Source of the DNA: Tuwongella immobilis
GTDB taxonomy: Bacteria > Planctomycetota > Planctomycetia > Gemmatales > Gemmataceae
Length of the DNA: 64,000 bases
Direction: 5' to 3'
NCBI RefSeq assembly: GCF_901538355.1
Contig: NZ_LR593887.1
Location: forward strand, 1,340,920 to 1,404,919
The notes beneath the pieces were generated by a model. That model made no database searches. It was not told the origin of the DNA and saw only the letters and a program-made list of their open reading frames with translations. Shown one piece after another: positions 1 to 64,000 of the stretch (positions within the stretch are counted from its first letter, which is position 1; each line of letters opens with the position of its first letter). Made by a program: the position numbers and the translations under genes.

Positions 1-1473
1 TTTGGCGGCATCGGTGCGTTGCCGTTGTTCGACCAGTTCGCGGGTGGCACTGGCCGATTCCGATTCCAGGCGGGCAAGTTCCTGTTCCCGGTGGGCGGCG
101 GTCAACGTTTGGCCACATCGGTCGCAGGTTGATTCGCCAGAGAGCGAGCGTAAATTCTTTTGCTGCTTGAGGATGCGATCGGTTTCGGATTGCAACTGTG
201 TCTGTCGATCGCGGGCGGCATGCCACGCGCTATCGGCGGCTTCTCGCGCTTCAATCGCCACCGCAACGGCCGATTCGGCAGCGGGAAGTTGAGCTGTCAG
301 CGTTACCAGTTGCGACTGATCGAGCGCCAATCGATCGGCGATTTTGTAACGAGTGTTGCAGTGTCGTTCGAAGAGGCCCAATCGATCGGCGGTGGCCTTC
401 AGTTCGGCCAACCGGGTGGGGAGTTCGCGGCCTGCTTGCTGGTGCTGTTCGCGGGCGGATTCGGTGGTCGATTTCGACGCTTCGAGCGCGGTCAATCGTT
501 GGGCCAATGATGCGAGGCCGGCCCGCAATTGTTCCAATTCTGGTGTCAATCGTGCGATCGTTTGCGTTGCTGTCTCGAGTCGATGTCGTTCCTGTTGGCA
601 GCGGTTCAACTGCGGCACCAGCGAGCGCAACTCCTGAAGCCGTTGATAGTTGGCGACAATTTCGGGACTGCGTTGGTGCAGGGCAGTGGCGGCGGCTTCT
701 GCTTGGTCGATCTCCGCGACTTGGCGTTGAATGTTCTGAAAGCGATCGGCAAGACGGGCACGCTCGCGCCAGTGGACTTCTTCCGCGTCGGCACGCTCAA
801 ACGCAGTTTGGGCCGCCGTGACACGCGATTCCAGTTGCAGATAATCGGCATCGTTGAGCGGATTCAGCAGTGCAATCTGCTGACCGATGGCGTGAGTCTG
901 CGCTTCGAGGCGTTTGGCCTGTTCGCGGGCATACGCATGGTAGGTTTCGATGCGATCGATGCCAAAGAGCCGATTCAATGCCGTGGTTCGCTCCGATGGT
1001 TTGGCATCCAACAGAGCCTCGGCCTGACCTTGTCGCAACAAGACCGAGTAGCCGAATAGCTCATCGGTGATTCCCAGGTCGGTCCAGAATTGGTTGAAGC
1101 CCGCATCCTGCTCCGTGCCATCGATGGGCTTCCAAATCGTTTCCTGCCAACGGAATGCGCCGCGGGTGGTAGCCGCACTCTGGTTGGCGCGACGGGGCCG
1201 CTGAATCGTGCGATCGACTCGATAGCGATTGCCTTGAAAATCGAATTCAAATTGAATGCTCGCCCGATCCGCCTGATGATGAATCAGGCGGGCGAAATCG
1301 CGCTGGCCGCCGCGGTGAATGCCAAACAGGGCCATGGAAATGGCATCGAACAGGGACGATTTGCCGCTGCCGTTGTGTCCGGCGAGCAGGCAGAGCGGGG
1401 CCCGCGCGAATTCGAGCGTGACCGCATCGCGGTAGCTGAGAAAGCCTTCGACGGTTAATCGAATCGGATTCAT
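1..1473 (-). CDS. sbcC: SbcC/Rad50-type SMC-like ATPase, partial (C-terminus beyond window)
   Basis: N-terminal 491 residues of an SbcC/Rad50 protein, the ATPase that holds DNA ends for the Mre11/SbcD nuclease. The protein opens with MNPIRLTVEGF and has a textbook Walker A, GHNGSGKSS, at residues 32-40. A long Arg/Gln/Glu-rich stretch typical of the coiled-coil arm follows. Residues 450-455 read CDRCGQ, the CxxC zinc hook at the arm tip where two molecules dimerise. The second arm and the Walker B half lie beyond base 1. The start ATG at 1473 overlaps the TGA of sbcD (ATGA), so the two are translationally coupled. It is the last visible gene of a seven-gene minus-strand operon that also carries HerA- and NurA-like genes. 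Confidence 0.93.
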   Translation of the reverse strand, partial: MNPIRLTVEGFLSYRDAVTLEFARAPLCLLAGHNGSGKSSLFDAISMALFGIHRGGQRDFARLIHHQADRASIQFEFDFQGNRYRVDRTIQRPRRANQSAATTRGAFRWQETIWKPIDGTEQDAGFNQFWTDLGITDELFGYSVLLRQGQAEALLDAKPSERTTALNRLFGIDRIETYHAYAREQAKRLEAQTHAIGQQIALLNPLNDADYLQLESRVTAAQTAFERADAEEVHWRERARLADRFQNIQRQVAEIDQAEAAATALHQRSPEIVANYQRLQELRSLVPQLNRCQQERHRLETATQTIARLTPELEQLRAGLASLAQRLTALEASKSTTESAREQHQQAGRELPTRLAELKATADRLGLFERHCNTRYKIADRLALDQSQLVTLTAQLPAAESAVAVAIEAREAADSAWHAARDRQTQLQSETDRILKQQKNLRSLSGESTCDRCGQTLTAAHREQELARLESESASATRELVEQRQRTDAAK

Positions 1474-2684
1474 TGCGATACCTGCCTGAGAATTTGGGGC
1501 AACAGTTGCAAGAGGGCGGCACGTTCGGCCGCATCGCTGACTTGCGAATCCAGGTAACGCACGATTCCGTCGTGGTCGCTGGCCTGACTGTTGCGATGCA
1601 CTTCAATTGCCGGGCCAGAGACCTGTTCCGTGGCAATCGGTTGACGTCGGGGAAAGATGACTCGCGGGAAGGCCGCTTTGGCGCGGGCGCGTCGAACACC
1701 ATCGTGTCGCGGATCGCCCTGGAACATCACCCGCACAATCGCCGATTCCCAATCGGGGACCAATTCCCGAAGTTGCTCGGTGGACGTTTCCGGATCATCG
1801 AACTCGATACTGCGTAACTCGTTGCATGGTAACGGAATCCGTTCGATGGCCCCTTCCAGTCCATATGGCCCGACTTCCACCAGCGTGACGCTCTTTTCGT
1901 CGTGCATTTCGCCGAAATCGAGCCGGGCGATACTGCCGGAATAGTGCATGTGGGCCATTCCGGGCAGGGCTTGCGCTTGGTGAATGTGCCCCAGGGCGAC
2001 ATAGGCCCACGCCGAGGGCAAATTCCCCAGCGGTAGCAGGACATCTTGCTGTTCCGTGAGCCGAAATAGCGAGTTGGGCGAGACACCTTCGACCGCAAAG
2101 TGACTCATCATCACCGTGGGCAGATCGACGCGAAACTTCGCATGCGTCGTGAACTTCGTGAGTTGTTGCACGAACGTATCCCGCAAGCGGCGATTGACCT
2201 GTTCCCGGTCCAGCGCTTGTTCCTCGGCGTCGAGATAATTCCCCGGTGTGGGGTACGGCATCAGCAAAAACTGCACCGATCGACCGGAATGCACACTGGC
2301 CACCTGACCGAGCATCGCCCGATTCGTCAGCACAAATCGCCCTGGCTGGATCACGTCGCCTTGCGAAAGCGGGCTACTCAATCCCATGGTGGTGCGAATA
2401 ATGTCCGGATACGGCGGCCGATCGTGGTTGCCGGTCACCGCCAGAATCACCCCACCGGTTTGCAGGTATAGTCGGAACGCTTTGGAAAGAAATTGCAATT
2501 CGGCATCAATTTCTCGGGGCCGCAGGAATTCCGCGAACAGATCGCCGGCGATGAGCAGCACATCCGCCGCGCGGTTGATCGCCAGTTGTACGATTCGCTC
2601 CACCTGAGCGTGCAATTCTTCGCTGCGGGAATAGCCGTGCAGCTTATCTCCCAAGTGCCAATCCGCAGTATGCAAAATCCGCAT
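1470..2684 (-). CDS. sbcD: SbcD/Mre11 exonuclease subunit
   Basis: Metallophosphoesterase nuclease of the SbcCD (Mre11-Rad50) complex, which processes double-strand ends and hairpins in the cytoplasm. All Mre11 metal-binding motifs are visible in order: HTADWHLGD near the N-terminus, AGDLF, TGNHDRPPY, SHFAVEG and ALGHIHQA. The length of 404 aa fits the family. I chose the ATG at 2684, with GGAG just upstream, over an in-frame GTG two codons earlier. The stop overlaps the sbcC start by four bases, and the gene begins 14 bases after the HerA-like gene. Placement directly between HerA and Rad50 genes mirrors the archaeal herA-mre11-rad50-nurA cluster. Confidence 0.95.
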   Translation of the reverse strand: MRILHTADWHLGDKLHGYSRSEELHAQVERIVQLAINRAADVLLIAGDLFAEFLRPREIDAELQFLSKAFRLYLQTGGVILAVTGNHDRPPYPDIIRTTMGLSSPLSQGDVIQPGRFVLTNRAMLGQVASVHSGRSVQFLLMPYPTPGNYLDAEEQALDREQVNRRLRDTFVQQLTKFTTHAKFRVDLPTVMMSHFAVEGVSPNSLFRLTEQQDVLLPLGNLPSAWAYVALGHIHQAQALPGMAHMHYSGSIARLDFGEMHDEKSVTLVEVGPYGLEGAIERIPLPCNELRSIEFDDPETSTEQLRELVPDWESAIVRVMFQGDPRHDGVRRARAKAAFPRVIFPRRQPIATEQVSGPAIEVHRNSQASDHDGIVRYLDSQVSDAAERAALLQLLPQILRQVSQ

Positions 2685-2698
2685 GAACACTCCGAAAC

Positions 2699-4555
2699 TT
2701 ACAGGTCATCGTGAATCATTCCCGCGCGGCCAGTCGCCGGGCGGCCGTTGGATCCGTTCGATTGCGCGGAATGCGATCCATTGCGATTCGCAAGTCCGGG
2801 AATCGGGCAAATGTCGGTTGCCTCGCCGGGACGCAGTGCCCACGCCGGGAAGGGGATTTTCACCAGTAGCGGCTCCCGGAATCCTGCCTGGCTGATCAGT
2901 TTTTCCTCGGGGCGAAGCATCATCGCCTTGGATTTGGCCGAATCGCTGAGAAATCGCCAGGTGGTGTGGCTCAGTTCGTCCGATCCCGAATGGCCCAGCA
3001 CGCGAATCGAGCTGTTTTCGATGACGCGCTCCGACACTTTCGAGGCTTGTTGCTGCGCCCCCAGCAGAATCACGCCTTGCGAGCGCATTTCCGCAGCGAC
3101 TCGCTCAATCAATCGGGTGATCGGGTCGCGGCTGCCTCGTGGTGCGAATCGGTTGAGTTCGTCCAGCATCACCAGGTAAATCAGCCCGGATTGCTGAGCG
3201 GCCGACTGCTTGGATTCGATGAGTTGCTGAAAGACCGTGGCGACGACAAATCGCTGCAAATCTGGCGTGTTGGCCAGCGATGCCAAATCGATCACCCGCG
3301 GCGCGTTGTTCGTTTGGCCGATGACATCCAGCGGATTGCTGTCGTGCCCACTGCGGATGATGCGATTATCCAGCGTGATGGCTCGCAATCGCCGGGCGAA
3401 TTTCTTCAGCGTCGCGTTGTGGTGTCGTTTGCCGAAGACGTCCACTTCGCCATTGGCAATCTGTTCCACCCAGCCGAGCAATTGGTCGAACGTCGTCACC
3501 CCATCCTTGGAATCCAGCGAGCGTTCCACTTTTTCGCCTCGGATGGTTTCCCGCGTCAATCGACTTTCGATGTCGTACATCAGCGTGGAAAAATTGGTGT
3601 CGTGGGCATCTTCTTCGGAGAACAGATAGCTGAACAGGCCACGTTCGATGACATCTTCCAGCGACCAGGAGTACGGCAGCGTGCGGGACTGATTCGTCGA
3701 AACCGGATTGCTGCCATTGCGAATCTGCGGCGCGAAGAAATGCGATCCGACGAACGGCGACGGGGCATCGCAGCCGAGCATCGTCCAATCCGCTAAGTGG
3801 TTGGCAGGATTGAAGTTCTGATTCCATCGATCGATATGGAACAGATCAAATCCCTTGACGTTGAAGATGATCGGCACGACTTGCAGCCGATCCGTCGCGG
3901 ACGGTTTGGTCCGATGTTGCCGATCGGCCTCGCGTTGCAGCAGATGCACGACATGCAAGAGAAACGACGATTTTGCTCCGCGCCCGGCGGTGCCATTGAC
4001 GTTGAGATGCCCGCCGTTGATGCCCAGCAGATAATCCAGATCAAACCCGCCAGGCCCGGCAAATTCGCGGGCACCATTGCGGATCAGCCCGACATTCATG
4101 CGCTGGCCCATTTCGTCCAAGCCATACGCCTTGGTGGCATCCGCTTGGCCCCCCAATTCCACGGCGCTGACCTCCATCGGCGGGCATTCCAACGGCGGAT
4201 CGCTGCGCAGAATCGAGGTGGCGGCGAAGGTGATGCCCGGCAGCGTGAACGGGGGCTGGTAGTTGGGGTCGCCGTCGTGCCGGTCGAATTCGTCGCTCAG
4301 CGAGGCCATCCGACTTTGGCGATAGACTTCGGTGGTTAATCCGAAAAATGACACCAATTCTCCGCCCAGATTGCTGGTCACTTTGACGATCTGGCCTTTT
4401 TCCACGACCACATCGGGACGGCACCAAAACCAGAATTTCTCAGAAGTCGCCTCGCGGTTCGGCGGAGAAGCGACTTGGCCAAGCAGAGTCGGGGAACTGC
4501 CGACCGGAGTGCCGACTTGGCGTGATTCCGGTTCGGGAAAAGCGGCAGGGGCCAT
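2699..4555 (-). CDS. HerA-like hexameric ATPase/translocase
   Basis: 618-aa ATP-binding protein of the HerA/FtsK superfamily. HerA translocates DNA and works with the NurA nuclease in end resection. A P-loop-like GTAGRGAKSS lies at residues 188-197, but one residue separates the last Gly from the Lys, so it is not a canonical GxxxxGK[ST]. Walker B (LIYLVMLDE, about 458-466) and a following ATPase segment with GAQQQASK (about 499-506) are clear. The N-terminal 80 residues read like the small beta-barrel HAS domain. The start ATG at 4555 has only a weak GAG upstream and lies 17 bases after the NurA-like gene. The HerA assignment rests on motifs and on its place between NurA and Mre11 genes. A related DUF87-type ATPase is the alternative. 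Confidence 0.82.
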   Translation of the reverse strand: MAPAAFPEPESRQVGTPVGSSPTLLGQVASPPNREATSEKFWFWCRPDVVVEKGQIVKVTSNLGGELVSFFGLTTEVYRQSRMASLSDEFDRHDGDPNYQPPFTLPGITFAATSILRSDPPLECPPMEVSAVELGGQADATKAYGLDEMGQRMNVGLIRNGAREFAGPGGFDLDYLLGINGGHLNVNGTAGRGAKSSFLLHVVHLLQREADRQHRTKPSATDRLQVVPIIFNVKGFDLFHIDRWNQNFNPANHLADWTMLGCDAPSPFVGSHFFAPQIRNGSNPVSTNQSRTLPYSWSLEDVIERGLFSYLFSEEDAHDTNFSTLMYDIESRLTRETIRGEKVERSLDSKDGVTTFDQLLGWVEQIANGEVDVFGKRHHNATLKKFARRLRAITLDNRIIRSGHDSNPLDVIGQTNNAPRVIDLASLANTPDLQRFVVATVFQQLIESKQSAAQQSGLIYLVMLDELNRFAPRGSRDPITRLIERVAAEMRSQGVILLGAQQQASKVSERVIENSSIRVLGHSGSDELSHTTWRFLSDSAKSKAMMLRPEEKLISQAGFREPLLVKIPFPAWALRPGEATDICPIPGLANRNGSHSAQSNGSNGRPATGRAGMIHDDL

Positions 4556-4572
4556 GGGTATCTCACTACATC

Positions 4573-5607
4573 TTAGATATTCAAAAGTCGATAAAAACGA
4601 TTCTGATAATGTTGGGGCGGCGTCATGCAGGCCGACAGCGATGCTTCGACCCGAACGATCGGCTCCAGCGAGATTGCCGACCGCTGATAGTCCGAGTGCC
4701 GCGAACGCAGATCATAAATCCGTTTCGACAAGCGATTGACAAAGTCGCTGCCCAGTTGTTGGGTCTCGAAGCGCTTCTTGGGCACCTCAATTCGCACAAT
4801 GCCCGAATTCGGCATGCTGCGATTGCTTCCCGCGAGTCGCAAAAACCATGTGATTACCGGCATATCGTGGCTTTGGACCGCAAAAAACGGCGTCCGTTCT
4901 GCTGGCGACAACCGCATCAGCACTTGGATGCCCTCGTTGTGCAGGTAGCGCTCGCGGGTATTCTTGATGACTCCCACGATATTGCGGGTCTCCAAGCCCG
5001 GCTGCGAAAACCAGCCAATTCGGCCATCCATCAGCGTGGGCACGTCCAGATTTTGGCAGAGAATCATCTCTTCCAGCACTTGCATTTCGCGCTGCACCCG
5101 AGTGCGTGGCTGATTCTCCATTGTCCCGAAATCAAAGCTGACGCGCCGCGCTCCCGATTCATCCAGCGGCGCGGGAGCATCCAAGAAGCGATAGCCATGG
5201 ACCTGCAATGCCGTGACGAACCCTTCGATTTCTTCCCAGGGAAACGGCTGCGAAATGAGCGAAACCACGCGCTGAACGACTTGGTTTTCGCGGCGTCCTT
5301 GCAGGGTGATGCAGCCCGCGGCAATCTCGGCCAGCCGCACCGGGATCGGCTCCCCAGTTGGTGCGCTCAGCCACAAGACCGTTTCGCCACGATGCCGACC
5401 GTCGATAAATCGTTGCGGCAGGTCGGTCAGATCGCCATCTTTGGTGGCGATGGGGAGCGATTTCCAGGAATCACGGGGATATTCCAGATCCAACTCCGGT
5501 TCGGCAGTGCCCGACTCATCCGAATCATCGGGGGGCATCGCCGGCAGCGATTGCGGCGGGGGCTGATACCGATTCCCCTGGTAGTTGTGCACAAATTCCA
5601 GACTCAT
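4573..5607 (-). CDS. NurA-like DNA-end nuclease
   Basis: 344-aa protein that I read as a NurA-domain nuclease, the partner of HerA. NurA-like signatures are FIDG (67-70, the first acidic motif after a variable N-terminus), an acidic helix EMQVLEEM (174-181), LMDGRIG (192-198), VGVIKNT (211-217) and RIEVP (272-276), then a C-terminal strand with RVEASLSA in the place of the usual Y-P-x-P-L...AH motif. Start chosen: ATG at 5607, whose ATGA overlaps the TGA of the IrrE-like gene. A longer in-frame extension to 5793 runs wholly inside that upstream gene. Family identity comes from these short motifs plus adjacency to HerA. A profile search with the NurA domain would settle it. Confidence 0.72.
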   Translation of the reverse strand: MSLEFVHNYQGNRYQPPPQSLPAMPPDDSDESGTAEPELDLEYPRDSWKSLPIATKDGDLTDLPQRFIDGRHRGETVLWLSAPTGEPIPVRLAEIAAGCITLQGRRENQVVQRVVSLISQPFPWEEIEGFVTALQVHGYRFLDAPAPLDESGARRVSFDFGTMENQPRTRVQREMQVLEEMILCQNLDVPTLMDGRIGWFSQPGLETRNIVGVIKNTRERYLHNEGIQVLMRLSPAERTPFFAVQSHDMPVITWFLRLAGSNRSMPNSGIVRIEVPKKRFETQQLGSDFVNRLSKRIYDLRSRHSDYQRSAISLEPIVRVEASLSACMTPPQHYQNRFYRLLNI

Positions 5608-6269
5608 TCTCGCCTCGATTCCTCCCGAATGCGGGAGGTTTTCAGCACGTCTTGCACCCGGTAGTGGGCCATCTCGTAGCTGACCAAACATTCGCTCATG
5701 AGTTGATGCACCGCGTAGCGATGCGTGGGGACCGGAATTTCTCGCGTGGGGGTCAGCACTCGAATCACGCGAGATTCCGGCACCAACAAGCACGCTGCAA
5801 ATTGATTCGCTTCGCGTTCCTGTTCCACGGTTTCCGTCTCGGCCCGGCCTCCCGGCGCTGGCGGTTCCAGATCCGAAGCCTCGATCCGCTCATCGGAGAC
5901 TTCGGATTCTTCCCGAATCCAGACGGCCTGATTCTCGTCTCGATGCAGCAGGAAATGACCCAATTCGTGAGCGAGCGTGAATCGCTGCCGCGGGATCGGG
6001 TCGCTACTGCGGAAAAAGATCATCGTGCGCCCCGACTGGAACGAGATGACATAGCCCGCCAGCGGCGTGTCATCCATGACGATCGATGTCCGCACGCCGC
6101 ATTCGATCAAGCGCGTGCCGATCTGTCGGCGAGTCAGATTCGGGTAGCCGTAGCAGGTCAGCCCCACCATGGTAAAATACTGTTCCAGCGGGATTGGGCC
6201 GCGGTCCGGCAGGTGGATTCCGGACCATTCGACCAATTGCTCCAACGCATTGGCAATTCGCGGTGTCAT
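5604..6269 (-). CDS. ImmA/IrrE-family metallo-endopeptidase
   Basis: 221-aa zinc peptidase of the ImmA/IrrE (COG2856) family. The gluzincin motif AHELGHFLLH lies at residues 100-109 and the downstream helix EREANQFAACLLVP, carrying the third zinc ligand region, at 151-164. In Deinococcus IrrE (PprI) cleaves the DdrO repressor after DNA damage. In mobile elements ImmA cleaves phage-type repressors. Unlike many members it shows no obvious N-terminal helix-turn-helix. The ATG at 6269 overlaps the upstream stop (ATGA), and its own TGA overlaps the NurA start. Position between a sigma factor and four end-processing genes suggests it controls them by cleaving a regulator, possibly the 182-aa protein upstream; that is inference. 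Confidence 0.88.
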   Translation of the reverse strand: MTPRIANALEQLVEWSGIHLPDRGPIPLEQYFTMVGLTCYGYPNLTRRQIGTRLIECGVRTSIVMDDTPLAGYVISFQSGRTMIFFRSSDPIPRQRFTLAHELGHFLLHRDENQAVWIREESEVSDERIEASDLEPPAPGGRAETETVEQEREANQFAACLLVPESRVIRVLTPTREIPVPTHRYAVHQLMSECLVSYEMAHYRVQDVLKTSRIREESRRE

Positions 6270-6814
6270 TGCGGATTCTCGGGCGGTTTGGGCTTCACCG
6301 GTCGTGCGGCCATCAAGAACGACGGTTCTTGCGATTTCGCCATCCACAGCAGCATCGCAGTCTTGCGGAACATCCGGCGATACCGTTGGGAGGCACCGGG
6401 CGGATTTTGTTCCAACCAGGGATTAAATTCTTTGGGCTGCGCCGGATCGGGAACCGCCGCTTGCGATTGCAATAACGCATCGTTGATCGCCTCATCTTCG
6501 GGCGAGAGGCGCTGTTGCGGATCGCGGGCATCCTGCTTTAACTGCCGGGCGACATCCCCCAGCGTGACCGTGTTGACAATCGTGGGCGGCGGTAGGTTGC
6601 CGCTGAGCAGATGCTGCTGAACCAAACCGCGGACATTTTGCACCGCGTTTTCTTCGGCAGCCAATCCATCTAATAATTCGCCCAGTGCGGTGGCGAGCGC
6701 ATCATCCTGTTCGGCGATGCCCCATAATTCCGCCATTACATCGAGATTCCCCGATTCAATGGCATCCAAGTACCGCAGGCACAAGCGATCAATTCGGTAG
6801 GGATCGGCATTCAT
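6266..6814 (-). CDS. unknown 182-aa protein between sigma factor and IrrE-like peptidase
   Basis: No family recognised. The protein begins MNADPYRIDRLCLRYLDAIE and is helical and acidic in its first half (EQDD, LGELLDGL), with a Pro- and basic-rich tail. No membrane segment or helix-turn-helix is evident. It lies immediately after an ECF sigma factor (4-base overlap) and before a peptidase (4-base overlap). Genes in that slot often encode the cognate anti-sigma factor, so a cytoplasmic anti-sigma factor or protease substrate is a reasonable guess. No ZAS-type His/Cys zinc motif is seen, which weighs against the commonest class. The ATG at 6814 sits inside the sigma-factor stop. Confidence 0.75.
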   Translation of the reverse strand: MNADPYRIDRLCLRYLDAIESGNLDVMAELWGIAEQDDALATALGELLDGLAAEENAVQNVRGLVQQHLLSGNLPPPTIVNTVTLGDVARQLKQDARDPQQRLSPEDEAINDALLQSQAAVPDPAQPKEFNPWLEQNPPGASQRYRRMFRKTAMLLWMAKSQEPSFLMAARPVKPKPPENPQ

Positions 6815-7368
6815 GACTGGCCCTCCTCGTCTGCAAGCATTGTATCACGAAGCCGGCGAAGTGCCCGCGACAAGCGCTGTCGGGCGGCATCCGGCCTCAC
6901 ACCAATGGCCGCGGCGAGGTCGTGTCCCTCGAGGCCGTCTTCGAATCGCAAACGCAGGATTTGTTGATCTTCAATTGACACTGCGGCCAAATAGCGTCGA
7001 ATTCCTTCCGCTTCTTCTTGTTGCTCCAGCGAACAGCGTTCCAGCTTGGCAATCACGTCGAACGGCTCCTCCTCGGTTTCGGGGAATTGCCGCAGACGTT
7101 GATGCCGACCGATTTGGTCTTTGGCGAGGTTGATTGCGATGCGGGTGGCATACGCAAACAGATTTCGATTCGCATCGAAGTTGTCTGCACATTCCAGCAA
7201 TCGCACGAACACATCTTGCACAATCTGCTCTCGGAAGGCGTAATCGCCAAATGTCTGAATCGAGGCCATCAAGCGGCGTGTCAGTTCGTCGTGGTACCGA
7301 GTCAGAAGTTCGTGCATCGTTGGTTGTTGGGGCGATGGTTCCGGTGTTTCCGAATTCCTCGTCTCCAT
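6811..7368 (-). CDS. ECF-type RNA polymerase sigma factor
   Basis: 185-aa sigma-70 family protein. Region 2 spans about residues 45-90, with QDVFVRLLE and a stretch NLFAYATRIAINLAKD that fits helix 2.3/2.4. Region 4 is at about 125-178, with a DQQILRLRFEDGL...LAAAIGV helix-turn-helix and a basic RQRLSRALRRLRD recognition end. I chose ATG 7368, preceded on the coding strand by AAAGGA, over a far upstream in-frame ATG at 7686 that would add about 106 residues unlike any sigma factor. First gene of the repair operon; the 295 bases upstream must hold its promoter. Planctomycetes carry many ECF factors, so the true regulon cannot be inferred beyond this operon. Confidence 0.92.
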   Translation of the reverse strand: METRNSETPEPSPQQPTMHELLTRYHDELTRRLMASIQTFGDYAFREQIVQDVFVRLLECADNFDANRNLFAYATRIAINLAKDQIGRHQRLRQFPETEEEPFDVIAKLERCSLEQQEEAEGIRRYLAAVSIEDQQILRLRFEDGLEGHDLAAAIGVRPDAARQRLSRALRRLRDTMLADEEGQS

Positions 7369-7663
7369 GCCGGTGGTCCTTTCTGGCTTCAGGTCGCGTT
7401 CTACCTGACTATACGAGTGGGGCCATCCGGCTGTGACAGCGAGAAATTCCAGACGGAATGATTCTGTCACTTTGGGAATTGTGGATGCCCACCGAGAACG
7501 CGCTCCGATCATCGCGGAAGTTCTGGATTGGATGATAGTGCAAGGATAGCGATTCATCGCGGAAGTGCAACCGCCCAAAGTGGTTCCGGAGACGGAGACT
7601 TCGGGCGGTGGCATTCCCAGCGGCAATCGTTTTCGGGGTGAAATCCGACAGAACCGATGGGAA
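7369..7663. other. intergenic region with the promoter of the sigma-factor operon
   Basis: No coding sequence supported. It separates the start of the repair operon from the end of the DUF1553 gene; both are on the minus strand. It should contain the promoter for the operon. I see no clear operator palindrome or DdrO-type site by eye. Confidence 0.5.
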
Positions 7664-10648
7664 CTAATCCGCGAAGACAAATTCATTGAGATTCATCAGC
7701 ACCCGGCAAGTATGGGCCCAGCCGAACTGGGCGGCATCCGCCACCAGGGCGGCACGCTCGGCATCGCTGGGCGCTCGGCCAACGGCCAGTTGCATCGCCA
7801 GCGTCGCTTTCGCGGCCGGGTTCGGTCCCGCTTCCCGCTCCAAACGATCGCCAAAATGTCGGGCCATCGCCAGCATCAGCCGATTGTTCAGCATCGCCAA
7901 CGCCTGCAACGGCGACTGCGATTGATTGCGACGTTCCACGCTCAGCGATGGATCGGCACAATCCAGGGACGCCATGAACGGTTGCTGCTTGGAGCGAACC
8001 AGAAACCGATACACACTGCGACGATGCAGCTGGGGATCGTCTGGATTCGCCTTGTCGTACTCATAATGCGGTGAATGTTCCGGCTTCTCGATCCCAAAAT
8101 CCTGAAAGCTCGGGCCACCCATGCGGCGATCGAGTTTGCCACTAATCGCCAACACCGCATCCCGAATCGCCTCGGCTTCGAGCTTGCGGCGATTCTGTCG
8201 CCACAGATAGACATTCCCCGCATCATTCCTCGCTGCATCCGGACGATTTTCGCTGGATTGTTGGTAAGCATCGCTAAGCACGATTTGCCGATGCAGCCGC
8301 TTCAGCGAACCGCCCGAATCCCGGAAGTCCGCCGCCAGCCAATCGAGCAATTCCGGATGCGAAGGAATCCCACCCATGCGACCGAAATCATTCGGCGTCT
8401 CGACAATTCCGCGACCGAAATGATACAGCCACACCCGATTGACGATCGACCGCCACGTCAGCGGATTTTCCGGCGCACTCAGCCAGCGGGCCAGGGCGGC
8501 TCGACGGGCACCTTCCGGGCCGTGGGTCGTCTCGGGAAACACGCCCGGCAGCGCGGTAATCGCCCGCAGCGCCCCCGGCTCCACCACTTGCGCTGGCTTG
8601 GTGACATCGCCACGCGGCAGCACCCGAATTTCTCGCGGCTTGCCCCCGTTGCCACCCGTGCCGACGAAGGCACCGCCGCCGGTATGCACCGCGCCAATGT
8701 AGGCGATTTGCTGAGCGGGCAGTGCGGCGATTTCCGCTTCGGTTTGCGCCAACTGCCGGGTCAATTCCGCTTCGCGGGCGCGAATTTCGGCGGGGATCTT
8801 CGCGAGTCGCAGCGATTCCAGCCGTTGTTGCAGTTGCGTGATTTCGCTGGCCGATCGGCGGGTGTCGCTCCAGGCAATGCCATCGGTCAGATTCGCTTTC
8901 GCCCAGCGGATCGGCGCTTCGATGCTATCCAACGCGGTGACTGGTTTGCCCCGTGCGCGATTCGTGCCGGTGCCATCGCGGACTTCCAGTTCGGCCAGCG
9001 CGGCGATGAAATCATTCTGGCGTGGGGCCAATTTCGTGATTGTGATGCGGACAAATCGTCCTTGGCTTTGCACGGGCAGTCGCATCGGCACCAGCTTGGG
9101 ATTTGGCACATCGGCTTGCGTGCGATCGACAATCACTCGGCCGCCATCCGCGAAGCGGGCATCGTCCGAGACGGCGATTTGAAACCGGACCGGAAAGCCA
9201 AAGCCCGCGCCAATGTTGTTGAAATCGTCATGGCAGGCGGTCACGACGATCTCCCGAATCGCGGTGGATTCGCCCAAATCGACTTGCACCCATTTGCGGC
9301 GATCCGCGCTCGGCTCAATGGCGGAATGGTAGCCATGCTGCGGCGGCTTGCTCGCCAGTTGCGGCGATTGCGCGGCTGCGATTTCGGCTTGCAGCTTGTC
9401 CAATTCCGGGCCGCCGAGTTTGGCGATGCGTTCCTGGAGCATCCGTTGTTCGTTCTGGTGGCGGGTCAATTGTTGCTGCAATTGCCGACGTTTGGCCGCA
9501 ATCTGCGGGTCGGCATCATACGCGCGATCCGTGCGATCCACCGCCGCGAACACCGCTTGCAGCCGGTAGTAATCTTCGGTCGGAATCGGATCGAATTTGT
9601 GATTGTGGCACTGCGCACAATGCACGGTCATCGAGACAAACGTGCTCATCGTATTGGCGACCATGTCGTCGCGATCCAGGTGGCGAGCGATTTTGCCATC
9701 AATCTTGCTTTCGGGCACCTCCGCATGGCCGATGAAATCCCACGGCCCCGCCGCGATGAAGCCCAGCGCTTCGATCCCGTCGCGCGTGCCGGGAAACAGC
9801 ACATCCCCGGCCACCTGTTCCTGAATGAATTGGGCATATGGCTTATCCGCATTCAGACTGCGAATGACATAATCGCGATACGGCCACGCATTCGGCCGCG
9901 GCTTGTCTTTGTCGTATCCGTGCGTCTCGCCAAAATGCACCACATCCAACCAATGCCGGGCCCAGCGTTCCCCGTATGCGGGCGATGCCAGCAGGCGATC
10001 GACCAATCGCTCGACGGCGTCGGGGCGCGAATCGGCAACGAATTCCGCGATTTCTTGCGGCGTGGGCGGGAGGCCAATCAGATCGAACGAGAGTCGTCGA
10101 ATCAGGGTGCGGCGATCGGCGGACGGCGACGGCGTCAACTGCTGCTCCGCCAATTTCGCCTGGATAAACGCATCAATGGGATTTGCCGGTTGATTGACTC
10201 CGGGCTGTTTCGGCAGCGCGGGTTTGACCAACGGCTTGAGCGACCACCACGTTGCCGCCGCCGACTTGCCATCATCTGGCCAATTCGCCCCATCTGCAAT
10301 CCAGGCACGCACCTTGGCGATTTCCGCAGCCGAAAGCGCAGCCCCTTTGGGCGGCATGCGATCGCCGTCGCTGGTGCCCGCGATTCTGGCCAGCAATTCG
10401 CTGGAATCTGGCTTGCCCGGCCCAATCACTGGCCCGGAATTTCCCCCTGCAAACGCCGCCGCCTTCGCATCCAAGCGCAGACCGCCCTTGGTCGATGCGT
10501 CGCTGTGGCACGAATGGCACGCCTTGGCGAAAATCGGCTGAATCTCACGGGCAAAATCGACGGATTCCCCCCGCGCCAGTGACGGCGAGACGGTCATTCC
10601 GCCCAGCATTCCCAGCAGACATGATCCGATGGAGAGCATTCGGTTCAT
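7664..10648 (-). CDS. PSD1 and planctomycete cytochrome C domain protein (DUF1549/DUF1553)
   Basis: 994-aa secreted multidomain protein typical of Planctomycetes. Order seen: hydrophobic signal segment (residues about 4-27), planctomycete cytochrome-c-like domain with heme-binding ACHSCH at 43-48, DUF1549 (PSCyt2) with WARHWLDVVHFGETHG and a second CAQCHNHKFDP motif, a central region resembling an F5/8-type discoidin fold, and C-terminal DUF1553 (PSD1) with NRVWLYHFGRGIVETPNDFG. Function of the family is not firmly known; redox-linked carbohydrate metabolism has been suggested. ATG 10648 is preceded by AAAGGA at good spacing; an upstream in-frame ATG at 10696 lacks this. It follows the WD40 gene by 48 bases, probably one transcript. 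Confidence 0.93.
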   Translation of the reverse strand: MNRMLSIGSCLLGMLGGMTVSPSLARGESVDFAREIQPIFAKACHSCHSDASTKGGLRLDAKAAAFAGGNSGPVIGPGKPDSSELLARIAGTSDGDRMPPKGAALSAAEIAKVRAWIADGANWPDDGKSAAATWWSLKPLVKPALPKQPGVNQPANPIDAFIQAKLAEQQLTPSPSADRRTLIRRLSFDLIGLPPTPQEIAEFVADSRPDAVERLVDRLLASPAYGERWARHWLDVVHFGETHGYDKDKPRPNAWPYRDYVIRSLNADKPYAQFIQEQVAGDVLFPGTRDGIEALGFIAAGPWDFIGHAEVPESKIDGKIARHLDRDDMVANTMSTFVSMTVHCAQCHNHKFDPIPTEDYYRLQAVFAAVDRTDRAYDADPQIAAKRRQLQQQLTRHQNEQRMLQERIAKLGGPELDKLQAEIAAAQSPQLASKPPQHGYHSAIEPSADRRKWVQVDLGESTAIREIVVTACHDDFNNIGAGFGFPVRFQIAVSDDARFADGGRVIVDRTQADVPNPKLVPMRLPVQSQGRFVRITITKLAPRQNDFIAALAELEVRDGTGTNRARGKPVTALDSIEAPIRWAKANLTDGIAWSDTRRSASEITQLQQRLESLRLAKIPAEIRAREAELTRQLAQTEAEIAALPAQQIAYIGAVHTGGGAFVGTGGNGGKPREIRVLPRGDVTKPAQVVEPGALRAITALPGVFPETTHGPEGARRAALARWLSAPENPLTWRSIVNRVWLYHFGRGIVETPNDFGRMGGIPSHPELLDWLAADFRDSGGSLKRLHRQIVLSDAYQQSSENRPDAARNDAGNVYLWRQNRRKLEAEAIRDAVLAISGKLDRRMGGPSFQDFGIEKPEHSPHYEYDKANPDDPQLHRRSVYRFLVRSKQQPFMASLDCADPSLSVERRNQSQSPLQALAMLNNRLMLAMARHFGDRLEREAGPNPAAKATLAMQLAVGRAPSDAERAALVADAAQFGWAHTCRVLMNLNEFVFAD

Positions 10649-10696
10649 CGTGGTTGGTTCCTTTGTGATGCGTTCCCTGGTTCTCAATCGGATCAT

Positions 10697-13600
10697 TTAC
10701 GGACCAACGACGCGAAGCAGCACCGGCTTGGCCGCGTGTTCGGTACCTTTGCGTTCTGACCGAGACAAAATCACCATCGGCTGGCTGGTCGGCTTGACCC
10801 ACGGCTCGGCGTACAGCACCACTTCGCGGCTGGTCTGGCCGGGCAGCACCAAAATGCCATTCAGCCCGATATTCATCACTCGCACGCCATACGGCAGCCC
10901 GCGCACTTCCAACGGCACGCGACCTTTAAAGTCGCCGAGTCGATCGATTTGCACGGTCAATTTCGTCTCCTGACCGGGGCGGATTTCGACGGCGGATTCC
11001 ACGGTGCGCGTCTGCAAATCGCCGGGGTCGCGCAAGGTGGGCACGCCGCCGACAAATTCCCGCACCCATTCCTGGCCGTTGACCATGGCGCGGGCGATCA
11101 GTCGAATCGGCTTGCTGTCCGGCTTTGGCGCGGTGGCCTGGGCATCGGCGAACAGTGTGATTGCGCTCGACCATTTGTCCGCATCCACCCGGCCTGCTTG
11201 CGAGCGAAAACCGGGCGGAAGATCGACCAATTCCACCGAGATTGCCTCCGCAAAGCCATCGTGCCGTTCGACTTGCACGCCAATGGGTAGACCGTTGCCC
11301 TTCCAGACGGCCGGGGCATTTGGCGTGAATCGCACGGTGAAATCCGGCTGCGGCGGTCGCACGGTCAGCCGATAACTCGCAATCGCACCCATGGATGCGT
11401 TCACCACCCCATCGGCGGCACGCACCCGCACCTGATAGACCGCATCACGCGGCGGATCGAATTCCAGCATCGAATCCGACCCGAAGCCCGGCCCACCATC
11501 ATCATTGCGTACCGGCAGGTGAAACACGGGCATCCCGTTTGGCGGAAACGTACTGCCCGGCGGGTGAATCGACACCTTGTAGACCGCCTCTGCTGCGGCA
11601 TGATAGCGCGGCGAGGTGCCCAGATATGCTCGGCGTTCGTTGTTGACGCTTTCGAACATGCAATCCGCATCCGGGTTGGCCGGAAGATTGTCAATTTTCA
11701 TCAATTCGCCGTTGATGTAAATGAAATCCTGCATTGCCAATTCGTTCCAGGTATCCAGCCGAATGCCAGGTTTTTTGCTGTCGTGCGGGCGAAAGGCGAC
11801 GGTGGTTTTCGCCTGGCAGCGCAGGGTGGCCCGTTCCAGCAGTTGGCCGGATTCATCCAGCATGTCGATGATCGTATCCACCGGCGAGCCAATTCGGGCA
11901 GCGTGCGTTTCGAGAATCAGCCGCTGCCCCTTCTTCGCGGGGAACTTCCAGATTTGTGCGGGAATTCCGTCGAGTCGGCCATTCCCAACGCCGGGGACGG
12001 GTAGCATTCCGGGAGCATGGACTTCAGGAACGTGGCCAATGCGCAGTTTCGCTTGCCCCAGGATGCCTGGCGGCAACGTCACTGGCAGATCGCCGCCGAT
12101 TTTGGCAGTCGCCGGAATCGCTACCGGGAGCGACTCTTGCGGCAGATTCACGCCGATGAGTTGCACGGTTCGCGTGGTGCCGGCCTGTCCGCCTCGCGGG
12201 AAGATGCCAGTGACAATCGGAATCGGCCCCAGATGCAGCCGATATTGGCCCGGCCCGCGATATTGCCGATCGCGCACCCAAATTCGATAGTCGCCGGCCT
12301 GCGGGGCACGAATCGCCATCAGTCCGCCCATGCCCTCGCCGAGTCGCTGGCCGCTGGCGGTGCCCCATTCCAACACGGGGTCAAACGTGGCGCTGGCATC
12401 GTGCTGCAATTGCACGCCGACCTGCTGCCCGGCGGCGAGCGTGATCGCAAAGGCGTCGACTTCGCCCGCTCGCGCGATTTCGCCATGGATGCTGACCGGC
12501 AGTGTCAGTGCAGAATCGCGCAAACCGACTTCCTGCCGACCGGGAAAGCGATCAACTAGCAGCGAAATCGGCTTCACGGGGCCAGAAGTCGCCTTCAGTG
12601 TCAGCGTGACCGTTCCCGGCTCGACCGTGGCGGGAATCTGCACGCGGAGGATCCGCTGCGTGGGGGGACCGTCGAGCGGCTCCAGTGTGGCGACGATGCC
12701 GGGCAGCGAAGCAGTGACGCCGGTGAGCTGCTGCAAATGCTTGCCAGTCAGGTTGAATCGCTGCGTTTGACCGCGTGTCATCCGCGTCGGGGTGACGCTC
12801 TCCACCATCGGGAGCGGCGGTTTCTCCGCCTTGGGGGACGCCGTGTGGGACGCCGTTGCGGATGCGCCGACGGGTTGGGTTGCGGCCTGTGGAGCGGGTT
12901 TGGGCGCGGGCTGGGTTGCCGGTTTGGGCGCGAGGACGGGCAGGACGGTCTGTTCGGCTTTGCCATCGGCAGCGGCGAGCAGTTGCAACCCGCCATCGAA
13001 TCGACCGACGGCCAACTGGTGCCCATCGGGACGCAGGGCCAGCGACTGCACCGAGTCGCTTCGTGGTGCGAAGACGGCTTGCTCGGCAAGTGTGGATTCG
13101 CTCCAGCGTTTGATGACTTTGTCTTCGCCGACGGTGAACAATGACGCATCCGACTGGCCCATCAGTAGTTGCAGCACGGCTCCTTGATGGGCAAACGCAC
13201 TGCGAACGAGTTTGGCCCCGTCGCCGTTGGCCTCCCAGATGCGGAGACTGCGATCGACTCCCGCCGCCACCAGACGCTTGCCATCGGCTGTCCAGCGCAC
13301 CGCATACAGCCAATCGGTGGCATCGCTCAGCGTGTAGAGCCGATTTCCCGTGGCGATCTCCCAGACTTTGACGGCACGATCCGCCGAGACGCTGGCTAGC
13401 CATTTTCCGGTGGGGTCGATCGCCACATCGTAGACGGAATCACTGTGATCGGTGAGCGTGCGGATGAGTTTGCCGCTGGCCGTGTCCCACAGTTGAATGC
13501 GGCGATCGTAGCTGGCCGTGGCTAACAATTGCCCATCGGGCGTGAAGGCGATGGCGGGGATGCGGTCCCGATGTGCGGCCGGCAGCGTCCAGCGTGTGGT

Positions 13601-13987
13601 GGTGGCCAGCATGGTTTCGATGGTGCCGGTGGCCGATGGAGCGGGCAGGTCGATGAATCGCAATTCGCCACGCTGACCGGGTTCGCCGCAAGCAATCGCG
13701 ACCGATTGTCCCTTGGGATGGAACAGAATCGCGGTGACCTGCTGCGGCAGCCCGGCGAGGTGGCCGAGTACGCGGCCCGACTGGGGATCGACGGCGAGAA
13801 TGCGGCCATAAGTGCCGACCAGAAGCAAGCCGCCATCGGGCCGATAGGCCAACGCCGTGATGGGGGCGGCCGGGACTTTGGCCGGTGCGTTGGGCGGTGC
13901 ATTGGGTGGTGCGAGGGGCTGCGGAGCCGGGACCGCCGGAATCGCCAGGGCCAGCATCGCCAGCCCAGCCAAAAACAAGGCACGCAT
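10697..13987 (-). CDS. secreted WD40-repeat protein with pre-peptidase-like C-terminal domains
   Basis: 1096 aa. A signal peptide (ALFLAGLAMLALA) is followed by a Pro/Ala linker and WD40 blades ending in characteristic LWD and VWE motifs (for example TASYDRRIQLWDTASG and SADRAVKVWEIATG) over about the first 320 residues. After a second Pro/Ala linker come IPT-like and bacterial pre-peptidase C-terminal (PPC)-type beta domains. ATG 13987 has GGAGA upstream; the longer in-frame start at 14098 reads through non-signal sequence. WD40 proteins of this design regularly precede DUF1549/DUF1553 cytochrome genes in Planctomycetes, and here the pair is 48 bases apart. Likely periplasmic; partner unknown. 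Confidence 0.9.
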   Translation of the reverse strand: MRALFLAGLAMLALAIPAVPAPQPLAPPNAPPNAPAKVPAAPITALAYRPDGGLLLVGTYGRILAVDPQSGRVLGHLAGLPQQVTAILFHPKGQSVAIACGEPGQRGELRFIDLPAPSATGTIETMLATTTRWTLPAAHRDRIPAIAFTPDGQLLATASYDRRIQLWDTASGKLIRTLTDHSDSVYDVAIDPTGKWLASVSADRAVKVWEIATGNRLYTLSDATDWLYAVRWTADGKRLVAAGVDRSLRIWEANGDGAKLVRSAFAHQGAVLQLLMGQSDASLFTVGEDKVIKRWSESTLAEQAVFAPRSDSVQSLALRPDGHQLAVGRFDGGLQLLAAADGKAEQTVLPVLAPKPATQPAPKPAPQAATQPVGASATASHTASPKAEKPPLPMVESVTPTRMTRGQTQRFNLTGKHLQQLTGVTASLPGIVATLEPLDGPPTQRILRVQIPATVEPGTVTLTLKATSGPVKPISLLVDRFPGRQEVGLRDSALTLPVSIHGEIARAGEVDAFAITLAAGQQVGVQLQHDASATFDPVLEWGTASGQRLGEGMGGLMAIRAPQAGDYRIWVRDRQYRGPGQYRLHLGPIPIVTGIFPRGGQAGTTRTVQLIGVNLPQESLPVAIPATAKIGGDLPVTLPPGILGQAKLRIGHVPEVHAPGMLPVPGVGNGRLDGIPAQIWKFPAKKGQRLILETHAARIGSPVDTIIDMLDESGQLLERATLRCQAKTTVAFRPHDSKKPGIRLDTWNELAMQDFIYINGELMKIDNLPANPDADCMFESVNNERRAYLGTSPRYHAAAEAVYKVSIHPPGSTFPPNGMPVFHLPVRNDDGGPGFGSDSMLEFDPPRDAVYQVRVRAADGVVNASMGAIASYRLTVRPPQPDFTVRFTPNAPAVWKGNGLPIGVQVERHDGFAEAISVELVDLPPGFRSQAGRVDADKWSSAITLFADAQATAPKPDSKPIRLIARAMVNGQEWVREFVGGVPTLRDPGDLQTRTVESAVEIRPGQETKLTVQIDRLGDFKGRVPLEVRGLPYGVRVMNIGLNGILVLPGQTSREVVLYAEPWVKPTSQPMVILSRSERKGTEHAAKPVLLRVVGP

Positions 13988-14358
13988 GGGGAGAGTCTCC
14001 AGGCAAATCGGCAAACCAAGCCCGATTCTAACCCCAGATTCCGGTCGGCGAAAGCAGGAACTGCCGGGATTGACTCGCCGACTCGCCGGAGCCAGCATCG
14101 CAGAAGTCGCTGGAAAATCGGTTCATCTCGGTAGCCGGCCTCCGACGATGAGCCGGATTTGTGGAGCGGTTTGAGCAGCTTGGAAGGCTCAAAATGCCGC
14201 TGGAGAGGCTCAAACAATGCGGATCCACTCGTCTGAGTAACTGCAAGCGAAGGTCGTCAACCGGTCTACCAAACGCAGAGCATTCGGCTGCAGCAATGGG
14301 GACAGAAGCCGCCCTTCAGGTGTGCGGCTATGGGATTTAGTAATTAAGAGCGTATCAG
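13988..14358. other. non-coding stretch before the CPCC fragment
   Basis: No gene supported. It holds the presumed promoter region of the WD40 operon on its left side. Several overlapping short frames here lack ribosome-binding sites or family features. Confidence 0.4.
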
Positions 14359-14553
14359 ATGGTTCCCTGTACGGCGTGTGGATCTCTGGCGATCGAGACC
14401 CAGCATGTTTGGGATATTTGCCCGGTATACTTCTGGGAATGCGATGTCAGATTGTATGGTCGTGATGATGTGGTTAGTTCTGCCAAAGGGAGCATGTCTC
14501 GGAACGTGGTTCCATACGGTGCCTCTGCTGTGTTCTCGATCCACCCACGGTGA
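14359..14553 (+). pseudogene. decayed CPCC-family (cysteine-rich) gene fragment
   Basis: 64-codon frame whose first 50 codons match the intact CPCC-type protein at 18883-19191 in both protein and DNA: VPCTACG...IETQHVWDICPVYFWE against FPCPACG...IETQHDWDICPVCFWE, and then GRDDV. One cysteine of the ICPVC motif is Tyr, and after about codon 45 the sequence departs and stops early, about 40 codons short of the intact copy. It is therefore a truncated second copy. It lies 2.6 kb left of the first Hint fragment, beyond an unrelated three-gene operon, which suggests that the toxin array once extended further left. Confidence 0.7.
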
Positions 14554-14558
14554 GCGGC

Positions 14559-15617
14559 CTACTTGAGGATGTTTGTGATCTGAGAGTCCTGTAGAAGTCC
14601 GTTGAGAATAGCCAAGATTACTTCTTTCCGTCCCGGCATCTTCTCGTCCGACAGCAAACTCCCAAGCTTTTCGGACACCTTTTTTAAAATCTCTTCGCAA
14701 CAAGTCAACAGTTTATCCTCGGGAACACCGTTCGACGCAAGGATTACACTGATCGCTTCTTTGATATCTTCATCGGACCGAATCGGTCCGACTACTTTCT
14801 TCCGAATTTTTTCCACAGGTTTTAATTGATCTTGAAGTAAATAGACGGCGCGGGCCTTGAACTTGTCCTTACGCGGCAGGACTTTTGTTTTGATGATGTA
14901 CTGCTTAATGTCTTCTGGCGATTTGTCGGTCAGCGGTCCTTGCCCCTTGATTTCTGCGATGCCCTCGTCAATTTGCTTGTCGTCAATGGCGACGAAGTTT
15001 CTGTCCAGATAGCCTTGCGATACTTTACTCACTTTGTCTTGATTGTGCATGCTCCATTCGGATGTTCCGACGCGACTGTACATGTGTCCCAGCAACCAGC
15101 CAAGCTTCGCCTGGAATGGCTCGGTAAGCTGTGCAACTTTCGCTGCGAGGCACAGCGGATAATGCTGTGCGCGTAAACTTACAGAGAGCGGTAAGAAGGC
15201 ACAGCACTCGGGCTGAAGGCCAATGGATGCGTCTTGGTGCAAGTAGAAATAGCCAGGTTCGTTGTTGTCGATTACTCGGTCAAGGAGTTGGGACAGTTTG
15301 GCCCTCAGCCTCATGCTGATGACGTTTGTAGCTGCTTGCCATGGCTCCTGTCCTTTTGCGGCTTCCAAGCGAACGACATCGTCGATCGACCGAACAGCGG
15401 CTAATGAAATGTAGTCCGCGTTGCAGCGGACCCCGTCTCTTCGAACTAGATCGCAAGACTGAGTGAGAACGAGAAAGAATCGGTAATCCGCATGCGCAGC
15501 ATAGTACGGAAAGTATTTCTGTAGTTCCGCGACAAGTTCTTCAGTCCGCCTGAGGACGTCCCCCTGACAGAGAGAGTTGTTGTCCGGCTCGTCCTCAAAT
15601 ATGTAGTGTGTCGGCAT
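14559..15617 (-). CDS. unknown 352-aa protein with TQSCDLVRR motif
   Basis: No family named with confidence. Notable features are an N-terminal CQGDVLRR, a hydrophobic strand ending FLVLTQSCDLVRRDG at about residues 47-61, and an alternating-charge C-terminal half (about 230-352) rich in Lys/Glu that should be helical. Cytoplasmic: no signal or membrane segment. It is the third gene of a compact minus-strand trio, starting 22 bases after the 84-aa gene. Some proteins with a similar hydrophobic-strand-T-Q-x-C-D motif occur in bacterial conflict loci as far as I recall, but I cannot tie it to a named family. Base composition is less GC-rich than flanking housekeeping genes, consistent with transfer. 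Confidence 0.82.
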   Translation of the reverse strand: MPTHYIFEDEPDNNSLCQGDVLRRTEELVAELQKYFPYYAAHADYRFFLVLTQSCDLVRRDGVRCNADYISLAAVRSIDDVVRLEAAKGQEPWQAATNVISMRLRAKLSQLLDRVIDNNEPGYFYLHQDASIGLQPECCAFLPLSVSLRAQHYPLCLAAKVAQLTEPFQAKLGWLLGHMYSRVGTSEWSMHNQDKVSKVSQGYLDRNFVAIDDKQIDEGIAEIKGQGPLTDKSPEDIKQYIIKTKVLPRKDKFKARAVYLLQDQLKPVEKIRKKVVGPIRSDEDIKEAISVILASNGVPEDKLLTCCEEILKKVSEKLGSLLSDEKMPGRKEVILAILNGLLQDSQITNILK

Positions 15618-15639
15618 GCGCGGGCCCGCCTGCCTCGAC

Positions 15640-15894
15640 TCAGTGCGTCTTACCGTGGAGTCGGATGTTTTCGTTGATTGCAGTCATTCGCTGCTGTGCG
15701 CAAAGAACCTTTGGGTTTACGCGAAGGACGATGGAGTTTAGTCCTTTCACTACGCGAACCGCGATTGTGGGAACGTCTCCAGTTTCCGTAGCGGTGGATC
15801 CGCTCGCCTCGCCGCGTGCCTCAGCGCGGATCAGTTGGGCGCCAGCCACGTTCACTTGCGTCCTCGATCCGATGGTCATGCTTGTGTCACTCAT
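15640..15894 (-). CDS. unknown 84-aa protein
   Basis: Small protein starting MSDTSMTIGSRTQ at ATG 15894, whose A overlaps the TGA of the preceding 211-aa gene. Beta-rich middle (PTIAVRVVKGLNSIVLRV) and a basic C-terminus; no signal peptide. A longer in-frame start at 16002 exists but overlaps the upstream gene and lacks support. Middle gene of the three-gene unit; the overlap implies coupled translation with its neighbour. Function unknown. Confidence 0.68.
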   Translation of the reverse strand: MSDTSMTIGSRTQVNVAGAQLIRAEARGEASGSTATETGDVPTIAVRVVKGLNSIVLRVNPKVLCAQQRMTAINENIRLHGKTH

Positions 15895-16526
15895 CGTCCG
15901 TCTCCCTCGGCACAGTTCGGTTGGAGGTGGTAGATCGTGTCTAGAATATTCAGAGCGGTATCTTTTAATCCGACAGCCGTGTCTTTCAGTGCCGCTTGGC
16001 AATCCTCATTATCTTGTGATTCAGTGTGAAAGTTGAACTCGAAATCCACTCCGTAAGGCCCATAGATCAGCGTCAGGTTGAGTACCGACCCACCTCGGGT
16101 TGTCTTGCGAACAATCTTTCGTTCCTGAACTTCCCAGCCTTCGCCCGCCAACTCCGGTCCATCGGTGAGGTTGAAAATATCTAGCACTTTGTCCGGCGGA
16201 TTTTCCTCCCGGAATGCAAAGTTCACCCCAACGGCAATGAGTGGCGTGTCGTCCAGCTCTCGCAAGATGCGTAGCGCCATTTGCTCGGCCCGTCGAAGGC
16301 AGACATCGTTGGCCTTGCGGGGGTGAAAAACCAGTCGCGGTTGCGAGACTTCCATCACCACCTGCTCGTCACGGTAGACGAGAGGAAGGACCGGCATCAG
16401 GGCAACCAGCGTCTCGATATCACCATTCGCCGCAAAAAGGTGCTTGCCCACCCATTCCGGCGAGAAGATCATCCGATTCCAATGCCCGGCCAGGACAATT
16501 GTCCAGCCTTCCATCTTCGGTGTCAT
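15891..16526 (-). CDS. unknown 211-aa protein, first gene of three-gene operon
   Basis: Starts MTPKMEGWTIVLAGHWNRM. Soluble, mixed alpha/beta composition, with no catalytic motif that I can name. The N-terminal segment (WTIVLAGHWNRMIFSPEW) looks like strand-turn-helix. A central stretch has LIAVGVNFAFREENPPDKV, and the tail repeats LKDTAVGLKDTALN. Its TGA overlaps the ATG of the 84-aa gene. The three genes are codirectional and tightly packed, with no housekeeping gene among them, and lie next to a toxin/immunity island. An uncharacterised conflict or defence module is plausible but unproven. Confidence 0.8.
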   Translation of the reverse strand: MTPKMEGWTIVLAGHWNRMIFSPEWVGKHLFAANGDIETLVALMPVLPLVYRDEQVVMEVSQPRLVFHPRKANDVCLRRAEQMALRILRELDDTPLIAVGVNFAFREENPPDKVLDIFNLTDGPELAGEGWEVQERKIVRKTTRGGSVLNLTLIYGPYGVDFEFNFHTESQDNEDCQAALKDTAVGLKDTALNILDTIYHLQPNCAEGDGR

Positions 16527-16978
16527 CGGCCCATCCCGCTACCAGCTCCAGTGAATCGCCGTCAGATTTTTCCCAAATCACCTAGTTCTACATCGCCAAC
16601 CGTTGTGCATCGCACAACCGCACCCAAGTCCATTTGTTGACCGTACCGAGTGCAGCGGAAGTACACCATCAGAAAAGTCGGAAACCCAAATACATCGGAT
16701 TATTTGTGTACCGATTTTGAAGGCAGCGTCCAGACTATCTCCACACATTTTTTCGCAATCCACGAGAGGAATGTTCGGCTAAACAACGATTAAACGCCAT
16801 CTACAACTCCCTTGACAGATGAACCTTGCGATGAAGGCGAAATGGAGAGGATGGAGCGATCTTTCTTCAGAGTTCGTGGGGAAGATAACCGAAACAAATC
16901 GCGCATCGAATCCACAAAAATCGCTCGGCTGTTTTCACGTAATCAGTAGGTCAATGAAATGTTTGTCAAGATTCCAAC
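16527..16978. other. intergenic, left boundary of the toxin-cassette array
   Basis: No gene supported. It should hold the promoter of the minus-strand trio. At 16924-16934 the 11 bases tcgctcggctg match a stretch of the Hint repeat just upstream of the piece kept at 16979, possibly a remnant of the same repeat. Confidence 0.4.
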
Positions 16979-17267
16979 TCAAAGCCCGCTCGCTGACGCC
17001 GGGCCACCGGCTCCGCACGCTCGATGGCTCCGCGATCGCCGTGGAATCCGTCGCCGAGACGGGCCAATGGCAGTCGGTGTTCAATCTGCGGCGGAACGTG
17101 CGGAAACGGATTCAGAACGGCTTCGTTTCGACCTCAAGGGAAAAGCAATTCGATGGTTAAACCAAAAAGGAGTTCGGCCTGCGCCTGGTCATGAAGATTC
17201 TTTCGAAATACCTCAAGAATTGCTCGAAGAGTTCAACCAGATGATCTCAAAGATCCGTTGGGGGTAA
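16979..17267 (+). pseudogene. cassette A: Hint fragment joined out of frame to a short toxin-tip remnant
   Basis: Bases 16979-17090 encode KARSLTPGHRLRTLDG...GQWQSVFNLR, the middle of the Hint domain, and nothing of its N- or C-terminal blocks. At about 17090 the reading frame changes. The new frame encodes about 57 residues starting AERAETDSERLRFDLKGKA and ending NQMISKIRWG with TAA at 17265. This tail looks like the very end of a toxin but its family is not recognisable. The stop is four bases from the next ATG, the spacing expected of a toxin-immunity pair. Confidence 0.7.
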
Positions 17268-17271
17268 GCGT

Positions 17272-18003
17272 ATGGACCTCAATTCATCGATCTGCTCCCA
17301 ACTCAATGAACTTGCGATTCTCCTAATCGAATCGACTCGAGAGGGGATCTTGTGCCCTTGGAGAGATTTCGGATTTCGAGGAATTATTTCCCGCACTCGA
17401 TTGCACGAGATCGCGATTACGACCCACGCCTGCTTTGATGTGAATACAAGGATTGGTATTGACGATCAGTTCTACTGTCTTCATCAAGGAACCGCGAGAT
17501 TTTGGTTTGCTAATGGAACGTTCCCAGCAGACATTTATTTTCGATTGGTTGATTTGATGAGATCTCGAGGAACCCGCGTCTACGCCAGCACAATCAGACT
17601 TGTTCGAGAGATCGCGCACAAAGCAACATCACCTGGAGCAATTCCAACGATGATTCACTTGATTGACGAAATCAATCAGATGCTCAATTTGCTGCTTGAG
17701 AAAACTCTCTCGGATGATTTGAAGTGGTCGAACGAATTCGACGATTCAGAAGAGCGTTTAATCACCGAGTTGGATCAATCGAAAATTACGATACGAGTCC
17801 TCCGACCTCTCATCTCGCCTTCTGTCAAAGACGGCCCCACGATCTTCAGAATCGAGAAACCATTCCTGATGGACTTTGCTCCCGGTACGCCAGCTCATGG
17901 AATCATTTTTGAAATATTGGCTCATTCTACACCGCACTGGAAAAAGCGATTTGAACGCTATCAGAAAGATTTTGCAAATATCAGAGCGATTTTAGTCAGT
18001 TAA
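17272..18003 (+). CDS. unknown 243-aa protein, putative immunity protein of cassette A
   Basis: Begins MDLNSSICSQLNELAIL four bases after the toxin-tip remnant's stop. Soluble, no signal peptide and no recognised domain. The segment HEIAITTHACFDVNTRIGIDDQF is beta-like, and the centre (MIHLIDEINQMLNLLLEK) is helical. AT-rich compared with the flanking Hint DNA, as are several other genes of the array, which suits acquisition from elsewhere. The immunity role rests on position only. Confidence 0.75.
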   Translation: MDLNSSICSQLNELAILLIESTREGILCPWRDFGFRGIISRTRLHEIAITTHACFDVNTRIGIDDQFYCLHQGTARFWFANGTFPADIYFRLVDLMRSRGTRVYASTIRLVREIAHKATSPGAIPTMIHLIDEINQMLNLLLEKTLSDDLKWSNEFDDSEERLITELDQSKITIRVLRPLISPSVKDGPTIFRIEKPFLMDFAPGTPAHGIIFEILAHSTPHWKKRFERYQKDFANIRAILVS

Positions 18004-18057
18004 TCTGCTGATCAATCGTGTCGCACGATGTAACGGTTAATTAGAGACACGAGCAAT

Positions 18058-18867
18058 GTGATTTTGGATGCATTTCTCGCAGATTGCAGCAACTTTTTCG
18101 CGGGTTGGGCAGACGGGTTGAGCTTTGGGATCACGAGCAAAATCCGAGGCGTTTTGAACGACGACGATGTGGTTGACAAGTCGTCGAGTGCATCCGGATT
18201 CGGCACGCGTTTGGGGCTGGCTTACTCGCTGATACTCGGCTTCGGTCCGATGCTGGGGATGGTGAAAGGGACCACGGGCGAGCATCCCTTCTTCGAGGAG
18301 TCGCTCGGCTGGATCGAAACCCGCTCGCTGCCACCGGGCCATCAGCTCCGCACGCTCGATGACACGTCATTCGCCGTGGAATCGCTCGCCGAGACGGGCC
18401 AATGGCAGCCGGTGACCAATCTGCGCGGTCGCGGATTGGCATACCGACGGAGTCGGCGACGACAAGTGGGGCTGGGCGGTTTGGGCGCACAACAGTAATG
18501 CGTACGGCAAAGAACTCGCAGAGATGTCGATTGCAGGCTGGAAGAATGGCAAGGAGTTAGTGCATTTTGAGAAGCACGTCGCCGAATTTGGACTTGCAAC
18601 GCAGAGAGCGTACTCCACTGCGGCGAAGGCGTTCGCTGCTGAGAACGGGCCTTTGATGTTGGTAGTGAAGATGGGAAACCAGTTCTTCAAATACGGCCAG
18701 GAAACACAATGAATTATAATCATGAACGGCGGAATATAAAGACGTTCTACAGTGCGGATGATGGCATGCGCAGCTTTTACAAAGCATGAACTGAATATGC
18801 TGCTCACCTGCGGCAACAAACGGGACAGGAGAAGATTTTTCATGTGTTCGGCGATGGACCCTGGTAA
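18058..18867 (+). pseudogene. cassette B: pre-Hint and Hint fragment with broken BECR-like RNase toxin
   Basis: Begins with about 65 codons of a region that precedes Hint in large polymorphic toxins (FFAGWADGLSFGITSKIR, then DDVVDKSS), joined directly to mid-Hint at about 18268 (GTTGEHPFFEES). A frameshift near 18425 separates the Hint part from GVGDDKWGWAVWAHN. The tip then reads GWKNGKELVHFEKHVAEFG...FKYGQETQ, breaks at a stop at 18710, resumes in another frame as NIKTFYSADDGMRSFYKA, meets TGA at 18787, and runs on to FHVFGDGPW before TAA 18865. The H-x-x-KH...YxxxAxxF...IKTFY pattern fits BECR-fold RNase toxins such as those in CDI and Rhs tips. At least three disabling changes. Confidence 0.72.
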
Positions 18868-18882
18868 CGAGAGGAGTGCGAT

Positions 18883-19191
18883 ATGTTTCCTTGCCCGGCG
18901 TGTGGTCATCTGACCATAGAAACACAGCATGATTGGGACATTTGTCCGGTATGCTTCTGGGAAGATGACGTTGGCTTGAATGGTCGTGACGACGTGACCA
19001 GCCCTGCCAATAGGGATATGTCCCTAGCTCAGGCCCAAGCAAATTATTACCGATTTGGTGCTATCGATCTGCAATTTACGGAGCAGGTCCGTCCACCGAC
19101 CGCCGAAGAATCTCGCCCAGAAGGTTGGGTTATGCTGCCCAAAGCCGTTTCATTGCTTCGTGAGTCGCAGTTGAGACGCACCGAAATGTGA
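18883..19191 (+). CDS. CPCC-family cysteine-rich protein, putative immunity protein of cassette B
   Basis: 102 aa with paired cysteine motifs FPCPACG and DICPVCFWEDD, the signature of the Cys-rich CPCC family. A helix SLAQAQANYYRFGAI follows, a common companion of these motifs. The two CxxC pairs probably bind zinc. GAGGAG sits 8 bases before ATG 18883, and the gene begins 15 bases after the toxin pseudogene ends. Proteins of this family are often found beside toxin genes, so immunity is the likely role. Intact although its toxin is broken. A truncated copy lies at 14359. Confidence 0.85.
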   Translation: MFPCPACGHLTIETQHDWDICPVCFWEDDVGLNGRDDVTSPANRDMSLAQAQANYYRFGAIDLQFTEQVRPPTAEESRPEGWVMLPKAVSLLRESQLRRTEM

Positions 19192-19360
19192 ACGCATCGA
19201 CTACCTCAACCCAACCGTTCCGACCGCCCTGTGCAAGACCCTCTCCCCGACCGACTGGTTGCCCTGGAAGAGGTTGATCGACTACGAGCGATCGCACCCA
19301 CCCCGGCAGCCGACACCCTTTGTTCGCTCACTGGGATTTCCCGTGTTGATGCCGCACTGC

Positions 19361-20165
19361 AGAAATCCTGCGGCTGACGCTCGCGGGCGGAGTGACGATC
19401 GACACCACCGCCGAGCATCCCTTCTTCGAGGAGTCGCTCGGCTGGATCGAAGCCCGCTCGCTGACCCCGGGCCATCGGCTCCGCACGCTCGATGGCTCTG
19501 CGATCGCCGTGGAATCGCTCGCCGAGACAGGCCAATGGCAGCCGGTCTATAATCTGCGTGTCGCCGATTGGCACACCTACTTCGTCGGCGACGACGAGTG
19601 GGGCTTCAGCGTCTGGGCACACAACGCGGAATGTTCGATCAATCAGGTACGACGAGCCATCACGGCGTCCGGCGGCGAGGCGTATGCAATCAATCAGAAG
19701 ACCGCTGCCGCGATCCGCGATTTCATCAAGGCTGGCACGGACGAGGGGTGGGAAGCCGCGAAATCGCTCCTCAGCAAGACTGGAGCGAATGTAGACGACC
19801 TTTCTTGGGCGCTAGTGCGAAAATACGGTCGCCTTGATGCAGTGAAGCGGGTTGCTCTAAGTACCGACCTTCCTCTCGACACGTTTGCGCGTCAAATCGG
19901 TGGAGAGTCGTGGAAGCAGTTTGCGAAGGGGGATCCGCTTCACTGGAAGGACGCCTTCCTTGACCTCCTTTATGGGTCAGACGCTCACTTCGTATTCAAC
20001 CTGAAAGGTCTTCAGGTGACGAAGGGTATCGAGCGAGCGTCGATGGGGCGTGGGGGTGCTACGGACTGGGAGCTTTTCCAACTGTACCAAGCGAAAGAAC
20101 ATCACCACCGAATTACCTGGCTGCTCGACGGGAAAGTGCAACCGCCACCAAGCTTGTTTGGCTAA
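19361..20165 (+). CDS. cassette C: Hint C-terminal part fused in frame to an unknown toxin tip
   Basis: The open frame runs from the Hint strand EILRLTLAGGVTIDTTAEHPFF through YNLRVADWHTYFVGDDEWG to WAHNAEC, then about 178 residues of a tip unlike the others. The Hint ends in His-Asn, the residues that drive self-cleavage after Asn, so the tip would be released. The tip is largely helical (TAAAIRDFIKAGTDEGWEAAKSLL) with a later strand AHFVFNLKGLQV and a HHHR near the end; family not recognised. There is no proper start: the first in-frame GTG (19392) has no spaced ribosome-binding site and lies inside the Hint core. Intact but headless. Confidence 0.75.
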
Positions 20166-20344
20166 CTCCGTATAAGCTGAACTGCCTTTCAGGTTGTGAC
20201 GATGATCGTGGAAGCTTTGCTGGCCGTCATCGCGGGGGCCAGCGTGCGAAATGCAGCGATCCGAGTGAGGACAGGAAGAAGTTGTTGAATTGCCACGCTC
20301 GCGGTCCTCGATCAATGCGTCTTGGGCAACCAAAGGAGTACCAT

Positions 20345-20743
20345 ATGGGCTTCGTATCAGAACGATCGTTTAAGCTATGGAATTACAACGTCAGCCACAA
20401 GCAGTTGCTGTTACGCAGCCCTCAATCTGAAGACTGCCCCGACAACATCGATGTCATTTTCTGGGGCGTCGAGTTTATTCAGATTCCCTCTTTGTTGGTC
20501 GGGATCGAGCTTCGCCAAGCGTCCAGTGCGGATCTGCAAGCTGCCACGGATTCCGGTCACAACGATTCCCTCGGAGTGATCGTGGTTCGGATCGATTCTG
20601 GCAGCGACCATTTTTTTGTTGCGTGTGCGGGTTACAAAGTCCTTCGCAACTGCCTCGATCTTTTTGAATCTAGTCTTTACTACTTCGGCAGCAATGAGTC
20701 TCCTAGTATTGAGAGTCTTGGAGAAACCTTGTATCATTCCTAA
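20345..20743 (+). CDS. unknown 132-aa protein, putative immunity protein of cassette C
   Basis: Starts MGFVSERSFKLWNYNVSHK at ATG 20345 with AAAGGAG at ideal spacing; an in-frame start 63 bases upstream lacks a site. Beta-rich small protein: HKQLLLRSP, IDVIFWGVEFIQIPSLLVGIEL and HFFVACAGYKVL look like strands of one sheet. No named family. It begins about 180 bases after the toxin-tip stop, farther than the other pairs, but no other gene intervenes. Confidence 0.78.
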   Translation: MGFVSERSFKLWNYNVSHKQLLLRSPQSEDCPDNIDVIFWGVEFIQIPSLLVGIELRQASSADLQAATDSGHNDSLGVIVVRIDSGSDHFFVACAGYKVLRNCLDLFESSLYYFGSNESPSIESLGETLYHS

Positions 20744-21270
20744 TCACGTTGTGGTTTTATCGTTCCTGTCATTTGCAAATTGGGAGCTTACTGGGCGTCT
20801 GCCAGCACCCGTCGTGTGCAAAAAAACTGTCCGCGACCAAATGGCTGCCGCGAAAGGGGTTGATCGGCATCGAGCGAACGAACGAAGCCCGGCACCCACC
20901 ACACCGGGCTGTATCCGTGCCGGTCGCCACGCCAACCGCTTGGAAAGCCTGCACTTCCGTTCGCCTCGCTCGACGGATTGGGAACGTGATGGGCATGGTT
21001 CTGCCGCCGCCACCTGCATGAAGTTGTTGCCCGCATCAGCGAGCGTCGGCGTGTTGCGCAAGTCGGGTCGCAAAGTGCCATTCATCGAAATCGAAGAGCA
21101 GAAAAGGTGGCCGGGACACCTGCTGGGCCAGGGACTCCTCACCCTTGCGGCTCCCTTTTCCTTCGGATGAGACTCCAGCGGTGAATTGATCGGGGAACAG
21201 CCTGTCGAACGAACAACGGTCGGCTGATCCCTCTCACTCACGGAGATTTCCCGCGTTGATGCTCCCAGGC
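20744..21270. other. inter-cassette region with hairpin repeat R4
   Basis: No gene supported; frames on both strands lack start sites and family features. It carries gatcggcatcga(g)cgaacgaacgaa, shared with 31040, and a CCCGG/CCGGG hairpin near 20887-20910. At 21244-21262 gatttcccgcgttgatgc also precedes the Hint of cassette C (19336-19353, with t for c at one position), so homology between cassettes starts about 25 bases before Hint. Confidence 0.55.
20862..20910. repeat. hairpin repeat R4 (GAACGAAC family)
   Basis: Starts gatcggcatcgagcgaacg, the same as 31040-31058 apart from g for a at one place, and continues into an AGCCCGG...CCGGGCT hairpin with a 7-bp stem and a loop of about 11 bases. 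One of several related inter-cassette elements. Confidence 0.6.
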
Positions 21271-21961
21271 AGAAATCCTTCGGCTGACGCTCGCGGGCGG
21301 AGTGACGATCGACACCACCGCCGAGCATCCGTTCTTCGAGGAGTCGCTCGGCTGGATCGAAGCCCGCTCGCTGACGCCTGGCCATCGGCTCCGCACGCTG
21401 GATGGCTCCACGATCGCGGTGGAATCCGTCGCCGAGACGGGCCAATGGCAGCCGGTCTATAATCTGCGTGTCGCCGATTGGCACACCTACTTCGTCGGCG
21501 ACGACGAGTGGGGCTTCAGCGTCTGGGCGCATAACGCCTGCACCGCTGTTGAAGAGGCAGCAGCCTTACGAGCCAGATCGAAGCTGGGGGCCCGAGTCAC
21601 GGAGGCGATTCCACCGGGTCAACCCATCCGCACTCCTAAGGAGTATGCACAAACCTCTGACTTCTATCGAAACAACAAGCCGTTGGCGAGGCGACTATGG
21701 GAGGAAAGAACTGGACGGAAGTGGCCTGTCGATGAGAACGGCAAGCCATTTACTGCAGATCACAACGTCGGGCTGGGTGGACGAAGAGAGAGGGCGGACC
21801 CGCTTGATGTAACGCCCGGTCGTGGGTCGGCGGCGAAAACGGCTAATGGAGACCGTACACTTGCAGAGATGCGAGCCACTGGTGCCAAAGGTACGCCCGC
21901 TCGGGAGTTCAATAAGTTCATCCGAAAATGGCTCGAATCCATTCGTGGAAACGCTGATTGA
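21271..21961 (+). CDS. cassette D: Hint C-terminal part fused in frame to a putative nuclease tip
   Basis: Same Hint piece as cassette C, in frame through WAHNACTAVEEAAAL. The tip is about 140 residues: basic and helical at first (ALRARSKLGARV), then EYAQTSDFYRNNKPLARRLWEERTG and the segment RKWPVDENGKPFTADHNVGLGG, and a C-terminal basic helix FNKFIRKWLESIRG. The W-P-x-D...G...ADH arrangement is reminiscent of His-Me-finger (HNH-type) nuclease tips, but I cannot confirm the family. No independent start codon with a ribosome-binding site is seen (first GTG 21302). The TGA at 21959 is 13 bases before the immunity gene. Confidence 0.75.
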
Positions 21962-21974
21962 AAAGGATCGCTTA

Positions 21975-22733
21975 ATGCACACGATCATGGAGCAACTACT
22001 TCGCATCCCTGCTGTTCTGGAGCGATCTTCGATCGGCAAGGAGAGCGGTGACATCACGGCGGCACTTTCGTTGTCATCAGCTTTCCCCCCTTCCTACATC
22101 GAGTTTCTGACTCGCTATGGGGGAGTTAAGCTCTTTCGAGAAGGGTTTGGCTACCAGATGGCTGTTTTGCCGACTCCAATGAAGGTAGATGACGACGACT
22201 ATGGCGACCTGTACCAGTTTGGGTGGTATCACGACTCATTCTGTTACTTTTCTCCGACTTTCATGAAGCCGGGCGCAGAGTCGCCAGTGTATGAAATCGA
22301 TGATGGAGAACTGGTGATGGTGGCCCCCAGCTTTTCAGAGTGGTTTTCGCGCGGAGCGACGGCGTTACTTTCGCAACAGCCCTTAATGGGGGAAGGCGAA
22401 CTGGCGGTTACGTTTTCAGAGCAAGAACAGGCGATTGTTCGGCGTCGAACGCAGTATCAATGGCACATAACCGGGCGAACCGAGAAGTTCGTGGTAATCA
22501 ACATGACGAATCTGTCCGATGCAACGCTTGATTTTATCACCATTGGAGTTCGAAGCATTGATCGGTCTCTAAATGGAGCTGTGAGAGTCGATGTTCGAGA
22601 TCTTGCCGTAGGCATGTCGAAGGACATCCCCCTTGATTGTTACTCGGAGTTGGTACACCCCTCTCAAGTCGAATTGTTCAACCTTCCTGAGCCTTCTCCT
22701 GCCACCAGATCAATGTACTTCGAGTTTCAGTGA
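21975..22733 (+). CDS. SMI1/KNR4 (SUKH)-type immunity protein of cassette D
   Basis: 252 aa. The first half carries the SUKH signature: FPPSYIEFLTRYGGVKLF followed later by PVYEIDDGELVMVAPSFSEWFSRGA, the acidic-loop and W-F ending typical of SMI1/KNR4 folds, the commonest immunity superfamily in polymorphic toxin loci. The second half (about 150-252) is an extra beta-rich part that I do not recognise. ATG 21975 has AAAAGGA at good spacing; an earlier in-frame start at 21822 would overlap the toxin and is rejected. The pair D toxin and SUKH protein is intact. Confidence 0.85.
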   Translation: MHTIMEQLLRIPAVLERSSIGKESGDITAALSLSSAFPPSYIEFLTRYGGVKLFREGFGYQMAVLPTPMKVDDDDYGDLYQFGWYHDSFCYFSPTFMKPGAESPVYEIDDGELVMVAPSFSEWFSRGATALLSQQPLMGEGELAVTFSEQEQAIVRRRTQYQWHITGRTEKFVVINMTNLSDATLDFITIGVRSIDRSLNGAVRVDVRDLAVGMSKDIPLDCYSELVHPSQVELFNLPEPSPATRSMYFEFQ

Positions 22734-22835
22734 TTCGTTGAGTGGAACAAAAGAAACTCCAATCATAACGGTATACCATACCCAGCCCGATGGAACCAGT
22801 ACCGAGGGGGAAGCCGGGTGTTTGCATGGCTTTTT

Positions 22836-23435
22836 TGGATCGAAGCCCGCTCGCTGACGCCGGGCCACCGGCTCCGCACGCTCGATGGCTCCGTGATCGC
22901 CGTGGAATCCGTCGCCGAGACGGGCCAATGGCAGCCGGTGTACAATCTACGAGTCGCCGACTGGCACACGTACTTCGTCGGCGACGATGCTTGGGGATGG
23001 GCGGTTTGGGCGCATAATACCTGCTTCAACCACAATGAAGCAGATGTTGCGGCTGTTACCAGAAGGGCAGGTTTGCGACTGGAGCAGCGAGACGGGAAGT
23101 GGGTCACAATCGCAACGAACGGCAGAGGTCAAGAGGTCGTCCGATCCGCGACCGGCAAGGATGACTTCGTGACCGTCAATGGTCAGATACGTGTACTGCG
23201 GCCTGGCGATCCGATCAGCACCCACACAGCTTTGGCTGACAAGGGGCCAGTCGATTACGCAGGGGAGATCGTGTTCTCTGGCCGGCACAACCGGGGCCAG
23301 ATTCGCTATTGGGACAACGGTTCTGGTCACTTTCAGCCGAAGGCAGTGGATGCCCACAAGGCTGGTCTGCCGATGAACCTGTTCAGGCCGGTTCGAGATC
23401 GTGAAAGTGGGGGCATCGATGGACCTTCGTATTGA
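22836..23435 (+). CDS. cassette E: short Hint part with SGHFQP-type toxin tip
   Basis: Hint begins only at WIEARSLTPGHRLRTLDG and runs in frame to WGWAVWAHNTC. The tip is about 138 residues, with an N-terminal EADVAAVTRRAGLRLEQRDGKW and a C-terminal HTALADKGPVDYAGEIVFSG...YWDNGSGHFQPK. The H-x-x-L...G-P-V...AGE-I...N-x-SGHYxP pattern is a recurring toxin-tip ending in polymorphic toxins as I remember it; enzymatic activity not known to me. Open frame from 22818 but without a convincing start. Its last 17 bases overlap the next gene. Confidence 0.72.
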   Translation, partial: WIEARSLTPGHRLRTLDGSVIAVESVAETGQWQPVYNLRVADWHTYFVGDDAWGWAVWAHNTCFNHNEADVAAVTRRAGLRLEQRDGKWVTIATNGRGQEVVRSATGKDDFVTVNGQIRVLRPGDPISTHTALADKGPVDYAGEIVFSGRHNRGQIRYWDNGSGHFQPKAVDAHKAGLPMNLFRPVRDRESGGIDGPSY

Positions 23436-23922
23436 AGATGTTGCACCGAAGCTGCGTGATAGTCGCGTGGAAAGAGAGCTTGCTTCCGAACTGAGGAAGT
23501 TACCGGAAGCTGATCGCCTTCAATTCATCAACGAATTGATATCCTGTGGACTTCCACATTGCTTTACTGTCGCCCTCTGGCTTGCACGAACATGCTTGAA
23601 TGATCGGCATTCGTTGGAGGCGATCCTTGCTCAAGGGCTTGAACGAGGCGATGCAAGCACCGTGAAATACTGGCTTGAGGCGGTCGTTCACGGACTTGGC
23701 TTTCGCAGGGTTGTTCATCTCGTTTCCGAGCGAATCACGACCGATCCTGAATCGGTCATCAAGGCTGAGTATTGGCTTCGCCAGTGGGTTCCCCACAACA
23801 GCCAGAGGGACGCAGATGCCTTCGCAGCCCTTCAACAAGCTGTCGAGCAAATCGTGCGTGACGATCCAGCCATCGAGAAGAGGGTGCGGCCCTACAAAGG
23901 GTTGATGAAAGGGTCGGATTGA
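23419..23922 (+). CDS. unknown 167-aa protein, putative immunity protein of cassette E
   Basis: ATG 23419 lies inside the last codons of the toxin tip (17-base overlap), preceded by a G-rich GTGGGGG. All-helical protein: MDLRIEDVAPKLRDSRVERELASELRKL, then FTVALWLARTCL, a central GDASTVKYWLEAVVHGLG and ADAFAALQQAVEQIVRD. It resembles HEAT-like helical immunity proteins in style, with no specific family. An alternative in-frame GTG at 23401 is possible. Confidence 0.78.
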   Translation: MDLRIEDVAPKLRDSRVERELASELRKLPEADRLQFINELISCGLPHCFTVALWLARTCLNDRHSLEAILAQGLERGDASTVKYWLEAVVHGLGFRRVVHLVSERITTDPESVIKAEYWLRQWVPHNSQRDADAFAALQQAVEQIVRDDPAIEKRVRPYKGLMKGSD

Positions 23923-24094
23923 TTGGTGCCGTGTCCCACTTCATCACAAGGATCGCTACGCCATGCTCACAGCCCGCCAATGGATACTGCTTCGGCAACT
24001 GGGCGACAACGTCATCCGACCTCAAAGCCTTTGAAGAACCTCGAGGATCGCGAGTGAGGCGATCACGTCGTCGTTCATTCAAAGAATCGCAACG

Positions 24095-25076
24095 AATCCG
24101 ATTGAGCAGATTGGTGTCGGCGAGATGGTTCTCAGCCGCGATGAGCACTCCCCAGAATCGCCAGCGAGTGGTAAGCTCGTCGAAGAAGTTTTCGTCCGCA
24201 CCGCAGAAATCCTTCGGCTGACGCTCGCGGGCGGAGTGACGATCGGCACCACGGGCGAGCATCCCTTCTTCGAGGAATCCCTCGGCTGGATCGAAGCCCG
24301 CTCGCTGACCCGAGCGACCGCCTCCGCAAGCAGGACGGCTCCGCGATCGCCGTGGAAGCTGTCGCCGAGACGGGCAAATGGCAGCCGGTGTTCAATCTGC
24401 GCGTCGCGGAGTGGCATACCGACGGAGTCGGCGATGATGAGTGAGGGTTCAGCGCCTGGGCGCATCACGCCTGTACGATCAATGAGTTTGAGCAAGCTGT
24501 CGGAGCAGATAAGCTCAAATTGGGGGAAGCACGGTACGCTACTGGACTGCTCAACAAAGGCAAGTATGCAGAGTTTAATGCCTACTTGACGAAGAAAGGA
24601 ATTAACGCTGGTGATCTGGACGTTCTTGCGCTACGGATGACGCATGGAGATCCGAGCGTTACCCCAGCCTCCTTTATTCGCGGTGGAAGCCTGACCACGC
24701 ACGAGGGTGTTACTTCGGTATTCGGCCATCCAGCACACATTATTAGTTGGCATGTGGGTCAGACCGTTCCTCAGTTGCAAGCACGTGGAATCAAGCGTGC
24801 ATCAACCTTCGACACGTTGCCTGACGCTGAGGCCCATATCGGAACGGCGATCCACCATCAGAGGAGTGCGATCAAAGCATTTGATGCCCAACCTCTGTCC
24901 ACAAACCCGCGGACAACCAGTTGGTGTTGGATGTACCTCTTGGTACGCAGACAGGGACTATCGTTGAGAGGGGCGTAGGGGTATACCGAGGACAAGGTGT
25001 GAAGCTGGTCGTTGACAAGGTTCCCAACCCGAGCGGAGGTAACTGGACTGTGATCACTTCATACCCAATCGAATGA
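24095..25076 (+). pseudogene. cassette F: broken Hint with RNase A-like CdiA-CT toxin
   Basis: Carries the longest Hint stretch of the array: NPIEQIGVGEMVLSRDEHSP, then VEEVFVRTAEILRLTLAGG and HPFFEESLGWIEARSLT. Damage: a frameshift at about 24310, TGA at 24442 where other copies have the Trp of DEWGF, and a second frameshift near 24912. The tip reads ASFIRGGSLTTHEGVTS, then IISWHVGQTVPQLQARG, ASTFDTLPDAEAHIGTAI, LVLDVPLGTQTGTIVERG and NWTVITSYPIE. HVG-x-T, a central STF...A helix and the final ITSYP strand match the CdiA-CT RNase A domain family. A dead gene, but the specificity is readable. Confidence 0.8.
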
Positions 25077-25086
25077 GGGGTAGCAG

Positions 25087-25380
25087 ATGGCAAAGATTGT
25101 TGAGTCGAGCTACCCAGTATTGACTGATTTTATGAGGAAGTGCCTGTTTCAAGACTCGGCTCCTTCTTTTCAGGAGGCTATTCGACAGTGGAGCCAGTGC
25201 GGCCCTCAAGCTGTTCAGAATGTCATTAGCGAACTTGAGCGAGTGATGGCTGAACACCCCGAAGAGGAACTTGCGGAGTACCTCTGGAAGCACTGCGAAT
25301 ACATATCGGGGGAAACGGCCAGCAGCACAGTTTCATATATCTTGTCAGAGCTTCGCAAACTGGCGAGACTGGATCTGTAA
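25087..25380 (+). CDS. CdiI-like immunity protein of cassette F
   Basis: 97 aa, beginning MAKIVESSYPVLTDFMRKCLFQD. The pattern SYPVLTDFM...C-F-QD, then a helix with QEAIRQWSQ and ISELERVMAEHPEEELAEYL resembles the CDI-system immunity family (CdiI_2-like) found beside RNase-type CdiA tips. It starts 10 bases after the toxin pseudogene's TGA with GAGGGG upstream. Intact. Confidence 0.82.
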   Translation: MAKIVESSYPVLTDFMRKCLFQDSAPSFQEAIRQWSQCGPQAVQNVISELERVMAEHPEEELAEYLWKHCEYISGETASSTVSYILSELRKLARLDL

Positions 25381-25776
25381 CAAAGGCTCCCGACAGTCAC
25401 GCCTTATCCGACCCGGCCCGATGGGACCAGCGATGAAGGGTTCCGGGTCGGGTTTCTCGATTGCAACTTTTGCAACACGCTCGCCGCTGGACCTGGTCAG
25501 CTTCAACAAGGAGCTGGATCGCCATCCATCACCCCTTCATCGTGGGCGGTGCGAGCAAAGCGAGCAAAGTCACTCCGAGGCTGATCCGGCTCGACCCTGC
25601 GAGCAAAGGGTCAGGCAGGAGCGTCGGGAGGGGCTGCGAGCAAACGAGCAAAGCCCGCCCTTCCACCAGCCGACGCCTTTGTTCGTTCGCTCGCTTTGCC
25701 CGCAGCGACGGCAGGGGCACCAATACCGGGCCAGGGCGAGTAGCGGCAAGGCCTGGCGTGTAGCGGGGGCGGGACG
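25381..25776. other. inter-cassette region rich in hairpin repeats
   Basis: No gene supported. The left end (25405-25435) resembles 22770-22805: both read cccgatgg(g/a)accag followed by similar bases, marking another shared cassette boundary. The middle holds repeated gcgagcaaag units at about 25550, 25561 and 25600 and the 63-base repeat R1. Confidence 0.55.
25638..25700. repeat. hairpin repeat R1 (GAGCAAAG...CTTTGTTCGTTCG)
   Basis: 63 bases shared almost completely with 31153-31216 (R2): the common core is gagcaaagcccgcccttcc, then cagccga, gcctttg and tcgttcg. The ends form an imperfect inverted repeat, GAGCAAACGAGCAAAG against CTTTGTTCGTTCGCTC (13 of 16 pair), so the RNA or single strand could fold into a long hairpin with a GC-rich loop. 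Confidence 0.7.
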
Positions 25777-26150
25777 GCACCAGCAAGCCGATCGAGGAAA
25801 TCGGTGTCGGTGAGCTGGTTCTCAGCCGCGATGAGCACTCGCCAGCGAGCTACGAATCGCGGATTGGCACACCGACATCGGAAGTGGCGACGAGTAGGGG
25901 TTCAGCGTCTGGACGCAACATGCGAATGGCAGTTCCTTCGTGGGAAATCATCGAGGCATTATATCCTTCCCTTCGATCAGCTGGTTTTTCTTCGAAGGAG
26001 GCTTACAAATTAGCACAATCCGCACGCCGACAAAGACTGGCATTTGGACATGGGGACAACGATCCCGTACCAATGATTCCGAAACCATTTCCCGCATCGT
26101 TGCTACCAGGCCGTAATGTTCCAGTACCTCCACTAAGTTTCTGTACCGGG
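25777..26150 (+). pseudogene. cassette G: Hint N-terminal motif fused to the Hint end, decayed tip
   Basis: Encodes DGTSKPIEEIGVGELVLSRDEHSPAS, the Hint start region, then jumps to the final Hint block. In another frame the latter reads ADWHTDIGSGDE, a stop at about 25894 where Trp is expected, and GFSVWTQHANG. About 150 residues of Hint are therefore deleted. The tip that follows is open in two frames (one with IIEALYPSLRSAGFSSKEAY), and neither resembles a known toxin. A deletion plus a stop make it non-functional. Confidence 0.65.
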
Positions 26151-26157
26151 AACTCCC

Positions 26158-26661
26158 ATGCAACCAGAAACGACTCAATTGTTTGATCGCCTCTCCAAGT
26201 TTAAATGGTTCGCCAATGTCGGAACTCGATACCCTGAGGGGGCCGACCTTCTGAGAGCGAATTCTTGGGAGGATTCGCTTGATTGGTGTCAAAATCCGTT
26301 GACCGAATGGGCGAATATCCAGGGCGGATTACTTTTGTATTCAAAGGTTTCAACAACCAACGATACTCGATTTCTCCAATGGAATCAGGTCGCCAGATCG
26401 TTAATTGAGCCAACACAACGACTGATGGAGTCGGTGATTCTTCCCGCGATCCCACTACCGAAAACCCCACAACCGATTACGAACATCATTATGAGCCATA
26501 TCAGTGGCAGTTTAATCGAATGCGAATATCGCGATTGCGCCCCCGAAATTCAGCTGTTCAATACCCTGCTCAAATACTATGAAAAGGGGCATTTTCCCTG
26601 CGGCTGGGTGTGCAATCATGAAGATGATTTTCCCGACAAAGCGATCATCGTACTCTGGTAA
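26158..26661 (+). CDS. unknown 167-aa protein, putative immunity protein of cassette G
   Basis: Starts MQPETTQLFDRLSKFKWFANVG, with GGGA upstream of ATG 26158. Soluble; several Trp-containing motifs (WEDSLDWCQNPLTEW). Ends in CGWVCNHEDDFPDKAIIVLW, an ending reminiscent of immunity proteins that finish on a hydrophobic strand. No named family. It directly follows the decayed tip G, hence the immunity assignment by position. Confidence 0.75.
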   Translation: MQPETTQLFDRLSKFKWFANVGTRYPEGADLLRANSWEDSLDWCQNPLTEWANIQGGLLLYSKVSTTNDTRFLQWNQVARSLIEPTQRLMESVILPAIPLPKTPQPITNIIMSHISGSLIECEYRDCAPEIQLFNTLLKYYEKGHFPCGWVCNHEDDFPDKAIIVLW

Positions 26662-26731
26662 TTTATAATGGACCCCGGAAATCGGACCACCGGCTAAGCT
26701 ATAAAATCCGGTGACCGAGAAGTGGGAATCG

Positions 26732-26896
26732 ATGGCGAAAAAGCGGCAGCGGCACTCGGCCGAGTTCAAGGCGAAGGTGGCCTTGGCGGCGCTGAGAGGG
26801 GACAAGACGGTCAACGAGCTGGCCGGACAATTGGGTGTCCATCCGCCCATGATCCACGATTGGAAAAAGCAACTTCTTGATGGAGCCAGCGTATGA
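26732..26896 (+). pseudogene. IS3-family transposase OrfA, truncated
   Basis: About 54 codons starting MAKKRQRHSAEFKAKVALAAL, the well-known N-terminal helix-turn-helix of IS3-group OrfA (ELAGQLGVHPPMIHDWKKQLL). It stops at TGA 26894. The leucine-zipper part continues only in broken frames (GELFEQIGH, LKIELEW), so the gene is dead. Confidence 0.78.
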
Positions 26897-27076
26897 TTCG
26901 CCAGCGGGGCTCCGAAGCCTGAGCAGCCCGAAGGCTCCGGTACGGGGGAGTTGTTCGAACAGATCGGCCATTGAAGATAGAACTGGAGTGGATCAAAAAA
27001 AGCTGAGCGCCTCGCCTGAGTTGCTCCGGGGGTTGGGCGACGCCGAACCACAAGAAACGGAGCGTCCGCCGGCAAT

Positions 27077-27304
27077 GTGAGCCAGAGGTGTTCAACACCG
27101 AGTCGGAACAACGTGTGCATCGAACGGCTCTGGAGGAGTGTGAAGCACGAGGATATCTACCCACGCTGCGACGCGAGCGTTCCAGAGCTGGCCGAGGGTC
27201 TCGGGAGATCCTTCGCGTTCTACAACCACCGGCGGATCCACCAATGCTTGGGATACGCCACACCGGCGTCGGTTTATCATGGAAATCAGATCAACGAGCG
27301 CTGA
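27077..27304 (+). pseudogene. IS3-family transposase OrfB, C-terminal fragment
   Basis: The open frame encodes CIERLWRSVKHEDIYPRC, SVPELAEGLGRSFAFYNHRR and HQCLGYATPASVYHG, the terminal part of IS3-group integrase-like transposases, including the last catalytic-region residues before the C-terminus. The N-terminal two thirds with the first two catalytic Asp are absent. Confidence 0.8.
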
Positions 27305-27358
27305 GCGATTTCGCTTCAGTTTCGCACATTTTGGCCTGGCAATTGGGGGCCACTTCAC

Positions 27359-27462
27359 ACCACCGTAGGGCCGTGGCAGAGAAGCTTGGCTACAAAGAAA
27401 TAAGAGGTTTCTCCATTGCAGAGGCTGAATTGATTGCGTTCGGCGGGGTGACCGCTGCCTAA
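27359..27462 (+). pseudogene. cassette J: probable toxin-tip remnant without Hint
   Basis: About 34 codons in the frame HHRRAVAEKLGYKEIRGFSIAEAELIAFGGVTAA, ending TAA at 27460, just after the IS end and 47 bases before a putative immunity gene. It may be the last residues of a toxin whose front was removed by the IS insertion or deletion. Too short to assign. Confidence 0.35.
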
Positions 27463-27509
27463 CTCGTCAAAGAGTCGGAAGCAGCGATTCTGAAGGGAAA
27501 CAATATTCG

Positions 27510-27896
27510 ATGGTATTCGATAAACTAATGGAGTATGAGAGATACATTTGTGATGCGGTTTCGCGATTCAAAACTGCGTTTGGGGATGTCAATCTGCTGT
27601 TCCTTTGGAGAAGTGGGAAAATACCTCGCACGGGCCATCTCGATGCCGAGCAAAGAATCGAGTATTCTTGCCATGGATCTGGGTGCACCGTGGATTATTT
27701 TGGCACAATCGTTTCGTTTGATTTTGATTCAACAGGACAATACTGCTACACTGCATTCAAGTTTGCACTTTTTCTCGATGAGGATTCGCTCGACAACGAT
27801 GCGCTTTCTGCGGTGTTCGCCAAGATGAGTGAACAGGGAGTCTTGACCCACATTCCGAACTACGGCCTGAGACTTACACGTCAAACGCCTCCCTAA
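27510..27896 (+). CDS. DUF6896-like protein, putative immunity protein of cassette J
   Basis: 128 aa: MVFDKLMEYERYICDAVSRFK, then GKIPRTGHLD, IEYSCHGSGCTVDYFG, IVSFDFDSTGQYCY and FLDEDSLD. The combination iP-x-x-G, Y-x-x-HGxGC and VxFDFxxxG resembles DUF6896-type small proteins common near toxin cassettes. GAAGGGAAAC lies 15 bases before ATG 27510. Intact, while its presumed toxin is gone. Confidence 0.72.
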   Translation: MVFDKLMEYERYICDAVSRFKTAFGDVNLLFLWRSGKIPRTGHLDAEQRIEYSCHGSGCTVDYFGTIVSFDFDSTGQYCYTAFKFALFLDEDSLDNDALSAVFAKMSEQGVLTHIPNYGLRLTRQTPP

Positions 27897-28138
27897 TGTC
27901 TACTGCTGTTGAGGGCGCAGCATAGCGACATTGCAGAAGCCCAGTTCAACTCTTTTCAGTGCAAACCTTCGCGGTCGGTCGGTTGCCACAGGGAAACATC
28001 ATCGAGGTGGCGATCCAGAACCCGTGGAGCCTCATCGCCAACTTCTCGGCGCAACAAGTTTCTGACTATGGTCAGCAATTGCTCCTTGTCGCCGTGGCAG
28101 TTTGATATGACTTCTGCCGTCGAATCTGCTTACTGGAT

Positions 28139-28815
28139 AATTCTTCGGCTGACGCTCGCGGGCGGAGTGACGATCGACACCACCGCCGAGCATCCCTTCT
28201 TCGAGGAGTCCCTCGGCTGGATCGAAGCCCGCTCACTGACACTGGGCCATCGGCTCCGCACGCTCGACGGCTCCGCGATCGCCGTGGAATCGCTCGCCGA
28301 GACAGGCTAATGGCAGCCAGTGTGGCAATCTGCGCGTCGCGGATTGGCACACCTACTTCGTCGGCGATGATGCCTGGGGATGGGCGGTTTGGGCGCACAA
28401 TGCCGACTGCTCCCATGCCCTGACGGTAAGCGACAACAACGCCAGGCGAGACCTTCGGAGGGCGCTCGTAAAGCAGACGAACAGGGTCAACGGAACCAGT
28501 CTGCCCACCGACAAGACCCCGGCGGGCGTCCGACCGCATCACCTCATCGGTTGGGAACACAAGGACCATCCGGTCGTGAAATCAGCCGCACGGGGCGGGT
28601 TCAACATCAACGGCGTCGAGAACGGCATCTTCCTCGACTCCAGAGTCGTGCATCCCCAAGGGGCCAGGCATCCGAACTACAATGCCAGGGTAGGCAGGGA
28701 ACTGAATGAGCTACAGAAGCTCAACCTGAACGATATACAAGCAGCAGCAGCCCTGAACCGCCTTGCGAACCAGTTGGGAGGGGAGTTGCGGTTGAGAACG
28801 ATCAGGCTGGATTGA
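28139..28815 (+). pseudogene. cassette K: Hint with stop and frameshift, AHH-type nuclease tip
   Basis: The Hint part is in frame from LRLTLAGGVTIDTTAEHPFF until TAA at 28308, a single C-to-T change of the CAA found in other copies; one extra base follows, so the end (ADWHTYFVGDDAWGWAVWAHNADC) is in another frame. The tip of about 135 residues contains GVRPHHLIGWEHKDHP, GGFNINGVENGIFLD and HPNYNARVGRELNEL. HH followed by an N-G-x-x-L loop and H-x-x-Y-N is the pattern of AHH nucleases (HNH/Endo VII superfamily), normally DNases. It ends at TGA 28813. Two lesions in Hint, the tip itself open. Confidence 0.78.
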
Positions 28816-28842
28816 TGGCCGGCTTGTGGTGGAGGCATTGCA

Positions 28843-29400
28843 ATGACAATCGACTGGAAAAACGCTGAGGACACCCTGGTTCAAAAAAGCACGGTGTTGA
28901 TCGAAGAGTTCGCACATTCGCACCCGGACCTCCGTGTCTCGTTTTTCGCATTTGGTGCGGATTATTTCTACGGAGACATCGCAGTTGCGTTTGACACTCC
29001 GGACAACACCTGCTCCCAAGCGGTATCATGGGTAGGGCAGGTGGTCGAAGCTCGCACTACGCTGTCAGCCCCGAACGGGTGGGAGCATGCCCGCTACACC
29101 TTAACGAAGAACCGCATTCTGGAGTACCCTCCCTCTTCGGGCCTGTTCAAATACGAGTCGTATTCAGTCATCAGTTTCCCGGAATGGGAAGACTATTTTG
29201 GGAGTGACGAAATCCCTGGGCATCCCGATCCTAAAGGTCATGTTCTCGTTCTACTCTGGAAGGTGCTTGAGCGGTTAGTGGAACGTCAGGCGTTCGATTG
29301 TCTGCGTCAGGCATCGCCATTTCGGATTGGGTTCGACCTGGCTGACGATGATCTTGGTCTTGTTATCGTTCGCATGTTCAACTGGACGGGGCCTTCTTGA
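28843..29400 (+). CDS. DUF4303-like protein, putative immunity protein of cassette K
   Basis: 185 aa, MTIDWKNAEDTLVQKSTVLIEEF, with HPDLRVSFFAFGADYFYGDIAVAFDT (two strands), KYESYSVISFPEWEDYF and a C-terminal SPFRIGFDLADDDLGLVIVRMFNW. The ending phi-x-G-x-x-x-x-D...VxRxxNW recalls DUF4303-type proteins, which occur as immunity genes. GGAGG stands 7 bases before ATG 28843, 27 bases after the toxin stop. Confidence 0.75.
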   Translation: MTIDWKNAEDTLVQKSTVLIEEFAHSHPDLRVSFFAFGADYFYGDIAVAFDTPDNTCSQAVSWVGQVVEARTTLSAPNGWEHARYTLTKNRILEYPPSSGLFKYESYSVISFPEWEDYFGSDEIPGHPDPKGHVLVLLWKVLERLVERQAFDCLRQASPFRIGFDLADDDLGLVIVRMFNWTGPS

Positions 29401-29417
29401 CCCAAGGAGAGCAATCC

Positions 29418-30480
29418 ATGCCTGAGCCGTCCCCACCCAACGGCGCTCCCAACCCCATCCTCGGCTTCGTCGTCGGCACGCCGCTCCTGACACCGAACGG
29501 TCCCAGGCCCATCGAGCAGCTTCGGCCCAGCAATGTGATCCAGACGCAGTATCAACACCACCGCCGAGCATCCCTTCTTCGAGGAGTCGCTCGGCTGGAT
29601 CGAAGCCCGCTCGCTGGCACCGGGCCACCGGCTCCGCACGCTGGACGGCTCCACGATCGCGGTGGAATCGCTCGCCGAGACGGGCCAATGGCAGCTGGTG
29701 TACAATCTGCGAGTCGCGGAGTGGCATACCTACTTCGTCGGCTCCGACGAGTGGGAATGGGCGGTGTGGGCGCACAATGCTTACGACGTTGATCCCGTCG
29801 TGAATGCTGCGGAGCAGGCGTCGGTCGCTGCCCGGCTTCGCACACTGGGAGTGGCTCACGCAGATGAGCTTGCCGCACTTGGCGGAATGCCTACCACCAA
29901 CGGTCGGGCGTTGATCGACGCTCTTAACGCTGGCCACGTTGACCCGATTTACCTGACAAGTCGGATACTGACTGGGCCGACCGGTGCGTTCACCAACTTC
30001 TCGCCTGCTGGGGCTACGGAAGTTCTCGTCAGTGGTAGGCGGATCGTTGCCTCGCCCGATGCGATTGAAGGGATGACACTGGTTCCGGGTGGGTCTGGTC
30101 GAGGTGTTCTCGATCCTGGCACGACTGAGGTGGTGAACCTCATCGAGCGTGCGTTCCCTGGTGAAGTGCAAAAACTGAACGTGGTTCTCAGGAGGGCCGC
30201 CGGTCACGACTCGACCGATTTGGACATCGTCACGCAACACGCTATCTTGACTCTGGCATCGGGCAAGGCTCACCTTGGCAACGGGATCACTGCTGCGACG
30301 ACCCACATTGTGGGAACGCCCTTTGCGGGTAGAACTGTGATCGGTGTCGCGGATGGGACCGTAAGCTCAAGACTGTTCGGGCCACCGTTCCGCGACGCTC
30401 AAGGGCGAATCGCCACGAACCGGCCCGATCAACTCCTCGACATGATCGCTCGCCTGCGGGCGGGGCTGCCCCCTGTTTGA
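29418..30480 (+). pseudogene. cassette L: Hint start with its own RBS, frameshifted to Hint end and unknown tip
   Basis: The only cassette with a good start: AAGGAG before ATG 29418. It encodes MPEPSPPNGAPNPILGFVVG then TPLLTPNGPRPIEQLRP, the N-terminal Hint block, but with Gly where the catalytic Cys of Hint (C-F-x-x-G-T) should be. At about 29550 it joins mid-Hint (NTTAEHPFFEES) one base out of frame. From there the frame is open to TGA 30478: GQWQLVYNLRVAEWHTYFV, EWAVWAHNAYDVDP, then about 235 residues of tip, mostly small residues with VARLRT-like helices and QHAILTLASGKAHLGNG. Family unknown. Confidence 0.7.
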
Positions 30481-30499
30481 CCCCGAGCGGAGCGGAACA

Positions 30500-30952
30500 A
30501 TGATTGCATACCTCTTAACTCGGCCTGATGTGACCATCGACAGGTTCGCAGCGGTAATCGCTCGAGAATTCCCGTTGAGCAGTCTGTCCGACGAAACCGT
30601 CAGGCTCCGAGTGACGACGCAAGACGAGGTGGACTTCGACGCCGTGAGCGTTCAGGAAATGACGCTTCAGAACGCTCTCGAAGAATGGGACGCCGATTCG
30701 CCACTCGTTCAGGAGTTATTCCACAATCCGCATCTCCAGGGTGCTTCCAAGCCATTCAGCGTGACGTTAAGGAATAGCCGACCCTCGAATCAACTGTTCC
30801 CGGTTGTGGTGCGATGCCTTACAGACGCTGGCATCACCGCAGTGGTAGTCGGTCAGTACGGGCTGGATCTTCCCGCCATTGAGTTTCTACGGCGGGTTGA
30901 GGCCAATCCTTCCTGGCAATGGGACTATGAAACTGCCACCCACGGTGGCTGA
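30500..30952 (+). CDS. unknown 150-aa protein, putative immunity protein of cassette L
   Basis: MIAYLLTRPDVTIDRFAAVIAREF, 19 bases after tip L, with GGAGCGGAAC upstream. Mixed fold: helix-strand start, FSVTLRNSRPSNQLFPVVVRCL and a C-terminal AGITAVVVGQYGLDLP. No named family. It overlaps nothing and is intact. Confidence 0.77.
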   Translation: MIAYLLTRPDVTIDRFAAVIAREFPLSSLSDETVRLRVTTQDEVDFDAVSVQEMTLQNALEEWDADSPLVQELFHNPHLQGASKPFSVTLRNSRPSNQLFPVVVRCLTDAGITAVVVGQYGLDLPAIEFLRRVEANPSWQWDYETATHGG

Positions 30953-31039
30953 TGGGATGACGACACCTTGGGTTGCCATCGTCCTGAGCGAAAACCGTGT
31001 CAAGCAAGCTGGCACGGGAATTCGGCTTGCAACTCCCGT

Positions 31040-31104
31040 GATCGGCATCGAACGAACGAACGAGCGAACGAAGTCCGGCTCCCGTACCCTTTGTTCGTTC
31101 GCTC
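31040..31104. repeat. hairpin repeat R3
   Basis: Left arm gatcggcatcgaacgaacga continuing to gagcgaacgaag, right arm ctttgttcgttcgctc; the arms are reverse complements with few mismatches around a GC-rich loop of about 15 bases. The left half matches R4 (20862), and the right half matches R1 and a remnant at 19309-19333. Confidence 0.68.
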
Positions 31105-31152
31105 ACAATGCTCGCTGAGGCCGTCACGGACGAGGGGCCGGCCCCGGCACGG

Positions 31153-31216
31153 CAAGCAATCGAGCAAAGCCCGCCCTTCCTACAGCCGATGCCTTTGGTC
31201 GTTCGTTCGCTTTGTC
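31153..31216. repeat. hairpin repeat R2
   Basis: Near-identical to R1 over 63 bases (gagcaaagcccgcccttcc ... gcctttggtcgttcg), with the same outer inverted repeat. It lies 65 bases before the last Hint fragment; R1 lies 77 bases before cassette G's Hint start, so the element has a similar place in both. Confidence 0.7.
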
Positions 31217-31280
31217 AGCAGCGACCGCAGTTGCTGTGCGGAATGAAGTCGGAGCCTGGCGTGAGCGATTCAGCCCAGTG

Positions 31281-31371
31281 CTAACGCTCGCGGGCGGCGT
31301 GACGATTGACACCACGGGCGAGCATCCATTCTTCGAGGAATCCCTCGGCCGGTTCCTGGCCGTCGCTTGAT
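31281..31371 (+). pseudogene. cassette M: terminal orphan Hint fragment
   Basis: Encodes LTLAGGVTIDTTGEHPFFEES, then LGRFLAVA and TGA at 31369. No tip and no immunity gene follow; the next gene is a housekeeping gene on the other strand. It marks the right edge of the array. Confidence 0.75.
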
Positions 31372-31460
31372 TGCCCGATGATGTCACGGATGCCCGATTG
31401 CGAGCAGAACCGCACGAATCGATTCGTGCAATCCTGCATTCCCGGCGAAACTCGGTGCGT

Positions 31461-32045
31461 TTAGCGTTGAATTTCGTTGAGTAGTTGATCGGGCGGCAGG
31501 GGTGGGAAATACCGCTCCATGCGGGCGAGGGTATCTTCGGGGTCGGTGCCGACGATGAGCAATTCCCGGAATCGTGGGCGGAGGAATCCTTCGTGGACCA
31601 TGCCGTCGATCCATGCCAAGAGCGGGTCGAAGAAGCCCGCCGTGTTCAGCAACGCCATCGGCTTGGTGTGGATGCCCAGTTGCGACCAGGTGAGGATTTC
31701 AAAGAATTCCTCGCAGGTACCGTAACCGCCGGGCATGGCGATGAATCCATCGCTGCGGTCGGCCATCATCGCTTTGCGCTGGTGCATGGTTTCGACGATG
31801 ATATTTTCAGTGGCCTCGGTGAGCAGCACTTCCTTTTCGGCCAAGCGTCGAGGCATGATGCCGGTGACGCGGCCGCCGGCGCTGAGCGTGGCGCGAGCGA
31901 CTACCCCCATCAGGCCAATGGCGCCACCGCCGTAGACCAGTTCGAGTTGTCGGGCGGCCAGGGTTTCGCCCAAACGCTGGGCCATCTCGGCATACACGGG
32001 GCGATTGCCGGATTTCGATCCGCAAAAGACACAAATTCGCTTCAT
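31461..32045 (-). CDS. LOG-family cytokinin riboside 5'-monophosphate phosphoribohydrolase-like protein
   Basis: 194 aa of the LOG (TIGR00730/lysine decarboxylase-like) family. N-terminal RICVFCGSKSG, LVYGGGAIGLMG, and the signature MPGGYGTCEEFFEILTWSQLG near residues 105-125; MHQRKAMM is the conserved Arg-Lys region. These enzymes release the base from adenosine-type nucleotides; bacterial roles are varied and the plant-hormone name should not be taken literally. It starts 9 bases after the histidine kinase gene and probably shares its transcript. Confidence 0.92.
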   Translation of the reverse strand: MKRICVFCGSKSGNRPVYAEMAQRLGETLAARQLELVYGGGAIGLMGVVARATLSAGGRVTGIMPRRLAEKEVLLTEATENIIVETMHQRKAMMADRSDGFIAMPGGYGTCEEFFEILTWSQLGIHTKPMALLNTAGFFDPLLAWIDGMVHEGFLRPRFRELLIVGTDPEDTLARMERYFPPLPPDQLLNEIQR

Positions 32046-32054
32046 GAGTAGTGC

Positions 32055-33731
32055 TCAGCTTCCGGTTGAATCCAGGGGGAAAATCAGTCGAAATGTCGTG
32101 CCTTGCAGCGGTTGCGATTCGATTTCCATGCGGGCATTTTGCTTTTCCAGCGTCATGGCGACGAACGATAGGCCCAGCCCCATGCCGGAACTAAGCCCCT
32201 GGAAAATGGCGTTATCTCGCTTGGTGGAAAAGTGCGGCTCGGTGCAGCGGGCCAACACGTCGGGCGTCATGCCGATGCCGTTATCGCGGACGGTGAGAAT
32301 CGCGGTGTCTGCGTCGCGTTTGAGGGAAATTTCGATGCGGCCACGCTGCTCCACGGCGGCGAGCACGGCCTTGCGGCGCTGATCCCGATCCGAGATCGAA
32401 TCGGCTTGATCGCGGATATGTTTGCGCATTTGAAAGAACGCATCGCGGCTATTGAAGATGAGATTTTCAATGGCTTGCAGCAGATGCGAGCGGTCGCCCG
32501 CCACCCAAATCGGCGAATTCTCGCAATTCCAATAGAGATCGACCCGCCACTTCTCGCGGGCGATGGTTTCCCAATTGCGGACAATATCCTGATTGAGCGT
32601 CACCAAATCGAGCCGTTCGATGGTGACTTGGCTGGGGTCGCGGCGGACGGTGCGGAGAATCTCCTGGAGGCGATCCGTGACCGTGTTGAGTGTTTGCCGA
32701 ACCTCTTGCAGCATTTGCACTTGCGATTCCTGAAGATTGCTTTCGCCCATGCAGCGTGTCAGCAGATCGTTGGGGCGCACCAGCAGATTCTTGATGTTGT
32801 GAGCATACGACCCTGCCATGACACCGATGGACGCGAACAGGTTCGATCGCAGGAGCAACTCGCGGCGTTCGGCATCGGCAGCGCGGCCTTCTTGCTGAGC
32901 GGCTTCGAGTTTCATTTGGAGCATTTCGCGGTCACGGTGTTCGAGTTCGGCACTCTTCTGCAGGGCGGCCAATTCGCGCCGTCGTTCTCGACTCAGGAAC
33001 CGATAAATCCAGTACGCTCCTAACACGCTCGCGGAAACGACCAATCCCATGACCAACCAGCCGTACAGCCGACGTTGTTGTTCCAGGGTTTCCAGCGTAT
33101 CCATGACGTGCATGCGATACGAACAGCTCAGAACGAGCTGATTTCCGAGTGCAATTTCGAGGTCTTGCACTTGGCCCGGCCCCTGGCGACGCGGAACGGG
33201 GAGCTGCGATTTCCATTCGATCTCGGTGGCCAGTCGGCTGTCACTCCCGGAGTTAATCCCGGAGCGGTCTTCGATGCGAATGCGGTACATCTCCAGGAAG
33301 CCGAGCAGTTGATTGGCAAACATGCGGGTGGGATCGACCAGTGCGTTGAGATGCTCGCGGATCATCTCGCGGTGCAGGTCGAGAGCGGTTTCGGAGATTT
33401 CGTCGGGATGTTTGCGGCGTTCGTTGCTCCAATCGGTGGCCAAATCGGGCAGGGGTTTGCGGAAAATGCTCGTTTGCGTGAGCCACTCGATGAGATTGGA
33501 TCGGTCGGATTGCTGATTCCAATTAGCGCGATCGACCAGCGTGACGGCAAGCCAGGCGACCAACCCCATCCAGGTGAGCGCAAGCGGAAGCAGCGCACCG
33601 ACATACCGCAGCGGCCCACTGGGGTGATCGCTGGCGTCGGCGATTCGGCCCGTTTCGGGATGCGGAATTCCCGCACCAGTCGACGACGGGGGCGGGGTCG
33701 AATCAGGCGGAGCGTCGATTGGCTGGCTCAT
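32055..33731 (-). CDS. membrane sensor histidine kinase
   Basis: 558 aa. A Pro-rich start is followed by TM1 (about 45-66, ALLPLALTWMGLVAWLAV), a periplasmic sensor part of about 150 residues, TM2 (about 224-244, GWLVMGLVVSASVLGAYWIY), a coiled coil (LAALQKSAELEHRDREMLQ), then the kinase: GSYAHNIKNLL (phospho-acceptor H box), ENLIFNSRDA (N box), VRDNGIGMTP (G1), HFSTKR (F) and SSGMGLGLSF (G2). No receiver domain, and no response regulator gene lies nearby. Its ATG overlaps the TGA of the upstream gene (ATGA), implying that the two products work together. Confidence 0.93.
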   Translation of the reverse strand: MSQPIDAPPDSTPPPSSTGAGIPHPETGRIADASDHPSGPLRYVGALLPLALTWMGLVAWLAVTLVDRANWNQQSDRSNLIEWLTQTSIFRKPLPDLATDWSNERRKHPDEISETALDLHREMIREHLNALVDPTRMFANQLLGFLEMYRIRIEDRSGINSGSDSRLATEIEWKSQLPVPRRQGPGQVQDLEIALGNQLVLSCSYRMHVMDTLETLEQQRRLYGWLVMGLVVSASVLGAYWIYRFLSRERRRELAALQKSAELEHRDREMLQMKLEAAQQEGRAADAERRELLLRSNLFASIGVMAGSYAHNIKNLLVRPNDLLTRCMGESNLQESQVQMLQEVRQTLNTVTDRLQEILRTVRRDPSQVTIERLDLVTLNQDIVRNWETIAREKWRVDLYWNCENSPIWVAGDRSHLLQAIENLIFNSRDAFFQMRKHIRDQADSISDRDQRRKAVLAAVEQRGRIEISLKRDADTAILTVRDNGIGMTPDVLARCTEPHFSTKRDNAIFQGLSSGMGLGLSFVAMTLEKQNARMEIESQPLQGTTFRLIFPLDSTGS

Positions 33732-35350
33732 TCGGGCGACTCCTCGCCGGACGGCGTTGAGGGGGGAAAGGATGGATCCAAGCGGACGGCACGCCAGGGG
33801 TGATTGCGGTCGGCGGTACTGACGAAGACCTGAATGAGTTGCAGCCGTTCGCGCGGTTGCAACAGGCCCGATCGCTGCCTCGGATCAACCACCACGATAT
33901 ACTTCGGCTGGTCAAGCCGCCGATCGCCATTGGCCTGGAATCGGTCGAGATGCTGCGACTTGAGACGCGAGGCGAGCGCGGTCCAATCGGCGTGAAAATC
34001 GTTGGATTCCGAATCGACCATGCTGCGCATCAGCACGGTAATCATCTCCGAATTGCGCAAGACATCCTCTGTGCCGGTCGGCGGCGTCAGAATATCTTGG
34101 TTGTCGGCTTCGGGATGCGACGGCGGCGGTGTGGCGACCCACTCCACCGGGTTGTGATGCGCGAAAAAGACAAACGGCATGCTAATGTCGCGGACATTCC
34201 AGGCATACCCGCCGTCGCGGTAGACGGTGTTCATGGAGATGGAATCTCCGGTGACGGCGACCATCTGGGAAGCCAATTCCGGGTTGGCGGCGGTGATGGC
34301 ACGCAGCAGTCGCCGGGCGGGATTGGCCACGCCGGGAATCACCAGCAAGGTGCGGCCCCCCGATTCGAAGATTCCCGAGCGCAGCATCAGGCTGACTTGG
34401 TTGCGCTCGCTGGGGTTGATGCGGTAGAAGCCACCGACGCTGTGACTGATGGAAAAGCGATCAATCGCGGTAGGTGAATCGGCACGAATCAGCCGTTGAG
34501 GAAAACTATGTTGCAAATCGCGTTGCAGATAATCGCGGAACTGCTGGCATAAATCGACGGTATACGGATCGTCTTGCCATTCGATCGAGGCCATTCGGTA
34601 GGGTAACGCCGGGAGCACGGCCCCGCTCAGCAGCAGATGCCAGGGATCGGGCGGCAAGTGCGGGCGCAATTCCGGGTGACGAAACACGAAATCGCTCACC
34701 GCGCGGGCCATTTGCTGATTGGTGAAGCAGAAGCGAATCGTGCGGTCTGGGTAGATATCGCTGAGTTTGCGGCCCATGTCGCTGGGCAATTGGGTCAGGT
34801 CGGTTTGGCGATCGACGGTGACAGAAGATGAGACGACATTGGCAGTTGCGCCCAATAGCACAAGCAACGGCGCTTGTTCTGGGGAGAGTCGGCCATCGTC
34901 GAGTCGTTGTCGGAGATTGTTGGCCAGGAACGAGGCGCGATCGCTCCCGGCAGGGGTGACAATCACCCGAGGCGGTGGCGAAAGTTGCAGTAACTCGTCC
35001 AGCCATTCGCTTTCGCTGCGGCCTGCGCGAAGTTTGTACCAGCGCATGTGGAATTTGCGGTCCATTCCGGGAACACCCAGGGTGACTTGGGGAATTTCCG
35101 TGCTCTGTTCCAGAAATGCTTGGGAATCATCGACTTGCAACGGGATCGGGGAATCCGGATCGGCGGCACATCGTCGGGCCGAGGTAACAAATCGTTCCCA
35201 GGCGCTGACGGAAGCGGCGCCATGGAACCAGATGCCCCATTCATCGCCAACTGGCACGGGGGCTTGAGGTTGCGCACGCAGGAAGATTGTCCCGGCAACG
35301 ACGATCATTGCCGAGAGAATCGTTAGAATTGGAACAAGACGCCGCTGCAT
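33728..35350 (-). CDS. secreted periplasmic-binding-like protein, probable partner of the histidine kinase
   Basis: 540 aa starting [18 protein letters not shown], a clear N-terminal membrane or signal segment. The frame extends to 35725, but ATG 35350 fits the signal. The body reads like a type-1 periplasmic binding fold: [56 protein letters not shown], and later [19 protein letters not shown] and [13 protein letters not shown] cannot name the family. Translational coupling to the sensor kinase suggests a ligand-binding input protein. Divergent from zwf, 130 bases away. Confidence 0.8.
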
Positions 35351-35480
35351 GCTTGGCTTCTCCAGTGGGCGAATCCCCGGAATGTCCCTACTATCCAGGG
35401 TAGCGATGCCGCATTCGACTCGACAGGCAAGCGAGTCGAGATTTCTCTGCCCATTGCTGGGCGACGGGGATGGAACACGC

Positions 35481-36947
35481 ATGACGCAGCCGTTGACGGT
35501 GGTTATCTTCGGTGCTTCGGGAGATCTGACCGCGCGGAAATTGATTCCCGCGTTGTTTAACGTGTTTCTGAAAGGTCGGCTGCCGGCCGAGGCGAAAATC
35601 GTCGGCGTTTCCCGCACGGGATTCACCGATGATGCCTTTCGAGAGACGATTCGACCCAAAGTGCAAGATGCGCTGATTGGTGCCGGGGAAACGTGGTCGG
35701 CTGAGAAATGGACGGAATTCGCCAAGCGGTTGCACTACGTCTCGGCCGATGTCACCCAAGATGGCGGCATGCAACCCGTTCACGATTGGCTCACCGCCGA
35801 TGAGGGCGAAGGCGGTGGGCGGCGGTTGTACTACGCCAGCGTCTCGCCGGAACTGTATCCGCAAATTGCCACGCAATTGGGCAAATTGGGGATGAATCAG
35901 GAAATCGGTGGCTTCCGTCGTCTGATTATCGAAAAGCCGTTCGGCCATGATGGCAAGACCGCGACCGAATTGAACCGGGTGCTCCACGAGCATTTCCGAG
36001 AGAATCAAATCTATCGCATCGACCACTATTTGGGCAAAGAAACCGTCCAAAATATTTTGATTTTCCGCTTCGCCAACACGCTGTTTGAACCGCTGTGGAA
36101 CAATCAATATATCGACCATGTGCAGATTACGGTGGCTGAGAAAGTTACCGTCGGCAAGCGCGGTGGGTATTACGACGGTTCCGGCGTGCTGCGGGATATG
36201 TTCCAAAGCCACTTGCTGCAAGTGATGACCATGGTGGCGATGGAATCGCCGTCGCGGTTCACGGCCGATGCGCTGCGGAATGAAAAGATGAAGGTGCTGG
36301 ATTCGGTGAATGTGCAAGCATTCCAAGAAGCCTGCCAAAGCATTGCCGTGGGGCAATATCGCGGCTACCACCAAGAGCCGGGAGTGCCTGCGAGTTCCGT
36401 CACGCCGACCTACGCCGCCGTGAAGCTGAACATCGACAACCGGCGCTGGCAAAATGTGCCGTTCTATCTGCGCTCCGGGAAGGGGTTGCGAAGCCGATAC
36501 AGCGAAGTGATGATTCAATTTCGCTGCCCGCCGCATCTGATGTTCCCGCTGCCACCGGGAGAGACGTTGCGATGCAACCACCTGCGGATCATTCTGCAGC
36601 CCAACGAAGGCATCCACATCAATTTCCAAACCAAGGTACCCGATGTGGATGGTACCCGATTGCAGCCGCGCGACTTGGCGTTTGATTATCGCAACTCGTA
36701 TGGGCAAGCCGCGCTCCCGGAAGCCTACGAACGGCTGCTGTTGGATGCGATCCAAGGCGATGCCGCGCTGTTTATGCGGGCGGATGAAATCGAACGGGCC
36801 TGGGAAATCATGGATCCGCTCATCGAGGCATCCGAATCCGGGGACCGCCTGAAGCCCAGCGAATACGAAATCGGTTCGGCCGGGCCGACCTGCGCGGATG
36901 AACTCTTGGCCCGCGATGGGCATGTGTGGGAACCGCTTCCCAAGTAA
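35481..36947 (+). CDS. zwf: glucose-6-phosphate 1-dehydrogenase
   Basis: 488 aa, the family's usual size. NADP-binding [16 protein letters not shown] at residues 11-26, the active-site motif RIDHYLGKE at about 178, and [11 protein letters not shown] just after. Catalyses the first step of the oxidative pentose phosphate pathway. ATG 35481 gives the standard N-terminus; the frame is open 44 codons further upstream without homology. A sugar kinase gene follows after 21 bases, consistent with a carbohydrate operon. Confidence 0.97.
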
Positions 36948-36968
36948 GCCGCAGTCAAGGATTTTGCG

Positions 36969-38300
36969 ATGAATGTTCTGGCGTTGGATATTGGCACCTC
37001 AACGATCAAAGCGGCGGTACTGGATCAGGTTTCAGGCGAGCCGCTCCGACCGCCGGTGAAGGTGCCGTATCCCATCGATCGCCCCACGCCGGATGCCGCC
37101 GAAATCCAGCCCGATGCGCTGTGGACTGCGGTGCAAACCGCAGCGCAGCAAGCGGTTACGGCCTTTGGCGATGCGGCAGCCATCTCGGGAATCGGGCTTT
37201 CCTGCCTGACTCCGGCGCTGGTGTTGCTGGATGCCGCCGATCAACCCCTGACGCCGATCTGGATTCATCTGGATCGACGTTCGCGGCCATTGGCACGTCG
37301 CATGTGGGCGGCTGTGGGCGAAGAATTTCTCGCCGAGGTGGGAATTCGCCCACTCCCCGGCGGAATGTCCGCACTCTGCTACGCCCATCAGGTGGAACAA
37401 TCGCCCGAATTACGGGATCGGGTGAAATCGTATCTGCATGTCAACGGTTGGGTGAGTCTGCGATTGACGGGGAATCGGGCCTTCGATCCGGGCAATGCCA
37501 GTTTCAGCGGGCTATTCGGCACCATGACCACGCGTCAATGGTCCGATCGCTGGTGCGAACTGTTCGGCGTCGATCGCGGGTGGTTACCCCCGGTGGTGTG
37601 TGGCTCCACGACCATTGGCGAACTGCGGCCCGAGATTGCGTCTGCCTGGGGACTGCCGTCGGGGATTCCGGTGAAGATCGGCACCGCAGACACCAGCAGT
37701 GCCATCCTGGCGGCGAATCTGGGGCCGAACGACATGCTCCATTCTGTGGGGACGACGCAAGTGCTGGCGACACTGCCACAGCGGGCTACCCCCGATGCTG
37801 CCCGACTGACGCGCATGCTGGGCGTCGGCACCGGCTACGTGTATGTCACCCACAACCCCGTCGGTGGCGTGGCGCTGGATTGGATTCACAAGCTAAGTTA
37901 CAGCGATCAATCGGCCGATCAATTTTATGGGGAAACGATTCGTCACGCGCTTACGCATGAAACCGATGTCGTGCTCGACCCGCCGTTTCTGGGCGGCGAT
38001 CGGCTCGAAATCGAAGCCCGGGCTGCCAATTTCCGCAATCTCTCGTTGGGAACCGATCGGTTGGATCTGCTGACGGCGGTGCTGCAGGGGATGCGCACCG
38101 GGCATCGCATGGCGTACACAGCGCTGGATCGTGGTGATCAGCCGTTGGAGCGGGTCCACCTCACCGGCGGCGGGGCCGAAATTATTCGCAAGTTGCTGCC
38201 CGAGTATGCCGATATTTCCATTAGCCCGCTCGAAGAGGGGGCTTTGCGAGGAATCGCCCGGTTGTGGGACTCCTGCTGGTCGGCCGGAAGTTCCGGTTGA
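36969..38300 (+). CDS. FGGY-family carbohydrate kinase (gluconokinase/xylulokinase-like)
   Basis: 443 aa. DIGTSTIKAAVLD at the N-terminus is the phosphate-1 motif of the actin-like ATPase fold, IWIHLDRRS is the substrate-side motif, KIGTADTSSAIL and HSVGTTQVLA form the second ATPase half, and HLTGGGAEI is the C-terminal adenosine motif. It is somewhat shorter than the usual 480-520 aa. Coupling with zwf (21-base gap, AAGGA before ATG) points to gluconate or a pentose as the substrate, but specificity cannot be read from sequence. Confidence 0.9.
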   Translation: MNVLALDIGTSTIKAAVLDQVSGEPLRPPVKVPYPIDRPTPDAAEIQPDALWTAVQTAAQQAVTAFGDAAAISGIGLSCLTPALVLLDAADQPLTPIWIHLDRRSRPLARRMWAAVGEEFLAEVGIRPLPGGMSALCYAHQVEQSPELRDRVKSYLHVNGWVSLRLTGNRAFDPGNASFSGLFGTMTTRQWSDRWCELFGVDRGWLPPVVCGSTTIGELRPEIASAWGLPSGIPVKIGTADTSSAILAANLGPNDMLHSVGTTQVLATLPQRATPDAARLTRMLGVGTGYVYVTHNPVGGVALDWIHKLSYSDQSADQFYGETIRHALTHETDVVLDPPFLGGDRLEIEARAANFRNLSLGTDRLDLLTAVLQGMRTGHRMAYTALDRGDQPLERVHLTGGGAEIIRKLLPEYADISISPLEEGALRGIARLWDSCWSAGSSG

Positions 38301-38338
38301 CACAACCGAATTCAGCCGATACGATTCTTGAAGTGATC

Positions 38339-38409
38339 GGCCTCGTCGCCAAGTGGAAAGGCAGCGGTTTGCAAAACCGCCACCCCCGGTTCGAATCCGG
38401 GCGAGGCCT
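38339..38409 (+). tRNA. tRNA-Cys (anticodon GCA)
   Basis: Folds by eye into a full cloverleaf: acceptor GGCCTCG/CGAGGCC, D stem GCC/GGC, anticodon stem GCGGT/ACCGC with loop TTGCAAA (GCA at 38371-38373), variable CACC, T stem CCCGG/CCGGG with TTCGAAT, discriminator T. At 71 nt it is at the short end for tRNA. CCA is not encoded. Confidence 0.95.
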
Positions 38410-38417
38410 CTGAAACA

Positions 38418-38459
38418 CGCAACAACTCTGCCCCAAACTGGCAGGGTTGCTTGCGTTTT
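38418..38459 (+). terminator. probable terminator after tRNA-Cys
   Basis: Interrupted stem GCAAC...CTGCC / GGCAG..GTTGC with a 7-base loop, followed by TTGCGTTTT. Confidence 0.5.
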
Positions 38460-38742
38460 GGTGTCCCATCAATCATCGCTCGCAACCCATCCCAATCCAT
38501 CGGAATCGCTCGGTCTTTCACGGGCTCGTTCCACTATGCGAAATCGATGAATTCATCGAGATTCGATCCTATCCTGAAAATGATCGACAATTCTCACTCG
38601 GATTTGTCAATTTGGATTCCTTGAGAAGATCATCTCCCTTTCATCGAAGCTTCACCGACACTAACCATTTGGCAGCTAACATACCCTTGCCCTCCGACTG
38701 GGTCTGTTTCCTACCACGATGTTGTTCCACCGAGGTTACTCG
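38460..38742. other. intergenic, upstream of the first DUF1559 gene
   Basis: No gene supported; presumably the promoter and leader of the DUF1559 gene. AT-richer than its surroundings. Confidence 0.4.
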
Positions 38743-39636
38743 ATGCGACGCAATGGTTACGCTTCTCTTCGTTCAGCGTTCACCCTGATTGAATTGCTGG
38801 TTGTTATCGCCATTATTGCGATTTTGATTGGTCTGTTGCTCCCGGCTGTTCAAAAAGTCCGTGAAGCCGCTTCTCGAATGCAGTGCCAAAACAACCTCAA
38901 GCAAATCGGGTTGGCGCTGCACAATCACCACGATTCGTATCAGTATCTGCCCCGAGCGGGTTCGGACGGCCCGAATATTACCTGCTGCAATGCGACCGAT
39001 CGTCGCGGCTGGTCGTGGCGGTATTATATTCTGCCGTATATTGAGCAAGATAACGTCTTTCGTCTGACGGATGATGCGCTGGTTGCCGCGACTGCGGTGA
39101 AGATTTTCTATTGCCCGACCAACCGCGCGCCGACGCTGTACGGCGGCACCGGACGCAGCGACTACGCGGGTTGCGGTGGCGAATTCATCAGCGGCGGCGG
39201 GACGGATGGCATGTTCATTCGCACCTTCGCGTTGCCCGGAAATGCCGCTTCACCTGAGCAATATCGTCGCTTTGGCGATCTGACCGATGGCCTGTCGAAC
39301 ACCATCGCGGTGGGCGAAAAGCAAGTCCACCCCACGGTTTACGGCTCCGCTGGTGGCGATAACGAACCTTGGAATAACGCCGGTTGGGATGAGTGCATCG
39401 TTCGCTTTGGCTCATCCGATTGGGCTGGCAATCAAGGCGGCATGGCCCCAAATGCCAACCACCCCAACAACACAGTTGCGACTCACTGGTCGCGGATGTT
39501 CGGTTCGGCGCACACCGGCGGCGCGAATTTCGTCATGGGCGATGGCTCGGTCCGCTTCATCAGCTACAACGTGGATCGTGAAATGTTCCGCCGAGCATCG
39601 AAGATTAACGATGGCTTGGTGATGACCTTGGAATAA
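38743..39636 (+). CDS. DUF1559 (H-X9-DG) pseudopilin-like protein 1
   Basis: 297 aa. Type IV pilin/pseudopilin N-terminus [19 protein letters not shown] with a 13-residue leader, then [24 protein letters not shown], the planctomycete DUF1559 consensus, and the C-terminal H-X9-DG motif ([12 protein letters not shown]). Likely processed by prepilin peptidase and exported. ATG 38743 has CGAGG upstream; an ATG eight codons earlier has none. Followed after 30 bases by a tiny lipoprotein gene. Planctomycete genomes carry dozens of DUF1559 paralogues, exact role unknown. Confidence 0.95.
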
Positions 39637-39666
39637 TTCGAACAGATTGGCGAGAAGGGGTTTGTG

Positions 39667-39840
39667 ATGCGAGCGACTGTTTTGGCACTGCTGTTGGTGG
39701 GTGGTGTGGTTGGCTGTGGCGATGACAAAGTGTCCACGCCAACGGCATTGAGCGAAGCCCAAAAGGCCGAGCAAAAGAAGGCCCAACAAAATGTGCAGCA
39801 AGAAGAGATGGCCAACATGAAGGCCAACTCGAAGAAGTAA
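39667..39840 (+). CDS. small lipoprotein downstream of DUF1559 gene
   Basis: 57 aa, MRATVLALLLVGGVVGCGDD: a signal peptide with a lipobox-like VVGC, then a charged helix EAQKAEQKKAQQ rich in Lys, Gln and Glu. AAGGGG precedes ATG 39667. Probably cotranscribed with the DUF1559 gene; a hairpin terminator follows at 39863. Confidence 0.8.
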   Translation: MRATVLALLLVGGVVGCGDDKVSTPTALSEAQKAEQKKAQQNVQQEEMANMKANSKK

Positions 39841-39862
39841 TCGCGATACTCGACGAATGCGG

Positions 39863-39892
39863 CGCGGGATTCGGGGAAACTCGAATCCCGCG
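39863..39892 (+). terminator. hairpin terminator after the DUF1559/lipoprotein pair
   Basis: Perfect 11-bp stem CGCGGGATTCG/CGAATCCCGCG with an 8-base loop. It lies between a plus-strand gene end and the end of a minus-strand gene, so it may act in both directions. Confidence 0.68.
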
Positions 39893-39917
39893 TCTGCTCA
39901 TTTCCAGCCCCAATCGC

Positions 39918-40784
39918 TTACCATTCTTCGTCTTCAACTGTCGGCAGCGATTCATGTTGGATCGCCAACCCCAGCCCGGTTCCGGCGACGCTCAGCACCG
40001 CCAGCAGCAGCACAATCACGCCCCACTTGGGCGAGAGCGTCTTCAGCTTGGGCAGCAGCACGATTCCGGCGAGAATCGGCGCGATGGCCGGCAGCACGAA
40101 TGCAATTTTGGGCACCTCGCTAAATGTCTGATCGATGCCTGCAAGTGCCAAGCCGGGCAGCATGATCGAACTGGCCGCAAGTGCAGGGCCGATCATCGGC
40201 TTGCGATACCACGCCAGCAGCATCACTCCCGCAAGGCTGGCGAACAGCAAATGGGCGGCGTCCATCATCCGGTTGCTGTGGGCGAAGATCAGCACGCCGG
40301 CGAGCATTCCGGCAGGAAGAACGTGGCACGCCACAATCGCGCCGCCGGGCCGCTGGCGATCAACCGCCGCCGCGATGGATTGCAGTCCATAAATGGCCAC
40401 CACCACCATTAGCATCAGCCCTGGCACTTGCGACTGAAGATCCGATGGCGTCAGCTTTTGCGCGGCAAAGACGGCCACGCCCAGCCGCAGCAGTTCGCCG
40501 ACGATGCGCGGAATTTGCGGCACACTCGCCAGCATGCCAACGAGAATCGCCAGCCCGGTCAGTGGCAAAATCCACGTCAGGGCGGAATTTCCCGGCGTCA
40601 GACTCAGTGCCTCGGTCGAGTGGTTGCCCACCATCAGCCCGGCAATGACGGCCAAGCCGCCCCACCACCGGGAGAAGCGAACCCCCAGGATGGCCCAGCC
40701 CAGGAGCATCACCGCCAAACTGGGCAGAAATGCGGGCAGGATGACATTGCGAAGATTATCGAGAATCAGACTCAGCGGAGGCAT
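39918..40784 (-). CDS. multi-pass membrane protein of unknown function
   Basis: 288 aa with about eight hydrophobic helices spread over the full length (for example LPSLAVMLLGWAILGV, LMLMVVVAIYGL, GVIVLLLAVLSVAGTGLGLAI) and short charged loops. No conserved transporter motif recognised. It begins MPPLSLILDNLRNV and stands alone between two terminator hairpins. A short acidic tail, PTVEDEEW, closes the protein. Confidence 0.82.
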   Translation of the reverse strand: MPPLSLILDNLRNVILPAFLPSLAVMLLGWAILGVRFSRWWGGLAVIAGLMVGNHSTEALSLTPGNSALTWILPLTGLAILVGMLASVPQIPRIVGELLRLGVAVFAAQKLTPSDLQSQVPGLMLMVVVAIYGLQSIAAAVDRQRPGGAIVACHVLPAGMLAGVLIFAHSNRMMDAAHLLFASLAGVMLLAWYRKPMIGPALAASSIMLPGLALAGIDQTFSEVPKIAFVLPAIAPILAGIVLLPKLKTLSPKWGVIVLLLAVLSVAGTGLGLAIQHESLPTVEDEEW

Positions 40785-40805
40785 GCTTGGGTTCCTGTGA
40801 GAATG

Positions 40806-40854
40806 AAAAACCCGCGAGCATGCCTCCGGGAATCGGAATGCGCATGATCGCGGG
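40806..40854 (-). terminator. terminator of the yceI gene
   Basis: On the minus strand: CCCGCGA ... TCGCGGG stem followed by TTTTTC, about 50 bases after the YceI stop. Confidence 0.65.
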
Positions 40855-40901
40855 ATGGGGTATCGTGGGGCGATTGATCGGGCGATGGCCCAGATGGGAA
40901 T

Positions 40902-41447
40902 TTACTTGCTGGCGCTGATCGACAGCGTCAGGGCGACGCGATCATCGATCTTGCCCTTGCCGTAGGTCATGCCCCATTCGGTGCGGTCGATGGTGAAGCT
41001 GCTGGCCAGCTTCATGGTGTTGCCTTCCATGACGATGTTGGCGGGGATGGTGACCGATTTGGTCTTGCCCAACATGGTCAGGTCGCCGGTGATTTGCACG
41101 GTGTTGCCTTCTTTGGCCACTTTCGTGGAGACGAAGGTAATTTTCGGATATTCTTTGATCGCGAAGAAATCGGGCGATTTCAGGTGGGCGGTCAGCTTGG
41201 GGTCGTCCGAAAACAGCGATTCGGTTTCGACGCTCACGTCAAATTTGGCGGTGGTGACATCGCCATCGAGGGTGACGGTGCCGGCGATGGCCTTGAAGCC
41301 ACCTTCGTGCTTGCCATTGGGCTTGGTGCCCACGAATTGCAGCTTGGTATTGTCGCTGCTGAGGGTGTACTTGGTCTCGGCCAGTGCCGATCCCGCGAAG
41401 CAGCTCGTCACAACCACGATCGCCAACGAAGTGAGAATGCGCGTCAT
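40902..41447 (-). CDS. YceI-family periplasmic protein
   Basis: 181 aa: signal peptide MTRILTSLAIVVVTSCFAGSALA, then the YceI lipocalin-like barrel with TLSSDNTKLQFVGTKPNGKHEGGF, TAHLKSPDFFAIKEYPKITFVST, GDLTMLGKTKSVTIP and DRTEWGMTYGKGKIDDRVALTLSI. These bind isoprenoid-like lipids in the periplasm. ATG 41447 is preceded by GGAGAG; the earlier in-frame ATG is not. Confidence 0.95.
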   Translation of the reverse strand: MTRILTSLAIVVVTSCFAGSALAETKYTLSSDNTKLQFVGTKPNGKHEGGFKAIAGTVTLDGDVTTAKFDVSVETESLFSDDPKLTAHLKSPDFFAIKEYPKITFVSTKVAKEGNTVQITGDLTMLGKTKSVTIPANIVMEGNTMKLASSFTIDRTEWGMTYGKGKIDDRVALTLSISASK

Positions 41448-41649
41448 CCGTGTCTCTCCAATGATGGGAACAGGCTCCACCGAGCCTAATCGGCGTTCGC
41501 CCCGGCATCGCAGCAGAGTTCTGCGACGCGGCAGAAGTATGATAGCGCGATTCCCACAAAGGATTCAAAATTGCGTTGTGAATTTCAGATGAATCCGGTT
41601 TAGCAACTTTTTCGTGTCCAGCCGGGAAATGCCTGTCTAGAATGCTGAC

Positions 41650-42390
41650 ATGATTCACGTGGAACAGCTCACCAAGACATTTTGGGACAGTAAGCGTGGC
41701 GAAGTGACGGCGGTGGATTCCATCTCCTTCACGGTTCAGCCAGGCGAAATTTTTGGCTTGCTTGGTCCCAACGGGGCGGGCAAGACCACCACGCTGCGCA
41801 TTCTCTGCACGGTGCTGCAACCCACCGAAGGCGGGGCGACCGTTGCCGGGTATGACATCCTCACGCAGCCTGGGATGGTTCGGCAGCACATCGGCTTTCT
41901 GTCCAACAATACCGGCGTGTACGATCGCATGACCGCGCTGGAAATGGTGCGCTACTACGGGCGACTCCACGGAATGACCGAGGAGCGTCTGAACGAGCGA
42001 GTCGATTCGCTGTTCGAGACGCTGAAAATGAACGATTTCCGCGACATGCTCGGGGCGAAGATGAGCACCGGCATGAAGCAAAAAGTCTCCATTGCTCGCG
42101 CACTCATTCACGATCCACCCGTGCTGATTTTCGATGAACCCACCTCGGGATTGGATGTGCTGGTGCAGCGCAATGTCCTGCAATCGATCGCCCAATTGCG
42201 CGGGCAGGGGAAGGCGATCATCTTTTCCACGCACATCATGCGGGAAGTGGAGAAGCTGTGCGATCGTCTGGCGATCATGAGCGGCGGCAAGATTTTGGCA
42301 TGCGGAACGCTCGAAGAACTCCGCAACCAGCACCAGCAGCACGACTTGGAAGAACTATTCTTTTCGCTGGTCGCCCCCCCCATCGGTTGA
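41650..42390 (+). CDS. ABC transporter ATP-binding protein, NatA-like
   Basis: 246 aa. Walker [10 protein letters not shown] at 39-47, signature [15 protein letters not shown], Walker [13 protein letters not shown] and the switch His in [18 protein letters not shown]. Closest in style to NatA/CcmA-type ATPases of sodium or multidrug exporters. The usual permease gene (NatB-like) is missing: the next gene is on the other strand and overlaps its end by 36 bases. The partner must be encoded elsewhere or it is an orphan. Confidence 0.92.
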
Positions 42391-42726
42391 GCGAGTTGAG
42401 CCACTCAAGCCGGGCACCTGGAGTTGACAGCAGCCCAAATCCAGGCATTCCGTCCCGTCGATCTGCTGGATCAACGCGGCCGGCAATTCATAGGTCACAA
42501 ATCGGCCGGATTTCGTCCAATGGACCAACTGATTCTGACGCAATACGGAAAGATGATGGGACAAATTGACGAGTGGAATTCCCAACGCCTCGCCGATTTC
42601 CCCCACGTTATGCGGTCGTTGTCGCAGCAATCGTAAGATGCGGAGTCGTTCCGGGGCGGCGAGCGCGGCCAACTTCGCGGCACACAGCTCGGCTTGAAGG
42701 GGATCGCTGCCCGATTCATCTGCCAT
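42355..42726 (-). CDS. ArsR-family transcriptional regulator
   Basis: 123 aa winged helix: [50 protein letters not shown] with the recognition helix SHHLSVLR. Several Cys at the N-terminus (LCAAKL) and near the end ([12 protein letters not shown]) could bind a metal, as in metal-sensing members, but the classic ELCVCDL box is absent. ATG 42726 starts the conserved part; the frame is open further upstream without homology. Convergent overlap with the ABC gene. Confidence 0.9.
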
Positions 42727-42941
42727 GTCACTACCCGCGATGAAGGATCGATGGACGAAGTATAGCGGTTTGGTGGTGCCGCTTGAATGCCAAATCCGTC
42801 TCGGAAAATCTCCGTGATCGTTCCGGATTGCCTCTTGATTCGGACTGTCGCCGCGATTTTTTTCCGCATCTGCTTGCGCTGGATCACGATTCGCGTGTAC
42901 ACTGAAACAGGCCGATTCGAGTCGACACCTGAGGTGGAACG

Positions 42942-43478
42942 ATGATCGCACGTTTGGTTTATTCGATTCTTCCCAGTCCAGTGGGCAATCTCTGGTTGCT
43001 TTCCAACGGCATGGCACTCACCGGGTTATATTTCGGCAAACCGTCGGCGGACATCGGCGATCCCACCCATTGGGTGCAAGACGACGCCTGGCTTGCCCCG
43101 GTCCGCGAACAACTGTCCGAATATTTCGCGGGGCATCTCCGGGAATTTGATCTGCCTTTGGAACCGGACGGCACCGCCTTCCAGAAACAAGTCTGGAGCG
43201 AATTATCTCGGATTCCGTATGGCGAAACGGTGTCGTATGCCGACATCGCGGAGCGCATCGGTCGGCCCAGCAGCAGCCGCGCGGTGGGAATGGCCAACGG
43301 CCGCAACCCCATCTCGATCATCGTCCCCTGTCATCGCGTGATTGGCCGAAATGGGCAGCTCGTCGGCTACGGTGGCGGACTCGACAATAAGCAGTGGCTG
43401 TTGCGTCACGAAGCGGAATCACTCGGCGTTACCGGCGATGGATTGTTCGGACGCGGAATAATCCAGCAGGAATCATGA
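42942..43478 (+). CDS. ogt: methylated-DNA-protein-cysteine methyltransferase
   Basis: 178 aa O6-alkylguanine-DNA alkyltransferase. Active-site [13 protein letters not shown] with Cys130, DNA-binding helix [27 protein letters not shown], and C-terminal [16 protein letters not shown]. Repairs O6-alkylguanine in a suicide reaction. Its end overlaps the convergent acetyltransferase gene by 73 bases. Confidence 0.96.
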
Positions 43479-43849
43479 AACTGCATGCCAATGTGCGGAT
43501 AGTATTCGCGGGCCTTCGGGGCAGCCAACAGCACCAACATGGTGACGACGCCGGCAGCCTCATGTGTCTCGCGAATGAGCCGTTGGCCAATTCCTTGCCG
43601 TTGAAACGCCGCATCGACGGCGAGATCCGACAGATAGGTGCAAAAGCTAAAATCGGTGAGCGAACGTGCCACGCCGACCAATAATCCATCGGCATTGCGA
43701 GCCGTGGCAATGAGGTCTGCTTGGCGGAGCATGGTTTCAATTCGTTGACGGTCGTGGACGGGGCGTCGCTCGGCCAAGGTGGATCGATGCAGCACATCGA
43801 TGAATTCGTCCGCCGAAAGATCCGGTTCGAGCTGATAACGAATGCTCAT
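43406..43849 (-). CDS. GNAT-family N-acetyltransferase
   Basis: 147 aa. Core acetyl-CoA motif [28 protein letters not shown] (V-x-x-x-x-Q-R-Q-G-I-G), followed by [20 protein letters not shown], typical of small GNAT enzymes. Substrate unknown. The last 24 codons are antisense to the ogt 3' end. Confidence 0.9.
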
Positions 43850-43903
43850 ACAAGCGACTCATGATTGACCGTGGCATCGATTCCGAACCACCGCGCAGCA
43901 TTG

Positions 43904-43937
43904 GCCCCACTCGCATCCGAATGACACGAGTGGGGGC
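43904..43937 (-). terminator. possible terminator after cysI
   Basis: Stem CCCCACTCG/CGAGTGGGG with a 13-base loop, downstream of the minus-strand cysI stop; no T-run. Confidence 0.35.
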
Positions 43938-43971
43938 GTGGGTTTGCTCTTCAGCGAATCATCGCAACGGC

Positions 43972-45693
43972 TTAGTGGGCCGGGGCTTCCGCGCCGACCA
44001 TCGCCCGCACGGTGTCCATGCCCAAGCGAGCGCAGAATCCGCCGAAGCCTTCACCGGGTTGCCGTTCCGCTTTGAAGCGTTCCAGCAACGGCTTGAGCGT
44101 GGGGATAATCTGATCCCGCAGCACCAAGTCCTTCAGGATGAAGTTGAGTCGATCGCCCAGCGTACCACCGCCAACATAGACGGTGTATTTTTCGCCGGAA
44201 CGTCCAACCAAGCCGATGTCGCTGTTGTACGGGCGAGCGCAACCGTTGGGGCAGCCGGTCATGCGGATGCTGATGGCTTCATCGCCCAGGCCCATCTCGG
44301 CCAGTTCCTTCTCGAAGGTGTCGATGAGCGCGGGCAAGGCCCGTTCGGATTCGCTGATCGCCAGGCTGCAGGTCGGAATGGCCGGGCAGGCCATGCTGAA
44401 CTTGCGCAGGACCGACAGCGTTTCCGGACGCGGAATGCCATATTCGGCCAGCTTGCTATCGATGGCCGCACGATTGGCGGTCTCGATGTTGCACAGCAGC
44501 ACGTCTTGCTGCGGGGTAATGCGGACATCGGTTTGGAAGGTGGCGACGATGTCTCGCAGGCCGGAACGCAGGCGCATCTGGTCTTCGTCTTTGATGCGTC
44601 CGTTCTGAATGCTCAGGCCCAGGAACCACTTGCCGTCGCCTTGCGGCTGCCAGCCGTGGTGGAGATCCACACCGGTGATCGGGGCATCTTTGGGGAGCAC
44701 CAGCGGGAAGGGGAGGTATCCCGCGAGCACTTCGCGGAACTTCTCAACGCCCCAATCGGCGACCAGATACTTGATGCGGGCGCGCTTGCGGTCGCCCCGG
44801 TTGCCATGATCGCGATACAGTTTGACGACGGCTTCCGCGGCGGCGACGACTTGATCCGGCGTGGCAAAGCAGATGCCCTTGCTGAGCACCGCAAAGGTTT
44901 CCGGCTTGCCGACCGTGCGACCGAACCCACCACCCACCATGACGTTATAGCCAATCGGCTTGCCGTCTTCGACGATGGCCAGGAATCCCAAATCTTGGGC
45001 GTAGATGTCGACGCAGTTGTCGTTGGGCAGCGAGAAGCCGATCTTGAATTTTCGCGGCAAAAAGACTTTGCCGTAGATCGGCTCGAATTCTTCCGCGCCG
45101 TCACCCCCGGCGACATGCTCGCCATTGAGCCACACATCGAAGTAGCCTTTGGTGCGTGGGGCGAGATGCTCGGCGATGGCGTCGCAAAGCTGATTCATTT
45201 GATTGCGGACCGGATCGTTGACGAACGGTGCCGGGCAGCTCATGACGTTGCGGTTGATGTCGCCGCATGCGCCGAGCGTGGAGAGCAGCGTTTCGTTGAT
45301 GCCAACGATGGTCGGCTTCAGGTTCGCTTTGAGAATTCCGTGGAGCTGAATCGATTGCCGCGTGGTCAAGCGGAGCGTGCCGTTGGCCAGTTCGCCGGCA
45401 ATGCGGTCCATGTCGAGATACTGCTTGGCGGTCATTCGGCCACCGGGCAGCTTCAATCGAATCATGAACATGTAGTGTTTGCCCACGCCGGCTTTGGCGC
45501 GATTCTTTCGGGCGTCGCGGTCTTCTTGCTGGTAGCTGCCGTGGAATTTCAGGAGCTGTTTGTTCTCTTCACTGAGATGATCCAGTTCCGGATTCGCCAA
45601 TTCCTCGGCAATCGTCCCTCGCAGGAAGCGGCTCGACTCTTTGATTCCCTCGACCGGAGAGAGTTTGGTCGGGGTGGTACTCTCGCTCGACAT
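43972..45693 (-). CDS. cysI: assimilatory sulfite reductase hemoprotein (siroheme/4Fe-4S)
   Basis: 573 aa. LTTRQSIQLHGI (siroheme-binding Arg region), DINRNVMSCPAPF, then the four Fe-S/siroheme cysteines in FSMACPAIPTCSLA and RMTGCPNGCARPYNSDIGLVG. Reduces sulfite to sulfide by six electrons; the reductant (ferredoxin or a flavoprotein CysJ) is not encoded nearby. ATG 45693 has GAAGGA nine bases upstream; an ATG three codons earlier is too close to it. Confidence 0.94.
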   Translation of the reverse strand: MSSESTTPTKLSPVEGIKESSRFLRGTIAEELANPELDHLSEENKQLLKFHGSYQQEDRDARKNRAKAGVGKHYMFMIRLKLPGGRMTAKQYLDMDRIAGELANGTLRLTTRQSIQLHGILKANLKPTIVGINETLLSTLGACGDINRNVMSCPAPFVNDPVRNQMNQLCDAIAEHLAPRTKGYFDVWLNGEHVAGGDGAEEFEPIYGKVFLPRKFKIGFSLPNDNCVDIYAQDLGFLAIVEDGKPIGYNVMVGGGFGRTVGKPETFAVLSKGICFATPDQVVAAAEAVVKLYRDHGNRGDRKRARIKYLVADWGVEKFREVLAGYLPFPLVLPKDAPITGVDLHHGWQPQGDGKWFLGLSIQNGRIKDEDQMRLRSGLRDIVATFQTDVRITPQQDVLLCNIETANRAAIDSKLAEYGIPRPETLSVLRKFSMACPAIPTCSLAISESERALPALIDTFEKELAEMGLGDEAISIRMTGCPNGCARPYNSDIGLVGRSGEKYTVYVGGGTLGDRLNFILKDLVLRDQIIPTLKPLLERFKAERQPGEGFGGFCARLGMDTVRAMVGAEAPAH

Positions 45694-46215
45694 CGTTCCC
45701 ATTCCTTCGCAAAGTCCCGTTACGCAGACCCAGCGCGAGCCTACTCCGGGATATTCTACCAGTTTATAACCCCACGATCATCGGCAACAGGGGGATTCTG
45801 AATCCTGAGAAATTTGATCCCCTCACTCAAGAACGACCAGACAGCCGCAGTCCATTCCAGTTTTTTGTGCAGTACAGAAGTGGACCTGTGCGAACAAGAT
45901 GGACTGTTTTCCCGAAATCGATCCCCAGGCGAACACCATTCATTGCATTTAGCCCATATGTTATGAACACGATTTTGTAGGCGGTTGATCGTGAATTGGT
46001 TGCTCTGACTCAGATTTCTGAATTTCTCCCTCGTTTTTTGTTGGCAAGAGTCTAAAATGTGTTCCAGACGGGATCTTTTTGTTGGTTGAGTTTGTGCTAG
46101 CCAGAACGCGATCGACTCTCTCCCCATCCGCGTTCTAAAATTCTCTCACCCGTCACCACTCCAGACCGTTGTTTGGTCTCCGTTCTTTTTTTATCTGGAT
46201 TCAAGGAGTCGTTGC
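45694..46215. other. 522-base intergenic region
   Basis: No gene supported; an opposite-strand frame at 45756-46127 lacks a start site and any family feature. AT-richer than the neighbours. It holds the promoters of cysI (leftward) and of the second DUF1559 gene. Near the right end, agacc...ggtct (46163-46179) is followed by a run of seven T, an attenuator-like shape 23 bases before the DUF1559 start. Confidence 0.45.
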
Positions 46216-47109
46216 ATGACTCGTCGTAAGGGATTTACCCTCATTGAGTTGCTCGTGGTGATCGCAATTATTGCGATTCTCATTGGATTGTTACTGCCTG
46301 CCGTGCAAAAGGTCCGCGAAGCAGCGGCACGCATGACCTGCAGCAATAACCTCAAACAAATCTCGCTCGCAACACACAGTTTTGAAAGTGCCAATGCCCG
46401 ACTGCCGGCGATGAGCAATCCCGTGGGCAACGGAACCGGGCCGCGCGGTAGCATCATGTATGCGTTGCTGCCGTATATGGAACAAGAGAATCTCTTCCGA
46501 CTGCACGCGGCAGCCAACGGCATCACGCAACCCATTGCTGCCAATAGCATTAAGGCATTTCTTTGCCCATCGGATCCGTTCGCCGGAACGGGCACGGTCA
46601 GCTCGACCGTCAATGGTGTGACCGGGTTATACGGCACCACCAGCTACAATGCCAACTCGGGTCTGTTTAGCACACCGAATAGCAACGGTCGCCCCGATCA
46701 AACCACCTGGAACTGGACGGCACCGAAGTTTGCTACCCTGGTGACGATTCCCGATGGCACCTCGAACACGATCGCCATTACCGAACGCGTCGTCAACGCC
46801 GAAGGGGTGACGGTGGTTCGTGACGTGGCCCCGGAATTTGGCCTCGAAGGATTCCGTTGGAGTGGCCCGTCGTTCGCGAATTATCAAGCGGTCTATCCTG
46901 GTGGGGAGTTCACCTGGTCGTTCCGCGCGCCGCAGATTGGTCGCACCACCGGTCTGATTCGCTGGTATCCCAGCTCGGCACACACCGGCGCGATTCTCTG
47001 CGGGCTGATGGACGGCAGCGTTCGCACCATCAATACCAGCGTGAGCGTCGATACCTTCTGGCGTGCCTGCCGTCCGGATGACGGGGCGGTCCTCGGGGCC
47101 GATTGGTGA
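46216..47109 (+). CDS. DUF1559 (H-X9-DG) pseudopilin-like protein 2
   Basis: 297 aa, same design as the protein at 38743: [20 protein letters not shown] after a short leader, [25 protein letters not shown], and the C-terminal [23 protein letters not shown] before ATG 46216. A lipoprotein gene follows 90 bases downstream. Confidence 0.95.
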
Positions 47110-47199
47110 GTCATGGGCCGCGTGCCCGGAATTCAGGGACCGAGTCCTCAGATTTTCGGGCTTCTCACGATTGGGAAAAATCCAATAAGGAACATTCGG

Positions 47200-47553
47200 A
47201 TGCGAGCGATTGCGTTTGCGTTGGTTGCGGGGCTGATGATCGGTTGCAGCGGCGGTTCGACCTCGAACGATGACACCGCAGAATCGATCAACGGCAAAAT
47301 CACCTTCAAAGGCGAGCCGGTCAAAGGGGTGACGCTGATTGTGAAATCCGCCGATGGCAAAGATGCGGGTGGCAGCACCAACGAAGTGGGCGAATACACC
47401 ATCCCCAGCCCGCCGAAGGGGAAACTCGGCTTTATGCTGATTCCGGCAGGCGGAAAAGCTGCATTCCCGGCCAAATACACCAAGGCTGGCAATGATTTGT
47501 CGTTTGATTATCAAGGCGGCAAGCAAACCTTCAATATCGAACTGAAGCCGTAA
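47200..47553 (+). CDS. lipoprotein with carboxypeptidase-regulatory-like beta domain
   Basis: 117 aa. MRAIAFALVAGLMIGCSGG is a lipoprotein signal with lipobox MIGC. The rest resembles the transthyretin/carboxypeptidase-regulatory fold common in planctomycete lipoproteins: ESINGKITFKGEPVKGVTLIV, STNEVGEYTIPSPPKGKLGF and a final strand FNIELKP. AAGGA precedes ATG 47200; the frame extends upstream to 47113 without a signal. Confidence 0.88.
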   Translation: MRAIAFALVAGLMIGCSGGSTSNDDTAESINGKITFKGEPVKGVTLIVKSADGKDAGGSTNEVGEYTIPSPPKGKLGFMLIPAGGKAAFPAKYTKAGNDLSFDYQGGKQTFNIELKP

Positions 47554-47580
47554 TCGCGGTCGGTTCGATGGTCGAAACAT

Positions 47581-47616
47581 TCCCCACGATCCGCAATCGA
47601 TTGCCGATCGTGGGGA
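47581..47616. terminator. bidirectional hairpin terminator
   Basis: Perfect stem TCCCCACGATC/GATCGTGGGGA with a 14-base loop and TTTC to the right, between two convergent genes. Confidence 0.72.
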
Positions 47617-47636
47617 TTTCGGTTTCGCGGCAAAGC

Positions 47637-49091
47637 TTATCCTGCCAACACCTTGCGAATCGCCGCTTCCATCTTGGCCTGACTGCCGGGATCGACCCAG
47701 CACCAATCGGTTAAGTTGCCATCGCGTTCCTGCCACGCCCGTTCAATCGGAATATATCCGGGGCCGCACTCGCCGTAACCAGCCACCAGCAGACGGCCAT
47801 CGCGACGAACCGATTGCGCAAACAATTGGAATTCGACATACGATTCCGCCGGCAGCAGCAGAAACGCCGCCGATCCGCAGTCGAGCAATGGCACATCAAT
47901 CGGTTGTCCCGCTTGGCAGCGTTTCAGCCAACTCAGTCCCAACGCGGCGAGACATTGCCCGAACGGCCGGGAATCGTGTTGGATGCGGGCCCGTAATTCC
48001 GATTCGCGGAATTCGCCGCCGCTGCGTGGCGAGAGCGTCAGTGGCACCGAGCGGAATTGCAGCGATTCCAACGGGAATCGTTCGGTCGATTCCCAGGCGA
48101 GTTTCATGCCCGCCGCCAGCCGATCGGCGAGGATCGGTCGATTCATCGCCGCACCGTCATTGTATTTGCCCGCCGTGACGTTGCCGCTACAGCCGGAGCA
48201 ATACAGTTGCAGCGTCTGCGGGGTGGCACTTTGGCGCATTCGCCGGGCCATGCCGACGAAATCCGCCGTCACTTCGCCCTTGCCATAAAACGACATCGGA
48301 TGCGTCGCATAGCCGCTGATCGCAACGATCGCTCGATTTTGGTGCCAAAAACTGAGCGTCTTAACATCCGGGTCAACGGTCCCTTCTTCGGTCGCCCGCA
48401 CCTCGGGATTCCGGGTCGCGCTCGTGCGATCGTGCCGCCAGACGCCGTTGGCATCCCGATAGCGCCGATTCGAGGCCACGCCCACGACTTTGCCTTTGCC
48501 AAAGCCGACGCTGTCAATCGGCTGCCACGCCTTCGCATCCGCCACGGCTTGCCCGACCGCTTTGGCCACCCGTTCGACGACCCGCTCATGAAAATCGAGC
48601 ATGCAAATGCTGCCTTTGGCCTTCGCATCGAGCAGGAATTTCTCGGCGGCCAAATCCGCAATCGGCGTGTCGTGCTGATGCAAACTCATCAGCATCACCC
48701 GTTCGCGTGTCGTGCCAGCCGCCTTCGCCAGCGCTTCCCGCCATCGATCGTAGGCATCGTTGCGAATTTCGCACCAATCGAGTGCGGCGATCACCACGGG
48801 CTTGGAATCAATCCCGCGCAGAACGATTCCGGATGCGAATAATGGGTCGGCCACCGATTTCGCCGGGGCAATGCCGCCACCCATGAGCGCATGTCCCATC
48901 GGCGGCGTGATTTCCGCGCTGAATGGGACCAGCGCAAACTCCTTTGCCGCGGCTCGTGCCGATCCCGGAGCCGCGAGCCAACCCGCCGATACGCCCGCCG
49001 ACACACCCGCCGCTGTGGTCGTCAACCACCGCCGCCGATCGCACGATGACGCCCAAGAACCGTTCGCAACGTCCGTTTCGCTCGTTGACAT
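47637..49091 (-). CDS. Tat-exported neutral/alkaline ceramidase-like protein
   Basis: 484 aa. Twin-arginine-like signal (CDRRRWLTTTAAGVSAGVSA). Body: SAEITPPMGHALMGGG, a planctomycete-typical start of neutral-ceramidase-like proteins, VMLMSLHQHDTP and GYATHPMSFYGKGEVTADFVGMA, which contain probable zinc-binding His and the serine/metal loop, and a late CSGCSGNVTAGKYN. Enzymatic substrate unknown; members of this group are usually called hypothetical or ceramidase-like. Divergent from the P450 gene, 116 bases apart. Confidence 0.78.
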   Translation of the reverse strand: MSTSETDVANGSWASSCDRRRWLTTTAAGVSAGVSAGWLAAPGSARAAAKEFALVPFSAEITPPMGHALMGGGIAPAKSVADPLFASGIVLRGIDSKPVVIAALDWCEIRNDAYDRWREALAKAAGTTRERVMLMSLHQHDTPIADLAAEKFLLDAKAKGSICMLDFHERVVERVAKAVGQAVADAKAWQPIDSVGFGKGKVVGVASNRRYRDANGVWRHDRTSATRNPEVRATEEGTVDPDVKTLSFWHQNRAIVAISGYATHPMSFYGKGEVTADFVGMARRMRQSATPQTLQLYCSGCSGNVTAGKYNDGAAMNRPILADRLAAGMKLAWESTERFPLESLQFRSVPLTLSPRSGGEFRESELRARIQHDSRPFGQCLAALGLSWLKRCQAGQPIDVPLLDCGSAAFLLLPAESYVEFQLFAQSVRRDGRLLVAGYGECGPGYIPIERAWQERDGNLTDWCWVDPGSQAKMEAAIRKVLAG

Positions 49092-49207
49092 GCGCGGAAC
49101 CTCCCAGAGAAATGCGTTCGCCGCAGTGCGGGCGATTCGGTAAGATTTTCGTCACGAAGATGGCTGGCGTGGTTTTGCATCCCTGCTGCATCACAAGGCG
49201 AGATCGG

Positions 49208-50545
49208 ATGACCCTTCGCAAGTCGTTGCCACCCGGGCCCAGCAAGCGCAGCTTGGCCGGTAGTTTACCCGAGTTTATGACCGAACGCTTGGATTTTCTC
49301 ACCCGAATGCGCCACGAATTCGGGCCCATCTGCCAATATCGCTTCGGCCCCAAGCGCATCTGGATGGTCAGCGATCCCGATCTCATCGAAACGGTTCTTG
49401 TTACCGAATATAAGAACGTCATCAAACATTTCGGCGCACGCCATTATCTCCCCGCGCTCGGCAACGGGCTGGTACTTTCCGAGGGCGAGTTCTGGCTTCG
49501 ACAACGGCGCTTGTCCCAACCGGCATTCTCCCGACAGCGCATCCATAGCTACGCTCAGACGATGGTGGATCTTTCCGAGAAATTGCTGGCGACTTGGTAT
49601 CACACCAAACCGGTGGATATTCACGCCGAGATGAGCAATCTGACCAGCGATATTGCTCTCAAGACACTGTTTGACCTAGATGCGCTCGAAGATCGCTCCT
49701 CGTTCACCACGCAACTGCACGACTTATTCGCGCTGCTCAGCCAGCGATTTCGGCAGATCATCAAGCTGCCGTTGTGGATGCCGCTGCCCAGCCATCGACG
49801 GATTCGGGCGGCTCAGGGGCGGCTGGATGCCTTGGTTCGTGGCTTCATCGAACGTGGCCGGCGTCGAACGGCACCGGGAGATGACTTGCTCTCTGCGCTG
49901 CTGCAAGCAACCGACGACGATGGTTCGAGCATGAGCGAACAGCAATTGCTGGACGAGATGAAGACGCTGTATCTCGCAGGGCACGAGACGACAGCGCTGA
50001 CGCTTTCCTGGACGTGGTACTTGCTGGCTCAGTATCCCAACGTGGAGGATCGACTCGCCGACGAATGGAAGCGCGTGTTGCAGAAGCGGAACCCGACGCC
50101 GGAAGATCTGCCGAATCTGCCATACACCGAGGCCGTGCTGACGGAATCGATGCGGCTCTATCCGCCGGTCTATCTGCTGGGGCGAGAGACGATTCGGCCG
50201 ATTGAGCTGGGGGGCTATGCCGTCCCCAAGGGCACCACGATTTTCATGTCGCAATGGGTGATGCACCGCGATGAACGCTATTTCGAGTCGCCGTTGAGCT
50301 TCCGTCCGGAGCGCTGGCTTGACGGCTTGGCCAAGCGCATCCCCAAATACGCCTATTTTCCCTTCGGTGGTGGGCCACGCATCTGCATCGGCAACCACTT
50401 TGCCCAGATGGAAGCGGCGCTGCTGCTCGCCACCATCGGTCAGCGCTACCAATTCACTCACGACGATGCGATGCCGGTGGAGCCGTGGCCGAGTATCACG
50501 TTGATTCCGAATGGCGGAATTCATACCACGCTCAAACGTCGCTAA
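49208..50545 (+). CDS. cytochrome P450
   Basis: 445 aa. I-helix AGHETTALTLSW, K-helix ESMRLYPP (ExxR), a PERF-like FRPERW, and heme-binding FPFGGGPRICIGNHFA with the cysteine ligand. Bacterial soluble monooxygenase, close in layout to the CYP4/CYP102-like or fatty-acid type. The redox partner is not adjacent. ATG 49208 is chosen; the frame is open to 48923 without homology. Confidence 0.95.
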   Translation: MTLRKSLPPGPSKRSLAGSLPEFMTERLDFLTRMRHEFGPICQYRFGPKRIWMVSDPDLIETVLVTEYKNVIKHFGARHYLPALGNGLVLSEGEFWLRQRRLSQPAFSRQRIHSYAQTMVDLSEKLLATWYHTKPVDIHAEMSNLTSDIALKTLFDLDALEDRSSFTTQLHDLFALLSQRFRQIIKLPLWMPLPSHRRIRAAQGRLDALVRGFIERGRRRTAPGDDLLSALLQATDDDGSSMSEQQLLDEMKTLYLAGHETTALTLSWTWYLLAQYPNVEDRLADEWKRVLQKRNPTPEDLPNLPYTEAVLTESMRLYPPVYLLGRETIRPIELGGYAVPKGTTIFMSQWVMHRDERYFESPLSFRPERWLDGLAKRIPKYAYFPFGGGPRICIGNHFAQMEAALLLATIGQRYQFTHDDAMPVEPWPSITLIPNGGIHTTLKRR

Positions 50546-50715
50546 CTTGGACGAGTCGGCCCGCGTTGGCCCGCTGCGGGGGGGCGGAGCGCGAACGCGG
50601 ACCCGTGTCGGAACAGGTCTGACCAAATCGGCGGGCAGTTTCTACAATCATCGGAGTACGCGGGCTGCCGATGGGCAGGGCCGCACTCGCTCTCCCGAGT
50701 GGTATCGGTGATGGA

Positions 50716-51561
50716 ATGATGCGGATTGGCACGCTGGGAATTGTCGGAGTCGGTCTAATCGGCGGCTCCATCGGGTTGGCCGCACGCGAACGAGGCATCG
50801 CCCAACGGGTGATCGGCATCGGCCGGCAAACCAGCAGCCTCCAACAAGCGTTGGATCTCGGATTAATTACCGAATTCACCACCGATCTGGTCGCAGGCGG
50901 ATCGCAAGCCGATCTGACAGTCTTTTGCACGCCGGTCGATTTGATCGGCCCGCAAGTGCGGCAGTTGGCCCCGCATCTGAAGCCGGGCACGATTCTGACC
51001 GACGCTGGCTCGACCAAGGAACGCATTGTTCAAGCTGTGGAAGGCATTTTGCCGCAAGGGGTTGCGTTCATTGGCTCGCATCCGCTGGCCGGGTCGCATC
51101 GGCGCGGTCCCGATGCGGCGAAGGCTGATTTGTTCTGCAATCGTTTGACGATTCTGACGCCGACGCCTACGAGTGATCCGCACGCCCTAGCGACGCTGAC
51201 CGAATTCTGGCAAGCGCTGGGTTCGCGGGTGCAATTGCTAGATGCCGCCACCCATGATCGCGCGCTGGGCACGACGAGTCATTTGCCGCATGCCGTCGCG
51301 TCGGCGCTGGCCAGTGTGTTGCCCGAAGCGTGGCAACCGCTTACCGCCACGGGGTTTCGGGATACGACTCGGCTGGCGGCGGCCGATCCGACCTTGTGGA
51401 CTGCGATTTTTCGAGAAAATCAGGATGCCGTTCGGGACGCTCTCGATCGCTTCGAGGCGGCCCTGGCTACATTTCGACAGTTGCTCGCCCATGATGACGC
51501 CGATGCGCTGCATCAGTGGCTGACCAACGCAAAGCAGGTGCGTGATGCTCTGGGAAGTTGA
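50716..51561 (+). CDS. tyrA: prephenate dehydrogenase
   Basis: 281 aa. NAD-binding IGTLGIVGVGLIGGSIGLAA at the N-terminus, TPVDLIGPQV, DAGSTKERIV, and the prephenate-site segment FIGSHPLAGSHRRGPDAA, followed by TSHLPHAVASALAS. Makes 4-hydroxyphenylpyruvate for tyrosine. Two adjacent ATGs (50716 and 50719) are possible. The TGA overlaps purL by 17 bases. Confidence 0.93.
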   Translation: MMRIGTLGIVGVGLIGGSIGLAARERGIAQRVIGIGRQTSSLQQALDLGLITEFTTDLVAGGSQADLTVFCTPVDLIGPQVRQLAPHLKPGTILTDAGSTKERIVQAVEGILPQGVAFIGSHPLAGSHRRGPDAAKADLFCNRLTILTPTPTSDPHALATLTEFWQALGSRVQLLDAATHDRALGTTSHLPHAVASALASVLPEAWQPLTATGFRDTTRLAAADPTLWTAIFRENQDAVRDALDRFEAALATFRQLLAHDDADALHQWLTNAKQVRDALGS

Positions 51562-54436
51562 GATTCGTCCGATCGGTCGAGATGCCGAACGCGAGCGCGT
51601 GTGCGATGAATACGATTGGCTCACGCACAGCCAACGCGGCGGCGATTTGATTACCGCAGCGGCCCGCGGCTACCTGCTCGAAGGCAATCTCTCCCTGGAA
51701 GAAGCCGACGCTCTGTGCGTGGAATTGCTCGTCGATCCGCTGCTGGAAACCAGCACGCTCACTGCCATTCCCGTTGAATCCGCCCCCGACACCGTCACCG
51801 TGCTGCTCAAGCCCGGCGTGATGGACCCCACCGCGCAAAGCGTGTTGGAAGCGGCAGCACGGATGAACATTCCAGTGTCAAATGTTCGCACGTTTCGGCG
51901 ATACTTTGGCCCCGTCGCCGCGGTGGACGATGCCGCCATTCGCAAGGTGCTGGCCAACGACGCGATTGAGCAAATTGTGGTCGGCCCACTCACGGCCAGT
52001 CACCTCAGCCTCGGCAAGCCGACACCGTTCCAACTGGTGACGGTGCCGTTGCGCGATGCCGATGATGCGACGCTGGAACAAATCTCGCGTCAGGGGCAAT
52101 TGGCACTCGCGCTCGACGAGATGCAGATCATTCAGACGCATTTTCGGGAGCTGCAACGCGATCCGACCGACATCGAATTGGAGACGATCGCACAAACGTG
52201 GTCCGAACACTGCTCGCACAAAACGCTGCGCAGCGCGGTGCGATACGATGAAACCATCGACGGTGTGACGACGACGAAACATTTCGGCAACCTGCTGAAA
52301 GAAACCATCTTCGGGGCGACGCAGACGATTCGGGAGCAACTCGGGGACAAGGATTGGTGCGTTAGCGTCTTCGTCGACAATGCCGGGGTGGTGACGTTCA
52401 ACGATGAGTATCACGTCTGTTTCAAGGTGGAAACGCACAACCACCCCTCGGCGATTGAGCCGTATGGCGGGGCGAACACCGGCCTGGGCGGGGTGATCCG
52501 CGATCCGCTGGGCACCGGACTGGGGGCCAAGCCGATCTGCAATACCGACGTGTTCTGCTTTGCGCCGCCGGATACGCCGCCGGAATCGCTGCCGCCGGGC
52601 GTGTTGCATCCGCGCCGGGTGATGCAAGGCGTGGTGGCGGGCGTGCGTGATTATGGCAATCGAATGGGCATTCCCACTGTCAACGGGGCAGTGCTGTTCG
52701 ATCCCGCCTATCTGGGCAATCCGTTGGTATTCTGTGGCACGGTCGGGTTGATTCCGGTCAATCGCATCGAGAAGGCCGCCAAGCCAGGCGATTTGATTGT
52801 CGCGCTGGGCGGTCGCACGGGCCGCGACGGCATCCACGGTGCGACATTTTCGTCACTGGAATTAACCGACGAATCCGAGAAAGTTTCCGGTGGCGCGGTG
52901 CAGATCGGCAACGCCATCACCGAGAAAAAGGTGCTGGATGTGGTGCTGGCGGCCCGCGATCGCGGTCTGTTCCATGCCGTCACCGACTGCGGAGCGGGGG
53001 GCTTTAGCTCCGCCGTGGGCGAAATGGCCGCCGAAATCGGGGCGGACGTCCAACTGGAACTCGCGCCGTTGAAATACGACGGTCTGACCTACACGGAAAT
53101 CTGGATCTCCGAATCGCAAGAGCGGATGGTGCTGGCGGTTCCGGAAGCCGATTGGCCGGCACTCCAAGCCCTGGCCGAAAGCGAAGATGTCGAAGCCGCC
53201 GTGTTGGGCCGCTTCACCGACACCGGCCGACTGAAGTTGAGCTATCACGGTAACCCCGTGGGCGAACTGGATTTGCATTTCCTGCATGAAGGTCGCCCCA
53301 AGCTGGTGCGGGCCGCCACCTGGACCAAGCCGCCGGAACAGGAACCGCTGGGCCACGGGCATCGCCGCTCGCCGCATGAGTCGCTGCTGGCGATTCTGAG
53401 TTCGTATAGCGTCTGTTCCAAAGAGTGGATCATTCGTCAGTACGATCACGAAGTGCAAGGCGGGAGCGTCATCAAGCCGCTGGTCGGGGTGCGGGACGAT
53501 GGCCCCAGCGATGCCGCCGTGGTGATGCCGATTCTGGGCGATTATGCCGGGATCGCCATTGGTTGTGGCATCAATCCGCAGTATGGCAAGCTCGATCCGG
53601 GGGCGATGGCCGGGCTGGCGATTGATGAAGCGGTGCGCAATGTCGTGGCCGTAGGGGCCGATCCAGCGAAGATTGCCATTCTCGACAACTTCTGCTGGGC
53701 CAACGTCCGGGATCCGGAAGTGCTCGGCGCGCTGGTTCGGACTGCCGAAGCCTGTCGGGATGTCGCCGTGGCTTACGGCACGCCGTTCATCTCCGGCAAA
53801 GATTCACTCAACAATGAATTCCGTTCGCCGGAACGAACGATTGCGATTCCTTCCACGCTGTTGGTCTCCGCGCTGGGGCAAATTGCCGATGTGCGAACTT
53901 GCGTGACGATGGATCTTAAGGCCGCCGGGCATCTAATTTATCAGGTGGGCGTCACCAAGCCGGATCTGGGCGGTTCGCACTATCACATGGTGCAGGGGAT
54001 TACCGGCGGACGGGTGCCGCAGGTCGATCTCGAATTGGCCCCGAAAGTCTTCCGGGCGATGCACGCGGCGATTTCGGCGGGATTGGTGCGATCGTGCCAC
54101 GATTTGAGCGAAGGTGGTCTGGCGACTGCCTTGGCGGAAATGGCGTTCGCGGGCGAAATCGGGGTCGATGTCACGAGCTTGGACGCCATCACCGGCCCGG
54201 AACCGCTCAGCGACATCGTGCGGCTGTATAGCGAATCCCCGACACGGTTTGTGGTCGAAGTGCCGGAAGAACGCGCGGCCGCATTCGAGCAGCTGCTCGC
54301 CGGAATTCCGCTGGCCAAAATCGGTGTCACCGTCAAAGAACCGCGACTCCGCATCGCCGACAGCAACGGCGAATGGCTCATCTGGGCGAAACTCAGCGAG
54401 TTGAAAGACGCCTGGCAGAAACCGCTGGCCTGGTAA
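51545..54436 (+). CDS. purL: phosphoribosylformylglycinamidine synthase, PurS-PurL fusion
   Basis: 963 aa. The first about 170 residues carry a PurS-like module (VTVLLKPGVMDPTAQSVLEAAA) preceded by a similar-sized lead domain; then PurL: TWSEHCSHKTLRS (conserved His), FKVETHNHPSAIEPYGGANTG, DYGNRMGIPTVNGAV, and the second half QGGSVIKPLVGV...GKDSLNNEF. Converts FGAR to FGAM in purine synthesis with a separate PurQ glutaminase. ATG 51545 inside the end of tyrA; a GTG at 51542 precedes it directly. Confidence 0.95.
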   Translation: MLWEVEIRPIGRDAERERVCDEYDWLTHSQRGGDLITAAARGYLLEGNLSLEEADALCVELLVDPLLETSTLTAIPVESAPDTVTVLLKPGVMDPTAQSVLEAAARMNIPVSNVRTFRRYFGPVAAVDDAAIRKVLANDAIEQIVVGPLTASHLSLGKPTPFQLVTVPLRDADDATLEQISRQGQLALALDEMQIIQTHFRELQRDPTDIELETIAQTWSEHCSHKTLRSAVRYDETIDGVTTTKHFGNLLKETIFGATQTIREQLGDKDWCVSVFVDNAGVVTFNDEYHVCFKVETHNHPSAIEPYGGANTGLGGVIRDPLGTGLGAKPICNTDVFCFAPPDTPPESLPPGVLHPRRVMQGVVAGVRDYGNRMGIPTVNGAVLFDPAYLGNPLVFCGTVGLIPVNRIEKAAKPGDLIVALGGRTGRDGIHGATFSSLELTDESEKVSGGAVQIGNAITEKKVLDVVLAARDRGLFHAVTDCGAGGFSSAVGEMAAEIGADVQLELAPLKYDGLTYTEIWISESQERMVLAVPEADWPALQALAESEDVEAAVLGRFTDTGRLKLSYHGNPVGELDLHFLHEGRPKLVRAATWTKPPEQEPLGHGHRRSPHESLLAILSSYSVCSKEWIIRQYDHEVQGGSVIKPLVGVRDDGPSDAAVVMPILGDYAGIAIGCGINPQYGKLDPGAMAGLAIDEAVRNVVAVGADPAKIAILDNFCWANVRDPEVLGALVRTAEACRDVAVAYGTPFISGKDSLNNEFRSPERTIAIPSTLLVSALGQIADVRTCVTMDLKAAGHLIYQVGVTKPDLGGSHYHMVQGITGGRVPQVDLELAPKVFRAMHAAISAGLVRSCHDLSEGGLATALAEMAFAGEIGVDVTSLDAITGPEPLSDIVRLYSESPTRFVVEVPEERAAAFEQLLAGIPLAKIGVTVKEPRLRIADSNGEWLIWAKLSELKDAWQKPLAW

Positions 54437-54529
54437 CGCGGAAGCGATTGAGGATTTCGCATGGGTCGGGGCCGATCCGTTCTCACGGGCGGCTTCCCGG
54501 CCCATTGCGTCGATGGGTGAACTTTCGCG

Positions 54530-55360
54530 TCACGGTTTCATCACATACCAGGATGGGTAGGCGTGTTCGACGAGTTCCGGTTGCTCGTCGGTGGTGAATA
54601 ATTTCAGCCCATGTTTGGCGACGAATTGATCGACCACTTCCATCGTCAGCGGCCATCTCGGGTGGTAATCATGCCCCGCGAAAATGCCACCGGAACGCAT
54701 CTTCGGCCACCAGGAATCGAGTGTCGAGATGCCATCTTGCCCCGTGTGTGCATAGCCATCGATGAAGATGAAATCGAAGACACCATCGGCGAAAATCGGC
54801 AAGGCTTGCTCGAACGTCATTCGCAACACCACACTCCGACAGCCGAATTGGCTCAACACCCGGCGGGCATGCTCGCATTCCGCGTCGTTGTGATGGTCGG
54901 ACCAGCGATCGACTGAAAACAGCACCGACATCTTGCCATGTCGCAACAACTGTTCGGAATATCCGCCCGCGGCGACGCCCAATTCGATGGCCAATCCATT
55001 GCGACCGAGTCGATCCAAAAGCGCGGGGAATTCATCGCGGTTGCTGATTTTCAGATCGACTGACGGGTGTGCAATCGTTTGGGCGACTTCGCGGGGAGCG
55101 TCGGATTTCTTCCCGAATAAGCGGCCGAGTAAGCCGTTGTTGCTGGCTTTGTTCGCGCTTTGTCGGCTGGCCGCAAGTGCTTCGCCAGCTTGACGTTGGA
55201 ACGTGGCGACCGACGCTTTCAAGCGGGTGATTTCGTCTTGGGCACGGGCCAACTGTTGTTGGGCTTCGTGGAGTTCCCGCGTGCGTTGGTCCAGACAGAC
55301 CTGCAATTCACTGCCCGCGCCGCCCAACCGGGCGGTCGATTCCTGAAAGTTCGCGTTCAT
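54530..55360 (-). CDS. class I SAM-dependent methyltransferase with coiled-coil N-terminus
   Basis: 276 aa. Residues about 25-60 form a coiled coil (LDQRTRELHEAQQQLARAQDEITRL). The methyltransferase part begins GLAIELGVAAGGYSEQLL (SAM motif I), then VLFSVDRWSDHH, FIFIDGYAHTGQDGISTLDSW and GGIFAGHDYHP, the Methyltransf_24 pattern. Often found in glycan or polysaccharide gene sets. GGGAGAA lies before ATG 55360. Confidence 0.88.
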   Translation of the reverse strand: MNANFQESTARLGGAGSELQVCLDQRTRELHEAQQQLARAQDEITRLKASVATFQRQAGEALAASRQSANKASNNGLLGRLFGKKSDAPREVAQTIAHPSVDLKISNRDEFPALLDRLGRNGLAIELGVAAGGYSEQLLRHGKMSVLFSVDRWSDHHNDAECEHARRVLSQFGCRSVVLRMTFEQALPIFADGVFDFIFIDGYAHTGQDGISTLDSWWPKMRSGGIFAGHDYHPRWPLTMEVVDQFVAKHGLKLFTTDEQPELVEHAYPSWYVMKP

Positions 55361-55488
55361 GGCTTCTCCCGATGATTGGAGCGATACCCGCCGATGGCTG
55401 GCTGCAATTGGCGGGAGAATGCCGTGAACGCGGGCGAATTTCCAGACGAATTTCCGATCTCCGATCGATTCTGGAAATTCTGGCGCGT

Positions 55489-56952
55489 TTATGTTCCACA
55501 GAAGGTGCGATATTGGCAGTATTCGGCAGGCGCAGGCGTGCGAAATGGCGCGCGATCGGTCGTGCGGTCGAACGGATTCTGCAGCGCGGCCACCAAATCC
55601 TGCATCGGCTGAAGGTCGTCTCGCTCATCGGCCGCTTCTAACGCCGTTTCTACCAAGTGGTTGCGCGGAATGACCAGCGGATTGGCCTGCTGCATCGCCT
55701 CGCGGACCGATTCCGGCGATTGCCCCTCGGCAGCGAGTCGGGACAGCCATTCGGCGTGCCATTGCTGCAACGCACTGGCATGTTCGGCGGGCGATTCCGG
55801 GAGTTTCGATTCCGATAGTGCGATGAATGTTTCGGTGAAGTCGGCTTTCGCCGCAAGCATCCATTCCAGAAGCTGTTGCAGCCATTCGATCTCGCCGGAT
55901 GCGGCCGATCGCAGCCCCAGCTTCCGACGCATGCCGGCCAGCCACGCATCCTGAAACAGTTCCGGATAGCGGTTGAGTTCCTCGGTGGCCTGCTCGACGG
56001 CAATCTTGGAATCGTCGTGCAAGAGCGGGAGCATCGCCTCGGCCAAACGCATCAGATTCCATTGGCCGATTCGCGGTTGATTGCCATAGGCATATCGCCC
56101 CATCTCGTCGATGGAACTGAAGACCGTCGCGGGATCATACTGATTCATGAATGCACAGGGGCCATAATCAATCGTCTCGCCAGAAAGTGCCATGTTGTCC
56201 GTATTCATCACCCCATGCACGAACCCGACGAGTTGCCATTGGGCAATGAGTTGGGCCTGCCGCGTGATGACCGCCCGCAGAAAGGCCCGGTATTTCTCGG
56301 GGGAATCGACCAAGTCGGGATCGTGCCGCGCGATGGTATAATCGGCCAGCGCTCGGAGCGTCGGCACATCCCCCCGTGCGGCCGCATATTGGAAGGTGCC
56401 GACGCGAATATGACTGGCGGCGACGCGGGTGAGAATCGCGCCACGCAAGGGCCGATCTCGAAACACGGGCTGACCGGTTGTCACCACCGCCAGCGCTCGT
56501 GTCGTCGGAATTCCCAGGCCGGCCATCGCTTCGCCGATGATGTATTCGCGGAGCATCGGCCCGAGCGCAGCCCGACCATCACCACGACGGGAAAAATGCG
56601 TCGGTCCCGACCCTTTGAATTGCAAATCAACGCGATTTCCACTCGGCGACACATGCTCGGCCCACAGCATCGCGCGACCATCGCCCAGCATGGTAAAGCC
56701 GCCGAACTGGTGTCCCGCATAGGCTTGGGCAATTGGCAGGGCACCGTCGGGCAGGGCCATGCCGGAAAAAATCGCCGCCGCTTCGGTGTCGGTCAACGCG
56801 GAGAAGTCCAGCCCCAATTCGCGGGCCAGCCGATGGTTCAGCACCACCACCTTCGGCTCGCGCACCAGCGCCGGTTTCGCCGGTTCAAATAACGGCTTGG
56901 GTAGTTGGGCATAGGTGTGATCAAATCGCCAGCCGACTGCGTTCGCCGTCAT
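55489..56952 (-). CDS. selO: protein adenylyltransferase SelO
   Basis: 487 aa pseudokinase-fold AMPylase. YAGHQFGGF, QFKGSGPTHFSRRGDGRA (ATP-binding Lys and Arg), GVPTTRAL-like IPTTRALAVV, HGVMNTDNMALSGETIDYGPCAF (catalytic Asn/Asp, DYGP) and QPRIGQWNLMRLAEAMLPL. The E. coli protein ends with a Cys-containing motif; here CQYRTFCGT closes the chain, so the redox Cys may be kept. ATG 56952 with GGGGAG upstream; an extension to 57174 is rejected. Confidence 0.94.
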   Translation of the reverse strand: MTANAVGWRFDHTYAQLPKPLFEPAKPALVREPKVVVLNHRLARELGLDFSALTDTEAAAIFSGMALPDGALPIAQAYAGHQFGGFTMLGDGRAMLWAEHVSPSGNRVDLQFKGSGPTHFSRRGDGRAALGPMLREYIIGEAMAGLGIPTTRALAVVTTGQPVFRDRPLRGAILTRVAASHIRVGTFQYAAARGDVPTLRALADYTIARHDPDLVDSPEKYRAFLRAVITRQAQLIAQWQLVGFVHGVMNTDNMALSGETIDYGPCAFMNQYDPATVFSSIDEMGRYAYGNQPRIGQWNLMRLAEAMLPLLHDDSKIAVEQATEELNRYPELFQDAWLAGMRRKLGLRSAASGEIEWLQQLLEWMLAAKADFTETFIALSESKLPESPAEHASALQQWHAEWLSRLAAEGQSPESVREAMQQANPLVIPRNHLVETALEAADERDDLQPMQDLVAALQNPFDRTTDRAPFRTPAPAEYCQYRTFCGT

Positions 56953-57157
56953 CGTCGCACTCCCCGCAAGATTCCGCGTCTGATGCGCATTATAGACGCT
57001 GCGGGGATTCCTGGACCGACATTCCTCTGGATGCAACTGGCGAGCCGCCGGTTCCGCCGGAACTTCGCCAGGGAACCGACAGGAATCCGACGAGTCGCCG
57101 ATCATGGCCCGACCGCATGCCGATTGCCGCGCGATTCGTTGCAGACTTTGAGCCGAC

Positions 57158-59152
57158 TTAGCGACGATCGGCATCCGACTTCAGCGCGACTTCGGGAAAT
57201 CGCAGGAGTGAATCGGTAATCACGGCCTGAGTTGCGGCATCGAGTTGGGGCGATTCTCGACGCAGTCGCGGCGGAATTTCGGGATCGTGATGCGCGAGGC
57301 TGACCAGCGTTTGAACGGCGGCAATGCGAATATCACGCTGTGAATCGGTGAGTCGTTGCCAGATTGCTGGCAGAATCGCGGCGGCTTGCTCGCTGGAAAG
57401 CGGGGTGAGTCGTTGGAGGGTGAGAAAGCGTCGTTCGGGGTCGGCGTCGGCGAGGCGTTGTTTCCAAACGTCGATCGATTCGCCATGAATCCGAATGTCG
57501 CTTGCGGGCAACGGTTGCAGAAATTGTTCGGCGGCCCGTTGAGCGTCGATGCGGGTGGCGGCGGAGATTGCGGCCAAGCGAACGTCGACATGCTCCGATT
57601 GGGCGAGTGATTGCAGCAGCGACCACGTGGAATCCGGGAGTGGGCCAGTGAGTGCCGCCAGGGCGAGCTGTTGCGTGGCGGGGTCGGGTTGCTGCAACAA
57701 TGCGAGGAGTTCAGGGCGGACGGCGGATGCGGTCTCTGGGGCGGTGGCCAAGTCGTGCAGCAGGGCGAATCGGTGCGGCGCGGACGGGGTGAGTTCCCGG
57801 GCCAAGGCATCGCGAATGGCGGCGGGCGATTGCGGAAATTGGGCAATCCAGGTTTGCAAGGCACGCAGTCGCCAATCGTCGCGGCCAAATTCGAGCGTCC
57901 GTCGCAGGTGCGCTTGACAGTCGGCGGCCGATTCCGGGGCGAGTCGCCGGGATAAGGCGATGGCGGACTCCCATTGGTCGGACGGTTCGCGCAGCAACGG
58001 TTGAATTGCGGCTAAAATCGTATTGTGGGGTGGTTCGGGCTGGTCGGCACGATATTCGGCGGCGGCGAGTCGAACGAGGCGATGCGGCGATTGGAACGCG
58101 GCTTGCACGAGCGATTCGGGGGCAGGGGCGGCCAAGGCGTGCAGCAATCGCCAGGCATGGGCGGCGATCAGCGGCTCGGAATCCTGCGTGAGATGTCGCA
58201 CGATCGCGGCCAGTGGCAAGATCCGGGACTGGGCGGCGGATGGCTCACGAGCCGGAGTGTCGCGGTGTCCCAGTGCCGATTGCAACAGTTGCAATCCGAG
58301 CAGTCGCGGGTACGCATCGCCTTGCAGCAGCAGCGATTGCAGCGTGGCAGCGGCGGCGGCATCGCGGGTCAGCAGCATGCGCACGAGCGTGAATTGCGAG
58401 CGCAGATCGGCATTCACATTCGGCTCAAGCTGCGCGAGTTCTGCGCGGGTTTGAGCATCCGTCGAGGCATCGGTTTCGGGTCGGCGGAGCAGTTCCGGGA
58501 GAATGCGGGCACGCAGGCGATCGCTGCCCAGTCGCAAGCCGTGGTGCAGCACGGGGACGGCACCGGGGCCAATACGCGCCAGCAGATTCAGGCAGGCATC
58601 GGCGATGGTGGCATCGTCCGCGAGCAGGAGTTCTTGCAGCAGTGGGGCTACGCCGGGGCCGGTGCGGGGGTCGATTCGCAGCAGGGTGCCGATGACCTGG
58701 ATGCGAGCGTGCGGCGGACTCATGGCCAGCACGGGGCGCAGGGCGGCGATGGTGGCGGCACGCGGAAAGGCGTCTGCATGGCGGAAAATCGTCTGCACGA
58801 TTGCTTCGCGGACGGCCAAATCGGGATCGTTGAGGCGCTCCAATAATTCCGACGGGGCAATCCACGGAGCCAGCGGTTGTTCGGCTGGTAATGCGGCTAA
58901 CATGCCGCTAATCAATCGACGACGGTGGATGTTGGGATCGGCCAGCGCGGTGGCCCATGGATGATTCGGCGGCGGCGTTTCGGGGGCGGTGGCTTCGGTG
59001 TGGATTCGGGTGGCGGTGTCGCTGAGCAGATCGTTGGAATCGCAGCCGACAACCAGCGGCGCGCTGATGCCCAGCCAGAGCATGCGGCGAATGGAGCGCA
59101 TCCACGGTCGAGACAATCGCATGGGAATCGAGCGCGTGGGAATCGAACGCAT
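57158..59152 (-). CDS. HEAT-repeat lipoprotein
   Basis: 664 aa. An Arg-rich start MRSIPTRSIPMRLSRPW leads to a hydrophobic segment ending VVGCDSND (lipobox VVGC), then many helix-turn-helix HEAT-type repeats (LLERLNDPDLAVREAIVQTIF, LLSRIGPGAVPVLHHGL-like). ATG 59152 has GGAGG six bases upstream; the frame stretches to 59524 without signal features. Probably a lipid-anchored scaffold or sensor; function unknown. Confidence 0.85.
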   Translation of the reverse strand: MRSIPTRSIPMRLSRPWMRSIRRMLWLGISAPLVVGCDSNDLLSDTATRIHTEATAPETPPPNHPWATALADPNIHRRRLISGMLAALPAEQPLAPWIAPSELLERLNDPDLAVREAIVQTIFRHADAFPRAATIAALRPVLAMSPPHARIQVIGTLLRIDPRTGPGVAPLLQELLLADDATIADACLNLLARIGPGAVPVLHHGLRLGSDRLRARILPELLRRPETDASTDAQTRAELAQLEPNVNADLRSQFTLVRMLLTRDAAAAATLQSLLLQGDAYPRLLGLQLLQSALGHRDTPAREPSAAQSRILPLAAIVRHLTQDSEPLIAAHAWRLLHALAAPAPESLVQAAFQSPHRLVRLAAAEYRADQPEPPHNTILAAIQPLLREPSDQWESAIALSRRLAPESAADCQAHLRRTLEFGRDDWRLRALQTWIAQFPQSPAAIRDALARELTPSAPHRFALLHDLATAPETASAVRPELLALLQQPDPATQQLALAALTGPLPDSTWSLLQSLAQSEHVDVRLAAISAATRIDAQRAAEQFLQPLPASDIRIHGESIDVWKQRLADADPERRFLTLQRLTPLSSEQAAAILPAIWQRLTDSQRDIRIAAVQTLVSLAHHDPEIPPRLRRESPQLDAATQAVITDSLLRFPEVALKSDADRR

Positions 59153-59499
59153 GGGCAACCTCCGCTTGCGGAAATCGAGCAAGCCGGTGCATAGCAACGG
59201 GCCGACGATCGGGCAAGCGGAAATCGCTGGCATGGTGGTGTGAATGCTGATGGATTGGCGCGGAAATGGGGTGGTTTGGGGTGATGGGGGGATTTCTGGA
59301 ACTCGGAGAATTGGCGTTATCATCGCAGATTTGCTGGGTTTGCGGGTTCTCCTCATGGCAATGCTTGGGAATGCCGATGGGATAAGAGAGCAAAACGAAA
59401 AACTCGGGTTGGCCGTCGCAGTCAGGATGGTGGCGATTGGCTTGGAAGGGCAAGCTCCCCGCTCGGGTTTGACGATGTCGCTTCTACAGGAGCGTTTCG
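59153..59499. other. divergent intergenic region between HEAT and BBP7 genes
   Basis: No gene supported; must hold two divergent promoters. Slightly lower GC in the middle. No palindrome noticed. Confidence 0.4.
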
Positions 59500-60957
59500 A
59501 TGAGAAAGGGATTTCTCGGTTCAATCGCCGCGCTGGCCACGGGCGCTAGCATGGCCTGGGGGCAAAGCCCAGAGCCGGCGATCAACCCGCTGACCACGAC
59601 GGAACTGGTGCAAACCCAAGCGGGCGCGCCACTGGAAGCGGGTTCGGCGCTGACCGACCCGGTGCCGTTCGGCGGCGGCATGATGCCTCCGGGGGGACCG
59701 GGCGGATTCGGTCCGGGGATGGCTCCGGGACCAATCGGCGGCATGCCGTTCGGCGGAATGCCTGCCCCGAGCTTTCCGCCTCCACCGAATTTCGGCGGTG
59801 GGCATGGCGGTGGTCATGGTGGCGGCCGTGACTTTGTCCGGCTGTATGGCGGTGTCGAATATTTGATGTGGTTCCCCAAGTCGATGTCGGTTCCGGTGCC
59901 GTTGGTGACCACCAGCGCCCCGGCTGGCTTCGGCGTGATCGGCTCGCCCACTACGCAAGTGCTGTCCGGCGGGGAAGATACCGGATTCAACATCCAAAGT
60001 GGTATCCGCATCAACTTGGGTGGCTTCCTTAGCCCCAACGGTCGCGTCGGGTTCGATGTGTCCGGTTTCATCATGGAACCGCGGACCGTTTCCGAACAAG
60101 CGGCTTCGGATGTGTTCGGCCTGCCGACGATTGCCCGCCCGTTCGTCAATTCGGCGACGGGGTTCAATGAGTCGCTGTTGATTTCGTTCCCCGGGTATGC
60201 CAATGGCAACTCGCAGGTGGACGTTTCGACCAAGCTGTGGGGCACCGAAGGCAGCTTGCTGCTGAATCTGTACCGCAGCGAGCCGGATTCGCCGCACCGA
60301 ATCGTGTTGAATTCGACGATTGGCTATCGGTACATCCATTTGGATGAAGCCGTGACGGTCAACCACACCAGCAACCTGGTGACGGGTGCCGCGACTCAGT
60401 TCGGCGGATTGTTCGTGACCGGCCCGGTGAGCATCGGCGTCACCGATAGCTTCCGCACCACCAACCAGTTCAACGGTGCCAACTTCGGCCTGAACGGTGA
60501 GCTGCGGTGGAATCGCTGGGTGATCGGCGGCGGTACCAAGATCGGTATCGGTGTCATGCACCAAGAATTGGAAGTGTTCGGCCAAAGCACGCTGTCGCCT
60601 GGCTTCCCCAACCCGGTCACCGGCATTCCCAGCGCAACCAGCGTGGTGCCCGGTGGGTTGCTGACCAACGTGAACAACATTGGTCGATTCAATCGGGATG
60701 AGTTCGCCGTGGTGCCGGAAGTCAATGTGCAAGTTGGCTTTGCGTTGACTCGCTATGCGACGCTGTTCGCCGGGTACAACTTCCTGTACCTGAGCGATGT
60801 CGTCCGCCCTGGCGATCAAATGGTCGGCACGGTGAACACCGGCTTGGTTCCCACCTCGGTGAACTACGGCTTCGGTGGCGCGGGTGCGGCCAGCCCGACG
60901 GTGACGTCGGAATATTGGATTCACGGCCTGAACTTCGGTCTGCAACTGCAATTCTAA
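59500..60957 (+). CDS. BBP7-family outer-membrane beta-barrel protein
   Basis: 485 aa. Signal peptide MRKGFLGSIAALATGASMAWG, a Gly/Pro/Met-rich low-complexity linker (about 55-108, ending GGGHGGGHGGG), then amphipathic strands to a terminal FGLQLQF, the usual C-terminal aromatic end of a barrel. RLYGGVEYLMWFPKSMSVPVPLVTTS is the BBP7-family opening motif. AGGAG before ATG 59500. Confidence 0.92.
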   Translation: MRKGFLGSIAALATGASMAWGQSPEPAINPLTTTELVQTQAGAPLEAGSALTDPVPFGGGMMPPGGPGGFGPGMAPGPIGGMPFGGMPAPSFPPPPNFGGGHGGGHGGGRDFVRLYGGVEYLMWFPKSMSVPVPLVTTSAPAGFGVIGSPTTQVLSGGEDTGFNIQSGIRINLGGFLSPNGRVGFDVSGFIMEPRTVSEQAASDVFGLPTIARPFVNSATGFNESLLISFPGYANGNSQVDVSTKLWGTEGSLLLNLYRSEPDSPHRIVLNSTIGYRYIHLDEAVTVNHTSNLVTGAATQFGGLFVTGPVSIGVTDSFRTTNQFNGANFGLNGELRWNRWVIGGGTKIGIGVMHQELEVFGQSTLSPGFPNPVTGIPSATSVVPGGLLTNVNNIGRFNRDEFAVVPEVNVQVGFALTRYATLFAGYNFLYLSDVVRPGDQMVGTVNTGLVPTSVNYGFGGAGAASPTVTSEYWIHGLNFGLQLQF

Positions 60958-61520
60958 GCGAATTGTGAGTTTGCCTGGACTGATCTCGCCAAGCATGCAC
61001 ACGCCCGAACGATCTCTGCGGAGTCGTTCGGGCGTGCTGCGTTTCCCCTTCGCGCCATTCCATTTCTCGAAATACCCCGGCCTGCCAGTTGCCCCACGGG
61101 ACGAAGTCCTTCGGCGGATGATCCCATTGATCCGAGTCGATCCGTGGGGCAGAATCCGAATTGTTGATGCAGCATCTGTAGATTCGCTGAATTCTCCATT
61201 TTTACCATTCGGCATTGGCGGCATGAGCGTTTCGACCGCCCGAAAAATGGATTCGGATCGCTCGGTAAAGCCGGTTCGACTCGCTGCCGACAAGGGGAGA
61301 TTCCGAAATTGTTGAGTAGACGACTCGAAGCGACGTCGGCTGCACCATCTGCGGTGTCCGGATTCGGTAGCGAATTCGCATGGTAGAAGGCAGGGACGGC
61401 TCGCAGCGACGGATCGCACGTGCGACCCGACGGGATGGAGAGTTGCTCCCCGAATCACGACGGGGCCAACGCAATCCCCCCGCCCGACCATCACCGACAA
61501 GGTTCAAGGAGTGAAGTCCA
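60958..61520. other. 563-base intergenic region with a terminator
   Basis: No gene supported. After the hairpin at 61000 there is a long GC-rich leader before the VCBS-type gene. A minus-strand frame here (61202-61666) has no start site. Confidence 0.5.
61000..61036 (+). terminator. strong hairpin terminator after the BBP7 gene
   Basis: 13-bp perfect stem CACGCCCGAACGA/TCGTTCGGGCGTG with an 11-base loop, 40 bases after the stop. Confidence 0.78.
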
Positions 61521-63119
61521 ATGTTCGAACAGCGGAGCGGCCTGCCGGCCCTGGAGCGAACGCGGTCTCGGCCGAGCCTGGAAAATCTCGAAGCCCGCTT
61601 GGCTCCCGCCGTCATTGCCGCCGACGATCCCCAAACCGGCGTCTCGTACACGATTGCTCCCGGCACGGTGCTGTCTCCCAGCCGTCAGCAAGGCGTGCTG
61701 GATAACGACGAAACCACAGGGGCCAACTTTGGCAATCCCCTGGTTGCCACCGTGCTCACCCAGCCCGCCTACGTCACCACCGGCGGAACGGTGATCCCTC
61801 AGAATGCCCTAACGCTGAATCAAGATGGTTCGTTCACCTTCGTGGCACCGCAAAATGCGGCTCCCGGCGTGATCGAATTCACCTACACCGCGACCGACAC
61901 GGTGACGCTCGACAGCGACACGGCCACGGTGCGCATCATCATCACCCCCGAAGCCGGCCCGCGTCACGCGGTCTCCGCTGGCGTCGGTGGTGGCCCCATC
62001 GTGCGAGTGTACAACAGCCGCACCGGCCTGGAAGTCTTCTCGAAGATGGCCTTCGAAGATACCTTCCGCGGGGGTGTCCAAACTGCGACCGGCGACCTCA
62101 ACGGCGACGGCATCGACGATGTGGTGGCGACCCCGAATTTCGGCGGTGGCCCCGTGTTTGTGATCTACGACGGCAAGACCGGTGCGGAACTGTTCCGCGA
62201 TCTGGCCTTCTCCGACCCCAACTATCGCGGTGGGCTGTCGGTTGCCATCGGTGATGTCGACGGCGACGGCGACAACGAAATTATCCTGGGTGCCGGTGCC
62301 GGTGGTGGCCCACGAATCCAGGTGCTGAACCCAATCGTCAATCCGGCGGTGAATCCGTTCTTGGATACTCCGGCGATTCTGGCCGTGCTGCCGCTGGGCG
62401 TGGGATCGTTCTTCGCCTTTGAATCCACCTTCAATGGTGGCGTTCAAGTGGCCACCGGCGATGTGCAAGGCACGGGCCGCGATGCCATCATCGTCGGGGC
62501 AGGCGACGGCGGCGGGCCGCTGGTCCGCGTCTTCGACTTCGTTGGTCTGCGGACCATCGGCGAATTCTTCGCCTTCGACCCGTCCCAACGCAGCGGCGTC
62601 TCGGTGGCGGCTGGTAACTTCGGTCGCGGTGTGGCCGATATCGTCGTCGGAGCCGGCATCGGCGCTCCGATGGTGAATATCCACGCTCTGAACGGGGCAC
62701 TGCTGAACCAGTTCCAAGCGTTCCCGCAGGATCTCCCGACCGGGGCACAATTCCTGGGTGGCCCAACGACCAACAGCGCAGGGTTCACCGGACCTTCGGG
62801 CGCGGTGCTGCCCACCGCAGTCCAACCGTCTGGCTTGGTCCCCTTCGGCGATGGACTCTCCGCAGCGCTGCTGAACCCGAATACCGGCAACTTTGTCGGT
62901 TCGGAAGGCGGCGTCAATGTGGCGGTCACCCAACGCGACGGCGACGGCATCGACGACATTGTCACCGGCCCCGGCTCGGGATCATCCCCACGAGTCCGGA
63001 TCTTCTCCGGCCTGACCTTCGTCGAACTCGAAAACATCACCGCGTTCAATCCGAACTTCTTCGGTGGTGTGTTCGTGGGTGGCAACAGCGGCACGGATTC
63101 GCAGAACCGCACCCCGTGA
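61521..63119 (+). CDS. secreted FG-GAP/VCBS-type beta-propeller protein
   Basis: 532 aa. N-terminal PSLENLEARLAPAV is a LEPR-XLL-like motif that marks exported planctomycete proteins. A cadherin/Ig-like domain follows (TGANFGNPLVATVLTQ ... TYTATDTVTLDSDTATVRI), then repeated FG-GAP-like units with calcium-site patterns DLNGDGIDDV, DVDGDGDNEI and RDGDGIDDIV, each near VGAGxGGGP. AAGGAG precedes ATG 61521. Presumably cell surface. Confidence 0.88.
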   Translation: MFEQRSGLPALERTRSRPSLENLEARLAPAVIAADDPQTGVSYTIAPGTVLSPSRQQGVLDNDETTGANFGNPLVATVLTQPAYVTTGGTVIPQNALTLNQDGSFTFVAPQNAAPGVIEFTYTATDTVTLDSDTATVRIIITPEAGPRHAVSAGVGGGPIVRVYNSRTGLEVFSKMAFEDTFRGGVQTATGDLNGDGIDDVVATPNFGGGPVFVIYDGKTGAELFRDLAFSDPNYRGGLSVAIGDVDGDGDNEIILGAGAGGGPRIQVLNPIVNPAVNPFLDTPAILAVLPLGVGSFFAFESTFNGGVQVATGDVQGTGRDAIIVGAGDGGGPLVRVFDFVGLRTIGEFFAFDPSQRSGVSVAAGNFGRGVADIVVGAGIGAPMVNIHALNGALLNQFQAFPQDLPTGAQFLGGPTTNSAGFTGPSGAVLPTAVQPSGLVPFGDGLSAALLNPNTGNFVGSEGGVNVAVTQRDGDGIDDIVTGPGSGSSPRVRIFSGLTFVELENITAFNPNFFGGVFVGGNSGTDSQNRTP

Positions 63120-63508
63120 TGAACGTCTGAACCTTGTCGTGATGCTCCCCTGGCTTGTGTCGATTCGCAATCGACCGCAAGCCAGGGGACTTGTGTTTTG
63201 GGGGCCAGCAAGAATACACACCATCAGGATTGTTCAAGCAAATCTGAGGATTGGCTCGGGGGTGATTGGTGTCTTGGAGCAATCTAGAATCCTGAATACC
63301 AATTTGTCTGCCATTCGTAAATCGGCATCAGTCTACTTTACTGCGATTTTGATTGGACAGTGAGTTTTCGGGATGGTATCACAGTGGTGCAGTGGATTGC
63401 TCATTGAATGTGATTGGCATTGAGCCATTTATACTCGAATCGTGATTTTTTGATCACTTGTATCTATTCCCCCCCCAATCTCCAGCATAATCCAGAGGCT
63501 TAGTCTCC
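63120..63508. other. 389-base intergenic region
   Basis: No gene supported. It contains a terminator at its left end and an AT-rich stretch before the EcsC-like gene (tatactcgaatcgtg and a run of eight C at about 63470). Confidence 0.45.
63147..63188 (+). terminator. hairpin terminator after the VCBS-type gene
   Basis: 11-bp stem CCCCTGGCTTG/CAAGCCAGGGG with an inner GTCGATT/AATCGAC stem, then TTGTGTTTT. Confidence 0.78.
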
Positions 63509-64000
63509 GTGTCGAACTTCAACGGTTACATGTCAAAGCTCAACGATCTCATTGCGAAAGCCATCGAGAAGGCTGCATCATCGTCGGATATCTTGTCTTC
63601 AGATGATCTTGCTGTCGTTGCAAAGAAATCAACTATAGAAAAGTGGCGTCGGAATACGATCCGCAAAGTGACCGGAGTGGGGTTTGTTACAGGAATTCCC
63701 GGTGGGCTCTCTGGAGGGCTTCTTGCAGTACTTGATTTAGCGTATCTCTTTGCAGCAGCCGGTCGTGGCTGCTACGGATTGGGCTATATTCTGAATAAGG
63801 AAGTGGATCGCGAGAAAGACATCAAACTCATTCTAGCCTGTTGGAGCGGTGCTGCGAGTGCTGTTCCCGCAGTAACCGCAGGAAAGATCGGCATCAAAGT
63901 CTTTGGGAAGGCAGTTGCCGGTCCGATGGCTGGCATGACGGTCAATGTTGTTGCAAAAGCTGCATTCAAAGGTGGAAGTAAGATTCTCTCTAAGGTTTTA
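63509..64000 (+). CDS. EcsC-family protein, partial (C-terminus beyond window)
   Basis: 164 codons from GTG 63509 (AGAGG upstream), open to the right edge; an ATG eight codons later (63530) is the alternative. The protein has WRRNTIRKVTGVGFVTG followed by IPGGLSGGLLAVLDLAYLFAAAGR and CYGLGYILNKEVD, the Gly-rich, amphipathic pattern of EcsC proteins (G...G-x-P-G-G...D-x-x-x-x-x-x-x-x-R...G-Y). Function of EcsC-family members is poorly known. A different GC level from its left neighbour. Confidence 0.72.
   Translation, partial: MSNFNGYMSKLNDLIAKAIEKAASSSDILSSDDLAVVAKKSTIEKWRRNTIRKVTGVGFVTGIPGGLSGGLLAVLDLAYLFAAAGRGCYGLGYILNKEVDREKDIKLILACWSGAASAVPAVTAGKIGIKVFGKAVAGPMAGMTVNVVAKAAFKGGSKILSKVL

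Follow-up and report, generated by a model that had tools for sequence, protein, structure and literature searches.

Within the window, by which we mean the whole 64,000-nucleotide stretch of Tuwongella immobilis DNA that was analysed, we identified a minus-strand operon of seven genes in the order sigma factor, 182-amino-acid (182-aa) protein, M78 peptidase, NurA, HerA, Mre11, and Rad50 (Table 1). We give about even credence to the view that it is a horizontally moving, inducible module for processing DNA ends, associated with defence, most likely against phage or plasmid DNA, and run by a switch composed of an ECF sigma factor, a candidate anti-sigma factor, and the M78 peptidase. That unrelated bacteria and plasmids share this gene order, and that CRISPR or other anti-virus genes are often its neighbours, points to an inducible defence more than to everyday repair.

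Table 1. Genes of the operon and the region upstream, with the evidence for each assignment
Feature	Coordinates	Strand	Basis
ECF-type sigma factor, 185 aa	6811..7368	-	Pfam, TIGR02937
Helical protein x182, 182 aa; candidate as anti-sigma factor and as peptidase substrate	6266..6814	-	
M78 (ImmA/IrrE-type) metallopeptidase, 221 aa	5604..6269	-	Pfam, PADLOC, fold
NurA nuclease, 344 aa	4573..5607	-	Family profile against D. radiodurans NurA
HerA ATPase/translocase, Deinococcus type, 618 aa	2699..4555	-	Match to 7f6d_B
Mre11/SbcD nuclease, 404 aa	1470..2684	-	TIGR00619
Rad50/SbcC ATPase, 955 aa, of which the N-terminal 491 lie inside the window	1..1473	-	
Region upstream of the sigma gene	7369..7663	-	Possible autoregulated sigma promoter

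A single operon joining a sigma factor, an IrrE-like peptidase, and HerA, NurA, Mre11, and Rad50, with 4-base overlaps at most junctions, had been described in an earlier note on this DNA, and both claims are borne out. Four of the six junctions (sigma/182-aa, 182-aa/peptidase, peptidase/NurA, and Mre11/Rad50) overlap by 4 bases, and the NurA-HerA and HerA-Mre11 gaps measure 17 and 14 bases. The start codon of the sigma gene was set by the length of its relatives; its open frame extends to 7686. Because rad50, which runs 1395 bases past the window edge, there abuts the 3' end of a gene facing it, and the nearest upstream gene stops 295 bases before the sigma start, the operon is closed at both ends. 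Other genera and phyla show the same order and many of the same overlaps, so the arrangement goes beyond chance.

Five phyla share this gene order, which two plasmids also carry; Calothrix sp. PCC 7103 and Zavarzinella formosa are among the carriers. Among the Gemmataceae, the sigma and 182-aa genes are present in 11 of the 15 loci with enough upstream DNA, the peptidase in 16 of 17, and mre11 in 17 of 20 (the split peptidase frame of L050 is counted as present and the degraded copy L040 as a miss). A scan of named genomes added 13 distinct loci, 11 with all three regulators and two cut by contig ends; here L070, identical to L046, was counted once, and the weak match L073 was left out of the module counts. 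The sigma factor, 182-aa protein, and peptidase are thus conserved with the quartet in the Gemmataceae and across phyla, an outcome in line with the earlier note. Exceptions include L025, L029, and L053, which have downstream DNA and no mre11-rad50 adjoining herA, and L112 and L113, which encode a close HerA without the switch. The rarity of the quartet in bacteria, in contrast, had been put too strongly: nurA, herA, mre11, and rad50 occur together without the sigma/182-aa pair in 14 of 20 distant loci (Cyanobacteria, Chloroflexota, and two plasmids), drawn from the 18 of 26 distant-class loci that were fetched and the two of five distant plasmid matches that were viewed. What sets the operon apart is not the four-gene core but the three switch genes that precede it.

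The distribution of the module is patchy. Among the 95 Gemmataceae genomes, 20 encode HerA; for the 66 good ones, the figure is 17. The 392 Planctomycetota sampled yielded the T. immobilis genome itself and at least one distant match, and high-scoring HerA proteins were found in at least one of 386 Cyanobacteria and at least four of 350 Chloroflexota, seed genomes included; with at most three candidates scored per genome, the counts for these three phyla are lower bounds. The HerA tree departs from taxonomy, with the Gemmataceae falling into two groups, and locus flanks in different genera show weak matches at most (29-34%). Carriage by phages was considered and rejected: the IMG/VR scan returned no relative, and a phage collection held only two HerA genes, in two phage records, at 23-24% identity.

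Several copies have neighbours linked to defence. Four of 14 Gemmataceae loci have cas genes no more than about 3 kb from rad50: Cas4-Cas1 (L031) or Cas3 (L039 and L041) follow it within about 400 bases, and Cse1 (L033) after about 3 kb. Other neighbours include GmrSD (L032), ThiF with a multi-ubiquitin protein (L027), HsdR (L058), DUF4011 (L059), and a DUF3375/DUF4194/SMC-like set (L057) that we take to be Wadjet-type; a copy on a Chlorohelix plasmid has Swt1-HEPN, TIR, and DUF1156 proteins nearby. The flank proteins identified as defence genes were chosen because they were recognised or suspected as such. For comparison, 82 module-flank proteins matched 123 PADLOC families at 1e-10, versus 36 families for 100 control proteins, a rough measure, because the first 25 families of each set were viewed and many families model the same gene type. 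The controls were 100 of the 115 proteins that flank the housekeeping SbcCD genes in these genomes. The test covered 14 Gemmataceae loci; the contigs of the other six are short or degraded. Since a greedy rule based on length defined the open frames, the flanks may contain further genes. CRISPR adjacency in four of 14 loci against an assumed none of 14 control loci, the latter resting on the absence of cas families among the first 25 of 36 control families, is barely significant (one-sided p 0.049). No recognised defence gene adjoins the T. immobilis copy itself, whose neighbours, judged by eye, resemble a cytochrome/DUF1549-type protein, a WD40 protein, and a PAS-kinase-receiver protein. CRISPR arrays beside it were also considered and rejected, as no such repeats occur at positions 14000-30000 of the window or in L001.

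The predicted effector proteins can be assigned to known families. Mre11 exceeds its Pfam cut-off and scores 116.2 bits on TIGR00619 (SbcD; cut-off 77.65). Rad50 matches AAA_23 (4e-20), stays below the SbcC cut-off of TIGR00618 (157.4 versus 478.5 bits), and over its whole 955 aa contains a Walker A motif (GHNGSGKS), a CDRC hook motif, and LSGS. NurA is more divergent: the single sequence reaches 18.8 bits against a Pfam cut-off of 21, only one of 15 family members matches PF09376 at 0.01, and a search of the T. immobilis genome with PF09376 at 0.001 gave no match. We nevertheless rejected a miscall, since the family profile finds Deinococcus radiodurans NurA (7f6d_H) at 1.8e-7, which upholds the earlier identification of this product. 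Asp69 and Asp194 are invariant in all 30 aligned module NurAs, and Glu94 is kept in 20. Asp69 probably corresponds to D53 of the D. radiodurans enzyme, the HMMER alignment stopping short of it; D53A is a nuclease-inactive mutant according to the available part of PMC9960219. HerA, for which a profile search had been proposed, likewise finds its D. radiodurans counterpart (7f6d_B; 1.1e-43 as a single sequence, 1.1e-68 as a profile). It has no match in Pfam and scores 18.4 bits on the NCBIfam HerA equivalog, short of the 970-bit cut-off. K195, S/T196, D237, D465, and E466 are kept in 32 of 32 aligned rows, and the P-loop Lys-Thr and Walker B Asp-Glu of D. radiodurans HerA align by eye with conserved residues of the module protein. 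By sequence comparison, then, NurA and HerA are relatives of the D. radiodurans pair (PDB 7f6d). At E up to 1, no PADLOC 2.0.0 model matches the 182-aa protein, NurA, or the sigma factor, and the HerA models match HerA weakly (best 6.5e-4). Rad50 matches LmuB (2.7e-29) and mad3 (1.1e-28); as with the peptidase and capP, these are models of other systems, matched as relatives.

The sigma factor exceeds the Pfam cut-offs for Sigma70_r2 (38.8 bits) and r4 (28.3 bits) and scores 68.7 bits on TIGR02937 (cut-off 42.9). Upstream of it, a minus-strand TGTCACA element lies in an inverted repeat, GTGACAG/CTGTCAC (7433-7439 and 7464-7470), a possible autoregulated sigma promoter. The motif is found in 10 of 19 upstream regions versus 1.3 expected, and a stricter form, which the T. 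immobilis region does not match, in six of 19 versus 0.34 expected; these excesses are suggestive at best, because the motif was defined after the sequences were seen.

The 182-aa gene directly follows the sigma gene in all 11 Gemmataceae loci that have both. Its product has no Pfam match over cut-off and no NCBIfam match at E up to 1, and single members of the family give weak, scattered Pfam matches (best TetR_C_28, 4e-4). An AlphaFold2 model (pLDDT 86) has two helical domains. The AAR tail at the C terminus is conserved. Comparison with the PDB gave nothing convincing (Foldseek best E 1.5, VIA best Z 4.4), and a fold assignment was dropped because these scores were not interpretable. In each of the 10 carrier genomes searched, full-length relatives are confined to module loci, on which ground we rejected the idea of a generic sigma partner of Planctomycetes; the T. 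immobilis genome has, besides the module copy, a short relic. The N-terminal domain adjoins other ECF-like sigma factors in two of six further places and is also found on response-regulator-like proteins, which shows that its use is not restricted to anti-sigma factors. We infer that the 182-aa protein is an anti-sigma factor cleaved by the peptidase.

The peptidase matches Pfam M78 (61.5 bits, 8.8e-17), and its best PADLOC match is capP (5.6e-19). It has HELGH at residues 101-105 and an invariant E151, and its fold matches IrrE (3dti), PprI bound to single-stranded DNA (ssDNA; 8sln), and CapP (7t5t), with E values of 4e-5 to 8e-4 and TM scores of 0.44-0.50. Of the 26 aligned peptidases, 24 keep HExxH and the catalytic Glu (Glu102); those that have lost the Glu belong to two sister loci without the sigma and 182-aa genes, yet L030, which also lacks both genes, keeps HELGH. 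The available portions of PMC10904395 and PMC13373217 describe PprI and CapP as switched on by ssDNA, and that of the former states that PprI needs a C-terminal GAF-like domain for this activation. The model of the 221-aa peptidase ends in helices with no C-terminal GAF-like alpha/beta domain; its trigger may therefore differ from that of PprI. No HTH-repressor family that could represent an XRE-type partner was found among the seven proteins in Pfam or NCBIfam, sigma region 4 apart.

Together, these features suggest how the module might work. In the resting cell, the 182-aa protein would keep the ECF sigma factor inactive. A signal of DNA ends or ssDNA would activate the M78 peptidase, which would cleave the 182-aa protein and free the sigma factor; this would then transcribe its own operon, so that the nuclease would be made only on demand. 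HerA with NurA, plus Mre11-Rad50, would act on free DNA ends, degrading or resecting them, an activity proposed by analogy with SbcCD and with the NurA-HerA pair of D. radiodurans. We likewise presume what triggers the switch, which DNA is attacked, and that the module serves defence. The earlier note had offered a damage-triggered proteolytic switch or an anti-phage unit: defence fits the mobility and neighbourhood better than a housekeeping damage response does, while the switch we only infer, from the conserved linkage, the fold match to IrrE/PprI/CapP, and the two sister loci in which the Glu is lost and the sigma and 182-aa genes are absent. The full proposal is a new inducible defence in which a mobile NurA-HerA-Mre11-Rad50 degradase is set loose once a DNA-activated M78 protease has cleaved a soluble anti-sigma factor and so released the dedicated ECF sigma factor; we consider it tentative and less likely than the general view.

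A rather unlikely but serious alternative is an inducible cassette for double-strand-break repair, whose switch would answer genomic damage and whose quartet would resect the ends of broken chromosomes so that they can recombine, a role suggested for the quartet in thermophilic archaea. The mobility of the cassette would then reflect selection for stress tolerance. The quartet is the archaeal resection set, as the accessible parts of PMC2288612 and PMC4641729 describe it, IrrE/PprI governs damage-response genes in Deinococcus (PMC10904395, same portion), and the copy in the window lies outside any evident defence island. However, the host already has a separate second SbcCD pair (G000:C1:2661321) and a match to PF12705 (AddB/RecB-type nuclease) in an 1116-aa frame, and the module is patchy, occurs on plasmids, and is near CRISPR and restriction genes. 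Moreover, the accessible text of PMC9960219 reports no loss of UV or mitomycin C resistance in D. radiodurans without nurA-herA; on the contrary, resistance is about 10-fold higher. We prefer defence over a housekeeping damage response because of how the module moves and what lies beside it. A separate idea, replacement of AddAB/RecBCD by the module, was rejected: of the 20 module carriers, 10 have a PF12705 match, as do 50 of the 75 genomes without the module, which amounts to no clear exclusion.

Two further readings seem to us improbable, and about equally so. The resection machine could be a CRISPR accessory that supplies fragments for spacer acquisition or finishes Cas-cut DNA, its linkage having been lost elsewhere. 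The cas genes after rad50 at four loci would fit, as would the nurA-csm6-herA clusters beside CRISPR arrays in Pyrobaculum described in the available part of PMC3396285, but no cas gene was recognised at the other 10 of 14 Gemmataceae loci or in the viewed flanks of other phyla, part of the flank proteins in both sets having been Pfam-scanned, and in T. immobilis about 87 kb separate the sigma gene from the nearest Cas1 found. Alternatively, the peptidase and 182-aa protein could form a toxin-antitoxin-like or purely structural pair, with the sigma factor answering an unrelated stress and the operon merely co-transcribed; the peptidase substrate is a candidate only, and L030 retains the peptidase without the other two genes. 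The contiguous sigma-182-aa-peptidase order across five phyla and plasmids argues against such a pair.

A literature search of titles and the beginnings of abstracts, with few subscription papers and no preprints, returned no description of the seven-gene unit, and the available parts of PMC2933680 and PMC8567305 hold nothing on it. If our proposal is correct, this would be, as far as these searches reach, the first M78 switch to act by sigma release instead of repressor cleavage; an archaeal-type end-resection set would have become a mobile, switch-controlled module in bacteria, and sigma release by an M78 protease would join the mechanisms already known to induce immune operons in response to damaged or invading DNA.

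The closest solved relatives of the module NurA and HerA are those of D. radiodurans (PDB 7f6d; PMC9960219), where the available text speaks of a two-gene operon, whereas the module has seven genes, including those for the sigma factor, 182-aa protein, and peptidase. In Pyrobaculum, a NurA-HerA pair is likewise linked to CRISPR-Cas (PMC3396285); that cluster is archaeal and described as vertically inherited, and the available part of the paper names no Mre11-Rad50, sigma, or M78 gene. The archaeal herA-nurA-mre11-rad50 cluster groups the same four protein families, but the module has bacterial-type sequences, the order nurA-herA-mre11-rad50, a sigma/182-aa/M78 switch in front, and a horizontally scattered distribution. 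HerA-SIR2 and HerA-DUF4297 are defence pairs of a HerA-type ATPase with a DNA- or NAD-cleaving partner; in the module, the partners of HerA are instead NurA plus Mre11-Rad50. CapP-CapH and IrrE(PprI)-DdrO share with the module an M78 peptidase of the same fold, which in the module would control its own operon, without an XRE repressor or a visible GAF-like C-terminal domain. Because the proposed target is a sigma-bound partner, the module switch would operate by activator release rather than by repressor loss.

The seven genes form a real operon, closed at both ends, as a convergent gene lies at the end of rad50 and the gene upstream of the sigma factor stops 295 bases short of it. Four of the six junctions are 4-base overlaps, matching the earlier note's "most". 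The complete Rad50 has 955 aa, and 1395 bases of its gene fall outside the window.

Genes of the operon, in order of transcription
Gene product	Position in the window	Strand
ECF sigma factor	7368-6811	minus
182-aa protein	6814-6266	minus
M78 peptidase	6269-5604	minus
NurA	5607-4573	minus
HerA	4555-2699	minus
Mre11	2684-1470	minus
Rad50	from 1473 leftwards, past window edge	minus

The sigma factor, the peptidase and Mre11 all score above the Pfam cut-offs, Mre11 also above that for SbcD. A Pfam search with HerA gave no match; its identity is borne out by a profile match to Deinococcus radiodurans HerA (7f6d_B, 1.1e-68), in which the P-loop and Walker B align. The proposed NurA likewise holds, its profile matching D. 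radiodurans NurA, also in entry 7f6d (1.8e-7), though the single-sequence score is marginally below the Pfam cut-off. The active sites of HerA, NurA and Mre11 look intact in alignments: HerA keeps K195, D237, D465 and E466 in 32/32 rows (residue 196 is S or T), NurA keeps D69 and D194 in 30/30 (E94 in 20 only), and Mre11 keeps D8 and H10 in 30/30.

HerA relatives occur in 20 of 95 Gemmataceae genomes, all 20 also with NurA. Among those of the 20 loci (L-numbers) with enough DNA, the sigma and 182-aa genes are present in 11 of 15, the peptidase in 16 of 17 and mre11 in 17 of 20; the first two are missing at L024, L025, L030 and the degraded L040, the peptidase at L040, and mre11 at L025, L029 and L024, whose contig stops 1.3 kb past herA. 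A scan of named genomes yielded 31 loci, 15 of them new relative to this set; with L073 (weak match) and L070 (exact duplicate) left out, the three regulators are complete and in unchanged order at 11 of 13, and the remaining L051 and L053 are truncated by contig ends. The predicted conservation of sigma factor and peptidase with the quartet (nurA, herA, mre11, rad50) is thus found inside and outside the family. The 11 belong to Cyanobacteria (Mastigocoleus, two Calothrix, Chlorogloeopsis, Brasilonema, a Xenococcaceae MAG), Chloroflexota (Thermogemmatispora, a Caldilineaceae MAG, one more MAG), Armatimonadota and Acidobacteriota. At L053, a Planctomycetota MAG, mre11 and rad50 are absent from the 6 kb past herA.

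High-scoring HerA is rare in the sampled phyla: at least 1 of 386 Cyanobacteria (the genome that served as seed), at least 4 of 350 Chloroflexota (seed counted) and, among the matches listed for 392 Planctomycetota, only Tuwongella, plus one distant match. Full sets lie on plasmid unnamed2 of Candidatus Chlorohelix allophototropha and on plasmid6 of Aulosira laxa NIES-50, which is mobilizable and 40 kb long. In the HerA tree the Gemmataceae fall into at least two separate groups, and the one with Tuwongella branches together with Cyanobacteria, Chloroflexota and Armatimonadota (support 95/98). Two same-genus pairs aside, nothing strong links the flanks of different genera: the matches between them, in kinase-like and Cas3 frames, are weak (29-34%). 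The distribution is best read as horizontal spread of the module. One contig recorded as a Bacteroidales MAG is identical to a contig assigned here to Gemmataceae (L030/L067), so that label is doubtful.

The quartet itself, which the earlier note held to be unusual together in bacteria, is no rarity there, because 14 of 20 examined loci of the distant HerA class hold all four genes; two are cut by contig ends and four have herA alone. None of the 20 has a sigma or 182-aa gene, and two have a peptidase match, one of which, on a Streptomyces plasmid, adjoins the quartet. In the close class, a Chloroflexota locus (L112) has, by eye, a divergent XRE-like gene (9337-9738) in place of the whole front. 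The front end is exchangeable, which is consistent with a regulatory role. NurA, Mre11 and Rad50 neighbours were not detected beside four distant HerA genes (L118-L121). On the Streptomyces plasmid (unnamed2 of sp. BB1-1-1, L077), a divergent ImmA/IrrE gene adjoins herA-mre11-rad50-nurA, nurA last; the neighbouring TIGR02680, TIGR02678 and DUF2397 genes are reminiscent of a Wadjet locus.

HExxH is complete in 24 of 26 aligned peptidases; the exceptions (HALGH, HTLGH) belong to the sister loci L024 and L025, both also without the sigma and 182-aa genes. This single-lineage pattern would be expected if proteolysis counts only alongside those two proteins; L030, with HELGH intact and both genes absent, is a counterexample. 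Structure prediction gives the 182-aa protein two small helical domains, for which structure searches gave no convincing fold match. Of six further places where its N-terminal domain occurs, two are next to other ECF-like sigmas, and in one of these two the protein that carries it has a hydrophobic stretch of membrane type; the domain is also found on two response-regulator-like proteins. At L175 and L178 of a Calothrix genome (G098), it is fused to an apparent receiver and LuxR-type output.

The earlier note offered two roles, a damage-triggered repair switch or an anti-phage unit. Past rad50, 4 of the 14 Gemmataceae loci examined have cas genes: Cas4-Cas1 beginning 371 bases beyond (L031), Cas3 at about 180 (L041) and 390 bases (L039) and, starting some 3 kb away, Cse1 with a CT1975-type Cas protein (L033). 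Other module neighbours are GmrSD (L032), ThiF with multi-ubiquitin (L027), HsdR (L058), DUF4011 (L059), a Wadjet-type DUF3375/DUF4194/SMC-like set (L057) and, on a plasmid (L074), Swt1-HEPN, TIR and DUF1156 genes. The 82 module-flank proteins matched 123 PADLOC families at 1e-10, versus 36 for 100 control proteins adjoining housekeeping SbcCD in the same 14 genomes; the comparison is rough, as many of the families model one gene type. None of the first 25 of the 36 control families is a cas family; with the control taken as 0/14, CRISPR adjacency gives a one-sided p of 0.049. The Tuwongella copy has no recognised defence gene among its neighbours. In the window, a 352-aa protein (14559-15617, minus; no Pfam match at 1e-5) opens a lower-G+C stretch (0.53 and 0.50 at 14-18 kb). 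The module of Calothrix sp. PCC 7103 (L048) is flanked by DUF6884 and TGT-family genes (5634-6434; 16216-17238), reminiscent of 7-deazaguanine DNA modification genes.

Some copies are broken. An insertion of about 1.7 kb (L041:9935-11608), with a transposase-like frame by eye (9970-11256, minus), interrupts herA of genome G006, whose module is probably inactive, and one of about 1.4 kb (L031:12718-14106), also with such a frame by eye, interrupts rad50 of G027. Tuwongella keeps a relic of a second 182-aa gene (L134/L156, G000:C1:4357108-4357290; 147 bp, 78% DNA identity to the module gene). A Cas1 locus at 4368544 lies about 11 kb away, and beside the relic tblastn searches with the module proteins turned up only a sigma match of 27% identity. 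The genome has another SbcCD, so the module's Mre11-Rad50 is an extra copy. In D. radiodurans, loss of nurA-herA raised rather than lowered UV and mitomycin C resistance (PMC9960219). Taken together, these findings favour defence over damage repair, short of proof.

PADLOC 2.0.0 holds no model matching NurA or the 182-aa protein, and a search of titles and abstract openings, covering few subscription papers and no preprints, found no description of the seven-gene unit. The parts of the module are known; their arrangement is new, conserved and mobile. The best fold matches of the peptidase model are IrrE, ssDNA-bound PprI and CapP. PprI and CapP respond to ssDNA, which activates them (PMC10904395; PMC13373217), PprI requiring its GAF-like domain (PMC10904395), whereas the module peptidase model has no evident one, so that its signal may be another. 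The module may be classed with M78-controlled, DNA-responsive operons, here driving a HerA-type nuclease complex.
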